Source: an uncultured bacterium
GTDB lineage: Bacteria > Patescibacteriota > Minisyncoccia > Phycocordibacterales > CAIZLB01
NCBI GenBank assembly: GCA_903848795.1
Contig: CAINHC010000031.1
Location: 1 to 43,686 of the forward strand
Length of the DNA stretch: 43,686 bases
Direction: 5' to 3'
Part shown: one piece after another, positions 1 to 43,686 of the stretch
How positions within the stretch are numbered: position 1 is the first letter of the stretch
Layout of the letters: each line of letters opens with the position of its first letter
Notes under the pieces: generated by a model
Seen by the model: only the letters and a program-made list of their open reading frames with translations
What the model was told of the DNA's origin: nothing
The model's database searches: none
Program-made: the position numbers and the translations under genes

Positions 1-194
1 CAAATAATTTCCAATTTAAAATCCATAACTGATGCCAAGATTCAAAACAAACTTAATGGAAATATACATTATCAGAGGATAAAATTAACTACGGCTGTGC
101 TGGAGATGGAGAAAATGTCGTACTAACGGCAGAAGTCGGGAAAAACTTCAAAATTCACAAAATTTCAAATTTAAATAATCTAAAGCAAAAATAA
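1..194 (+). pseudogene. Frameshifted C-terminal remnant of a pilin-like protein
   Basis: Two overlapping frames look coding. Frame 1 runs from base 1 to about 125 and contains SNLKSITDAKIQNKLNG. Another frame continues from about 57 and ends at the TAA at 192-194, containing YGCAGDGENVVLTAEVGKNF. The tyrosine/glycine-rich tail with GDGENVVLTAEVG resembles the C-termini of type IV pilin-like proteins common in Parcubacteria. No single frame is open across the segment, and the 5' part lies outside the window. I read it as a decayed or frameshifted pilin-like gene. A sequencing error is the alternative. Confidence 0.4.
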
Positions 195-412
195 ATTTTC
201 TTAAAAGTTAAAAGGTAGGCGAGCAAGGCAAGTTTGAAATTCAAATCCAAATTTGGCGCAATCAATCAGCTGACCTTAATAAATGCGGGGAAACGGGGTT
301 TAAGAATATAGGTGTCGCACAATAGAAACTTGCACGTCATTAATTGTGGATAAGTCTAAAAAGTCAAGTAAAGTAATTGAAGGTTTTTTATAAAGGAGGT
401 ATACTTTTATAT
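195..412. other. AT-rich intergenic DNA with one copy of a dispersed repeat
   Basis: No gene is seen here. The left half is low-complexity A/T-rich DNA made of AAATTTCAAAT-type words. Positions 272-340 hold one copy of a repeat that recurs at 3911-3990. A Shine-Dalgarno AAAGGAGG at 392-399 serves the next gene. Confidence 0.6.
272..340. repeat. Dispersed intergenic repeat, copy 1
   Basis: It shares, in the same order and orientation, CCTTA, GCGGGGA, ATATAG, GTCGCACAATA, TTGC and GTCAT with 3911-3990. The second copy ends in an inverted pair (GTCGCA / TGCGAC), so the element can fold as a hairpin. Confidence 0.5.
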
Positions 413-1990
413 ATGGAAAAACCATTTGACCAATATAAACATGATCTAGCCGAGACAATCATGAAGACTCCTAAGACAGAACGTAAGAGTGTATTAAACG
501 AGGCTAAAGCATCGGGTGAATACTGGACATCGAGAGAGGAAAAAATTAAAAATAATCCAAAAATTGTAAAAAAAGATTCAGAAAAAATTGAAGAGATAAA
601 AGCAAATTTAGCTAAATTTGGTGAAGAAGAGAAGGGGACTGAGATGGAGACTATTGATAAAGAAAATGCAAAAACATGGAAGTCTGTAGAGCAAAAAATA
701 CAGATGCCTCACATAAATGGAATTTCAAAAAAGGTTGAAGGTAGATACAAACAAGAGGGCAGAAAAGATTTTGACCCTGAAATTGTTAAAGATATTTTGT
801 ATTGTTTTCTTGAGAAGGGGATAGATAATACAAGAATGTATACATCGGAAAAACACGAAGCTTCTTTTCCATATACAACAGTAAATACAGCAGAAATTGC
901 TAAGGCGCTTTTCAGAGCATATTCTGGACGTGAGATTGGTGATTTAAAACCTTCTGGTAAGGATGGAGAATCTGGTAAAAAGAGATTAGAATTTTTATTT
1001 GGTTCTTTTCAACTTGTCTCTCATGGAAATCAATTTACATTTACAGAAGAAATTTTGCATCAGATATTTAAAAATTTACCTTCTGCGCTTGAAAGCATAG
1101 AAAATGGGGAAGAGCCTGATTCTAGCGAAGTGTGCGTTTTGGGTTCACCAACAACAACTACAGGTTCGATATCGCAAAAATTTGTTGAAGAATGCAAGGG
1201 CCATGCTTTTGAATCTTATGGTGATATGTATGCCGAATTAATTACGTCCATGGCATCAAAAGAAGAGGGTGATAATGGAGATGGTAATAAGAAGGGAGAT
1301 ACTAATATCGTACTATATGGTATTTCCATGGGAGCCAGTCTTGCCGGTCAGACTGCAAAAATAATTTTGGAAGATGGTGTTGTTACTCAGTCTCGTGAGG
1401 TAGAGAATGGTGAAGAGGGAGTTGCAGATAGATTGCCTTTTATGCAGGTTAGAATAGACACAGCCCCAGGCCATAGAAATAAGCCAGACCTTTGGAGCAA
1501 AATTAAACTATTTGGTGGTTTTGCCGCACAGGCTGCATACACCTTGACTACAGATGCATACACCAGAGATGTAATTTTTAAGAATGGAAAATATATGGAT
1601 CAAGTTAATAAACTACTTTCTGATAAAGGTCTTACAAAAAGTAATGTTGGATCTGAACAATTAACTATGAAGAAAAAAGTTATTGGTCTTGTTGAGCACG
1701 AGCTTGCACAGGGTGTCCCTTGGCCTGATGGAGTTAAAGCTACTGAAGTTGTTGGATTACAAGATGCTCTAACTTATGATTCAAAACTTAATGAAGAAGC
1801 TTATAGACAAAGGGTTAACAATCCAAGTTCACTAGGAACTCACAGTGTTAAAGATCAACCTAATCCTAATATAAGAGTTCGCTCTGCTAAAATGACACAT
1901 GCAATTCCTTTTACACAAAGAGAGAATGAAATATTACGAATGTCTAAAGCGACTTCTGCCTTAGGTGATTTGAAGAAGAAGTATTCTTAG
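413..1990 (+). CDS. Large alpha/beta-hydrolase-like hypothetical protein
   Basis: The protein is 525 aa. I chose ATG 413 rather than the upstream TTG at 377 because AAAGGAGG (392-399) lies 13 nt before it. Residues 1-90 are charged, helical and Lys/Glu-rich with no signal peptide. From about residue 240 a hydrophobic strand (VCVLGSP) and later NIVLYGISMGAS (about 298-309) resemble the nucleophile elbow G-x-S-x-G of alpha/beta hydrolases, with Ser about 305. Candidate acid and base residues are the Asp in VRIDTAPGH (about 349) and the His in MTHAIPF (about 496). The substrate is unknown; a cytoplasmic serine esterase or lipase-like activity is inference. It is monocistronic with a strong terminator immediately downstream. 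Confidence 0.7.
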   Translation: MEKPFDQYKHDLAETIMKTPKTERKSVLNEAKASGEYWTSREEKIKNNPKIVKKDSEKIEEIKANLAKFGEEEKGTEMETIDKENAKTWKSVEQKIQMPHINGISKKVEGRYKQEGRKDFDPEIVKDILYCFLEKGIDNTRMYTSEKHEASFPYTTVNTAEIAKALFRAYSGREIGDLKPSGKDGESGKKRLEFLFGSFQLVSHGNQFTFTEEILHQIFKNLPSALESIENGEEPDSSEVCVLGSPTTTTGSISQKFVEECKGHAFESYGDMYAELITSMASKEEGDNGDGNKKGDTNIVLYGISMGASLAGQTAKIILEDGVVTQSREVENGEEGVADRLPFMQVRIDTAPGHRNKPDLWSKIKLFGGFAAQAAYTLTTDAYTRDVIFKNGKYMDQVNKLLSDKGLTKSNVGSEQLTMKKKVIGLVEHELAQGVPWPDGVKATEVVGLQDALTYDSKLNEEAYRQRVNNPSSLGTHSVKDQPNPNIRVRSAKMTHAIPFTQRENEILRMSKATSALGDLKKKYS

Positions 1991-2014
1991 TGTATATTAT
2001 AGTGGCAAATAATT

Positions 2015-2068
2015 CCCCGAACGTGTGGCCCCCGTATGGTTCCACTATATAGCGTTCGGGGTTTTGCG
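2015..2068 (+). terminator. Rho-independent terminator
   Basis: A perfect 9-bp stem CCCCGAACG / CGTTCGGGG (2015-2023, 2053-2061) is followed by TTTTGCGTTTCTT. It ends the 413-1990 transcript. Confidence 0.85.
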
Positions 2069-2311
2069 TTTCTTAAAATAGGGGATTCTCTTCAATGATA
2101 TTTTGTCTAATAATATCGTAATAAGTGCTGTCTCCGTGTTCATATTTTCTGAAAATTGACCAGGAAACCATATCAACTCGTTGCTAGGTATTAGCTTCTT
2201 CGTACAAATTCTATCGAGTAAGACATTGGTTACGTAATTATATAAAATATGTTTTTTGTCTTGTAATTTTGTTAGAAGTTTTCTTATTTTTGAAAAGGGA
2301 AGGGGATCTAA
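2045..2311 (-). pseudogene. Start-less 88-codon ORF, possible gene fragment
   Basis: The minus strand between the terminator and the 2389 promoter is open for 88 codons, flanked by stops at 2312-2314 and 2045-2047. The translation has protein-like composition (for example NELIWFPGQFSENMNTETAL) but no ATG, GTG or TTG near its 5' end. It may be the C-terminal remnant of a decayed gene or a chance ORF. I do not recognise a family. Confidence 0.25.
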
Positions 2312-2388
2312 TTATTGCGGGGGGGGGGATTAATGTTATAATAATAACGTAACATTAGTTTTACAAATTAAAATATAAAAATTAAAAT

Positions 2389-3675
2389 ATGAAGAAATAT
2401 TTAGTAGGGTTAATCGCGGTTCTTGCTCTAGTTGTTGTACCAAACTTTGTTTTGGCAACTAGTGGCGATATTGATCCACAGGGGGATTCATCTTGTGTCT
2501 CAATTAACAATAATCTAAGATATAGAGCAAATGATGCTAATACAAATGGGGAAGTCTCTGTTTTACAAGACTTTCTGCAAACAAATGGATACCTTCAATC
2601 TAACCCAGTAGGTTTTTTTGGTCTAATGACCACGGCAGCCGTTAAAAGTTTTCAATCAGCTAACGGGATAACTTCAACGGGTTATGTCGGCCCAATAACA
2701 AGAGAAAAAATAAAAACTCAAACTTGTTCTGGTCAAGTAGGTTCGACAAACGCAGGAAGTTCAACAATATCAGGTTGTGCATCAGGAGCGGTGTTTAGTG
2801 CAACAACAGGACAGTCTTGTGTTGCGGTTGTTGCGGTGCAAGTACCAACAACGTCTGGTTGTGCGGTGGGGGCTGTATATAGTGCAACAACAGGAGCACC
2901 TTGCGCAAGTACATTAAATGGCATCTCTAGTACACCAACTATTGTTACTCCACCAGCAACAATTATTTCATCACCAACAACAATAAATGTAGGGGGCTCA
3001 GCAGCAGCGGGATGTTCAGTAGGTATGGTGTTCAGTGCAACAACAGGGGCGCCTTGTACAACCACGTCAAATGGTAGTCATTCGATGGAATATAATCCCT
3101 CTGCGCCTATAATTACGAGTGTTACTTCAAAAGCAAATCCAGCTGGGCAATTTTATCCAGGTGACATGATTATAATAAGTGGTTCAAATTTTAATCCAAA
3201 TGTAGATACTACGGTTTGGATTGGTGGTGACAGAATTAATGTAGTTAAGGGCACATATGGTTATACAAATAATTCAATTGCTCTTTATACCATGAGTACT
3301 ATGCCACCTGGTACCTATGATCTTTATATTACTAATAATTATATTAGTAATAAGGTCAGCGTAACTGTGTTATATAAATCGACCCCTCAAGTTCCTACAG
3401 TGGCACCTTATGATAATAGTCCTGTGATTTCATCTATAAATCCCATTGATTTAAAAGCGGGAACTGCCGTGGTGGTTACTGGAAAGAATTTTGACTCCAG
3501 TTCTATTCTAACTATAGATGGATGGTTTCCAGGAAATGTCAGTACAACATTGATTAACCCAACTTCTTTAGGCTTTACTGTTCCTTCAAACATTAAAACG
3601 GGACATTATAATCTGAGAGTCTTTCAAAATGCTGGACTAGGAGGTAACTTGATACCTATCACGATAACTAACTAA
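2389..3675 (+). CDS. Secreted peptidoglycan-binding protein with paired-Cys repeats and two IPT/TIG domains
   Basis: The protein is 428 aa. Residues 1-24 are a signal peptide (MKKYLVGLIAVLALVVVPNF, cleavage after VLA). Residues about 42-112 form a PG_binding_1 helical domain (VLQDFLQTNGYL, FFGLMTTAAVKSFQ, GPITREKI). Three copies of a short GCxxGxxFSATTGxxC repeat follow (near 129, 157 and 208), each able to form one disulfide. Two IPT/TIG Ig-like modules complete the protein (PIITSVTSKANPAG and PVISSINPIDLKAGT), ending at ITITN. This architecture suits an envelope or surface protein that docks on peptidoglycan and displays Ig-like domains. There is no sortase motif or C-terminal membrane helix. 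No Shine-Dalgarno is visible upstream. It appears monocistronic. Confidence 0.85.
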   Translation: MKKYLVGLIAVLALVVVPNFVLATSGDIDPQGDSSCVSINNNLRYRANDANTNGEVSVLQDFLQTNGYLQSNPVGFFGLMTTAAVKSFQSANGITSTGYVGPITREKIKTQTCSGQVGSTNAGSSTISGCASGAVFSATTGQSCVAVVAVQVPTTSGCAVGAVYSATTGAPCASTLNGISSTPTIVTPPATIISSPTTINVGGSAAAGCSVGMVFSATTGAPCTTTSNGSHSMEYNPSAPIITSVTSKANPAGQFYPGDMIIISGSNFNPNVDTTVWIGGDRINVVKGTYGYTNNSIALYTMSTMPPGTYDLYITNNYISNKVSVTVLYKSTPQVPTVAPYDNSPVISSINPIDLKAGTAVVVTGKNFDSSSILTIDGWFPGNVSTTLINPTSLGFTVPSNIKTGHYNLRVFQNAGLGGNLIPITITN

Positions 3676-3701
3676 AAACTTCTTACAATTCAAAATAATA
3701 A

Positions 3702-3740
3702 AAATGACCTTGGAAAAAAACAACAAGGTTATTTTTATTT
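3702..3740 (+). terminator. Rho-independent terminator
   Basis: A stem TGACCTTG / CAAGGTTA with an A-rich loop is followed by TTTTTATTTTT. It lies 27 nt after the 2389-3675 stop codon. Confidence 0.75.
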
Positions 3741-3910
3741 TTGGAAAAATAGGGGAGAGTCCCCAATCAGGCTCTTAACCAAAATTAAAAATATTTCAAA
3801 TTTCAAAATAATTAAAAAAAAATTCGCTAAATTTAAAATCCAAATTTTTCAAAACAAAAACTTTTAGTAGGGTATTGTCGCATACACGAAACTTTCACGA
3901 CATAAAACCA

Positions 3911-3990
3911 GCCTTATTGTTGCGGGGAGTGATGACCCAATATAAGGCTCAAAGTATATAGACGTCGCACAATATATCTTTTGCGACATA
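3911..3990. repeat. Dispersed intergenic repeat, copy 2
   Basis: It matches 272-340 at GCGGGGA, ATATAG, GTCGCACAATA and TTGC..GTCAT-type blocks. The 3' part GTCGCACAA ... TTGCGACAT is an inverted repeat. A half copy with TGTCG/CGACA ends lies at 3875-3905. Confidence 0.5.
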
Positions 3991-4086
3991 CATATATATA
4001 AATAAGGGCCGTTGCTACCTCGGCTGTAAAATTGATTTTAGCCTGGAGTTGGCATATGTTGACCTACTAAGTATCCTCTTTTTTCT

Positions 4087-4115
4087 TTGACCTTGAGCGA
4101 CTTATGGTATATCAT
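4087..4115 (+). promoter_or_regulatory. Sigma70-like promoter for the 4265 gene
   Basis: TTGACC at 4087-4092, a 17-nt spacer and TATCAT at 4110-4115. The next plausible start codon is at 4265. Confidence 0.4.
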
Positions 4116-4264
4116 TTTCCTCGGACTTAGATCTGACTCATGTATGTTGATTTTGAAATTTTAACTTAGAACAGGTTTTGGGAATTAATGGTTTGGCTGG
4201 ATGGCCACTTCCCTCTTAATTCGTAAAATCCGACTGGGTTAAAGTAAAAATCAAATCACGTAAA

Positions 4265-4760
4265 ATGAAAGGCAAATTAATTGATCCAACTATGTTGCAG
4301 AATGCGGCCAGGCATTGGGCCCAACTGACGATTTGTAACCAGCAAATGATTCTTGACCGGTACCTCAATGCATCAAATGCAGCGTATTGCGGATGACCCC
4401 CTTATTGCTGAAGTCATTTGCAATCATGAGGGCGGTGGACCTTCATGGGCTAAGAATGTTGAGCCGCAGGAAACCATGGAACGTTATCGTGCGGAGGTGC
4501 ATTGGATGCAAGCTAATGCTCGTAAGAGCCAGTCGGGTAACCCAGAGCTGACTCTGAACGAATATGGGCATTTTGCACAAGTTGTGATTTGGTTACTGAA
4601 TTCATTTCAAACACCACCTGCCCTGCAGAAATTTGATGGTAATGAATTCACTGCACACTGTATGGTGGGTATGTCATTGGCTGTTCAGTGTACGCTCGAT
4701 TTGGCTACCAGACATGCGAATCAAGACATTGAACCCGAGCTGCCTTTAACTCCTGAGTAG
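4265..4760 (+). CDS. Unrecognised helical protein, probably interrupted by a +1 frameshift
   Basis: Two overlapping frames look coding. Frame A runs from ATG 4265 to a TGA at 4394-4396 and includes MLQNAARHWAQLTICNQQM. Frame B is open from 4350 to the TAG at 4758-4760 and includes RIADDPLIAEVICNHEGGG and HFAQVVIWLLNSF. Joining them by +1 within 4350-4396 gives about 164 aa. Taken alone, frame B would start at TTG 4353 or ATG 4368. Base composition is clearly more GC-rich than the flanks. No family is recognised; it looks soluble and helical. It has its own promoter and terminator, so it is a stand-alone cassette. The shift may be real, programmed or an assembly error. Confidence 0.5.
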
Positions 4761-4798
4761 TCGCCAGAACACGTCAGAAAGCATTCACCAAAAAAATA

Positions 4799-4846
4799 CG
4801 CCGCGAGAATAATCCCTTAAACAAGGAACTTCTCGTGGCGTTTTGC
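4799..4846 (+). terminator. Rho-independent terminator
   Basis: A stem CGCCGCGAGAA / TTCTCGTGGCG (one G-T pair) is followed by TTTTGCATTTCT. It ends the 4265-4760 transcript. Confidence 0.85.
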
Positions 4847-5005
4847 ATTTCTCTGTTTTTAGCTAAAATCCAAAGGTGCAAATACTCGTCTAAATATTTT
4901 GCCGAGCCTGTAGAGCGATTCTGTGACGTCAAATTCTGCCAATATTTGTAATATTAGCAGATTTTTAATTAGATTTATATTTCCATCAAATATTCGAATC
5001 GACAA

Positions 5006-5266
5006 CTAGTTGTTCGCCATATTTCTTATAAAATCCACAATCAATTTAAAATCACTCCAAACTAAGATAATCATATCCTTAACGTATGTGAAAAATTGCT
5101 TAACTGACTCCTTAGCTAAGACGGCTTTTAAATCTATTCCCATAAGGTTGAGTAATACGAGAGCAACGATAATTACAACTATGATTTCTATAAAGCCTTT
5201 GTTGTTAATTTCTCGTTGGCGATTGGCTGTTCGATTAGATAGCTGAGTTAAAAATTTATTTTTCAT
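5006..5266 (-). CDS. Small single-pass membrane protein
   Basis: The protein is 86 aa. Residues 1-24 are basic and polar. A hydrophobic segment at about 25-43 (FIEIIVVIIVALVLLNL) is followed by an amphipathic aromatic tail. The KGF-I-E junction before the hydrophobic stretch recalls prepilin leaders, but Glu is at +3 rather than +5, so I do not call it a pilin. It lies 20 bp downstream of asnB on the same strand and probably shares its transcript. The function is unknown. Confidence 0.6.
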   Translation of the reverse strand: MKNKFLTQLSNRTANRQREINNKGFIEIIVVIIVALVLLNLMGIDLKAVLAKESVKQFFTYVKDMIILVWSDFKLIVDFIRNMANN

Positions 5267-5286
5267 AAAATAGATTATTGTTTTTA

Positions 5287-7212
5287 TTATTTTGCTTTTA
5301 TAAATTCATTATACCACAGAGAAAGCATTAATAGTGCATAAATCTTTCTAGAGATATCTACTTTTCCTACCTTTCTTCCACTGACATGCTTTTTGACTAG
5401 ATCTTCAATGAAGTCCATATTCATGTACTCTTTAATGTAATCATTATTAAGAATAATGCTCATAACTTCGTCTGGCCTATCCTTAAGCCATGCGCCAAAA
5501 GGTGTTGGGAAGCCAAGCTTTCTTCTGTCAGCGGTAGTTTTTGGTAGGATATCGGAAAAGGCTTGTCTCAAAATATACTTTGTTTTCTTATCTTTATATT
5601 TTAACTTATCTGGAATTGTTTCTGAGAACTCAGCCACTTCTTTGTCCAAGAAGGGAACTCGAAGTTCTAGTGAGTTAGCCATAGTCATCTTGTCCGCCTT
5701 AGCTAAGATGTCACCACGTAGCCATGTCTTAATATCAACATATTGCATTTTTCTTGAATCATTCTCCCCTCTTATCTTTTTATAAACTCCAGCCAAGACC
5801 TTTCTTGGTAAAAACTTTGGTGTATATTTATCTTTTTTCCAGATTAAATTTCTATCCTTCTCTGTAAAAATATTTGCATTACCAATATACCTATCTTCCA
5901 ACCTAGTCACTCCCCTTCTAATATAATTTTTTCCAATAAAATTAAATGGAAATTTCAAAAATGGTCGAAGAAAATATTTCTTTACAAAAAACGGCATGTG
6001 ACTAAGTAATCGAACATCGATAGGTTCTCTATAAATATTGTATCCACCAAATAATTCGTCCGCTCCTTCACCAGAGAGAACTACTTTGACCTGCTTGCGC
6101 GCTTCCCTAGCGAGAAAGAAAAGTGATACAGCAGATGGATCAGCAACCGGCTCATCAAAATACCAGACGATATTTGGTAACTCTTTTAAATATTCTTCAA
6201 ATGTTATTTGAATTTCATTGTGCTTTGAACCAATTTTATGAGCCACTTCTCTGGCCTTTGCTTGTTCACTAACCTCCTTGAAACCTATGGTAAATGTAGA
6301 AACTGGCCCGGCCTTAACCTTATTTCTTTCCTCCTGAACAAGTGTTGCAATGATTCCACTATCAATTCCACCTGAAAGAAATACTCCAACAGGAACATCA
6401 CTAATCATGTGATGACTGACAGAATCTGTAATTATGGATTTTGTTTTTTGTGCAAATACCTCTTCAATGTTTTTCTTGCTTTTTCTGTCAGTATTATTAA
6501 ATTTATATTCCCAATATTGTTCAATTACAAATGGTGATTCATTTTCCTTACTTAAATCAATAGTCAGATGGTGGCCAGGGGTCAACTTGAAAACCCTCTT
6601 AAACATAGTTTCATTAAGTGGATTATATTGAAATGCGAGGTATTGATAAACAGCCTCGTGATTTATTTCTTTCTTTATACGTGGGTCAAGTAGTATGCTT
6701 TTTATTTCTGATCCAAATGATAAAATATTTCCGCCGTTTGGATTAGACTCGTATGTGGCGTCTTTGTCAGTTGAGAAATATAATGGTTTGATACCAAAGT
6801 TATCTCTTGCAATAAAAATCTGTTTCTTGTTGGAATCGTAAATTGCAAATGCAAACATGCCACGCAAGTGCTTGACCATATCTTTGCCGTATTCTTCATA
6901 TAGATGAACTAGACCTTCTGTGTCACTGGCAGTTTTGAATTTGTATCCTCGGGCAATTAGATCGGGTTGAAGTTCTTTGTAATTATAAATTTCTCCATTG
7001 AACACAACGGTGATGGTGCCGTCTTCATTAGATATTGGCTGATGGCCTCCCGCAAGGTCAATAATAGAAAGTCTTCGCATTCCAAATGCAAAAGAATCTT
7101 CCTTTAAAACACCTCTGTCATCCGGGCCTCTATGACTTATTATATCAACCATGGAATCAATTGATCCAGATGTTAATTCTTTATTTCCAATTATTCCTGC
7201 GATTCCACACAT
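5287..7212 (-). CDS. asnB: Glutamine-hydrolysing asparagine synthetase B
   Basis: The protein is 641 aa and makes Asn from Asp, Gln and ATP. The N-terminus MCGIAGIIGN supplies the catalytic Cys2 of the class II glutaminase domain, with ISHRGPDDRG and FNGEIYNY as further glutaminase motifs. The synthetase domain carries the PP-loop SGGIDSG at about residues 280-286, then LSGEGADELFGGYN and LRVPFLDKEVAEF. The length is typical of the AsnB/AsnO family. Such enzymes also amidate cell-wall or surface precursors in some bacteria, so a role beyond free Asn is possible. It is followed closely by the 86-aa membrane protein. No Shine-Dalgarno is seen. Confidence 0.95.
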   Translation of the reverse strand: MCGIAGIIGNKELTSGSIDSMVDIISHRGPDDRGVLKEDSFAFGMRRLSIIDLAGGHQPISNEDGTITVVFNGEIYNYKELQPDLIARGYKFKTASDTEGLVHLYEEYGKDMVKHLRGMFAFAIYDSNKKQIFIARDNFGIKPLYFSTDKDATYESNPNGGNILSFGSEIKSILLDPRIKKEINHEAVYQYLAFQYNPLNETMFKRVFKLTPGHHLTIDLSKENESPFVIEQYWEYKFNNTDRKSKKNIEEVFAQKTKSIITDSVSHHMISDVPVGVFLSGGIDSGIIATLVQEERNKVKAGPVSTFTIGFKEVSEQAKAREVAHKIGSKHNEIQITFEEYLKELPNIVWYFDEPVADPSAVSLFFLAREARKQVKVVLSGEGADELFGGYNIYREPIDVRLLSHMPFFVKKYFLRPFLKFPFNFIGKNYIRRGVTRLEDRYIGNANIFTEKDRNLIWKKDKYTPKFLPRKVLAGVYKKIRGENDSRKMQYVDIKTWLRGDILAKADKMTMANSLELRVPFLDKEVAEFSETIPDKLKYKDKKTKYILRQAFSDILPKTTADRRKLGFPTPFGAWLKDRPDEVMSIILNNDYIKEYMNMDFIEDLVKKHVSGRKVGKVDISRKIYALLMLSLWYNEFIKAK

Positions 7213-7287
7213 ATTGTTCTATTATTGTATTTATTTTATTTTTTAATTAAATTGATTTACTCCACCCGACGTCCCACTCTCTAATGC

Positions 7288-8613
7288 TTATTTTGGAAAA
7301 TAAACTCTTGGATCAAGATAGGCTGCAACCGGCGCGATTGGCATTCTGTAAATCTTTCCTCCGCAAGAAACACTTGGTCTAGTTTCTGCGTTCACTGCAC
7401 TGGCATCGTATACACTTATATGAAGATGTGGCCCCGTTGAATATCCGGTATTTCCTGAGTATCCGATAATATCACCCGCTGTGACATGCTGTCCTTCTGT
7501 AACGCTGATAACGGAGAGGTGTCCATATGTGGCAGCCAATCCATTATCAAATTTTATCAAAATCCATCGTCCAAATGATGCCCCTTTACATGTTAAGTCA
7601 GTATCCCCAGCTCCTGCAACTACCCCTGTTGCTACAGCTCTAACTGGCGTTCCAACCTTAGCTCCAAAGTCTATTCCGTTGTGTGTTCCAGCAACATATA
7701 GTCTCTTTGAGGCCGATGTCTTACCAAATAACTGGGTAATTATAATCTTATCAAGTGGCCAAATAAAAGGAACTTTGGACGTCGATGTGGGTATCAAGGA
7801 CGGATTTAAAGTATACTTAAGGGCAGCTTCATAGTCAAACAACTCTTTATCTAAGGACTCCTTTTGGGACTTTCTTTGGGTCAGGATTTGCTGATACGTC
7901 TGCTCCTTATTTTTCGTATCTTTTAATATTTGTGATTGTTCTTGCTTATTTTCCTCAACCACTTTTTTCTTTCCAGATAATTCGGTCTGCAGGGCTGTCA
8001 ATTCTTTCTTGGTTGCTTCCTTTTTTGTCTTGTTTTCTAGAAGAATTTGTTTTTCTGATTTTAGTAAATCTATTTGCTTGCCTAGATTTTCATTTAACTT
8101 TCTCAAGCTATCGACTTCAACTAGTGCATCGGAAAGATTCTTCTTACTTAAAATATTCTCAACTAAAGATGTATCTTCTTTAAATTGAATATCTTTCAGT
8201 TCTGTTCCAATAACATTTTTATAATGATCTGATTTATCTTCCGATGATTTGATATTTATTCCAATTTTTTGTATCGCCAAATTTGCCACGTCGATTTGAG
8301 ATTTTGTTTTCTTGATGTCAGAATCTAGCATCTTACCATTTTGAGTCAATGTTTTAATTTTGTTTTGAAGGGTCTGCGCTTCTTTTGATGTCTTATCCGT
8401 TAGGTCAGCATAAAGTTGAATTTCTTTGTTAAGCGCGTCTATGTTTTTATTTTTCTCATCAATCTTGGCCTGCAATTCTTCAACTGTGGCAGAATGTGCT
8501 TTATGAATAAATGTCGAACTTAGGTTCATTTGAAACATTAAAATAAAGATGGCAAAAATACTGATTAGTGATGAATATTTTTTTGCTTTAATCTTAATAT
8601 TTTTAATGTTCAT
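7288..8613 (-). CDS. Coiled-coil M23 peptidase (EnvC/NlpD-like murein hydrolase)
   Basis: The protein is 441 aa. A hydrophobic N-terminal segment (about 16-36) acts as a signal or anchor. Residues about 43-260 form a long Lys/Glu-rich coiled coil. The C-terminal LytM/M23 domain has the zinc motifs HNGIDFG (about 310-316) and GPHLHIS (about 391-397), so the metal ligands H-x3-D and H-x-H are intact and the domain is likely active. This architecture is that of EnvC-type factors that cut or regulate peptidoglycan at division. It lies between asnB and gltX on the same strand. Confidence 0.9.
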   Translation of the reverse strand: MNIKNIKIKAKKYSSLISIFAIFILMFQMNLSSTFIHKAHSATVEELQAKIDEKNKNIDALNKEIQLYADLTDKTSKEAQTLQNKIKTLTQNGKMLDSDIKKTKSQIDVANLAIQKIGINIKSSEDKSDHYKNVIGTELKDIQFKEDTSLVENILSKKNLSDALVEVDSLRKLNENLGKQIDLLKSEKQILLENKTKKEATKKELTALQTELSGKKKVVEENKQEQSQILKDTKNKEQTYQQILTQRKSQKESLDKELFDYEAALKYTLNPSLIPTSTSKVPFIWPLDKIIITQLFGKTSASKRLYVAGTHNGIDFGAKVGTPVRAVATGVVAGAGDTDLTCKGASFGRWILIKFDNGLAATYGHLSVISVTEGQHVTAGDIIGYSGNTGYSTGPHLHISVYDASAVNAETRPSVSCGGKIYRMPIAPVAAYLDPRVYFPK

Positions 8614-8706
8614 TGTTGGTGTTTTTGCTTATTTTGTTTGTGATTCTAGAGAGTTCCGGCTTTGTTTGTGATTAGCTTTTTTAGTTAGTTTGCGAGCCGT
8701 TACTCC

Positions 8707-10239
8707 TTATGAAAGCACCAATTTTTCTTTCAAAAACGTTTCTGCTCTTTGTATTCTAGCTAGAGTTTCGTCCTTGCCGATTGTCTCTGCTAGAATAAAT
8801 GGATCTGGAGATTTTTCTTTGCCAGAGAGGGCAACTCTGATGCCCCAAAGCACGATTCCCCTACCCTCTAATTCTGCAATTGGCCACAGGGCATTTTTGA
8901 CTGATTCTTTGTTCCACTTCACTTCCCCACCCTCAATGAACTCTCCGGTTTCTTTTGGTAATTTTTCTAATTCCAATTTGCATGTTGCTAATATTTTAGC
9001 TAGACTTTCTCTGGTTAAATCCTTCCCCTTCCTCATTTTCTCTGAACACATTAAAATATCGGCATCATAGAGTGGTGCAACGAAGAAATATTCAAGACCC
9101 CCCTCATCGTACATTTCTTGAATTTGTTTAAAATACTCCAATCTATCTCTAACTATAGCACACACAGAATCGATTCTTGATGCGTAAGTATCTAAAGTTG
9201 AAAGATGTTCTGGCATAAAAGTCTCAAGATTTTTTTTGTATTCTTCGTGAGAGAGTTTAAGCATGTGCTCCCTATTCATCCAATTTAGTTTAACATCATT
9301 AAAGTTTCCTCCACTCTTGTGAATTTTATCTATTGTAAATAAATCTTTCAATTCTTGCATTGAAAAAATTTCATCGTTTCCCCCAGGATGCCATCCAATC
9401 AATGCGAGGAAATTAACTATCGCTTCAGGTAAATAACCCTCGATTCTATAATCCAATAAATCCTTTGCGCCATCTCTTTTGCCTAATTTCTTTTTTCCAT
9501 CTGGGCCCATGATTGGTGGAAGGGTTACAAATTCTGGCCTTTGTATTTCAAGTGCTTCGTATAGTGCTAGGAATTTTGGAGTAGAGGAAATAAATTCATC
9601 AGCTCTAAAAATGTGAGTTACTTCCATCTCTAGATCATCAATAATATGTGCGAAGTTATATGTTGGATACCCATCACTTTTAATCAAAATAAAATCATCC
9701 AAGGCTTCTGGGCCAGCTTCCAAATCTCCTCTGGCTAAATCGTGCCACTTTGATTTTTGAGGATTCACGATTTTTAATCTAAGAGGCATCGATCCATCCC
9801 AGATTGGTGGATTTTCTGGTCTGTGGTTTCTATAGAGAAATGGTCTCTTGTCATCCTCTGCTTGTTTTCTAAAACTTTCCAACTCTTCTTCAGAATACGG
9901 ATCGGCATACGCTAGACCTTTTTCTACTAGAACTTGTGCATATTTTTTGTAAGAATCCAACCTTTCCGATTGTAAATATGGCGCGTTTGGACCACCAATA
10001 TCTGGGCCCTCATCCCAATCAATTCCTGCCCACCTTAGTGCTTCAATAATATGAGTAATGGATCCTGGAACTTCTCTTTCCTTGTCTGTATCCTCAATTC
10101 GCAAAATCATTTTTCCGTTATGTTTGCGAGTAAATAACCATGCATAAAGTGCGGTTCTAACTCCTCCAACGTGCATATAGCCAGTTGGCGATGGGGCAAA
10201 TCGGGTTACTATTTTTACTTTATTTTCTGTTTTGTCCAT
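8707..10239 (-). CDS. gltX: Glutamyl-tRNA synthetase
   Basis: The protein is 510 aa, class I. The HIGH-type signature is APSPTGYMHVGG (about residues 13-24) and the KMSKS-type loop is KKKLGKRDG (about 250-258). IEDTDKER and the acceptor-binding region are as in bacterial GltX, and the helical anticodon domain is present. No glutaminyl-tRNA synthetase is seen here, so it may be non-discriminating if the genome relies on GatCAB. The start ATG follows TAAAAT by exactly 6 nt, suggesting a leaderless message. Confidence 0.95.
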   Translation of the reverse strand: MDKTENKVKIVTRFAPSPTGYMHVGGVRTALYAWLFTRKHNGKMILRIEDTDKEREVPGSITHIIEALRWAGIDWDEGPDIGGPNAPYLQSERLDSYKKYAQVLVEKGLAYADPYSEEELESFRKQAEDDKRPFLYRNHRPENPPIWDGSMPLRLKIVNPQKSKWHDLARGDLEAGPEALDDFILIKSDGYPTYNFAHIIDDLEMEVTHIFRADEFISSTPKFLALYEALEIQRPEFVTLPPIMGPDGKKKLGKRDGAKDLLDYRIEGYLPEAIVNFLALIGWHPGGNDEIFSMQELKDLFTIDKIHKSGGNFNDVKLNWMNREHMLKLSHEEYKKNLETFMPEHLSTLDTYASRIDSVCAIVRDRLEYFKQIQEMYDEGGLEYFFVAPLYDADILMCSEKMRKGKDLTRESLAKILATCKLELEKLPKETGEFIEGGEVKWNKESVKNALWPIAELEGRGIVLWGIRVALSGKEKSPDPFILAETIGKDETLARIQRAETFLKEKLVLS

Positions 10240-10274
10240 ATTATTATTTTATATATATTGTTTCTTCGTCGAAA
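10240..10274 (-). promoter_or_regulatory. Leaderless-type promoter of gltX
   Basis: TTTCGA (10269-10274), 17 nt, TAAAAT (10246-10251), 6 nt, ATG. The -35 lies inside the perfect hairpin 10267-10290. Confidence 0.5.
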
Positions 10275-10312
10275 TCTGCTGATTTCGACGCGATTTTTAC
10301 GTTTAAAAATCG
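10267..10312. promoter_or_regulatory. Two adjacent hairpins between murG and gltX
   Basis: CGTCGAAATC / GATTTCGACG is a perfect 10-bp stem with a 4-nt loop (10267-10290). CGATTTTT / AAAAATCG follows at 10291-10312. They may end the murG transcript or act as an operator, since the first overlaps the gltX -35. No good T-run follows on the minus strand. Confidence 0.4.
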
Positions 10313-10313
10313 A

Positions 10314-11456
10314 TTATTCATATTCATGTTCAAGTGCTATTTTTAAAATTTCCTTTGCGATTAATTTGCCAGCATCTGGTCTTCTGAATTCCTTCATTCC
10401 GTTTATCATGGTTTCTCTTACGTGTTCGTTGTTCACGATTCTATCCACTTCATTCAAAATAATTTCTGTATTCAAATTTGCTTCTTCTACCACCACACAC
10501 CCTCCGCTTCTGGCAAAGTTGTATGCGTTTTTACGTTGATGGTCGCCATTTGAATCTGTGATTGGAATTATGATTGCTGGGATTTCCCATAGTGCAATTT
10601 CAAATATTTGAGATCCTCCACGAGAAATTATTACACTAGCTGCTCCTGCGGACATTCTCATCGAAAGTGCGTTTAGATAATCGTAAGGCTTATACCTATT
10701 CTTGTGAGGGTTATTTTTCAATATTACATCGGCAGATCTCTTTACTTCTTGAAAATTCAATCTGCCTGTTTGATGAATTACTTGGTACTTTTCTACTAAT
10801 CTTGGAAGTGCTTCTAATATAATATTATTTATTATCTTTGCCCCCGTAGATCCGCCAGTAACAAATACTACCGGAACATTTTCTTCAAGTCCCAAATATT
10901 CTGCTGCTCCAGTTGAAAGTATTTGACTAATTTCTGTTCTAACTGGATTGCCTGTGTATGCCACCTTTTTCTCATCAAAAAAGACAGATGCTTCCTTGTA
11001 TGATACTGCAATTTTTACAGCAAATTTACCTGCCCATTTGCTAACACGTCCTGGAACACTATCTGATTCGTGAATAATTATTGGAATCTTGAAAAACTTT
11101 CCAGCGTAAAGTGCCGGGTAACTTACAAAGCCTCCTTTGGCAAAAATAACATCCGGCATTATAAAGTACATTTTTACAATAGCAGTTATAATACCAAATC
11201 CCATCTTGAATACATCTATTAGATTCAACAGCTTAGAAATTCCCTGAGGATTTATTCTTTTTTTACCAGCAGAAACATGTATATATTCAATTTCCTGATC
11301 AAACAGAACTTTAGAATTATAAGGCGAATTAGCCATATAATATATCTTGGGTGCGAGGAGCTTCTCTTTGTGAGTTATCTCACGAATTTCCTCGGCAACC
11401 GCTATCAGTGGGTAAAAATGGCCTCCTGTGCCACCTCCGGTAAGCAATATCTTCAT
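10314..11456 (-). CDS. murG: Lipid II synthase: UDP-GlcNAc transferase MurG
   Basis: The protein is 380 aa, GT28 family. It adds GlcNAc to undecaprenyl-PP-MurNAc-pentapeptide at the inner membrane face. The N-terminal glycine loop is LLTGGGTGGHFYPL (residues 4-17). HESDSVPGRVSKW and FVTGGSTGAK are typical MurG segments, and ISRGGSQIFEIALWEIP forms the C-terminal nucleotide-binding motif. The length is normal. It sits away from mraY/ftsW. A TATAAT is 8 nt upstream of ATG with TTGTAT 16 nt further. Confidence 0.95.
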   Translation of the reverse strand: MKILLTGGGTGGHFYPLIAVAEEIREITHKEKLLAPKIYYMANSPYNSKVLFDQEIEYIHVSAGKKRINPQGISKLLNLIDVFKMGFGIITAIVKMYFIMPDVIFAKGGFVSYPALYAGKFFKIPIIIHESDSVPGRVSKWAGKFAVKIAVSYKEASVFFDEKKVAYTGNPVRTEISQILSTGAAEYLGLEENVPVVFVTGGSTGAKIINNIILEALPRLVEKYQVIHQTGRLNFQEVKRSADVILKNNPHKNRYKPYDYLNALSMRMSAGAASVIISRGGSQIFEIALWEIPAIIIPITDSNGDHQRKNAYNFARSGGCVVVEEANLNTEIILNEVDRIVNNEHVRETMINGMKEFRRPDAGKLIAKEILKIALEHEYE

Positions 11457-11464
11457 ATGTAATG

Positions 11465-11492
11465 ATTATAGCATTTATAAGCTTACATACAA
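11465..11492 (-). promoter_or_regulatory. murG promoter
   Basis: TTGTAT (11487-11492), a 16-nt spacer and TATAAT (11465-11470), 8 nt before the start codon. This predicts a leader of no more than one or two bases. Confidence 0.55.
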
Positions 11493-11497
11493 ACACG

Positions 11498-11603
11498 AAA
11501 TCCTATAATTCTTACCCTCAGGGAACACGCCATTTTTCTGCTGAAAAATGGCTCTGCTCACTGCAGTTCGCAAGTTTCCCTAAGGATAAGAATTATAGGA
11601 TTT
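11498..11603. repeat. Long inverted-repeat element (MITE-like or bidirectional hairpin)
   Basis: Arms of 28 nt at 11498-11525 and 11576-11603 pair with only two or three mismatches (AAATCCTATAATTCTTA ... ). Inside is a second perfect hairpin, GCCATTTTTC / GAAAAATGGC (11529-11552), and CTGC-n5-GCAG. Both arms contain TATAAT in opposite directions. Confidence 0.7.
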
Positions 11604-11652
11604 TATAGTTCCATGTAACTTTTAATTGGGATATATACAAAACACAGTACAT

Positions 11653-11793
11653 CTATTTCAAAGCATGTGTAATAGCTGAATCAACAGACTTAAATCCTTT
11701 GGATTTTAAAGCTTCTTTAACCTCTTTGTCCCAAACAACGCGGATGGACTTTATCTTTCTGCTTGGAGTGATTGTTGTATGTTTCTTGCGCAT
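11653..11793 (-). CDS. 46-aa basic protein downstream of lysS
   Basis: The ORF runs from ATG (11791-11793) to TAG (11653-11655) and begins MRKKHTTITPSRKIKSIRVV. It is rich in Lys/Arg with a predicted C-terminal helix (DSAITHALK). It starts 17 bp after the lysS stop on the same strand, so co-transcription is likely. The spacing and protein-like composition support a real gene. The basic N-terminus might contact RNA or DNA, but no family is recognised. Confidence 0.55.
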   Translation of the reverse strand: MRKKHTTITPSRKIKSIRVVWDKEVKEALKSKGFKSVDSAITHALK

Positions 11794-11810
11794 AAAAAAT
11801 TAAAAATGAT

Positions 11811-13277
11811 TTATTCTCTCTTCCTCATTAACGGAAACGCCTGACATTCTCTTAGTGATTTACCCTCTAAAAAGCCAAATAATCTTTCTGAAATTCCAAA
11901 GCCAAAAGCTGGTGGCATGCCATATTCCATTGCTTCAACATATTCCTGATCAGCCATCTGTGCCTCTTCGTCTCCAGCGTCACGAAGTGCTTGTTGAGTC
12001 AAAAATCTCTCTTCTTGATCAATTGGATCATTAAGCTCGCTAAATCCTTTTCCAAGCTCACTACCAGCAAGAATAATTTGGAATCTTTCAACTACTCTAT
12101 TATCCACTCTTGATTTTTTGGCTAGTGTCTCAAGATATACAGGAATTCCAATCAAAAATCCTGGACCTGAAAGATTTTTTCTGACGGTTTTCCAAAGAAA
12201 ATCAACACCACGTTCAATACTTATTGTCTTTTTGTCGTATTCAACTTTGCCTTTTATAAGTTCCGTTTCAACTTCTGCTACAGTTGTGTTGTGAACATCA
12301 ATACCAAATTTTTCCTTTATAATTTTTGTGAAATCATAAATCTCCCACTCTATCGCTAGGTCAAAAGTGTGTCCCTTATTTTCAAAAACAGTTTTTCCAT
12401 AAACCTTTTGTGCAATTTGAATATACATTTCGCGAACCATTTTCATACCCTTATCAAAATCACTGTATGCCTCATAGAACTCCATCGCGGTGTAATCTTG
12501 AGCGTGCTCTGGTGACATTCCCTCATTTCTAAAAACCCTACCAATTTCAAAAGTCTTAGGAAGTCCTGCAACAAGTAGTCTCTTTTGCCACAGTTCTCCC
12601 ACAGATATTCTTAAATAAACATCAATATCAAGTGCGTTGTGATGCGTGACGAATGGTCTAGCATCCGCTCCTCCTGTTGTATTCTCAAGTGTTGGAGTTT
12701 CAACTTCTATATAATCCCTCTCCAACAAAAAGCTTCTCATTGTATTCCAAAAAATACTTCTTCTTTTCATCATGTTGCGGAGTTCTGGATTGAGAACCAT
12801 ATCAACGTATCGCTTTCTGTATCTCTCATCTTCATCCGCTAGTCCAAACCAAGAGTCAGGAATTGGTCGAAGACTTTTTGAAAGTAGACGCCATTCTTTT
12901 ACAAGTAAAGCATCTGTTCCTCTTTTTGTAATATAGGCAACTCCTTTAAATTCTATAAAGTCGCTACTATCTATTAATGCAAAAAAGTCTGCCAAAGATT
13001 CTTCTGATAGATTATCAATTGAAAGAAAACATTGCACCTTCTCCCCTGTTCCATCCATTACATCAGCAAATCCAACTTTTCCTTGACCTCTGATAGATAG
13101 GAGACGTCCACCGATTGTAACTTCCTTTTGTGATTCAAGTAGGTCTTTAAATTCTTCAGTAAATCGCTTATTAGTATAATCAATGTTTGTTACCACAGGA
13201 AAGGCCTCAATTCCCTTCTCCCTAAGTTCCTTAATTTTTTGTATACGTTGCTCACGTATTTCTTCAATTGATGTCAT
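11811..13277 (-). CDS. lysS: Lysyl-tRNA synthetase, class II
   Basis: The protein is 488 aa. The N-terminal OB-fold (about 50-145) binds the anticodon. Motif 2 is FEIGRVFRNEGMSPEHAQDY (about 245-265). Motif 3 is FGFGISERLFGFL near 462-474, followed by ECQAFPLMRKRE. All catalytic elements are present. The start is supported by a -10 TAATAT exactly 6 nt upstream. The 46-aa gene follows. Confidence 0.95.
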   Translation of the reverse strand: MTSIEEIREQRIQKIKELREKGIEAFPVVTNIDYTNKRFTEEFKDLLESQKEVTIGGRLLSIRGQGKVGFADVMDGTGEKVQCFLSIDNLSEESLADFFALIDSSDFIEFKGVAYITKRGTDALLVKEWRLLSKSLRPIPDSWFGLADEDERYRKRYVDMVLNPELRNMMKRRSIFWNTMRSFLLERDYIEVETPTLENTTGGADARPFVTHHNALDIDVYLRISVGELWQKRLLVAGLPKTFEIGRVFRNEGMSPEHAQDYTAMEFYEAYSDFDKGMKMVREMYIQIAQKVYGKTVFENKGHTFDLAIEWEIYDFTKIIKEKFGIDVHNTTVAEVETELIKGKVEYDKKTISIERGVDFLWKTVRKNLSGPGFLIGIPVYLETLAKKSRVDNRVVERFQIILAGSELGKGFSELNDPIDQEERFLTQQALRDAGDEEAQMADQEYVEAMEYGMPPAFGFGISERLFGFLEGKSLRECQAFPLMRKRE

Positions 13278-13312
13278 AGATAGATATTAGCATATAAAGC
13301 TTTAATGTTGAA
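13278..13312 (-). promoter_or_regulatory. Leaderless-type promoter of lysS
   Basis: TTCAAC (13307-13312), 17 nt, TAATAT (13284-13289), 6 nt (CTATCT), ATG. Confidence 0.6.
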
Positions 13313-13337
13313 TACCGGTATTCAGAGATGATTTTAT

Positions 13338-13394
13338 AAAACAAAAGACACCCTACAACATAGGACCGGATAGCTTTTGTTGGTTAAGGGTGTT
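13338..13394 (-). terminator. Terminator of the 13443-13610 unit
   Basis: ACACCCT / AGGGTGT are paired across a loop of about 32 nt, followed on the minus strand by CTTTTGTTTTAT. A second 9-bp hairpin, GGCCTGAAT / ATTCAGGCC (13402-13410, 13441-13449), lies just upstream over the ORF stop. Confidence 0.6.
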
Positions 13395-13442
13395 TAGGGA
13401 TGGCCTGAATTTCTCCAAGACCGAATGATAATGATATTGGAT

Positions 13443-13610
13443 TCAGGCCGTTGCCGACGGGGCGATGTGGGAGCGTGCCCAAATAACGCAAACAGTAATG
13501 AAGCGACGCTTCAGGAAGGAAAGATCCTGGGTTTTAAACCGTCGATGCGGACCAAAGTATGGTTTACTGCGAAATGCCGACGTGCGAGCTGAACCGAATG
13601 TTCGTTTCAT
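13443..13610 (-). CDS. Possible 55-aa Arg-rich protein, or a structured RNA
   Basis: The ORF begins MKRTFGSARTSAFRSKPYFG and is strongly basic and GC-richer than its surroundings. Upstream on the minus strand TTGACT (13708-13713) and TAAATT (13686-13691) form a promoter with a 16-nt spacer. Downstream are two hairpins, the second with a T-run. So the region is a complete independent transcription unit of about 340 nt. No Shine-Dalgarno is evident, and self-complementary blocks (GAAGCG-A-CGCTTC) occur inside, so a noncoding RNA is an equal alternative. Confidence 0.4.
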   Translation of the reverse strand: MKRTFGSARTSAFRSKPYFGPHRRFKTQDLSFLKRRFITVCVIWARSHIAPSATA

Positions 13611-13685
13611 AATGTATCAATGTTTTGGTTTGAATTCAATTCCACAGCAAGAATTAACCCACATTGGTTAAATCTTCTATCTAAT

Positions 13686-13713
13686 AATTTACAACTTTTA
13701 ATAAAATAGTCAA
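13686..13713 (-). promoter_or_regulatory. Promoter of the 55-aa/ncRNA unit
   Basis: TTGACT, a 16-nt spacer, TAAATT. Transcription would start near 13678. Confidence 0.4.
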
Positions 13714-13755
13714 TAACATAACTGGGTGTCTTTCGCATAATGTTTACTTCTAATA

Positions 13756-14874
13756 CTACCGCTTCTGATACTTCGAAATATTCAAAATTATTCCCGCAGA
13801 TGCCATGGTAAAAAATAGTGCAGTTCCACCGTGTGAGATAAATAAGAGTGGCGTTCCTGAGAGTGGAACTATTGCAAGCATGGCGGCGATGTTCATAAAT
13901 GACTGGAGAGTAATCAAAACAACAATTCCAACAATCACATATGAGCCATACGGATCTGGGACACGCGTTGCAATTCTTAGGGCCTGGAATGCAAATAGAA
14001 TGTATAAAATAATAATTGTAACCGATCCAACAAAACCGAACTCTTCAGACGCTACGGCAAAAATAGAATCCCCAATAGGCTCTGGAAGAAATGCGAATTT
14101 TTGCGTACTCTGTCCAAAACCTCGTCCCGTGAGTCCTCCTGAGCCTATAGCAATTAATGATTGTTGAATTTGATATCCACTTCCCGTAGCGTCTTTTGCG
14201 GGATCCATGAACGTACTGATTCTCTGTTGCAAATATGGCCTCTGGGTAACTAAAACCGCAAGTCCAACTGCTCCAACGAGTGCAATGATAAATAAAGGCT
14301 TCCATCTTCCTCCTGCTGCGAGATAAATTGCAACTCCTGAGGCTGCGATAACTAAGAATGTTTCCGTGTCTGGTTGCATCAAGATAAGCCCAGCAGAGAG
14401 CACTATCAAAATAATTAAAGGCAATGTTCCAAATTTAAAAGTAGAGGCTTTCGTTTTGATTGAGGCAAACCATGCTGATGTGTATAATACGAATCCAATT
14501 TTATAAAACTCAGCAGGTTGCATTGATTGGCCCGCTATTCCAATCCAACGTCTCGCTCCACCGTGGAACACTCCAATTCCAGGTACAAACACAAGAATCA
14601 TCAGAACTACTGATCCACCAAGAATTAAGAATGCCCATTTCCTCCAAAAAGTATAAGGAATTAATGAAGTTATCAGGGCGATAACAATTCCTCCAATCAA
14701 TCCAAATATTATCTGATTAGAAACTACCGCCATAAACTTTGTAGTACCTCCCGCCAATAGTCCTAGAGATGCAGAATAGAAAATAAAAAAACCAACAACA
14801 ACCAAAATAATTGTTAGAATTAGAAAGATCTTATCAACTCCGCCATGTTTTTTTGCTATTGATTTTGATGACAT
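13756..14874 (-). CDS. ftsW: SEDS glycosyltransferase FtsW/RodA family
   Basis: The protein is 372 aa with about ten membrane helices. SEDS hallmarks are MQPAEFYKIGFVLY (about 118-131), LILMQPDTETFLVI (about 162-175), GSGGLTGRGFGQSTQKFAFLPE (about 246-267) and SEEFGFVG. It polymerises lipid II into glycan strands with a class B PBP. FtsW rather than RodA is favoured by proximity to mraY and dacA, but either is possible. It is the last gene of the aspS-to-ftsW series; a TATAAT lies 12 nt before the start, so it may also have its own promoter. Confidence 0.9.
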   Translation of the reverse strand: MSSKSIAKKHGGVDKIFLILTIILVVVGFFIFYSASLGLLAGGTTKFMAVVSNQIIFGLIGGIVIALITSLIPYTFWRKWAFLILGGSVVLMILVFVPGIGVFHGGARRWIGIAGQSMQPAEFYKIGFVLYTSAWFASIKTKASTFKFGTLPLIILIVLSAGLILMQPDTETFLVIAASGVAIYLAAGGRWKPLFIIALVGAVGLAVLVTQRPYLQQRISTFMDPAKDATGSGYQIQQSLIAIGSGGLTGRGFGQSTQKFAFLPEPIGDSIFAVASEEFGFVGSVTIIILYILFAFQALRIATRVPDPYGSYVIVGIVVLITLQSFMNIAAMLAIVPLSGTPLLFISHGGTALFFTMASAGIILNISKYQKR

Positions 14875-14936
14875 TTTTAAAAGTCCATTATATTACCTCA
14901 CCTCCTGCACCATCCCGCCAATTGTAAATAATTAAA

Positions 14937-15992
14937 TTATCCAATTAATGCAATTACAGTACCTATTATCGCGCACATTATAGAAATAATCCAATATCTC
15001 ATTGTGACTTTGTATGATGGCCAACCAAGAGCTTCAAAATGATGATGAATTGGTGCGATTCTAAATATCTTTTTACCAAAATACTTCTTCGAAAACATCT
15101 GAACAGTTGAAGAGAGTGAAGTGACAATTAATGGAAGCGCAATAATTGGAAGAATTATTACTTGGTCGGTAAGAAAGGCAACGACTGCGAGTGTTATTGT
15201 TAAGCCCATCATTCCCGTTTCGCCGAGATAGAATCTTGCTGGCGGGATATTGAACCAAACAAACGCTAATAATCCCCCAATTATAGCCGCACAGAAGGCT
15301 GCTAGGTCAACCTGATGTTGTGCGATGGCAATTATTGCGTATGCACCAAAGGCTGATGCCATAACCCCACCTGCGAGGCCATCAATTCCATCTATGACTG
15401 ATCCACTAAAGATTACAAAAACCGTCGCCATGAAGAATGGAATAAAAATCAGTCCCAACCAAAAGTCTCCATAAAAAGGAACATGCACTGACAAATTCTC
15501 TAGCTTAAAATAAAACCACCAAGCTCCAACTGCTCCAATTAATAAAACCGTTAAAATTCTAAGCTTTCTTGAAATACCTTCAGAGAGATTCAATCCCTTA
15601 CCATAAATTTGCAAAAGGTCATCTGCTAATCCAAAGATTGAAGCAAACAAAAACATTCCAAGTGGAAGAAGCGTTTGATTTCTACTCAAGAAGTTCAACT
15701 TTGCAGATACATCACTCGGTACAACAAACGAAATACAATAAAGTATTGCAATCACAGCCAGTACTGAGAGCCAAATAATAACACCACCGACTCTAGGTGT
15801 CCCCGTTTCCCCTTTTTCGTTATGAATTTTCTTGAAAGCCTCGGACATCGCATCAACATTCTCTTGGCTTCTTGATTTCTTACGCCACATTTTGTGTGCG
15901 TACATAAAGCTGGATAATCTTGGGGTTATTGCTATTCCGACCAAAAATGCCACTAGGGCTGGAAATAGGACCTTAATTAAATCATTTGTCAT
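14937..15992 (-). CDS. mraY: Phospho-MurNAc-pentapeptide transferase MraY
   Basis: The protein is 351 aa with about ten membrane helices. It makes lipid I from UDP-MurNAc-pentapeptide and undecaprenyl phosphate. Family motifs are SIFGLADDLLQI (paired Asp), SGSVIDGIDGLAGG and the C-terminal APIHHHFEALGW. The usual FMGDTGS motif reads YLGETGMM here, with Glu in place of the conserved Asp. It is flanked by dacA upstream and ftsW downstream. Confidence 0.93.
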   Translation of the reverse strand: MTNDLIKVLFPALVAFLVGIAITPRLSSFMYAHKMWRKKSRSQENVDAMSEAFKKIHNEKGETGTPRVGGVIIWLSVLAVIAILYCISFVVPSDVSAKLNFLSRNQTLLPLGMFLFASIFGLADDLLQIYGKGLNLSEGISRKLRILTVLLIGAVGAWWFYFKLENLSVHVPFYGDFWLGLIFIPFFMATVFVIFSGSVIDGIDGLAGGVMASAFGAYAIIAIAQHQVDLAAFCAAIIGGLLAFVWFNIPPARFYLGETGMMGLTITLAVVAFLTDQVIILPIIALPLIVTSLSSTVQMFSKKYFGKKIFRIAPIHHHFEALGWPSYKVTMRYWIISIMCAIIGTVIALIG

Positions 15993-16012
15993 ATTTATAG
16001 ATTATGACATGT

Positions 16013-17155
16013 CTATTTTATTGTCGCAAATGCCTCTGTGGAGGAGGCAAGCTTGAGGGCATCATTGTATCTATCTTCAATTGTTGAGCCTAAAATAACA
16101 ATTACGTACTTTTTCTGATTTGGATTAATTTCTATGACTAAATTTCCTCCTGATTCTTCTGTTGTGCCAGTCTTCCCCGCAATAATGTGAGGTATTTGGA
16201 ATATTGAATAATTTATATTTTTGGTTACGTGGGTATTTCCAGATAAATTCACAAAGGTCGCCTCAGGAATAATACTTGCGGTTCCAAGAAATGGAATGGC
16301 TGTGAAAATTGAATTAAATAATATTGCAATTTCTTTCGCGCTACCAATTGCAGAAGGGATTTGTTTTGAGGCGTTTGATGGATCTGAGCTTTTTGGATCG
16401 TAATTAGGATTAGGAATTGATAAACCACTACTGTTCTGGAAACTAAAACTCCTATATCCCAAATCTCTAACAGCCTTATTCATTAAAAGAGAAAAAGCAA
16501 AATCATCGTCTATTAAACTTCCAACCAAAGACTGTGCTGCAAAATTTGAGGAAGTTATTAGCATATATCTAATGATATTCTCTACCCTCCAAACTTCTCC
16601 CTTAACCAAGTCTCTGTCACCCGCATTATATCCTGGGCCGTTTTTAATAATCTGTACAGTTTGAATTTGATTTCCGATTTTAAAACGGGCGCTATTTAAT
16701 TGAAGAAATACTGTCGCTGTAATAATTTTTGCAAGCGACGCCATCGGTACAATTTGTTCAGCATTTTTTGCGTAAATAAATCGCTTATTTTGAACATCAT
16801 ATACTACAGCATTTTTAGCAACAATTTCTGGTGAGTATATTTCATTAATTTCACCCATGGTCGATGTCGATGATATGCCGAAAATTGTCGTGGAGGCAAC
16901 ACTTGTGCCTGTTGTATAAACAGTGCTAGATCCGTAGATATAATTGGTGCTAGAACCGTATGCGGTAGTGGTATTTGTGTTTGTTGTTGTAGACGTACTT
17001 GAACCTGCATTCGTCTCTGATTTCGCGGTGCAAGGCAATGCAAAGGTTGAAATTAAAAGCAACGCTAAAAGAGCAGACCCAGTTAGAGTACTCACACCTT
17101 TAAATGAACAGCTTATATTATTCAGTTTTTGAATTTGTGGTTGAAAAGTCTTCAT
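16013..17155 (-). CDS. dacA: D-alanyl-D-alanine carboxypeptidase (S11, PBP5-like)
   Basis: The protein is 380 aa. It trims the terminal D-Ala of stem peptides outside the membrane. A hydrophobic segment at about 24-44 acts as a signal. Residues about 47-102 form a Ser/Thr/Asn/Gly-rich low-complexity linker. The catalytic triad motifs are SLAK (about 139), SSN (about 199) and KTGTT (about 327). The C-terminal PBP5 domain seen in E. coli is absent. The start overlaps the scpB 3' end by 38 bp; a GTG 19 codons later is an alternative start. Confidence 0.9.
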   Translation of the reverse strand: MKTFQPQIQKLNNISCSFKGVSTLTGSALLALLLISTFALPCTAKSETNAGSSTSTTTNTNTTTAYGSSTNYIYGSSTVYTTGTSVASTTIFGISSTSTMGEINEIYSPEIVAKNAVVYDVQNKRFIYAKNAEQIVPMASLAKIITATVFLQLNSARFKIGNQIQTVQIIKNGPGYNAGDRDLVKGEVWRVENIIRYMLITSSNFAAQSLVGSLIDDDFAFSLLMNKAVRDLGYRSFSFQNSSGLSIPNPNYDPKSSDPSNASKQIPSAIGSAKEIAILFNSIFTAIPFLGTASIIPEATFVNLSGNTHVTKNINYSIFQIPHIIAGKTGTTEESGGNLVIEINPNQKKYVIVILGSTIEDRYNDALKLASSTEAFATIK

Positions 17156-17765
17156 TGAATGTATTTAATTCTTTTATGACTTCTTCATAATTTGGTAAAT
17201 TTTTGATATCCGTTACACCAAGGTATGATAATAATTCAAACGATGGTTTATAAATATTTGTTCGAGAATTTTTCGGATCAATTTCTTTATCAATTAATCC
17301 TCTAATCATTAAGTTTCTTAAAATATAAGATGAATTTACACCTCTTATATTATCAATTTCAGATCTCTTGATTGGACCTTTGTAAATTATTAGCGCCAGA
17401 GTTTCTGTGGTTGCTTTTCCTAAGTCTTTATTCAACTCTTCAATTTGTAGTTTTTCAATCAGACTACTCATGGAAGCGGACGTTCGGAGTGTGTAAGTAT
17501 TTTCAATTTCAACAAGACAAAGCCCTCTATCAGTAAGAGTACTCTTTAAATCATCAATAGCAAGGCCGATGGCGATAGAAATCTCTGGATTTATTTCAAC
17601 TAAAATAGACTTTGTTTGCTCATCTGTTTCCAAAAGCTTTTGCAATTCTTTTTGATTCAGTGGTTCGCCTTTCCAAAACAAAATTGCTTCAATTCTATTT
17701 GAAATTTCTTTTACCGATTTTTGAGTATCCATCGCTATGTCTTGTGTATTATTTACTTCTTGCAT
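17118..17765 (-). CDS. scpB: Segregation and condensation protein B
   Basis: The protein is 215 aa. It has the two winged-helix domains of ScpB, with IEAILFWKGEPLNQKELQ at about 27-44 and TLALIIYKGPIKRSEIDNIRG at about 141-161, the latter being the family signature. It forms the SMC-ScpAB condensin complex with ScpA. It follows scpA by 54 bp and overlaps dacA. Confidence 0.92.
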   Translation of the reverse strand: MQEVNNTQDIAMDTQKSVKEISNRIEAILFWKGEPLNQKELQKLLETDEQTKSILVEINPEISIAIGLAIDDLKSTLTDRGLCLVEIENTYTLRTSASMSSLIEKLQIEELNKDLGKATTETLALIIYKGPIKRSEIDNIRGVNSSYILRNLMIRGLIDKEIDPKNSRTNIYKPSFELLSYLGVTDIKNLPNYEEVIKELNTFNEDFSTTNSKTE

Positions 17766-17819
17766 GTTTTTTGATTTATTTTTTTGATCTTAATCTATCT
17801 GATCATTTTTTGACGTAAA

Positions 17820-18566
17820 CTACATATACCTCGGTGTTCCGACTGACTCCGTTTCCATTTCAATATCTTCGAAAAGATTTTCTTGCTTTGCGTTTATAAT
17901 ACCTTGTTTTACGAGTTCAAGCATTGCCAGGAAACTTACAATCACATCAACCCTTTGCCCCCTATCCATTTTGCCTTTATTACCACTGAATTCCCTGAAT
18001 GTCATTCGAACTGCTGATTGAATTCTAACTGTCAGCTTGTCTATCATCTCTTCAATGCTTATTACTTTTTTAACCGTAACCTTTGGTGCCTCCGCTTGCT
18101 TCTTCGGAAGTGAAACTAGAAGCCTGAGAATTGCGTTACCTATTTCGCCTTGCTCAACCTCCTTGCTTGGCACAAATACCTTAATCTCTTGCCTCAACTC
18201 TCCCCTTTCATATAAAATATTTTTACCAAATATTTTAGCGAGCGTCGCCGATGCATTTCTGATAATCTCCAATTGCTTCAATCTCTTTTCCAAATCTTCA
18301 ATGTCCCCATGTTCCTCTTCGGTGAGGCTAATTGTTGGTAAAAGAGATTTTGCTTTGATTAAAATCAAAGTCGAAGCAATGGTGATAAAGTCGGCTCTAT
18401 TGTGCAATGAATAATCACCCAAGTTATTAACATGGGTAATATAATCATCCGTGACTTGTGCCAGAGAGACGTCATTAACAAAAAGTTTACGTTTTTCAAC
18501 CAACGACAAAAGTAAATCCAATGGACCTTCAAAAGCCGATGTCTTTATTGTAAAAACTTCTGTCAT
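17820..18566 (-). CDS. scpA: Segregation and condensation protein A (kleisin)
   Basis: The protein is 248 aa. The signature FEGPLDLLLSLVEKRKLFV lies at about residues 12-30, with DYITHVNNLGDY and the helical SMC-neck-binding region after it. The C-terminal winged helix (VIVSFLAMLELVKQG) contacts the SMC head. It sits 33 bp after aspS and directly before scpB. Confidence 0.93.
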   Translation of the reverse strand: MTEVFTIKTSAFEGPLDLLLSLVEKRKLFVNDVSLAQVTDDYITHVNNLGDYSLHNRADFITIASTLILIKAKSLLPTISLTEEEHGDIEDLEKRLKQLEIIRNASATLAKIFGKNILYERGELRQEIKVFVPSKEVEQGEIGNAILRLLVSLPKKQAEAPKVTVKKVISIEEMIDKLTVRIQSAVRMTFREFSGNKGKMDRGQRVDVIVSFLAMLELVKQGIINAKQENLFEDIEMETESVGTPRYM

Positions 18567-18599
18567 CGTTATAACTATAATAACACAAAAATCTTTAGA

Positions 18600-20024
18600 T
18601 TATTGTTTAATAATTAGATTCAACTCTCTAAGTTGCTCATTTGAGACTCCAGATGGCGCTTGCATCATTGGATCTCTTCCCTCTCCCGTCTTTGGGAATG
18701 CCATAACTTCTCTAATGTTTGGCTCATTTTCAAGTAACATCAAAAGCCTATCTAGTCCCCAAGCAATACCACCATGTGGAGGAGTTCCAGATTTCAATGC
18801 TTTAATCATGTGATAAAAGTCATTTTCAACTTTCTCTTTTTCATATCCAAGAATTTCAAACACCTTAAACAATGCTTCGGCTTGGTGATTTCTAATACTT
18901 CCACCACCAATTTCTGAGCCGTTAAGGACGATGTCATATTGCGCTGCAATAATTTTCTCCAATCCATCATCGCTTCGCTTTGCATTCATCAATGTCTCCA
19001 TAAACTCTTGCTTTGGAGCTGAGAATGGATTGTGTGTGAATGTCCATCCACCCTTTGTGTCACGCTCGAAAAACGGGAAATCAACAACCCAACAGAAAGC
19101 CAAAAGATTTGGATCTTCTTTATCCTCTCTTATGTCTGGTCTATCAATTCCGTATTTTTCCATCGCCTCGTGATATGGAATTCTTGGGAATGGAATTTGT
19201 TGGATTCTCTTTTCAGGATAAAGTTTTGTAACGATGTCGATAAGAATTTTCTCATTAAGTGACATTATGTCTTCTTCTGTAACAAAACTTGCCTCGACGT
19301 CCATTTGGGTAAACTCAGGTTGACGGTCTCCTCTTGAGTCTTCATCACGCATACATTTTGCGATTTGGAAATAGTTTTCAATTCCTCCAGCCATCAGGAG
19401 CTGCTTGTATTGTTGAGGCGATTGAGGAAGCGCATAGAACACACCCTTATCGAGTCTTGATGGCACCAAGAAGTCACGAGCTCCTTCTGGAGTTGATTTT
19501 GTAAGAAGCGGTGTTTCAACTTCTATATAACCTTCCGCATCGAAGATGTCTCTGATAAGTTTTGCCATCTTATGTCTGTGTCTAAGGTTCTTTTGTAGAC
19601 GATCTGTTCGTAAATCCAGATATCTGTATTTTAGTCTCGTATCCTCATTAACTTCACGAGTGTCTTTTCCTAATTCAAACTGCGGAGTCTCAGCTTCGTT
19701 TAGAACTTTTATTTCAAGAACTTCCAACTCAATATCACCGTTCTGCTTTTCAGCTTGAACGTTTTTCTCTGGTCTGTTATTTACCTTTCCTCTAACTTCA
19801 ACAACCCACTCGGGTCTAAGAGTTTCTCCAATTGCCTTTGCAGAATCAGCACCAGGAAGAATTACACCCTGTACTCTTCCAGTTTTGTCTCTGAAGTCTA
19901 GGAAAATTAGTTTTCCTTGGTCTCTCCTAACATCTACCCATGCACCAATAGTTACTTCTGTTCCAGCATGTTCTTTTAAGTCTTTAATATAAATTCTGTT
20001 TTTCATTTGATTTTGTGAAATCAT
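18600..20024 (-). CDS. aspS: Aspartyl-tRNA synthetase lacking the GAD insertion
   Basis: The protein is 474 aa, about 110 shorter than typical bacterial AspRS. The N-terminal OB-fold (about 10-110) includes GAWVDVRRDQGKLIFLDFRD. Motif 2 is FQIAKCMRDEDSRGDRQPEF (about 215-234). The bacterial-type YGIDRPDIRED is followed at once by AFCWVVDFPFFE, so the GAD domain normally between these blocks is missing. Motif 3 is GIAWGLDRLLMLL, with REVMAFPKTGEGRDPM. A second in-frame ATG lies 6 codons in. Expression is predicted to respond to uncharged tRNA-Asp through the T-box leader upstream. Confidence 0.95.
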   Translation of the reverse strand: MISQNQMKNRIYIKDLKEHAGTEVTIGAWVDVRRDQGKLIFLDFRDKTGRVQGVILPGADSAKAIGETLRPEWVVEVRGKVNNRPEKNVQAEKQNGDIELEVLEIKVLNEAETPQFELGKDTREVNEDTRLKYRYLDLRTDRLQKNLRHRHKMAKLIRDIFDAEGYIEVETPLLTKSTPEGARDFLVPSRLDKGVFYALPQSPQQYKQLLMAGGIENYFQIAKCMRDEDSRGDRQPEFTQMDVEASFVTEEDIMSLNEKILIDIVTKLYPEKRIQQIPFPRIPYHEAMEKYGIDRPDIREDKEDPNLLAFCWVVDFPFFERDTKGGWTFTHNPFSAPKQEFMETLMNAKRSDDGLEKIIAAQYDIVLNGSEIGGGSIRNHQAEALFKVFEILGYEKEKVENDFYHMIKALKSGTPPHGGIAWGLDRLLMLLENEPNIREVMAFPKTGEGRDPMMQAPSGVSNEQLRELNLIIKQ

Positions 20025-20325
20025 GTCACGCCTGTGTCCATGTGGCGCGACTCTGAGATTAATTTATAGTTTGAGGAACAAAATAGCCCCTACAAACTCA
20101 TTATGTTTAATAATAAATTTGCAGGGGCGATTTTGTCGCGGTGCCACCCTGTTTTTATCTCTTTTATGCTTGCGTAGCATGGAACGGAGGATTCTACTGG
20201 TCTGTTTACTTTCCACGCAGGCTTTTTGGCCTCAGTGCACACGCGCACACATGCGCAAATGCGGGTGGGGGTAATTTGCAGGTTTTCTTTCCTCGCCTCC
20301 TCGGTGTTAATCGATTCAACGGCTT
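20025..20325 (-). promoter_or_regulatory. T-box leader of aspS
   Basis: On the minus strand, the T-box core AGGGTGGCACCGCG occurs at 20137-20150. It is followed by a terminator hairpin with stem GCCCCTGCAAATT / GAGTTTGTAGGGGC (20086-20127) and TATTTTGTT. The variable base in TGGN is C, which pairs with the G73 discriminator expected for tRNA-Asp. Total leader length is about 300 nt, normal for a T-box. I could not assign Stem I or the specifier triplet by eye. Confidence 0.85.
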
Positions 20326-20331
20326 ATTTGA

Positions 20332-20359
20332 AGTATAGCAAAAGTTAGGTAATAATCAA
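20332..20359 (-). promoter_or_regulatory. aspS operon promoter
   Basis: TTGATT (20354-20359), 16 nt, TATACT (20332-20337). It places the start of transcription near 20325, at the head of the T-box leader. Confidence 0.6.
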
Positions 20360-20421
20360 CTCTCACTCTCTCTCCGCTACTCCGCTCCGCTTTTATTTTT
20401 GAGCGTTTAGAAATATGACTT

Positions 20422-20946
20422 TTACGATACAAGAGCTTGTTCAGCTAGGCATTCTTTTACAATAGTTCTAATGTCCGATGCTAGTTTGGTGAATAAATAG
20501 TCTTTTATTAAGTAAACATCAGATTTTAGCTCAGCGACGTCAGCTTTCAATACAGCCACGTCAGATTTTAACGTAGCAACGTCGGCTTTCAATACAGCCA
20601 CGTCAGATTTTAGCGTAGCAACATCGGATTTCAACACAGATACGTCAACCTCAACTCCACAAATTCTTTCCAATAGTTCATTCTTGACTTCAATTAAATC
20701 TCGATGTGAATCTTCTCTGACTTTTCTAATTTCTCCAGTTAATTTTTCATCAAGGAGTAGTATGTCCTTTCTTACATTGACAAACTCGAGGCTGAATTTA
20801 TGATCAAGCCTTTGAATATCATCTTTTATATCAGAATAAACCAAACCAAGTTCTTGGTGAGTCACAAAATTCACTCCTCCACTGCGAGTTTGACTCGATG
20901 GGTTGTTTGTTAATAATTTTTTAAATTCTTTTATCATAGTATTCAT
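20422..20946 (-). CDS. Heptad-repeat coiled-coil protein
   Basis: The protein is 174 aa. Residues about 100-142 are six tandem heptads of the type DVAxLKS/A, followed by DVYLIKDYLFTKL. At DNA level the heptads form 42-bp near-identical duplications between about 20527 and 20643. The N-terminal half is also helical and highly charged. There is no signal peptide or membrane segment. Such repeats resemble phage tail-fibre or trimeric-adhesin stalks and also cytoplasmic scaffold coiled coils; the function cannot be told. It is monocistronic. Confidence 0.75.
   Translation of the reverse strand: MNTMIKEFKKLLTNNPSSQTRSGGVNFVTHQELGLVYSDIKDDIQRLDHKFSLEFVNVRKDILLLDEKLTGEIRKVREDSHRDLIEVKNELLERICGVEVDVSVLKSDVATLKSDVAVLKADVATLKSDVAVLKADVAELKSDVYLIKDYLFTKLASDIRTIVKECLAEQALVS
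20530..20645 (-). repeat. Tandem 21/42-bp repeats inside the coiled-coil gene
   Basis: Repeated units such as GTAGCAACGTCGGCTTTCAA and CAGCCACGTCAGATTTTA encode the DVAxLKx heptads. The near-identity of the 42-bp units suggests recent expansion or copy-number variability. Confidence 0.65.
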
Positions 20947-21299
20947 TTTTTAATTTTTATTATTTTACTGCTAATAAAAATATTGTACAGGTCGGACATG
21001 ATATTTCGATAAAGAAATTCTAAAGATTGCCAGATATTTCAAAATTGTTTCCGCTACTTTTTTTGGAGTGCAAAAAAATCAATTCAAATAAGATTAATTT
21101 GGAAATCATGGAAAAGATAGAAATAAATTAAGGCACAAAAATTTAATTTTGTATCAAAATTACAACACAAAAAACCAACTTCGCATGATGTAGTCGCCAC
21201 TACGATTCTGGTCAATCGTCCAAACGATGATTCTGGAGACGATTCAGCAGAATCGCCACTGGGCTCACCTACTGGGCGATCGAGGATCGTCAGACCCCA
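20947..21299. other. 353-bp intergenic region with a structured GC-richer block
   Basis: 20947-21180 is A/T-rich with nothing recognisable. 21180-21299, just after the trpS stop on the minus strand, is GC-richer. It contains repeated CCAGAATCRT / CGATTCTG words and short hairpins (GTAGT-GGCG-ACTAC, GATTC-TGCT-GAATC), ending in GGTTTTTTG. It may be a terminator region or the 3' structure of the trpS message. Confidence 0.4.
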
Positions 21300-22253
21300 T
21301 TATAGTCCCACCGCTTCTCTAACTTTACCCATCATTTCATCCACCTCTACTTTTAGCTTTTTAGCGTTGTTTTTAAGCATTTGGTGGACCAATTCAGGAT
21401 CTTTAGCAATCTCCTCTCTACGGGCTCTAAGTGGCGAAATAAAGGCAATTATATCCTTAATCAAGGCCTCTTTTAGGGCTTTATATTTACCTTCATGCTC
21501 TTTATATAGCTTAGCCAAATATTCCTCATCTCTGAAAAGCTTGTGAATATTGTAAACATTAACAGGAACTCCGCCGTTTGAGTCTGTCACAATTGACATC
21601 ACCAGCTTTTTTATTTCCTCGTCAGTTGAAAAAAGCGGGATGTGATTATTATTGCTTTTGCTCATTTTTTGTCCATCAATTCCCGGAACAGTCTCCACAC
21701 TTGGGAGTATATATGGTTCTGGTAATTTAAAAATATCAGTATTAAAAATTCTATTGAACTTTTCCGCTGTGTCTCTTGCGATTTCAATATGTTGTTTCTG
21801 ATCCTTACCTACTGGAACAATATCAGCATCATGAATCAAAATATCAGCCGCCATCAAAATTGGATAATCAAAAATTCCAACATTAATCTCTTTACTCTTT
21901 GCTTCAGCATCCTTGAATGCATGCGCGCGCATCAAATATGGAACAGTAGTAATACAATTAAAAATCCAAGCAAGTTCTGTCACTTCAGGTAAGTCAGATT
22001 GTTTATAGATTGTGACTTTTTCAGGGTCTAGACCAATTGCTAGATAGTCAATCGCTAGATCAAGTGTATTTTGTGACAATTCCTCTTTGTTTTGAACAGT
22101 TGTAAGCGAGTGTAGGTCTGCTATGAAAATCCTTGAATCATAATCATTTTGCAAATCAACATACTGCTTCATTGCTCCAAAATAGTTGGCAATATGAGGA
22201 CGCCCTGTGGATTTTATACCAGAAAGCAACACTTTTTTAGATTTTTCAGTCAT
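21300..22253 (-). CDS. trpS: Tryptophanyl-tRNA synthetase
   Basis: The protein is 317 aa, class I. The HIGH-equivalent is GRPHIANYFGAM (about 17-28), with GKDQKQHIE as a mid-protein motif (about 148-156). The KMSKS loop is IDGQKMSKSNNN (about 191-202). The length is slightly short for the family but complete. The start ATG sits 6 nt after a TAAACT -10. Confidence 0.95.
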   Translation of the reverse strand: MTEKSKKVLLSGIKSTGRPHIANYFGAMKQYVDLQNDYDSRIFIADLHSLTTVQNKEELSQNTLDLAIDYLAIGLDPEKVTIYKQSDLPEVTELAWIFNCITTVPYLMRAHAFKDAEAKSKEINVGIFDYPILMAADILIHDADIVPVGKDQKQHIEIARDTAEKFNRIFNTDIFKLPEPYILPSVETVPGIDGQKMSKSNNNHIPLFSTDEEIKKLVMSIVTDSNGGVPVNVYNIHKLFRDEEYLAKLYKEHEGKYKALKEALIKDIIAFISPLRARREEIAKDPELVHQMLKNNAKKLKVEVDEMMGKVREAVGL

Positions 22254-22288
22254 GGAAGTAGTTTAGCAGAAAATAATCGAAACATCAA
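22254..22288 (-). promoter_or_regulatory. Leaderless-type promoter of trpS
   Basis: TTGATG (22283-22288), 17 nt, TAAACT (22260-22265), 6 nt (ACTTCC), ATG. The -35 overlaps the T-run of the preceding terminator. Confidence 0.65.
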
Positions 22289-22324
22289 AAAAACTAACCT
22301 TCTGGTTTACTAGGCCAGAAGGTT
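22285..22324 (-). terminator. Terminator after the 140-aa gene
   Basis: A perfect 10-bp stem AACCTTCTGG / CCAGAAGGTT (22296-22305, 22315-22324) is followed on the minus strand by AGTTTTTTTG. Confidence 0.85.
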
Positions 22325-22393
22325 ACGATGTTGTTTTTGCGACACGAAGTATAAATTTTTTCAGTAAGTAATCTATTCATTGAGCTGAAAATT

Positions 22394-22816
22394 CTATTCC
22401 AATATATCTCTAAAATCAGATATTGTATTATTTAGATCTTCAAGACAACCTTCAAGCCCAGGTCTTGGCGTGTAAAGTATAGAATAAACATTGCCAATCG
22501 ATCCATATAAGGAATCTGATAATTCTTCGTATTTTATAACATTAATCATATCAAGCATTTGGGCAATTAATCCGGTTGATTCTAAAGTAATATCAGGTCC
22601 TGTTTTGGATAAAATATTACGATGGGTTTTGAATAGCATCTCTTCATCTAGAACAAAAGGAAAAAGTGCTGTATGCTTAGAAATTGAATCTGATTTAACA
22701 ATATTTTCTATAGAATCACATAAAAGTAGTAATGCCATTTTTATTTTAGACTCATCACAAGAATATTTGGCATCTTCTAATTTCGTTAAAATATTTCTAT
22801 AGACTTTTTTATTCAT
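22394..22816 (-). CDS. Unrecognised 140-aa helical protein
   Basis: The sequence is acidic and probably all-helical, with no signal peptide or membrane segment. Distinct stretches are KIKMALLLLCDSIENIV (about 24-40) and DLNNTISDFRDILE at the C-terminus. It has its own terminator. A TATAAT lies at 22829-22834, 12 nt before ATG. No homology is recognised. Confidence 0.6.
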   Translation of the reverse strand: MNKKVYRNILTKLEDAKYSCDESKIKMALLLLCDSIENIVKSDSISKHTALFPFVLDEEMLFKTHRNILSKTGPDITLESTGLIAQMLDMINVIKYEELSDSLYGSIGNVYSILYTPRPGLEGCLEDLNNTISDFRDILE

Positions 22817-22849
22817 AATTACGCATTTATTATACTACATACAAGGAAC

Positions 22850-23374
22850 TCATTTGCAAATCCCAAAATGCAACACATTTATTCTTTTTCCATCCTTAAC
22901 TCGAGCATTTTTAAAAACTCCATCCTGTTCAAAACCTGTCTTTTCAAAAACTTTATTCATTGGCAGATTCCCTTCTTCAACCTCAGCATTAATTCTTTCT
23001 ATCCCTAATATATTGAAAGCATATCCCTTCATTGTATTGACCACTTCCGTTGCAACACCCATTCCCCAATATTCTTTATCCCCTATTATTATACCTAAAT
23101 CCGCTATTTTGTGATGTGAGTTTATTTCAAATAAAGAAACTGTTCCAATGGTTACTCCGTCTTTTGTTTCTATTGACCAATAGTATCCACCTTCATCATT
23201 CTCACACTCCTCAATATATTCATATTGAGCGGATATATCTTCCTCTTCATTTTTAGGCTCTGGCATATATGATTGAATTTCAGGATCTATGTCCCATGTT
23301 TGCCACAGCAAAGCGTCCTCTTTCTTAAAAGGGCGGATGATATAATTTAACGATGTTGTTTGTGGTGATTTCAT
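22850..23374 (-). CDS. GNAT acetyltransferase, RimJ/RimL type
   Basis: The protein is 174 aa. The N-terminal strand YIIRPFKKEDALLW starts the fold. The acetyl-CoA region is LGIIIGDKEYWGMGVATEVV (about 93-112), and GIERINAEVEEGNLPMNKVFEKTGF (about 125-149) is the characteristic C-terminal motif B. It transfers an acetyl group to an amine; the substrate (ribosomal protein N-terminus, amino acid or drug) cannot be told. It lies downstream of the histidine kinase on the same strand. Confidence 0.85.
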   Translation of the reverse strand: MKSPQTTSLNYIIRPFKKEDALLWQTWDIDPEIQSYMPEPKNEEEDISAQYEYIEECENDEGGYYWSIETKDGVTIGTVSLFEINSHHKIADLGIIIGDKEYWGMGVATEVVNTMKGYAFNILGIERINAEVEEGNLPMNKVFEKTGFEQDGVFKNARVKDGKRINVLHFGICK

Positions 23375-23449
23375 TGACTTTTATTATAGAAGAAACACCC
23401 CGTCAAGTCCACGTACGTACAATTAAGTCTGCTACCCCCTAATGGCAAA

Positions 23450-25036
23450 CTAATTTGACCCCTCCAACTCAATAAAGAAGCTTGCCCCCTTATTCTCCCC
23501 CGCAGATTCAGCCCAAATTCTACCGTGATGTGCTTCAACCATTTTCTTTGCAATATATAGCCCAAGTCCAGTTCCAAGGATGTTAGTCTTAGAAGCATCA
23601 GGTGCGCGTGAGAACTTTTCAAATAGATTAGGTAATACCTCCTTCTTGATTCCAACACCCGTATCAGAGATTGTAATTAAAATTTTATTATTTTCTTTTC
23701 TAGTCAGCCAAATATGAATGCTTCCTTGAGGAGTATACTTTATAGAGTTATCAATCAAGTTTCCAATAACTTGCTTTAGCTTTCCCCTATCGCCATCAAC
23801 AGCATAATTAAGATTTTTGTCGATATCATAACTCATCGTCAAATGTGCCTTCTCGATTGTTGGCTTTAATTCTGTTATAACAGTCTCAATCTCTTCTGCA
23901 ATGTCAAAATGCTCAAAATTGTATTGCATTCTTCCTTGCTCAATTCTTGAAACATCCAAGAAATCACCAACAAGTACCACTAGGTCAGTTGTTGATTTCA
24001 AAATCTTGCTAATTGTATCCTTGATTGGATCTGTTGTTGGACCAAAGTCACCCTCTAGAACCATTGATGCGTAACCTTTGATTGCAGTAAGCGGACCGCG
24101 GAGCTGGTGAGATGCAAGGGAAATAAATTCCGTCTTTTGTTGGTCTAGAACCTTTAAGCGGACGTTAGCGTCTTCGAGCTCAGTTGCTAGTTTTTCAATT
24201 TTCTCACGTGCCTTAATTTCCTTTCCAACACTTTGCAAGAGAAACATACCGAAAATGATAAATGATAGAAAAATTATTATATTTATAATTACATCACTTA
24301 AGTTATCTGACCTAATTATATTAAACAAAAATATAATAAGTAGCGCCACGGAGAATATTTGAGCAGAAACTACTTTTGCAGAAACTAATTTGTATCTAAT
24401 AACTCCATATACCATGTAGACGATAAATAATATTACTAGATAATTACCGAATGGGTACACATTAAACAATTGGGGAAAGAAATTTGTAAAACCTCCCACA
24501 AAACCAAAAATACAACTGATCAGAGTGTTTCTAATTTGACCTCGAAGTATTTGATTATCAATATTTTTAAAATATGACCGGATAAGATTAAAGCTTGCTG
24601 TTGAAACTATAACAAAGAACATTACTGGAAATACAAAATATAATGGACCAGGATTAATCCAATAAAATCCGTATCTAACTATCATTCCTGACTTAAAATA
24701 TGGAGTAACACTTAAGACACCGGTCAAAAAAGAGAGAATATAAAATACAAATCTAGTTTTGTTGTTTTTTAGTCCCAGCAATTCTGATGTGAAAATGAAA
24801 TACAGAGTTGGTAAAATTATAGCAGAAATATCCAAAACGAATTGCCAAAAATATGCGTTGCCAACATCTATTGCTTTTGTAACCTCATACAGACTAAAAG
24901 ACCATACAGCGAAGATTATAGAAGTGTAAAGCCAATATTTTGCCACCTTACTTTTCTCATCACTTCTATAAACAATAAGACCGAAACTTAAACTACTTAT
25001 TGATAATATTAAGCTTGATATGCTGAAAAAGTTCAT
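23450..25036 (-). CDS. Sensor histidine kinase with 7TM N-terminus
   Basis: The protein is 528 aa. About seven to eight membrane helices occupy residues 1-255 and resemble the HisK_N 7TM sensor module. A short coiled linker follows, then HisKA with the H-box FISLASHQLRGPLTAIKG (His about 310). The HATPase domain has N-box IGNLIDNSIKYTP, G1 SDTGVGI, F-box LFEKFSRAP and G2 GTGLGLYIAKKMVEAHHG. No response regulator gene is adjacent. Its start overlaps the end of the plsC-HAD gene by 44 bp, indicating co-transcription and perhaps a link to membrane lipid state. Confidence 0.92.
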   Translation of the reverse strand: MNFFSISSLILSISSLSFGLIVYRSDEKSKVAKYWLYTSIIFAVWSFSLYEVTKAIDVGNAYFWQFVLDISAIILPTLYFIFTSELLGLKNNKTRFVFYILSFLTGVLSVTPYFKSGMIVRYGFYWINPGPLYFVFPVMFFVIVSTASFNLIRSYFKNIDNQILRGQIRNTLISCIFGFVGGFTNFFPQLFNVYPFGNYLVILFIVYMVYGVIRYKLVSAKVVSAQIFSVALLIIFLFNIIRSDNLSDVIINIIIFLSFIIFGMFLLQSVGKEIKAREKIEKLATELEDANVRLKVLDQQKTEFISLASHQLRGPLTAIKGYASMVLEGDFGPTTDPIKDTISKILKSTTDLVVLVGDFLDVSRIEQGRMQYNFEHFDIAEEIETVITELKPTIEKAHLTMSYDIDKNLNYAVDGDRGKLKQVIGNLIDNSIKYTPQGSIHIWLTRKENNKILITISDTGVGIKKEVLPNLFEKFSRAPDASKTNILGTGLGLYIAKKMVEAHHGRIWAESAGENKGASFFIELEGSN

Positions 25037-26384
25037 CGTTATTTAAGTATAACACGGGTATGTTATTTTGATTAGAGTATTTTAATAATTTTTTATTTGG
25101 ATTAACAGAAATTGCATAATTTGCATATTTTAATAATGGAATATCAGAATGATGGTCACTAATTGCTATGATATTCTTTGGATTTATTTTATTATTTTCA
25201 AAATAATTAACTAGAGCATGAACCTTTCTAAGTCCATGATGTTCACCGCCCTTTATTTTTCCTGTCAGTCTTCCATCAACAACTTCAAGCTCTGTTGATA
25301 TATAATGATCAAAATTTAACTTTTCAGCAAACTTCTTAACTATAGGCTGAACTGCAGCTGATGTTAAAATCGTATAATAGTTTTCTTCTTTTAATTGATT
25401 GCCTAATGTAAGTGATTGATTATATAAATTTTTATCAAAAGTGTTGTTGTAAAAATTGTCTACATGATTATTAATAACAGAAACATCTTTATTAACAAAT
25501 TTTTTAAGTACAAACTGTAGGGCTTTTTTAGGATTACTGACTAGGCCTAATTTATATAAGGTAAACCAGATATAAATCATCGTTAAATCCATTCTGCTGA
25601 TCAAATTGTTATTTCTAAGATGTTTAATAAACAAGCCTTGAGTTTGCTCTTTAGTCAAAGTTCCGTCTAAATCTATCAGAGCAATCTTCTTATCCACAAA
25701 ATCATTATGCATCGGCGACTCAATATGAGGGTATGTCTTACCAGACAGCTTTGCAATTTCGAGCATCACCCTCTCTGTAACGAATGTACAAATCTCTTTA
25801 TTATCTTGCATCCCTTTATATTTTTCAAAATACATTGGCTTTCCAACATGAATTTCAACTACCTTTTTAATCTTTGGCTTTTTATCTCCTTTTGCCATTA
25901 CTTCGTGAGTTCCTATTATTCCAATTGGTATTATTGGAACATTATTTTCTAATGCAAATTTAGCAACTCCAGTAAAGGCTTTTAGCATTTCATCTTTTAA
26001 GTGAGATCTTGTTCCCTCAGGAAAAATACCAACCAGAGTCTTTGCTTTCAGATGAGTATGCACACCTTGCAATGCTTTTGTTTTATCATCAGCCTTTCTG
26101 TCTACTCTGATTTGCCCTGTCGCAATCATTAATATTCTCCAGTATTTACTTTCAAAAAACTTTTCTGCTGCTAAGAAGTGAATGTTTCTTGGGGCAACAG
26201 CTGCAACAGTTAAAAAGTCAAAGAAGCTCTGATGATTCATGGCAATGACGGCACCGCCTTCTTTTGGTATATTCTCAAAATCTGACGTCTTTTTAACAAG
26301 AAAGGCTTTCATAAATATCGCAGCAATTCTTCTGAGTGCGCCGTATGATAATTTTACATATTTTGAATGCGTTTCTATTCTCAT
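24993..26384 (-). CDS. Fusion of 1-acylglycerol-3-phosphate acyltransferase and HAD-IB phosphatase
   Basis: The protein is 463 aa. The N-terminal PlsC domain has the acyltransferase motifs NHQSFFD (about 50-56), ATGQIRVDRKA and GIFPEGTRSH (about 116-125). The C-terminal HAD domain, from about 232, has DLDGTLT (motif I), ILTSAAVQP (motif II) and SDHHSDIPLLKYA (motif IV). PlsC/HAD-IB fusions combine phosphatidic acid synthesis with a phosphatase whose substrate may be a phospholipid intermediate or phosphoserine-like. It is upstream of and overlaps the histidine kinase. A perfect TATAAT is 6 nt before the start. Confidence 0.9.
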   Translation of the reverse strand: MRIETHSKYVKLSYGALRRIAAIFMKAFLVKKTSDFENIPKEGGAVIAMNHQSFFDFLTVAAVAPRNIHFLAAEKFFESKYWRILMIATGQIRVDRKADDKTKALQGVHTHLKAKTLVGIFPEGTRSHLKDEMLKAFTGVAKFALENNVPIIPIGIIGTHEVMAKGDKKPKIKKVVEIHVGKPMYFEKYKGMQDNKEICTFVTERVMLEIAKLSGKTYPHIESPMHNDFVDKKIALIDLDGTLTKEQTQGLFIKHLRNNNLISRMDLTMIYIWFTLYKLGLVSNPKKALQFVLKKFVNKDVSVINNHVDNFYNNTFDKNLYNQSLTLGNQLKEENYYTILTSAAVQPIVKKFAEKLNFDHYISTELEVVDGRLTGKIKGGEHHGLRKVHALVNYFENNKINPKNIIAISDHHSDIPLLKYANYAISVNPNKKLLKYSNQNNIPVLYLNNDELFQHIKLNIINK

Positions 26385-26419
26385 ATTTTAATTATAGACC
26401 AAGATTACTTATATTAAAA
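26385..26419 (-). promoter_or_regulatory. Leaderless-type promoter of the plsC-HAD gene
   Basis: TTTTAA (26414-26419), 17 nt, TATAAT (26391-26396), 6 nt, ATG. It overlaps the last codons of the upstream plsC gene. Confidence 0.55.
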
Positions 26420-27034
26420 ATCAATCTCGTTAAACAACTTTACAACCACATCTCTAATTATTTCTGTATTTTCTGTTGGTCCTTTTGTTTTATCTATACA
26501 AAAAGAATGTCCAACATTAATAATCACTTTTCTACCTTGCTTTCGAATTGCAAAAGGCATGAGTGGTGTGTCTGTTTCCTCCGCAAGAATTGCGGCACCC
26601 CACTTGAATGGTCCAACAGTATCATCATAAAACATTTTTCCTTCTGGAAACATTGCAATTACAGCTCCACCGCGCAGGGCTTTCTTGGGTGCCTCTAAAT
26701 TTTTTGTTACACCCTTTCCATTAACAACCGTTACAACTCCCATAAGAAAATATACAAGCGGAACTATTCCGATTTTAACCATAAAATTGAGAATGGGGCT
26801 ATGAAATCTTTTGACACCCATAAATCTAAGTGGCGAAAGGGGTGACCAAAGTCCGACAGCAATTCTATAAAGGAAACTATCATAAAATCTAATATGATTT
26901 GAAATTAAAATCGCAGGCGCTCTAACACCCTTCAGGTGTTGCATATTTTTAACTTCAATCTTAAAAAACGGTCTTGATAGGCCTAAGATTATGAACCATG
27001 CGAAGAATTGTGTGATTTTTGAAAATGTATTCAT
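26414..27034 (-). CDS. plsC: PlsC-family acyltransferase
   Basis: The protein is 206 aa. Motifs are SNHIRFYDSF (HxxxxD, about 45-54), and MFPEGKMFYDD (about 127-137) in place of the usual FPEGTRS. A hydrophobic N-terminal helix likely associates it with the membrane. It is compact compared with the fusion paralogue downstream; the two may act on different acceptors or positions. It is 29 bp upstream of the plsC-HAD start. Confidence 0.88.
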   Translation of the reverse strand: MNTFSKITQFFAWFIILGLSRPFFKIEVKNMQHLKGVRAPAILISNHIRFYDSFLYRIAVGLWSPLSPLRFMGVKRFHSPILNFMVKIGIVPLVYFLMGVVTVVNGKGVTKNLEAPKKALRGGAVIAMFPEGKMFYDDTVGPFKWGAAILAEETDTPLMPFAIRKQGRKVIINVGHSFCIDKTKGPTENTEIIRDVVVKLFNEIDF

Positions 27035-27044
27035 GATTATTTTG

Positions 27045-27076
27045 ATAAAAAAATAGATGACTTTTAAAGGTCATCA
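27045..27076 (-). terminator. Terminator before plsC
   Basis: On the minus strand GATGAC-CTTTAAAA-GTCATC is followed by TATTTTTTTATC. It ends transcripts arriving from the M16 gene. Confidence 0.7.
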
Positions 27077-27236
27077 ATTTTAGACACTGATATTGTTCGT
27101 TAGCGGGCTAATTGTTGGTTGATTTGTTCTGATTAAACTATCTGTTTTCACGGTGATTTTATATTAACACATATTATTAAAATATGCAAGTTTCTTATTT
27201 ATTTTCAATATTTTCTATCTGAATAGGCTAATTTGA

Positions 27237-28454
27237 TCAATTTTTAAAGATGTTCTTCACATATTTTGTAAAATCCTCTAAAGATAACTTTTTGACAGAG
27301 TTAATAAAATCTTCGATTGTATATAGACTGTCCCCATTATTTAATAGATAATCCTGATTAAAGAATAGGAAATCGTCTGAGACCTTCTCTTCATTCCCGA
27401 GTGAATCATAGACTAAAGAAAGCAACATACTTTTTGAAGCCTCAAATACGTCCATAGATATATTTTCATTTTGTAGATCTTTTACAATTTTTAAATACTC
27501 CTTTCTAGCAGGCTCCCTATTCTTCTTTGAAACATCATACGTTATATATAAAACAGAAAAGTTTTTGAAGATCTGACAATAGTTATTAACAAAATATACC
27601 AATTGTTTTTCAAGTCTCATCTTTTGATTACAGACCGAAGACCAGTTGTAAGCTAAATACCCCTTTAAAACACTTAAAAATACATCATCGGCTATTCTAT
27701 TTGAGTTGTTTAAACATATACCAAAAATCTGTGTATTTTTAATTACAAATTCAAACATTTTGGATTCTAGCTTTTCTTCAATAATAGGTTTTTTCAGCTC
27801 TTTTGTTTTATAGATTATTGGCTTATTAGATAAATAAGAAAATATATTATTTACAGAATCTTTATCTAATGGCTTTGATGAAGCAGTAGATATTGATGGA
27901 TTAATGTAGTATGTGTCAATATAGTCTTTTATATCCTGAAGAGAAATATTTTTAATGCTTTTTTCAGTACCTAAAATACTGTGCTTGTATGGTTTTAATT
28001 TGCCATATAACCTTACGCATTCAGTTAACGCTTTATCAAAATTTACAGATACAGAATCTTCTTTGTCTTGCAAAATTTCTGTTGATATGACTTCTATTTC
28101 TTTGAGAATACTCTCTTTTTTAATATTTAAATTTAATGCTTGTATAAGTTCCTTAGCAATTTCCTCGACAGATAATATATAACTTGATGCTATGTAAGTA
28201 GTTCTTTCCTTTTCTGTAAAAGCATTAATAAAAAGCCCTTTTTTCTCTCTTTCTATATGTATCTTGTCTTTTTCATCTACATGTAATACTAGATGTTCTA
28301 CCAAATGGGATAGTCCCTCCTTTTTTTTTGAATCATTAGCTGATCCAACATTAAAACGCATTAAAACTGTATTTTTAATTAAGAGTGGAGAAGTTATTTC
28401 AAAAAAAATCTTATCTCCAAATTCATGTTTTGTATAATTGTTGGGTGTTATCAT
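27237..28454 (-). CDS. M16-family zinc metallopeptidase
   Basis: The protein is 405 aa, the size of a half (M16B/PqqL-like) subunit. The inverted zinc motif HxxEH is LSHLVEHLVLH (His49/His53 region), with the downstream Glu ligand in EIEVISTEILQ. A C-terminal M16 domain follows from about 200. Family members cleave peptides or leaders, often as homo- or heterodimers; only one gene is seen. The promoter fits the leaderless pattern exactly. Its location near the aaRS-like operon (3 kb away, with hisS between) makes a peptide-processing link conceivable but unproven. Confidence 0.85.
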   Translation of the reverse strand: MITPNNYTKHEFGDKIFFEITSPLLIKNTVLMRFNVGSANDSKKKEGLSHLVEHLVLHVDEKDKIHIEREKKGLFINAFTEKERTTYIASSYILSVEEIAKELIQALNLNIKKESILKEIEVISTEILQDKEDSVSVNFDKALTECVRLYGKLKPYKHSILGTEKSIKNISLQDIKDYIDTYYINPSISTASSKPLDKDSVNNIFSYLSNKPIIYKTKELKKPIIEEKLESKMFEFVIKNTQIFGICLNNSNRIADDVFLSVLKGYLAYNWSSVCNQKMRLEKQLVYFVNNYCQIFKNFSVLYITYDVSKKNREPARKEYLKIVKDLQNENISMDVFEASKSMLLSLVYDSLGNEEKVSDDFLFFNQDYLLNNGDSLYTIEDFINSVKKLSLEDFTKYVKNIFKN

Positions 28455-28489
28455 TGTTGAATTATAGTTTAACTTACAACATATATCAA
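28455..28489 (-). promoter_or_regulatory. Leaderless-type promoter of the M16 gene
   Basis: TTGATA (28484-28489), 17 nt, TATAAT (28461-28466), 6 nt (TCAACA), ATG. It is the closest to consensus in the window. Confidence 0.75.
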
Positions 28490-28503
28490 TTGTATTTAAA
28501 TAT

Positions 28504-28549
28504 AAAAAGTGGCAAGCAGAGGAACGTTGTGTCCATACTTACCACTCTT
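28504..28549 (-). terminator. Terminator of the 25-aa gene
   Basis: Minus strand AGTGGTAAG / CTTGCCACT stem (one wobble) across a loop of about 24 nt, followed by TTTTTATA. Confidence 0.7.
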
Positions 28550-28566
28550 GAATGAAATCGGGCGAA

Positions 28567-28644
28567 TTAACGCCCACGGGTGAATCCCTTGCTGGGTTTC
28601 GGGGTTGGGCGTGGTTGCGCCTTAACCTTGGTGTCTTTGGCCAT
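28567..28644 (-). CDS. 25-aa basic, proline-rich small protein
   Basis: The ORF begins MAKDTKVKAQPRPTPKPSKG and ends in TRGR, with no acidic residue after Asp4. It has an excellent Shine-Dalgarno (AAGGAG, 8 nt before ATG), a near-consensus promoter about 80 nt upstream and a private terminator. It is too short for routine gene calling but has every element of a real gene. The peptide is strongly cationic and predicted disordered. It could be an RNA-binding or ribosome-associated peptide. The function is unknown. Confidence 0.65.
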   Translation of the reverse strand: MAKDTKVKAQPRPTPKPSKGFTRGR

Positions 28645-28700
28645 TGTCTTATTCTCCTTTCTAATTGGTTAGATCGAAAACTGAATGTTCTCGTCTGCTC

Positions 28701-28731
28701 ATTATCATGTACCTCATCCTCTTGTTGTCAA
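28701..28731 (-). promoter_or_regulatory. Strong promoter of the 25-aa gene
   Basis: TTGACA (28726-28731) and TGATAAT (28701-28707), spacer 18-19 nt. It gives a leader of about 50 nt. Confidence 0.65.
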
Positions 28732-28736
28732 TTTTT

Positions 28737-29558
28737 TTACTTATTATTCCTTTTATAATTTAAGGTCACATCCCTATTGGGCTTGATTTTTACATATTCA
28801 ACTCCTAAAGCAACCTTATACAAAGTCTCTAGACCCCGACTAGTATCCTTATGATGGAATTGGGGCTTCCACTTTAAATCGGCTAATGAATCACTGATTG
28901 TAAGTATCGTCCCCATTTCGACCTTTCTATACTCAGCAACAGCAAACAATGCAGATAATTCCATTTCTACTGTAGCAACGCCCTCTTTTTGATATTGCCG
29001 AGCCTCTTCTACAGTTTCTCTATATGGAGCATCAATAGTCCAGCTTGTTCCAATTGAATATTTTTCGCCAATATTTTCTAGTGCGGTCTTAATATTTGCG
29101 GTTAAGATTTTTGAAGCGTAACTATATTTAGAGGATTTTGCATAATGATGAGATACACCTTCATCCCTTATTGCACGATCACAAACAACTAAATTACCTA
29201 TCTTTAAATACTTTTGTAAAGCCCCAGCCGTGCCAATTGAAATGAATTCTTTAACTCCAAAGGCAATCAGCTCTTCCATTAGTGTGATAACTGCAGGTGC
29301 GCCAATGCCAAATCTTCCCGCAACCGCTATTTGCCCATTTGAGTCATCCAATATATACATTTCCCTGAAGCCTTCTATTTTAGTAACTTCATGTTGCGCA
29401 AGTATATAATTAAAAAAACTTTTGGAATAGCAAAAGATAACTCTTTTAGGTGCTTTGAAGCTTGGATATTTTCCAATCTTTTTTAGATACTTCAAAAAAT
29501 CCTTCGGATTAAATAATGCATCCTCAGCGTGTTTATTTTTAAAATTTGGAAATGTCAT
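28737..29558 (-). CDS. Nucleoside phosphorylase (PNP/UDP family)
   Basis: The protein is 273 aa. The phosphate- and ribose-binding segments are GRFGIGAPAVITLMEEL (about 81-97) and ISIGTAGALQ (about 106-115). EMELSALFAVA (about 199-209) with the downstream SDSLAD supplies the ribose- and base-binding residues. It most resembles uridine phosphorylase-like members; MTA/SAH nucleosidases share the fold. It salvages nucleosides to base plus ribose-1-phosphate. TAAAAT lies 6 nt before ATG. Confidence 0.88.
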   Translation of the reverse strand: MTFPNFKNKHAEDALFNPKDFLKYLKKIGKYPSFKAPKRVIFCYSKSFFNYILAQHEVTKIEGFREMYILDDSNGQIAVAGRFGIGAPAVITLMEELIAFGVKEFISIGTAGALQKYLKIGNLVVCDRAIRDEGVSHHYAKSSKYSYASKILTANIKTALENIGEKYSIGTSWTIDAPYRETVEEARQYQKEGVATVEMELSALFAVAEYRKVEMGTILTISDSLADLKWKPQFHHKDTSRGLETLYKVALGVEYVKIKPNRDVTLNYKRNNK

Positions 29559-29594
29559 GTAATTATTTTATGTTCGTTAAATAATAAGTAGATC

Positions 29595-30140
29595 TTATTC
29601 CTTCCACTCCCTATCCAAAAGACTCCAAATAAGCGTATCGTCATAGGAATCTTCTGACTTATGGTCCTCTCTTAGTGTACCGTCAAGCGTAAAACCAAGT
29701 CTCTTTGGAATAGCAGAGTTTTTTATGTTTAAGCTTCTGCATCTTATTACAATTCTATGAAGGCCGAGTTCCTTAAATCCATATTTGATTGATGTCCTAA
29801 CACATTCTGTCATCAAACCTCTCCCTTCAAATTCTGAGCTTAACCAATATCCAATTTCTCCCTGCTTGTCTTTATCATTTATACTAATAAAACCAACAGA
29901 TGCAATCCACTTGCCTTCATACTTTGCATAAAAAGAAGCCGCTTCTTTTTTTTCAAATTTTGCAATTCTCTCAATTATGTTATTTTCTATGTCTGTTGCT
30001 GATGTTGTTTTATCAACCCAAGCTAGCCATTCTCTTAAATGTTTTCTGTCTTTATCTATAATCTCATAAATATTTTGAGATTCCTCTGTTGTGGGTATTG
30101 TAAGAGATAATTTGTCGTTTATTTTTATTTCGAATGTCAT
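29595..30140 (-). CDS. GNAT acetyltransferase, RimJ/RimL-like
   Basis: The protein is 181 aa. REWLAWVDKTTSATDIENNI and GEIGYWLSSEFEGRGLMTEC (about 94-113) form the acetyl-CoA site. LGLHRIVIRCRSLNIKNSAI and LGFTLDGTLRE are typical of RimL-type acetyltransferases. The probable role is N-terminal acetylation of a ribosomal protein, or amine detoxification. It lies between hisS and the nucleoside phosphorylase on the same strand. Confidence 0.85.
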   Translation of the reverse strand: MTFEIKINDKLSLTIPTTEESQNIYEIIDKDRKHLREWLAWVDKTTSATDIENNIIERIAKFEKKEAASFYAKYEGKWIASVGFISINDKDKQGEIGYWLSSEFEGRGLMTECVRTSIKYGFKELGLHRIVIRCRSLNIKNSAIPKRLGFTLDGTLREDHKSEDSYDDTLIWSLLDREWKE

Positions 30141-30197
30141 TTTATTATGTGTTGTACGTTTTTATCTTTCTTATTTTTGCACAGTTTAGTCTTGTCG

Positions 30198-31547
30198 CTA
30201 CACCCTCAACCTCGCCACCAACTCCTGCTCGCCCACCAATTCCTGTTCACCAGAAACCATATCCTTGAGCATATATTTACCAGCTGACAATTCATCATCC
30301 CCTATCAAAATAACATAAGGAATTTCTAGCTTATTCGCATATGCAAGTTTTACCTTTGGCTTAACATCATCAAAATAGACTTCCGTTGGAACTCCTGCAT
30401 CACGCAATTTTGACGCAATACTAAATGGGACTTCCATGTTTTCGATCATTGGAATAACAAGAACTTTAGTTGGAGTAGAAGCTCCAGCTGCCGCATCAAT
30501 TATTCCAGCGTCTTTGAGCTGTGAAAACAATCTGGTTAGTCCAATTGATATCCCAACTCCAGGGAATTTCTTGTCTGAATACTTCTCTGCTAAGTTATCA
30601 AATCTTCCTCCGGAGCAAACTGATCCCACCTGAGGATAATCAGTCAGCTTAGTCTCATATACAGTTCCCGTGTAATAATCAAGCCCTCTTGCAATTGATA
30701 AGTCTATGGAAATATTCTTATCTGGTATGCCAAATAGTTTGATGTTTTTTATAACTTTACTAAGCTCCTCCACACCTGCATCAAACAGCTCACTCCTGGT
30801 TATTAACTTATCAGATAGACCTGCAATAGTGTACAACACATCTTCATTTGATCCTTTTATGTTAATAAAATTAAAGAGACCTGGTAGAACATTTTCTGGA
30901 ACACCAATTTCAACTAGCATTTTTGAAACCTCCTCTTTTCCAATCTTATCCAGCTTATCAATCGTACGCATTATCTCCACGCCAAGTTCCGCAACACCCA
31001 TTGATTCAAGAAGGCCGTTTATAATTTTGCGATTATTTATCTTAATCATAAAAGGACCAAAATCCAATTTAGAAAATACGGAGTAAATTATACTTGGAAT
31101 TTCGGCGTCATTCATTAGAGAAAGTGTCTCTCTGCCGATGATATCAATATCACATTGATAAAATTCCCGAAAACGGCCCTTCTGTGGACGCTCTCCCCGA
31201 TAGACCTTTGCAATTTGTGATCTTCTGAATGGAAAAACCAAATCTTGCTGATGTTCAGCAACGTATCTTGCTAGTGGAATTGTAAGATCAAATCGGAGTG
31301 ACAAATCATTGTCCCCTTTATTGAATCTATAGATTTGCTTTTCAGTTTCTCCACCCGCCTTTGCAAGTAGTACCTCCGACCTTTCAATTGCTGGAGTATC
31401 AATAGAAATAAAACCGAACTGTTTGTAAGTTAGGGCAATTATGTCCTTCATTCTATCGAATGCCATTTGATCTTTTGGAGTAAGCTCCATGAATCCGGGA
31501 AGAACAGCGGTTATTATATTGTCGTCTTTGTTAGTTTCATTAGACAT
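30198..31547 (-). CDS. hisS: Histidyl-tRNA synthetase
   Basis: The protein is 449 aa from the ATG at 31545-31547. An upstream in-frame extension (to 31685, with CPVC) is open, but I reject it because the identical 57-bp sequence upstream of proS has a stop in that frame. Class II motifs: motif 2 at VYRGERPQKGRFREFYQCDI (about 118-137); HisRS-specific LSIARGLDYYTGTVYET (about 281-297) and GGRFDNLAEKYS. The C-terminal anticodon domain ends with a small tandem duplication GEQELVGEQELV. Confidence 0.94.
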   Translation of the reverse strand: MSNETNKDDNIITAVLPGFMELTPKDQMAFDRMKDIIALTYKQFGFISIDTPAIERSEVLLAKAGGETEKQIYRFNKGDNDLSLRFDLTIPLARYVAEHQQDLVFPFRRSQIAKVYRGERPQKGRFREFYQCDIDIIGRETLSLMNDAEIPSIIYSVFSKLDFGPFMIKINNRKIINGLLESMGVAELGVEIMRTIDKLDKIGKEEVSKMLVEIGVPENVLPGLFNFINIKGSNEDVLYTIAGLSDKLITRSELFDAGVEELSKVIKNIKLFGIPDKNISIDLSIARGLDYYTGTVYETKLTDYPQVGSVCSGGRFDNLAEKYSDKKFPGVGISIGLTRLFSQLKDAGIIDAAAGASTPTKVLVIPMIENMEVPFSIASKLRDAGVPTEVYFDDVKPKVKLAYANKLEIPYVILIGDDELSAGKYMLKDMVSGEQELVGEQELVARLRV

Positions 31548-31587
31548 GTGATTATAATAGTATAAATATGGGTTTGGAGCAATTTTT
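31531..31587 (-). repeat. 57-bp promoter/start-codon duplication, hisS copy
   Basis: It is identical base for base to 42740-42796 upstream of proS. It spans TTGCTC, the 17-nt spacer, TATTAT, 6 nt, ATG and the first codons (MSNET). A third, degenerate copy lies at 37880-37905. Confidence 0.9.
31548..31582 (-). promoter_or_regulatory. Leaderless-type promoter of hisS
   Basis: TTGCTC (31577-31582), 17 nt, TATTAT (31554-31559), 6 nt (AATCAC), ATG. Confidence 0.7.
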
Positions 31588-31709
31588 TGAATTTCTTCTT
31601 CCATAAGACTCATTAGTATTGTTTGAAATCTACATACAGGGCATACACTTAGTCTTTCCCTGTCACAATTGATACCAACAATCAATACACCTACACTAAT
31701 GAATGGGTA

Positions 31710-32828
31710 TTAAGGATAGGTTTCAATATTCTTTAGTCTGGGATATATGATAGAGTTTTTAATATCATCACGGCACAAACTCCAAGTGATAAATCTTTCA
31801 ATACCCATACCAAAACCAGAGGTTGTCTTATACCCCCGAACGTTCCTTAAATTAATATACCATTCGTATGGTTTGATATCTATATTCTGTCTAGATAGTG
31901 ACAAAATCATTTCTTGCGTGTTGTCTTGTCTTTGCCCACATCCAACTATTTCACCACCAAAAGAACCAGATACAATAGGTGGAAAAATTAAGTCTGCATT
32001 GATTACTTTATTTGGATTAGTTTCATCTGGTTTTTGATAAAACGGCACTCTATCACGATCGTAGTTTTTAATCCAAAAAGGAGTTGTGAATTTGAATATT
32101 TCAGATATTTTTATTTCTCCTTCAGCTAAGATGTCACGTCCAGATTCGGTGATTTTTACTAAATTATCATTACCGCTTTTGACTAATGATTCAAATGCTT
32201 CGTCAAAAGTAATCTCTGGAAATTTTTCTAACGCCAATAATCTCATGAGTGATTCCTTTGTCATTTTTACATCTAAACTTAACCTCTCTAATATATTGGG
32301 CATACAGAGTAGTTGTTCTGATAGACTTTTAATGTATTTTTCTATTACTGGAATTAATTCCTTTAAAGTAACGGAGAACTCGGCTTCACAATGAAAAAAT
32401 TGATTTAAATGTCTTTTGTCTGGGTCTTCTCCTCGCATCGATGGTAAATAACAGTAGACTTTTTCAATTTTATTGAGCAACAAAGGTTCAAAACCAAACT
32501 GTGAAGAATCAACTAAATTTGAATTATACTTACCAAATTTAATTGGAATTGCTTCTGAGTTTGATCCAAGACCTGCAGGAGATGAAATACTCTGAGTAAG
32601 CATGAATAAATCAATATTTTTTGCTTCGCACTCAATGCTAAAATAATAATCAGATATCATCTTAATGTAATGTCTTAATGTTATAAGAGCTCGAAAGTAT
32701 TCACTTCTTGTCAATTCTAAATAGTGAGTCTTTGGGTTGTATTCGGGTAGTTTGTAGGGTTCTGACGTGATACTTTTGAATATTGAATCGTCCTTTTTAA
32801 TCAGCTTTTTTAAATAAACTGGTATCAT
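31710..32828 (-). CDS. AsnRS/AspRS-like synthetase core without anticodon-binding domain
   Basis: The protein is 372 aa, the last gene of the six-gene operon. It is a class IIb catalytic core. SPAGLGSNSEAIPIKFG (about 83-99) and DSSQFGFEPLLLNK precede motif 2, MRGEDPDKRHLNQFFHCEAE (about 130-149). Motif 3 is SGFGMGIERFITW (about 336-348). ATP-site Arg and Glu residues are kept, so amino acid activation is plausible. The N-terminal OB-fold that AsnRS and AspRS use for the anticodon is absent; the protein starts close to motif 1. The archaeal asparagine synthetase related to AsnRS is a known precedent. Because asnB is in this genome, a specialised amide- or ester-forming role is likelier than free Asn supply. 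Confidence 0.85.
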   Translation of the reverse strand: MIPVYLKKLIKKDDSIFKSITSEPYKLPEYNPKTHYLELTRSEYFRALITLRHYIKMISDYYFSIECEAKNIDLFMLTQSISSPAGLGSNSEAIPIKFGKYNSNLVDSSQFGFEPLLLNKIEKVYCYLPSMRGEDPDKRHLNQFFHCEAEFSVTLKELIPVIEKYIKSLSEQLLCMPNILERLSLDVKMTKESLMRLLALEKFPEITFDEAFESLVKSGNDNLVKITESGRDILAEGEIKISEIFKFTTPFWIKNYDRDRVPFYQKPDETNPNKVINADLIFPPIVSGSFGGEIVGCGQRQDNTQEMILSLSRQNIDIKPYEWYINLRNVRGYKTTSGFGMGIERFITWSLCRDDIKNSIIYPRLKNIETYP

Positions 32829-32840
32829 TTTATTGTAAAA

Positions 32841-33878
32841 TTAAGAAACAGATGATTCACTGATAAATATTATATCTCGTTTCGAATCTATTTCAGTGTT
32901 TATACCAAATGGTAGTGTTATGATTGGATCACAATGTCCGATGTTGGCATTCAATACTATGGGGTAATCATGCTTTTGTGTGTAATATAGGATAAGCTTT
33001 TTAAGCTGATTACAATCATCATCTGAATAGTTATAGGGACGTCCTATTATTAGTCCTTTTATTTTATCAAATACTCCCATATTATCTAAATCCGATAAGT
33101 ATGAATCAAGCACACTAATTGGCAACCCCTCCCCAAATTCATGACCTTCTGGTATATCTATAAAAAATATGCAGCCCGTTGGATCAACCCAGTATTCAGT
33201 TCCAGTTAAGTGATTTATTGACGGAACACAACCACCAAAGATAGGTCCTGAAGCATAACCTTGTTTTAACCAATCATACCCTTCGGATGCTATTAATTTT
33301 CTTGGCCTATCTAAATCCTTCTTAACTGTCCAGTCAAGGATTTCTGCAGTCCACTCTTTTGATTGAAAAATCTCTCCAATCGGTTCTAGGGATGTAAGTG
33401 CTTTATTAAAATACTCTAAAGTATAGGGAAGAATTTCTGGGTATTCGCCAAATTGAGTCATTGCACATGGCCCATAAAATGTTTGCAGATTAGAACGTTT
33501 TATAAATGCATAATGTAACACTGATATATCAGAAAAGCCAATGAATATCTTTGGATTGTTTTTTATTAGTTCAAAATCCAAATATTTCAACACTTGGCTA
33601 GAATGGTCTCCTCCAATTGTACAAATTATTGCAGAAATATCTTTGTCTTTAAACATCTCATTGATATCTGACGCTCTTTTTTCAGGCTCAGAAGAAACAT
33701 AATTATTTCTTTCTAAAGAGTGTCTGGCAAATTTGACTTTGTAGCCGAGTTTTTCTAGTGCCTTAACCGCATTCTCAATTCTATGGGGAAAAATATTTGC
33801 ATTACCAGCTGATGGGGCAACTATACCAATTGTGTCCCCTTTTGATAACCTCTTCGGCTTTATTAATTTTATATTCAT
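32841..33878 (-). CDS. S66 serine peptidase, MccF-like
   Basis: The protein is 345 aa. The nucleophile elbow is IGFSDIS with Ser116, preceded by ICTIGGDHSSQVLKYLD. The His is in NIGHCDPIITLPFG (His315). The MccF-type insert EWTAEILDW, GYDWLKQG and FGGCVPSINHLTGTEYW (about 175-230) fits MccF, which cuts aminoacyl-nucleotide amides, better than LD-carboxypeptidase LdcA. The position of the catalytic Glu reads Asp241 (FFIDIPEG instead of FLETSE). It overlaps the ProRS-like gene by 4 bp and is 12 bp before the AsnRS-like gene. An immunity or product-trimming role is inferred; plain murein recycling is the alternative. Confidence 0.85.
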   Translation of the reverse strand: MNIKLIKPKRLSKGDTIGIVAPSAGNANIFPHRIENAVKALEKLGYKVKFARHSLERNNYVSSEPEKRASDINEMFKDKDISAIICTIGGDHSSQVLKYLDFELIKNNPKIFIGFSDISVLHYAFIKRSNLQTFYGPCAMTQFGEYPEILPYTLEYFNKALTSLEPIGEIFQSKEWTAEILDWTVKKDLDRPRKLIASEGYDWLKQGYASGPIFGGCVPSINHLTGTEYWVDPTGCIFFIDIPEGHEFGEGLPISVLDSYLSDLDNMGVFDKIKGLIIGRPYNYSDDDCNQLKKLILYYTQKHDYPIVLNANIGHCDPIITLPFGINTEIDSKRDIIFISESSVS

Positions 33879-35128
33879 ATAGTAGTTTTTTTATTAATTA
33901 TTTTTTCATTGATAGACCCTCGAGTTTTTAAAGGTAAAAGTATTTTTTTAAGAGAATTCATTGTTCCGCAACGTTGACAACTTGAAAACTCATTTGGATG
34001 ATATGCGCCCAAAGAACTGAATTCTTGCAATACATTTTCGCATTTTTTACATAAAAACTCAACCCTGTAATTATTTAAACATTTTATGAAGTGTCTTTTG
34101 TTATTTTCGAAAATAGCACGATCACTTTTGCGTAACAATTCTTGAATCATATTAAAGTCAGTCAACTTTCCAACTTCATTTGTGAATATTACTTTATAGA
34201 ATATTTCTCCATTTTTCATAAATAAAGTTAAAATTGATTCAACTTCATTGCAAAAACTATCACCTTCTTCTCCTATTATATCTGGAATATCAATACTGAC
34301 CTTGTATCTTATATTGTTTTTTAAAAAATCTTTTATTTTAATATATGCATTTTTAGACATTAGTACTTGAATAGGAGCGATACAGCTTGGCCACACCACA
34401 TTAATTTTATCTTCTTGCATTATACAATAAATATAAATTATTCTACCGCTAAAACCATACTGAATTATCTCTTTATTTATTATATTATCACCTCTTGGAA
34501 AATTCTTCGATAATACATACATCGTCGAAGCAACAGTGATCGTTTCTGAACTTTCTGACATTAACGGCAAAAACATCCTATTGGCAAACTTTTTAAATCC
34601 ATCTTCTTGTTCTACCCACAGATGTGGAAGAAGTATTTTATCAAAAAACGAATTTATTGATGGTATAACCTTTTTAGTAATAACATTAACAGACAAACTC
34701 TTTTTAGTGGACATAACAAAACTCAGCGCAGGCCAAATTCTTTGGTCAATAAGTAGGGCTTTCGGTTGAAACTCTCTGTATAAAGGAGTGTTTATCATAA
34801 TTATTGAACTGCTATTTAATTCGAGTTTTTTCAGCAAGATGCTTGTGTTTTCAGGTCGGATTGCGTAGTTAAGGGTGGTTGAAGAAAATACATTTTTATA
34901 ATTTGAAATTTTCTTGTATATATTATTGTAGTTATTTATTCTTATAATACTTCCACATGTAATATTTTTCACTTTCCCCACAAAGGATAATTCATTATTT
35001 AGTACACTATACATATTCTTTACAAGTTTTATCCCCTGAGATCTCCAGACGTAATGTCCACTCATTATAGGTTCTTGAAACAAAATCTTTGTCTTGTCCA
35101 ATTTATATATAATAGTATTTTTTTTCAT
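33875..35128 (-). CDS. Degenerate ProRS-like class IIa protein with C-terminal zinc ribbon
   Basis: The protein is 417 aa. It aligns by eye with the proS product of this window: YAIRPENTSIL against [25 protein letters not shown] against the motif 2 region; WVEQEDGFKKFANRMF against [30 protein letters not shown] against motif 3; and VVWPSCIAPIQVLMS (about 244-258) against the start of the anticodon-binding domain. Several motif 2 ATP-contact residues are changed, so aminoacylation is doubtful. Residues about 358-386 add a CxxC-n-CxxC zinc ribbon. It may be a pseudo-synthetase that binds an aminoacyl adenylate, a tRNA or a partner. It is 6 bp after the 154-aa gene. Confidence 0.7.
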   Translation of the reverse strand: MKKNTIIYKLDKTKILFQEPIMSGHYVWRSQGIKLVKNMYSVLNNELSFVGKVKNITCGSIIRINNYNNIYKKISNYKNVFSSTTLNYAIRPENTSILLKKLELNSSSIIMINTPLYREFQPKALLIDQRIWPALSFVMSTKKSLSVNVITKKVIPSINSFFDKILLPHLWVEQEDGFKKFANRMFLPLMSESSETITVASTMYVLSKNFPRGDNIINKEIIQYGFSGRIIYIYCIMQEDKINVVWPSCIAPIQVLMSKNAYIKIKDFLKNNIRYKVSIDIPDIIGEEGDSFCNEVESILTLFMKNGEIFYKVIFTNEVGKLTDFNMIQELLRKSDRAIFENNKRHFIKCLNNYRVEFLCKKCENVLQEFSSLGAYHPNEFSSCQRCGTMNSLKKILLPLKTRGSINEKIINKKTTI

Positions 35129-35134
35129 ATTTAG

Positions 35135-35599
35135 TTACATGGTTAAGAAAAAGACGCCGGTCTTTACTGAAAAGTTGTCATTTTTAAACTCCCTGAAAGA
35201 CATCTTATGATAGTTAAATATACTTCTCAGCTGTTTTATCTTTGAATAGTTTATAATTTGGCAGATACATAAAGTTACTTCTTTATAATCTTCATTAAAA
35301 GCACTTCCTATTGAGAAAGCCCCTGCATGTCCATCTTTGAGCAACCTCCTTACTTGAGAATATAATAATATGTTTGTATTTTCATCTCCATCTGAACGGA
35401 TATAAAATTCTTCTTGTTTTGTATTACCCTTAACATTAATAAAATCTTTCTTTTTGTAACGAATATTATCTGAATAGTAAATACCGTCTACCAAAATTCG
35501 CTTTTTGTCATTACACACTTTAGACATCATCATTTCTGATATTTGTTCTAAACCAATTTCTTCTAATTCTAATATTAATTTGGAATAGTTTTTTATCAT
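35135..35599 (-). CDS. Unrecognised 154-aa protein of the aaRS-like operon
   Basis: No family is recognised with confidence. Residues 76-110 (ILLYSQVRRLLKDG, AFSIGSAFNEDYKEV) have the rhythm of a class II synthetase motif 2 region (x-FxIGxxFRxE ... EFT) as in PheRS, SepRS or PylRS, but the Arg is not conserved and the protein is far too short for a full core. It overlaps the upstream methyltransferase by 4 bp and is followed 6 bp later by the ProRS-like gene, so it is translated as part of the unit. There is no signal peptide or membrane helix. Confidence 0.65.
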   Translation of the reverse strand: MIKNYSKLILELEEIGLEQISEMMMSKVCNDKKRILVDGIYYSDNIRYKKKDFINVKGNTKQEEFYIRSDGDENTNILLYSQVRRLLKDGHAGAFSIGSAFNEDYKEVTLCICQIINYSKIKQLRSIFNYHKMSFREFKNDNFSVKTGVFFLTM

Positions 35600-36510
35600 A
35601 TTTTTTCTATATTATACGTAAAACATCCTGGTTTAATTCTAATCACTCCTTCATTATCCATAAAGTTTTTAAAATATTCTGTCAACTCACCTACCACTAT
35701 TGGCAATAAAGGACTTTCATTAAAGTATGATTCCATGTGAAAATTTAAGAATATTTCTAATGCTTCATCTAAAGATGAATATTCAATATCTTCACCTTCA
35801 TGGTGTGATAAAGTAAGGTTTATGAGACATTCTTTTCTTAACTCTTCAAATATTTCGTCGAGCAATAGTTTTGATGGACTTTGAATTTCAATATTATTAT
35901 AGAGTGTAAAGACTTTTTTCCACTGACTCATCAGTATCTCCTGCTCTTCTGAAGTTGAATCAAAGTGTATGATAAAAAGCCTTGAACCTTTTATCATATT
36001 GTTTATTATTACTTTTTTAATCGTATCCCTGACGTATCTTCCTCCAGAAGTTACCCCCTGATTAATTAGTATTTGATGTACAGAGTGAGAAAAGCTCCAT
36101 AAGCTAAAGATGACATCATATTTATCATTGGTTTTAGATAAAAATTCCACTGAATCTGATTTTACAAAACTTGTTTTTTTAAATCTTTTTCTACAAAATT
36201 CCAACATCCTTATACTTAAATCAACCAGTCTTAATCTTACCTTTCCATCTTTAAATTTATTTAGAAACACTTCAGTCGCTCTACCTGATCCACACCCAAG
36301 CTCCAGTGCATTAATCGCGTTGTAATTATTATTTGTCATACTACTAAGAAATTCATCGAACAATTGCAAATCAGTTTTTCCTGAAAAAACATATTCTTTC
36401 AGTAGACGATCGTAGTAACATGGTTCAATGTAGTCCTCTATGGTTGTAGTAATTTTTAACCATGGATATCTTTCGTATAAATCTAATCTGTTATTATTGA
36501 ATAGATTCAT
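35596..36510 (-). CDS. Class I SAM-dependent methyltransferase with C-terminal extension
   Basis: The protein is 304 aa. Motif I ALELGCGSGRATEVF is at residues 68-82, the acidic end of strand 2 is RLRLVDLSIRML (about 92-103), and YDVIFSLWSFSHSVHQIL gives motif IV (about 130-147). Residues after about 190 are helical and may form the acceptor site. It lies 8 bp after the first methyltransferase gene. The substrate is unknown; in this operon an amino acid, peptide or nucleotide acceptor is conceivable. Some family members transfer aminocarboxypropyl groups instead of methyl. Confidence 0.82.
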   Translation of the reverse strand: MNLFNNNRLDLYERYPWLKITTTIEDYIEPCYYDRLLKEYVFSGKTDLQLFDEFLSSMTNNNYNAINALELGCGSGRATEVFLNKFKDGKVRLRLVDLSIRMLEFCRKRFKKTSFVKSDSVEFLSKTNDKYDVIFSLWSFSHSVHQILINQGVTSGGRYVRDTIKKVIINNMIKGSRLFIIHFDSTSEEQEILMSQWKKVFTLYNNIEIQSPSKLLLDEIFEELRKECLINLTLSHHEGEDIEYSSLDEALEIFLNFHMESYFNESPLLPIVVGELTEYFKNFMDNEGVIRIKPGCFTYNIEKI

Positions 36511-36518
36511 GTTTTTAA

Positions 36519-37358
36519 CTATATTTTTGTAGCTACCGTAAAAATGTTCATACCTCTATTTGCAATTTCTGGCTTGCTGTTATACTTCATCTCAAGTTCA
36601 AAAACCTTCTTGAAAAAACTATTTTTTTCAAGCGCAGAAGAAATTCTACTCTTCTTTGAATTTTCTTTGTCAAAATCCTCAGGACCTGGCTGTGCAAATA
36701 CAGGTACACCATAGGTTCTATTAATTAGAAAATGAGCATTTTTAAGATCGTCTTCCATGGTTTCTTTTGCAAAAACATTAAGTTCCGGAACATGTTCACC
36801 CCATTTAACTATTTTTTTATTATCTAACTTCTTAAGTTCTTCGTTTCCAGCACAATAATTATTAATTTTTGAACCCAGTGCGTTATAAAATCCATGACCC
36901 ATTATAATTATTTTGCCACCTTTTTTTAGAATTCTAAACAATTCTGTAAAAGCTTTTTCTTTTTTATAAATAAAACTAATTGGACTATATATACTTATAA
37001 TGTAATCTATAGATTCATCCTTTAATTCCATCATGTTTTTCAAGTCTCCGTGAATAACTTTTACCCTGTTGACGATACCGGAATTATTAATATTTTTGAC
37101 GGCCTGATTTATCATGTCCTTAGACTTATCATAGATAATAAAATCTGATTTATATATGCTACTTAGATTACAAACCCACCTGCCGGTTCCTCCACCTGCA
37201 TCTAATATAATTGAATTTTTACTAATATTAGTAGGTATATTATCATTAATTATTTGTGTAATTAATGCATCAGACAATTTCCAAAAACCATGCTTGTTGG
37301 CGTTGTCGACATTCTTTGAATAAGGCTTGAAAAAGGCATCAAATTGGTTATTATTCAT
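36519..37358 (-). CDS. Class I SAM-dependent methyltransferase, first gene of the operon
   Basis: The protein is 279 aa. Motif I is ILDAGGGTGRWVCNL (residues 51-65), motif II IIYDKSKDM, and motif IV DESIDYIISIYSPISFIYK, with LKKGGKIIIMGHGF as post-motif (Methyltransf_11/25 type). The C-terminal third is probably the substrate lid. It opens the six-gene operon. A palindrome TGACTTA-TTT-TAAGTCA (37408-37424) about 50 bp upstream could be an operator. Confidence 0.83.
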   Translation of the reverse strand: MNNNQFDAFFKPYSKNVDNANKHGFWKLSDALITQIINDNIPTNISKNSIILDAGGGTGRWVCNLSSIYKSDFIIYDKSKDMINQAVKNINNSGIVNRVKVIHGDLKNMMELKDESIDYIISIYSPISFIYKKEKAFTELFRILKKGGKIIIMGHGFYNALGSKINNYCAGNEELKKLDNKKIVKWGEHVPELNVFAKETMEDDLKNAHFLINRTYGVPVFAQPGPEDFDKENSKKSRISSALEKNSFFKKVFELEMKYNSKPEIANRGMNIFTVATKI

Positions 37359-37407
37359 ATTTTATTAATACTTGAGTTATTTTCTATTAATAGATATAGA
37401 ATATACC

Positions 37408-37424
37408 TGACTTATTTTAAGTCA
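37408..37424. promoter_or_regulatory. Palindrome in the operon promoter region
   Basis: A perfect 7-bp inverted repeat TGACTTA / TAAGTCA around TTT, next to a TTGACT-like -35 on the minus strand and TATATT downstream. It is placed as an operator for the methyltransferase operon. Confidence 0.4.
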
Positions 37425-37484
37425 ATATAAGAGAATTGACAATATTTTGTAAAGGCATAAAATCTAAACTAGATCATAAACAGA

Positions 37485-37545
37485 TATTTCAGTCGAGAAT
37501 TTCAGAGGTAAACTTTTTTTGTTACTGAAATCCTCGACTGAAATA
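37485..37545. repeat. 21-bp inverted repeat between divergent genes
   Basis: Arms at 37485-37505 and 37525-37545 (TATTTCAGTCGAG ... CTCGACTGAAATA) pair over 21 bp with a single mismatch around a 19-nt T-rich loop. No T-run follows on either side, so it is not an ordinary terminator. It sits 28 bp before the ATG of the small membrane peptide. Confidence 0.8.
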
Positions 37546-37572
37546 CAAACCACAGTTGAGGAACTGTACAAA

Positions 37573-37743
37573 ATGAAAAAGAAACACAAGATAGTCGCCA
37601 TATTTATGGTCTTCCTAGCCTTATTATGTGGTCTTTGGGCTGTACTGTCAGGATATCCATTCCCGAATCCGCAGGGTGTACCGAGTAACGGAATGGAATC
37701 ACCTTCTGTGCCGCAAAACATATTTCAATCCGAAAAGCAATAA
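37573..37743 (+). CDS. 56-aa membrane-anchored small peptide
   Basis: The start is ATG 37573, supported by GAGGA about 11 nt upstream; the frame is open further to a TTG at 37519. It has a basic N-terminus (MKKKHK), one hydrophobic helix (IVAIFMVFLALLCGLWAVL) and then a polar proline/asparagine-rich tail with YPFPNPQGVPSN. It looks like a small membrane protein or an uncleaved signal-anchored peptide. It is the only plus-strand gene in this half of the window apart from the right edge. It is divergent from the aaRS-like operon and has its own terminator. Confidence 0.55.
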   Translation: MKKKHKIVAIFMVFLALLCGLWAVLSGYPFPNPQGVPSNGMESPSVPQNIFQSEKQ

Positions 37744-37815
37744 ACCTACAGGTTACAGCTTTAAAAGATTGACAATTAGTGAATAAAATCACCTGGACTA
37801 GAAATCCAGCACAAC

Positions 37816-37855
37816 AACCGCCTGACCCAAGTGTTATCTTGAGAGGCGGTTTTCT
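37816..37855 (+). terminator. Terminator of the 56-aa gene
   Basis: AACCGCCT / AGGCGGTT stem (37816-37823, 37844-37851) followed by TTCTAATT. Confidence 0.7.
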
Positions 37856-37879
37856 AATTGATATAGGTTGGCCATATAT

Positions 37880-37905
37880 ATAAATATAACTTTGGAGCAA
37901 TTTTT
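37880..37905 (-). repeat. Degenerate third copy of the hisS/proS promoter segment
   Basis: It matches the 57-bp duplication over TATAAATAT and TTTGGAGCAATTTTT (24 of 27 positions). The -10 position is spoiled. The next ATG (37875) opens only a 13-codon frame, so it is probably inactive. Confidence 0.6.
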
Positions 37906-37925
37906 GGTTTTTTAAAATAGCGGCT

Positions 37926-39512
37926 CTATTTTAAAGTATTAATTTGATAAATATTCTCAATTTCCTCGACATAAACTTTATAATCTGGAATTCTAGTTAA
38001 TACCCCATCAGACAATAGATAAGTTAGATCAAGTGATGCCTGCTCAAGAAAGTATCTATCATGAGACACAATCAAGACTGAGCCTTTGTATGTTTTAAGA
38101 GTTTCCTCCAATGCCTCAAGCGCTTCAATGTCCAAATGATTTGTCGGTTCATCCAATACCAGTAAACTCACAGATTCAGCAGAAAATAGTGCGAGTAAAA
38201 GCCTAGCTCTTCCACCAGGGCTTAAGTTGCCAATTGAATGCCTCATTTGTTTTTCATCAAAGCCAAATTTAGCTAGTTGAACATACGATTCTTGCTCATC
38301 CTCATATGCACGCTCTGTCAAAAACTCCAAGAGAGTCTTGTCCTTCGGAAGCGTCTCATGCTCCTGCATCATGTTTCCAATCTTTAAACCCGAACCAAAT
38401 TCCACTTTTCCGCTAAATGCCTTTAGTTTACCTGTAATTGTTTTAAGTAAAGTAGATTTTCCTGACCCATTCAAACCCATAATTCCAACTCTATTACCAT
38501 ACATTAATTCAAATGAAATTGGCTCAGTTCTAAATCCATCAGGATATCCTGCAATAACCTCAATCAATCTAATGTCTCTTGTTCCAGCTTTTTTCTCAGC
38601 ATCTAGAGAAATTTTAAATAGTTCCCTCTCTATTGGCTTTTCAGCCTTATCCATTTGTTCAACCCTCTTCTCCACAACCTTCGCCCTACGTCCAGCCTTG
38701 CCCGCCATATCTCTATTATATCCTTGTAAATATTTATCATTATCACTTCCAACCCACTTTGCACCCTTTACTGATTCAGCCTTCATCTCCCTTGCTCTTT
38801 TAATTAGTCTCTCTATTTCCTCTTGCTGATCATTATATTCTTCCTTTTGTCGATGAAGTTTCTTCGCAAGAGTTTCTAGGTAATCGCCATAGGTTCCATT
38901 GGTTATATTTAATGAATGAGTTATCCAATCTATCTCAAAAATCTTTTTAACAACTCGGTCCAAAAATCTTCTATCATGAGAAATCAAAATACAAGCTGCT
39001 TCTGTTTCATTAATAAATTTCTCAAGCCAAATTAAAGCTGGTAAATCAAGATTATTTGTTGGCTCATCTAAAAGAAGTAAGTCTACGCCCTTAAGTAATA
39101 TTCCAGCAAGAATAATTTTACTCTTCTGACCACTACTTAGCTTTGCGACACTATGACCAAGGTCAATATCCCTTAAACCAAAGCCTGTGAGAATCGAATT
39201 CATTCTGTGTGGAAAATCATAATCGTCAATTGCAATCTCTGCTGTGCTTTTCAAATATTCTTCAATGGTTTGATCTGTGATTAGACTAGTGTCTTGTGGC
39301 AAATATCCGATCTTAATGTCCTTCAAAATATTAATCGACCCAGAATCTGCTTCTTCAGTTCCAGTAATTATTTTTAGAAGTGTAGTTTTTCCAGTTCCAT
39401 TATTACCAACAAGTGCAACCTTCTGTCCTTTTTCAATAGTAAAAGTGACGTTCGACAGAACATCTATTAATCCATAGCTTTTATTTATTTTTTCAGCTTT
39501 TATGAGGCTCAT
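37926..39512 (-). CDS. ABC-F family ATPase
   Basis: The protein is 528 aa, two tandem ABC domains and no membrane segments. Walker A motifs are GNNGTGKTTLLK (about 36-47) and GLNGSGKSTLLK (about 345-356). Signatures are LSSGQKSKI and LSPGGRARL. Walker B/D-loops are LLLDEPTNNLD and LVLDEPTNHLD. The charged linker between domains fits the P-site tRNA-interacting region of ABC-F proteins. It acts on ribosomes as a translation factor (EttA/Uup-like) or as antibiotic protection; which one cannot be told. TATAAT is 5 nt before ATG. Confidence 0.92.
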   Translation of the reverse strand: MSLIKAEKINKSYGLIDVLSNVTFTIEKGQKVALVGNNGTGKTTLLKIITGTEEADSGSINILKDIKIGYLPQDTSLITDQTIEEYLKSTAEIAIDDYDFPHRMNSILTGFGLRDIDLGHSVAKLSSGQKSKIILAGILLKGVDLLLLDEPTNNLDLPALIWLEKFINETEAACILISHDRRFLDRVVKKIFEIDWITHSLNITNGTYGDYLETLAKKLHRQKEEYNDQQEEIERLIKRAREMKAESVKGAKWVGSDNDKYLQGYNRDMAGKAGRRAKVVEKRVEQMDKAEKPIERELFKISLDAEKKAGTRDIRLIEVIAGYPDGFRTEPISFELMYGNRVGIMGLNGSGKSTLLKTITGKLKAFSGKVEFGSGLKIGNMMQEHETLPKDKTLLEFLTERAYEDEQESYVQLAKFGFDEKQMRHSIGNLSPGGRARLLLALFSAESVSLLVLDEPTNHLDIEALEALEETLKTYKGSVLIVSHDRYFLEQASLDLTYLLSDGVLTRIPDYKVYVEEIENIYQINTLK

Positions 39513-39546
39513 TTTTGATTATATTAGACATTTGTTTGCCAAGTGC

Positions 39547-39852
39547 CTATCCAAAATATTCAACGCTTTTCAATGCTATTTCTTTAAAATCATCACTAAC
39601 ATTTGCAAAGTCCACCAAGTTTATAGTGTATGGGGTCTTTAATTCTTTAAGTTTATCTTGTATCTCTGCTATCTTAGATGCATCTATTTTCTTGCCCATT
39701 ATCCCAACATCTATATCTGATCGTTCTCCTCCTGTTCCGTTTACTCTAGAACCGAAAAAGAATATCTTATACTCGGATAATCTGATATAAGACTTTAGAG
39801 CATCAATTATTCCAGCCTCTATAATTCTTTGGTCTTGTTCTTTTAATTTCAT
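39547..39852 (-). CDS. MNT-type nucleotidyltransferase (antitoxin)
   Basis: The protein is 101 aa. The minimal nucleotidyltransferase motif is FFGSRVNGTGGERSDIDVG (about 31-49): GS plus the metal-binding Asp-x-Asp, with a third acidic candidate at about 80 (NLVDFA). In HEPN-MNT (type VII) modules this enzyme adenylylates and silences the HEPN RNase. Its start codon shares one base with the HEPN stop, giving translational coupling. Confidence 0.9.
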   Translation of the reverse strand: MKLKEQDQRIIEAGIIDALKSYIRLSEYKIFFFGSRVNGTGGERSDIDVGIMGKKIDASKIAEIQDKLKELKTPYTINLVDFANVSDDFKEIALKSVEYFG

Positions 39853-40238
39853 TATTTACTTAATAATTTTGATAAATTATGAAAAGTCTCAGACATAGAT
39901 TTTGCTGATATGGCCACTTCTTCTGCGATTAGTTCTTCATACTCATGAGCTGTTTGATTACGAGTATCTCTCATTTTTGTCCACTTTTTGAAATCTTCCT
40001 CATCAAAAACTGAAACGAGAAAGGCAGATTTAAAAGATTGTATTGGAGATTGAATTTCTTGTTGGGAGTACTCTACTTCAAGAAAGTTTTTGAGCGATTT
40101 CCATCCCGTATCAAAAGTGAACTCAAATCTTTTAATTAGAGCGTCTCTCTCGATGGCGTTTTTTGGCTCTAAAACCTCATCAAATCTGTCCAAGGCGTTT
40201 AGAAATTCTTTTATTTTTTTATCTAGTTTTTCTCTCAT
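39852..40238 (-). CDS. HEPN-domain protein (toxin of MNT-HEPN pair, HI0074-like)
   Basis: The protein is 128 aa, all-helical. The HEPN catalytic Rx4-6H motif is seen in MRDTRNQTAHEYEE (Arg and His near residues 92-97). FEFTFDTGWKSLKNFLE is typical of the nucleotidyltransferase-substrate-binding HI0074 subfamily. It is predicted to be an RNase toxin held in check by the MNT partner downstream. A TACAAT is 9 nt before the start. Confidence 0.88.
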   Translation of the reverse strand: MREKLDKKIKEFLNALDRFDEVLEPKNAIERDALIKRFEFTFDTGWKSLKNFLEVEYSQQEIQSPIQSFKSAFLVSVFDEEDFKKWTKMRDTRNQTAHEYEELIAEEVAISAKSMSETFHNLSKLLSK

Positions 40239-40272
40239 GATGTTTATATTGTAATATAATAGGTCTTTATAA

Positions 40273-40386
40273 TCAATCTAAGTCTTCATCTAGATCTTCA
40301 TATACCTTGTTACGCGGCCCTGACCAATTCTCTTCACTTTTCCAGGTCTTAGTGATAATTACTAATATATCAGTTTTTATCAGATT
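40273..40386 (-). pseudogene. Start-less 37-codon ORF, possible gene tail
   Basis: The open frame ends in TKTWKSEENWSGPRNKVYED and an acidic tail, with protein-like composition. Only a CTG (40381-40383) could serve as a start. It may be the relic of a gene now lost, lying between the HEPN gene and the 168-aa cassette. Confidence 0.25.
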
Positions 40387-40397
40387 TTATCAGATTA
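40368..40397. repeat. Three 10-bp tandem repeats
   Basis: TATCAGTTTT, TATCAGATTT and TATCAGATTA follow each other with exact helical phasing. They lie 130 bp upstream of the HEPN start codon and might be an operator array. Confidence 0.5.
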
Positions 40398-40433
40398 GGC
40401 AAGGTACATTTTTGAATATTTATGTAAAAGTAA

Positions 40434-40460
40434 AACCCCAGCCGAATTGCTGAGGTTAGG
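40434..40460 (-). terminator. Terminator of the 168-aa gene
   Basis: Minus strand ACCTCAGC-AATTC-GGCTGGGGT stem followed by TTTACTTTTAC. Confidence 0.75.
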
Positions 40461-40496
40461 ATTTGAACGCCAAATATCCTAAAAGCGTTTTGACAT

Positions 40497-41003
40497 TTAC
40501 TTGATTTGACCAGTTTTCACCAGATATGCCCTAACTTGAGCCCCGTCGGTGTCGCCGCATTTTTCGAGAAAACTCCTATGTCTATTGCTCATCGAAACAA
40601 TGGTGACACATCCTTCTGGTCCGCGCAACCAAGGGTCATCGGTCCAGACCAACCAGTCGCCGAAACGTCCATCCTGGCTAGCTTTAGAACTAAGTAGTTC
40701 ATCCATAGTAGGTAAACGCCAAGTTTGCTCACCAGGCTTGACCAAATCACGATTGATTTCCTCAACCAGAGTACGAAGTTCTTTAATGCTCCATACCCTA
40801 CCGAGAAAAATCGTTTCGAGCTCTTGGTCTAACTGTCCAGCGACATCGGCATCTGCGAGGGTTTCTACTCTTTTCATTTCATCGATATTGGAGACATCAG
40901 ATATGGCTATTTGGCCGTTTAAGAAACGACGAACTCCATCTAACCCGCCAAGCTTATTAACTATAGCTTCCATCATTCCCCAATCCATTCTTGGATATTT
41001 CAT
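40497..41003 (-). CDS. 168-aa hypothetical protein in a GC-richer stand-alone cassette
   Basis: The N-terminus MEAIVNKLGGLDGVRRFLNG resembles short proteins I associate with Parcubacteria genomes (NKLGG...FLxG). The middle is acidic, and the C-terminal half has WRLPTMDELLSS, DWLVWTDDPW and CVTIVSMSNRHRSF. The function is unknown. The codons are more GC-rich than those of the neighbours. It has a promoter at 41167-41195, a leader of about 155 nt with two hairpins, a Shine-Dalgarno-like GAAGGGA and a private terminator. Confidence 0.7.
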   Translation of the reverse strand: MKYPRMDWGMMEAIVNKLGGLDGVRRFLNGQIAISDVSNIDEMKRVETLADADVAGQLDQELETIFLGRVWSIKELRTLVEEINRDLVKPGEQTWRLPTMDELLSSKASQDGRFGDWLVWTDDPWLRGPEGCVTIVSMSNRHRSFLEKCGDTDGAQVRAYLVKTGQIK

Positions 41004-41044
41004 TTTTTTTTGGTTCCCTTCTTAACTACTAGTTACGAGTTGAA

Positions 41045-41129
41045 TCTACCCCTGATAGGGGAAGATACTGGACCGATTAGTCACAGCCAAAATAGACCTA
41101 AGGTTAAGACTGTTGTGGTTGTGACTAAT
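41045..41129 (-). promoter_or_regulatory. Structured leader of the 168-aa gene
   Basis: ATTAGTCACAGCCAAAA (41076-41092) pairs with 41113-41129 over 17 bp with two mismatches. A second small hairpin CCCC-TGATA-GGGG (41050-41062) follows toward the gene. It may be a regulatory leader or attenuator. Confidence 0.5.
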
Positions 41130-41166
41130 TTGTAAATGTTTTAAAAGAACTAATAATTCACTACAT

Positions 41167-41195
41167 ATAGTAGCATCGTTTGTTATAAAAGTCAA
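41167..41195 (-). promoter_or_regulatory. Promoter of the 168-aa gene
   Basis: TTGACT (41190-41195), 17 nt, TACTAT (41167-41172). Confidence 0.55.
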
Positions 41196-41211
41196 TATAC
41201 CTCGCCGACGG

Positions 41212-42756
41212 CTAGTACGACTTCGCAAACACCACCCTCCCCTTCGATGGCTTACCAGACTTGATACACACCCCATTCTCCAACTTTTGATCAAATGGAA
41301 TACATCTAATTGTTGCAGCGGTTTCTTCTTTAATTTGAGCCTCAACATCAGCATCACCTGACCAGTGAGCGTGAACAAAGTTACCAGCTTCAATTTCTTT
41401 TACAAAATCTTCCCAAGTATCCACCACCTTTTCTTTTTCCTTTCTGTAAGCGAGTGCACGATCATATAGATTAGCTTGAATTGCTTCAAGCGTATTTGAG
41501 ACAGTCACAACAACATCGTCCGCAGAGATTGAAGTCTTCTCTCCGGTGTCGCGTCTTGCCATGAACAATGTATTGTTTGCCAAATCCTTTTTACCAAGTT
41601 CAAGTCTAACGGGCACACCCTTTCTCTCCCATTCGTAAAATTTCTCACCTGGCCTAATATCTCTTGAGTCAATTTTAACCTTAATTCCCTCTTCTTTTAG
41701 CCATGAAGAAACTTCTTGAGCTTTGGCAATAATAAGATCACGATCTTCATCGTTGTTTATTATGGTTGTAATTACAACTTGCACTCCCGCAATCTTTGGA
41801 GGAAGAACAAGACCCTTGTCATCAGCGTGAGTCATAATAAGACCACCGATCATTCTCGTGCTAACTCCCCAACTTGTTTGCCAGCCGTATTCCATAGTAT
41901 TCTCACGGCCCAAGAATTTAACATCAAATGCTTTTGCAAAATTTTGTCCCAAGTGGTGAGATGTTCCAAATTGAAGCGCCTTTCCATCTTGCATAATTGC
42001 TTCTACACAATATGTTTTGAATGCTCCAGCAAATTTCTCCGATTCAGTTTTAACTCCCAAAATTACTGGAATTGCCAAAACATCTTCTGCAAATTGTCTG
42101 TAAATTTCAAGCATCTCTCTTGCGCGTTCATCAGCTTCTTGTTCTGTTTCGTGAACTGTGTGACCTTCTTGCCATAGGAATTCTACTGTACGCAAAAATA
42201 AACGAGGACGCATTTCCCATCTGATAACATTGGCCCATTGATTAATTAGTATAGGTAAATCTCTGTATGATTGAATCCAGTGTGAAAAAGTATCGTACAT
42301 TATTGTTTCCGATGTTGGTCTAAGAACCAATGGTTCATCTAACTTCTTTCCACCAGCGTGAGTAACAACGGCAATCTCAGGTGCGAATCCTTCAACGTGA
42401 TCCTTTTCCTTATTCAAAAAACGCTCTGGAATAAACATCGGAAAATAGGCATTTTCAACTCCAGTTTCTTTGAAGCGAGCGTCCAATTCCTTTTGCATGT
42501 TTTCCCAAATAGCATAGCCTGTTGGCTTGATTATCATACATCCCTTTACTGGGCTGTACTCTGCCATATCAGCTGCCTTGATTACATCGAGATACCACTC
42601 AGAATAATCTTGTGATCTTGGTGTGATTACGTTACTACCCTTCGAGATATCTTTCTTTGCACCGTTGTTGACGTCGCTGGCAGCTTTAGTTGCATCAGCG
42701 GTGCTAGTGTTGCTGGCGTCTGTAGCGCTAGCGTTTGTTTTAGTTTCATTAGACAT
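41212..42756 (-). CDS. proS: Prolyl-tRNA synthetase, archaeal/eukaryotic type
   Basis: The protein is 514 aa. Residues 1-42 are a Ser/Thr/Asn/Ala-rich low-complexity extension. The class IIa core has [14 protein letters not shown], motif 2 [20 protein letters not shown] (about 168-187) and motif 3 [14 protein letters not shown]. The HGTP anticodon domain contains [20 protein letters not shown]. The C-terminal zinc domain characteristic of this type is short, and the protein ends in GRVVFAKSY with the terminal Tyr typical of the class. It lacks the bacterial INS editing insert. The promoter and first codons are duplicated from, or into, hisS. Confidence 0.95.
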
Positions 42757-42796
42757 GTGATTATAATAGTATAAATATGGGTTTGGAGCAATTTTT
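42740..42796 (-). repeat. 57-bp promoter/start-codon duplication, proS copy
   Basis: It is identical to 31531-31587. TTGCTC (42786-42791), 17 nt, TATTAT (42763-42768), 6 nt, ATG. Confidence 0.9.
42757..42791 (-). promoter_or_regulatory. Leaderless-type promoter of proS
   Basis: The same elements as hisS: TTGCTC-N17-TATTAT-N6-ATG. Confidence 0.7.
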
Positions 42797-42834
42797 CATA
42801 TTTACGAAATTGTGTTTCTTTTTAAATTTAGGTA

Positions 42835-42862
42835 GAAGAAAAGGCGGCCCTTGCGGACCGCC
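42835..42862 (-). terminator. Terminator of the 195-aa gene
   Basis: A perfect 8-bp GC stem GGCGGTCC-GCAA-GGGCCGCC on the minus strand is followed by TTTTCTTCT. Confidence 0.85.
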
Positions 42863-42881
42863 AGTTGAATCCATTTTCTCA

Positions 42882-43469
42882 TCAGGTGAGAGGGGGTGAA
42901 TAAGACCCGTAATCTGATGCTTCCACCGGAGAGGTTCTCCTTATTGCGACCTCTTGTGCCCCCTGTGTTTCTTGGATGAATTTGAGCAGGGCTCCAGCGG
43001 CACAAGAAATTCTGCAGACGTCGCCCCTGCGCTCTGAGGCGGTTCTGAGACCAAGGAAATGGCTGATGGTGTTGGAATCCCGTCTACCTAACCATGCGTA
43101 TCTAGCGATAGAGTAACTGCTGTATGAAATGGTTTCAACAGCCAACTTTTCATTTGGCCTGAGTTGCCACACGGCAATGTCTCCAAGCGCATCGACGTAT
43201 GCTTCAGCCGACACATTCTCGTCAAAGAGATTTTTACAGCCTTTGTTATAACACAAAATCAATGCTGCTTCGTTGGCAGCAAAGAGAGATGAGACCACAA
43301 GATCAAATTCTTGAGTATCTCGCGACAAATTCTGGCCAATAGCGTTCCCTTGGCGGACATTGTTATAGTCCCTGCTGGCGTTAACAACGGCCATGATTAT
43401 GTTGGTTGAATTCAAAAGGCGCTGGACCATTTCGAAAACGGTTTCTCGGTGTGATGCTGGTTGGTTCAT
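42882..43469 (-). CDS. 195-aa hypothetical protein in a GC-richer cassette
   Basis: It is a soluble-looking, mostly helical protein with no signal peptide. Notable stretches are FEMVQRLLNSTNIIMAVVNA (about 12-31), FAANEAALILCYNKGCKNLF (about 63-82) and CRISCAAGALLKFIQETQ near the C-terminus. Four or five cysteines are present, without a clear metal motif. No family is recognised. Codon use is more GC-rich than the neighbours. It has a private GC-rich terminator and no Shine-Dalgarno. Confidence 0.65.
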   Translation of the reverse strand: MNQPASHRETVFEMVQRLLNSTNIIMAVVNASRDYNNVRQGNAIGQNLSRDTQEFDLVVSSLFAANEAALILCYNKGCKNLFDENVSAEAYVDALGDIAVWQLRPNEKLAVETISYSSYSIARYAWLGRRDSNTISHFLGLRTASERRGDVCRISCAAGALLKFIQETQGAQEVAIRRTSPVEASDYGSYSPPLT

Positions 43470-43590
43470 TATTTCTGTTTCTAACGGTTGGTGGTTGTGG
43501 TGATTGAATTTCGGTGTTTAACTGTCAAAGAAAGTTCCAGAATTGGTGCAACTCGAACTTAAGTTTTAATATTTTTCTCTGATTTTCTGC

Positions 43591-43596
43591 TATAAT
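43591..43596 (+). promoter_or_regulatory. -10 element before the right-edge gene
   Basis: TATAAT with 6 nt to the ATG at 43603, the same leaderless spacing as in other genes here. No good -35 is visible. Confidence 0.45.
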
Positions 43597-43602
43597 TTTT
43601 AT

Positions 43603-43686
43603 ATGAAAAAAAGAAACAGAAGCGATTAACGAAGGTCGATCGTGACGAAATTCATTTGCTCAAAAGAAAGGGTTACACTCAGATTG
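43603..43686 (+). CDS. Partial gene: N-terminus of a possible IS30-like transposase, frame interrupted at an A7 run
   Basis: The window ends inside it. ATG 43603 in its own frame reaches a stop after 8 codons. A -1 shift in the run of seven A (43606-43612) gives a basic start and then RLTKVDRDEIHLLKRKGYTQ, which resembles the helix-turn-helix opening of IS30-family transposases. Programmed slippage on the A-run, a mutation or a base error could explain the break. The identification rests on about 25 residues. Confidence 0.35.

Follow-up and report, generated by a model that had tools for sequence, protein, structure and literature searches.

The 43,686-nucleotide contig analyzed here (CAINHC010000031.1, hereafter the window) carries a mobile six-gene operon that is quite likely an agrocin-84/microcin-C-like cluster making an aminoacyl-nucleotide tRNA-synthetase inhibitor, with an S66 peptidase as the immunity hydrolase. 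The initial annotation of this DNA had guessed that the operon revolves around an aminoacyl-type small molecule. This guess gains good support from the agrocin 84 cluster, which shares the core of the operon; as a whole, the earlier interpretation stands only in part, as it overlooked this characterized cluster.

Organization and acquisition of the operon

The operon consists of six ORFs, all on the minus strand in a genome of approximately 1 million bases, and the gaps or overlaps between consecutive ORFs are +8, −4, +6, −4, and +12, in agreement with the coordinates and spacing annotated before. The two SAM methyltransferases claimed there were both confirmed by Pfam (Methyltransf_25): MT1 (36519–37358, 279 aa, 1e-16) is a core gene of the cluster, and MT2 (35596–36510, 304 aa, 3e-10) is followed by a 154-aa protein (35135–35599). 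The latter had been described as unknown and indeed gave no significant match in Pfam, NCBIfam, PADLOC, or any fetched locus; it was found only here. The remaining genes encode a 417-aa AgnC1-like protein (33875–35128), the S66 peptidase (32841–33878, 345 aa), and an AsnRS-like core (ASL, 31710–32828, 372 aa). PADLOC analysis of the operon yielded generic methyltransferase matches only, and an Rfam search of positions 29000–43686 gave no match.

Comparison by blastn with a same-genus genome (G001, locus L081) revealed that the entire operon lies in an inserted segment (31594–37943). In L081, hisS (to position 31593 of the window) runs straight into the ABC-F gene (from 37944), and the insertion between these two genes is clean and amounts to 6.35 kb. 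Two minus-strand copies of the 10-mer hisS leader motif TTGCTCCAAA mark the edges of the insertion, one upstream (37891–37900) and one on the hisS-proximal side (31573–31582), whereas the uninterrupted junction in G001 contains one copy. The operon is horizontally acquired and mobile.

The single true hisS and proS of the genome are located near but outside the operon, and both look like housekeeping genes. The idea that the adjoining hisS is a spare resistant copy was rejected, as it is the only hisS of the genome above the cut-off, and same-genus genomes lacking the operon have hisS in the corresponding position.

The AsnRS-like protein

Profile comparison with Pfam and NCBIfam gave hits of ASL to PF00152 (1.5e-26) and to AsnRS models (1e-42). 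The AsnRS model aligned only from about model residue 122, and the anticodon-binding OB domain is missing, as had been annotated. ASL is homologous to AgnA, which pAgK84 encodes as its "agrocin 84 synthetase": tblastn (4e-36) gave 32% identity across 90% of the protein, and the two have the catalytic residues in common. According to PMC4392301, AgnA is a truncated AsnRS in which the anticodon domain is missing; no experimental account of its reaction was found in the literature. Wherever aligned in 34 relatives, the class II motif arginines (R132 and R345), the Mg ligands (D279/E293), and the Asn-pocket residues (E148/R300) of ASL are invariant. Close homologues were sporadically distributed (three of 147 related genomes), and IMG/VR viral contigs contained no relative.

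With asparagine synthetase A and archaeal AS-AR, ASL shares a class II AsnRS/AspRS core without tRNA-binding domain. The model scores are close (129 bits for asparagine synthetase A versus 146 bits for AsnRS), and RefSeq names several ASL relatives "asparagine synthetase A", so that an AS-AR-type enzyme in an operon for asparagine or amide metabolism had to be considered. This assignment is very improbable: all scores are far under the curated cut-offs (389 bits for asparagine synthetase A and 414 bits), the genes occur sporadically and bound to S66 and synthetase-like partners, and the side-chain pocket holds the invariant Asn-specific glutamate of the AsnRS type (E148). Because AgnA-type enzymes are likewise similar to asparagine synthetase A, ASL could make an amide instead of an N–P bond.

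The S66 peptidase and conservation of the core

Among PDB entries, the S66 peptidase (family match 1e-39) is nearest to MccF-like proteins (6e-60), with far weaker matches to LdcA (2e-8 to 2e-11), which bears out its annotation as an enzyme of the MccF kind. It shows 35% identity over 329 aa to the MccF-like AgnC5 (1e-71); it is a homologue of the latter and a probable self-immunity hydrolase. Catalytic S116 and H315 are invariant in all 27 cluster S66 sequences, and W183 is present in 26 of them.

A set of 36 ASL loci was compared, comprising the window and 35 others, most of which are MAG contigs and several truncated. MT1 relatives are found in 32 of these loci. A profile of the cluster methyltransferases matched Arad_15003, which adjoins agnA on pAgK84, with 159 bits, although MT1 itself gave no direct blastp match to it. 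The only relative of MT2 adjoining an ASL (43%) lies beside an MT1 copy in locus L040. The initial annotation had proposed to look for co-occurrence of the six genes. Their exact set was absent elsewhere, with the 154-aa protein, the AgnC1-like protein, and MT2 limiting its recurrence; this absence counts against the annotation only literally, because dozens of genomes contain the core of AsnRS-like protein, S66, methyltransferase, and second synthetase-like protein.

Across related genomes, S66 genes are scarce: any member above the family cut-off was found in only 17 of 148. None of 11 full-length S66 genes located away from ASL loci was adjoined by an ASL or a second synthetase-like gene. 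S66 is the LdcA family, and no second S66 was detected in the window genome, as would fit an ordinary murein LD-carboxypeptidase in an incidental neighborhood. We give this the least credence of all the readings, because the nearest solved relatives are MccF-like, S66 lies near ASL in 32 of the 36 loci, and it evolves with the partner type described below.

Related genomes also contain stand-alone MccF-like S66 genes, and homologues of MccG and MccF frequently occur on their own (PMC9239234). Both facts would agree with a mere resistance or detoxification island, in which S66 and the methyltransferases inactivate the aminoacyl-nucleotide antibiotics of others and the synthetase-like proteins act as decoys. 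Such an island appears improbable, as S66 alone would suffice for resistance, yet the catalytic residues of ASL are all kept in 34 sequences. Moreover, the sister loci contain tailoring enzymes (P450, KamA-like aminomutase, glycosyltransferase, and radical SAM), and biosynthesis is the role of the homologous agn genes.

The second synthetase-like partner

The 417-aa protein is encoded where other loci have their second synthetase-like partner. Its sole detected relative is AgnC1 on pAgK84, a remote (21% over 159 aa) but colinear match (blastp 4e-6, z 8.8, 0/500 shuffles) that emerged only by direct comparison; a single-protein scan of genome contigs gave no relatives, a tblastn search of phages and plasmids no hits, and the PDB no match. 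An AlphaFold2 model calculated without homologues was uninformative (pLDDT 30). Of the earlier label "degenerate ProRS-like", the zinc ribbon stood (C-terminal CxxC...CxxC), whereas the ProRS kinship is weak when taken alone (NCBIfam proS_fam_I, E 0.01). Local alignments to family-I ProRS were colinear with z values of 3–5 for six of ten sequences, versus none of four control proteins, and the WQEGH and GTSH-type motifs were not preserved in the alignment as read by eye. The local test replaced a free-end-gap alignment (z near 0), which was dropped because it rewarded short corner overlaps. There was no direct similarity to the Streptomyces ProRS-like partner (z 0.15).

A second synthetase-derived protein of AlaRS-, HisRS-, LysRS-, or ProRS-like type is encoded in 29 of the 36 loci. 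The HisRS/HisZ-core partner of 11 sister loci yielded an AlphaFold2 model (pLDDT 80) that matched HisZ/HisRS at Z 20–23. The AlaRS-like partners have lost the motif-3 arginine, and in 11 of 12 the Asp responsible for binding the amino group of alanine is replaced by Glu; in locus L037, the AlaRS-like protein is fused to S66. On the S66 tree, partner type required far fewer changes than after shuffling (ALA, 3 versus 9.8; HIS/PRL, 4 versus 10.6; 0/500), whereas on the ASL tree it was unclustered (9 versus 10.1 and 8 versus 9.5 changes). That partner type follows the S66 tree and not the ASL tree suggests that the partner sets the aminoacyl part of the product. The variable partner may then predict the amino acid mimicked by the product, in which case chemistry and target prediction would be directly testable.

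These patterns may reflect a modular, ribosome- and NRPS-free assembly of aminoacyl-nucleotide antibiotics, a proposal that we make tentatively. A constant AgnA-type enzyme would make the nucleotide linkage, and exchangeable degenerate synthetase cores (Ala, His, Pro, and Lys types), each with a matching S66 immunity hydrolase, would set the amino acid. If true, the system would be common among the ultra-small Patescibacteria, a group with few known antibiotics.

In the ascamycin pathway, AcmF is a tRNA-dependent alanyl transferase with a D232E exchange, accompanied by the spare AlaRS AcmD (PMC12945691). The sister loci resemble it in their truncated AlaRS-like proteins with the same D-to-E change (11/12) and in the spare AlaRS or GlyRS that accompany clusters as AcmD accompanies AcmF. 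In an analogous route, ASL and its partner would aminoacylate a nucleoside (e.g., a sulfamate) by aminoacyl-tRNA- or adenylate-dependent transfer, and no N–P bond would be formed. This route is rather unlikely, as no sulfamate-forming genes were recognized and the closest characterized homologue of ASL belongs to a phosphoramidate pathway. Unlike the acm cluster, the window encodes no AlaRS-like protein, and the sister loci pair theirs with AgnA-like and S66 proteins, which are unmentioned in the published account of acm. As regards the partner step, an AcmF-like route is compatible with the agrocin-type reading.

Additional synthetase genes are found beside housekeeping copies in L036 (GlyRS), L047 and L035 (LysRS-like), and L043 (truncated ProRS-like). 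The L032 genome has three GlyRS, of which two are located at the cluster; the Peribacillus and Exiguobacterium clusters contain extra AlaRS and that of Xenorhabdus an extra LeuRS.

Comparison with the agrocin 84 and microcin C clusters

The agn cluster of Rhizobium rhizogenes K84 (pAgK84) is mobile like the operon and contains the AsnRS-derived AgnA without anticodon domain, a SAM methyltransferase gene adjoining agnA, the S66 peptidase AgnC5, and AgnC1. The active form of agrocin 84, TM84, has a stable N-acyl phosphoramidate bond and inhibits LeuRS, with AgnB2 as the resistant LeuRS (PMC5059758). Among the clusters compared, that of agrocin 84 is the sole one with a known product or activity. 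The window differs from it in lacking an AgnB2-type resistant LeuRS, agnC2, agnC4, agnC6, agnC7, other agn genes, an ABC transporter, and genes for the pentanamide and sugar parts, and in having the 154-aa protein and MT2. No resistant full-length aminoacyl-tRNA synthetase is encoded in the operon; such genes are present in sister loci. The lack of pentanamide and sugar genes, of an exporter, and of a second full-length synthetase in the operon, together with the remoteness of the AgnC1 match, speaks against the agrocin-type reading.

With microcin C (mcc) clusters, the operon shares the MccF-type S66 hydrolase and, presumably, aminoacyl-nucleotide chemistry. In sister locus L028, an MccG-like S51 peptidase takes the position otherwise held by S66; S51 peptidases (MccG) likewise detoxify processed microcin C (PMC9239234). 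It had been stated that this is not a classic microcin C cluster, and indeed the six genes include no ThiF-like MccB, recognized precursor peptide, or exporter; Pfam detected no ThiF domain in them or in three neighbors. Activation would instead fall to a synthetase-derived enzyme.

Proposed pathway and distribution

For the agrocin-type cluster favored here, the analysis established homology, conserved co-occurrence, mobility, residue conservation, and joint inheritance of S66 with the partner; product, chemistry, order of steps, immunity, and target are inferred. ASL has retained its class II adenylation site in full, would be unable to read an anticodon, and most likely links a carboxyl or amide group derived from an amino acid to an adenylate. 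The result would be a stable aminoacyl-AMP mimic, probably of the N-acyl phosphoramidate kind known from agrocin 84 and microcin C. The second, catalytically altered synthetase-derived protein (here AgnC1-like) would supply or install the variable aminoacyl part, possibly drawn from aminoacyl-tRNA as by AcmF, and the methyltransferases would decorate the product. Cleavage of the acyl-nucleotide amide by the MccF-type S66 would protect the producer, and some relatives would be shielded additionally by a spare aminoacyl-tRNA synthetase; the predicted target is an aminoacyl-tRNA synthetase of competing cells. The findings suggest that Patescibacteria may make nucleotide antibiotics against tRNA synthetases.

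Locus L042 encodes a 360-aa protein whose HIGH- and KMSKS-like motifs give it the look of a class I synthetase, with no database match in support.

The comparison delimits a common core around AgnA with many natural variants, some of them in cultured bacteria. Clusters of similar mix-and-match make-up are found in many ultra-small bacteria and in the culturable Calothrix parasitica NIES-267, Bradyrhizobium elkanii, Peribacillus, Exiguobacterium, Streptomyces, and Xenorhabdus, and plasmids of Bradyrhizobium and the last four genera carry such clusters.

Gene products of the operon

The six minus-strand ORFs (31710-37358) occupy exactly the positions claimed for them in the initial annotation, gaps and overlaps included. 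Pfam, NCBIfam and PDB searches upheld the two SAM methyltransferases (MT1, 36519..37358; MT2, 35596..36510), the AsnRS-type class II core lacking an anticodon domain (372 aa, 31710..32828; with its relatives termed ASL), and the S66 peptidase, nearest to MccF-like proteins (32841..33878). The 154-aa protein (35135..35599), noted as unknown, gave zero matches in family and structure searches. The ProRS likeness assigned to the 417-aa protein (33875..35128) proved weak (E value 0.01): local alignment gave z values of 3-5 for six of ten family-I ProRS, and four control proteins gave no signal.

Homology to the agrocin 84 cluster

A tblastn search against plasmids identified AgnA, the "agrocin 84 synthetase" of pAgK84, as an ASL homologue (32% identity to the window ASL). 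AgnA has been described as a truncated AsnRS missing the anticodon domain (PMC4392301). The S66 peptidase matched AgnC5 (35% over 329 aa, 1e-71), the 417-aa protein matched AgnC1 colinearly (4e-6; z 8.8, 0/500 shuffles), and the methyltransferase adjoining agnA scored 159 bits against the cluster methyltransferase profile. In TM84, the toxic part of agrocin 84, an N-acyl phosphoramidate replaces the Leu-AMP anhydride and LeuRS is blocked; AgnB2 is a second, resistant LeuRS (PMC5059758). The initial proposal of an operon that makes, modifies or detoxifies an aminoacyl-type small molecule or peptide gained agrocin-84-type homology, the product itself being predicted. We assign the operon to the agrocin-84 type of cluster: homology, synteny, conserved residues and mobility are established, whereas its predicted product is an aminoacyl-nucleotide that would inhibit an aminoacyl-tRNA synthetase, and S66 would provide immunity. 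No exporter and no sugar- or base-modifying genes were recognisable in the window; the product might therefore be simple, or draw on host functions.

AgnA-like and methyltransferase genes accompany S66 on plasmids of Bradyrhizobium elkanii, Peribacillus (plus AlaRS-like and full AlaRS) and Xenorhabdus (plus ProRS-like and LeuRS). In Exiguobacterium they occur with AlaRS-like and AlaRS genes, S66 being absent from the stretch compared. The Streptomyces sp. NBC_01707 plasmid (L108, 7971-16113) combines them with FAD and molybdopterin enzymes, a ProRS-like protein, S66 and a P450; it is a candidate phosmidosine-type cluster, phosmidosine being a prolyl phosphoramidate of 8-oxoadenosine. Among open-licence papers, no literature on such clusters beyond agrocin 84 was found.

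Co-occurrence with ASL

Close ASL homologues (47-69% identity) occurred in 3 of 147 related genomes and in none of five other genomes of the window's genus. An ASL profile scan over species genomes yielded 35 loci, mostly from Patescibacteria, with a Calothrix plasmid, a Woesearchaeote, a Gammaproteobacterium and a Desulfurellales MAG; after duplicate removal, the comparison set comprised 36 loci (window plus 35). The gene association recurred elsewhere: S66 and a related methyltransferase were each present within about 9 kb in 32/36 loci, and a second synthetase-derived partner in 29/36. S66 was scarce in related genomes (17/148 above cut-off), and S66 genes outside ASL loci adjoined neither ASL nor a second synthetase-like gene. 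The four S66-less loci include L043, whose sequence stops inside ASL, and L028, with an S51 peptidase at the S66 place. Besides S66, S51 is the peptidase family, with MccG as its example, that is known to break down processed microcin C (PMC9239234). At L028 (11079-14180), a KamA-like aminomutase, an AlaRS-like protein and the S51 peptidase adjoin ASL; the immunity enzyme may have been swapped here, and a beta-amino acid may serve as a building block.

In six loci of cluster-free genomes (L086, L087, L088, L089, L091, L092), one of them in the window's genus, MccF-like S66 genes stand alone; they share about 49-57% identity with cluster S66 and may be resistance genes of neighbours.

Partner types and active-site residues

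The 29 partners comprised 13 AlaRS-like proteins, 11 members of a 383-aa HisRS-like family, three LysRS-like proteins, the 417-aa protein of the window and, in L043, a truncated ProRS-like protein. The Xenorhabdus and Streptomyces clusters likewise have ProRS-like partners. AlaRS-like partners matched alaS at E values down to 3e-14 and AlaRS structures at 2e-8; the AlphaFold2 model of the 383-aa family (pLDDT 80) matched HisZ/HisRS at Z 20-23. AlaRS-like partners retain the motif-2 Arg and have lost the motif-3 Arg, and in 11/12 the Asp holding the alanine amino group is Glu. The same change is found in AcmF, a tRNA-dependent alanyl transferase of the ascamycin pathway (PMC12945691). HisRS-like partners carry AGIGYY where the RGLDYY motif is expected. 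In ASL, by contrast, the Arg residues of motifs 2 and 3, the two Mg ligands and E148/R300 are all conserved wherever aligned (34 sequences); E148 and R300 are assigned as the AsnRS side-chain pair by reference to Thermus AsnRS. ASL is predicted to form an N-P bond or an amide. The partner may act by adenylation, tRNA-dependent transfer or as a scaffold; S66 would confer immunity, and the product would hit an aminoacyl-tRNA synthetase.

Additional synthetases were found at several loci: three GlyRS in the L032 genome, two flanking the cluster; two GlyRS in L036; a LysRS-like copy alongside the housekeeping one in L047 and L035; and a ProRS-like copy alongside full ProRS in L043. By analogy, these could be resistant targets (like AgnB2) or tRNA chargers (like AcmD). 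The window has no spare synthetase.

Modularity

Partner type was scattered on the ASL tree (AlaRS-like, 9 changes versus 10.1 shuffled; HisRS-like, 8 versus 9.5). The S66 tree, by contrast, showed strong clustering by type (3 versus 9.8 and 4 versus 10.6; 0/500); on the methyltransferase tree, the AlaRS-like type clustered (4 versus 7.8; 0/500). Although the trees derive from short searches with related rows, this suggests that S66, methyltransferase and partner tend to swap as a set around a constant ASL. Joint exchange of S66 with the partner is expected if the partner-added moiety sits in the S66 substrate. The S66 loop varies with partner type, and in L037 S66 and the AlaRS-like protein are fused in a single 692-aa ORF.

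Insertion and flanking genes

The operon is mobile: relative to the same-genus genome G001, it lies in a 6.35-kb insertion (31594-37943) at the ABC-F/hisS junction. The insertion edges bear copies of TTGCTCCAAA, present once at the uninterrupted G001 junction. The operon is AT-richer (GC mostly about 29-34% versus about 34-45% in most adjacent genes). hisS and proS are preceded by the same 38-bp leader, TTGCTCCAAACCCATATTTATACTATTATAATCACATG (31545-31582 and 42754-42791, minus strand), with no other genomic copy at ≤3 mismatches; it might act as a regulatory leader common to both genes and have provided the recombination site for the insertion. A 74-aa ORF with one membrane span (37519-37743, plus strand) overlaps a region upstream of the operon (37460-37560) that contains a near-perfect inverted repeat, ATTTCAGTCGAG...CTCGACTGAAAT. 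Overlapping nucleotidyltransferase (MNT)-like and HEPN-like ORFs (39547-40238), missing between ABC-F and proS in G001, are a possible toxin-antitoxin pair. Downstream of hisS lie a nucleoside phosphorylase (28737-29558) and a RimL-like acetyltransferase (29595-30140; 3e-24), within a block that G001 and G004 lack; genome G003 has the acetyltransferase and lacks the operon. RimL-type enzymes are able to acetylate aminoacyl-nucleotides (PMC3817062).
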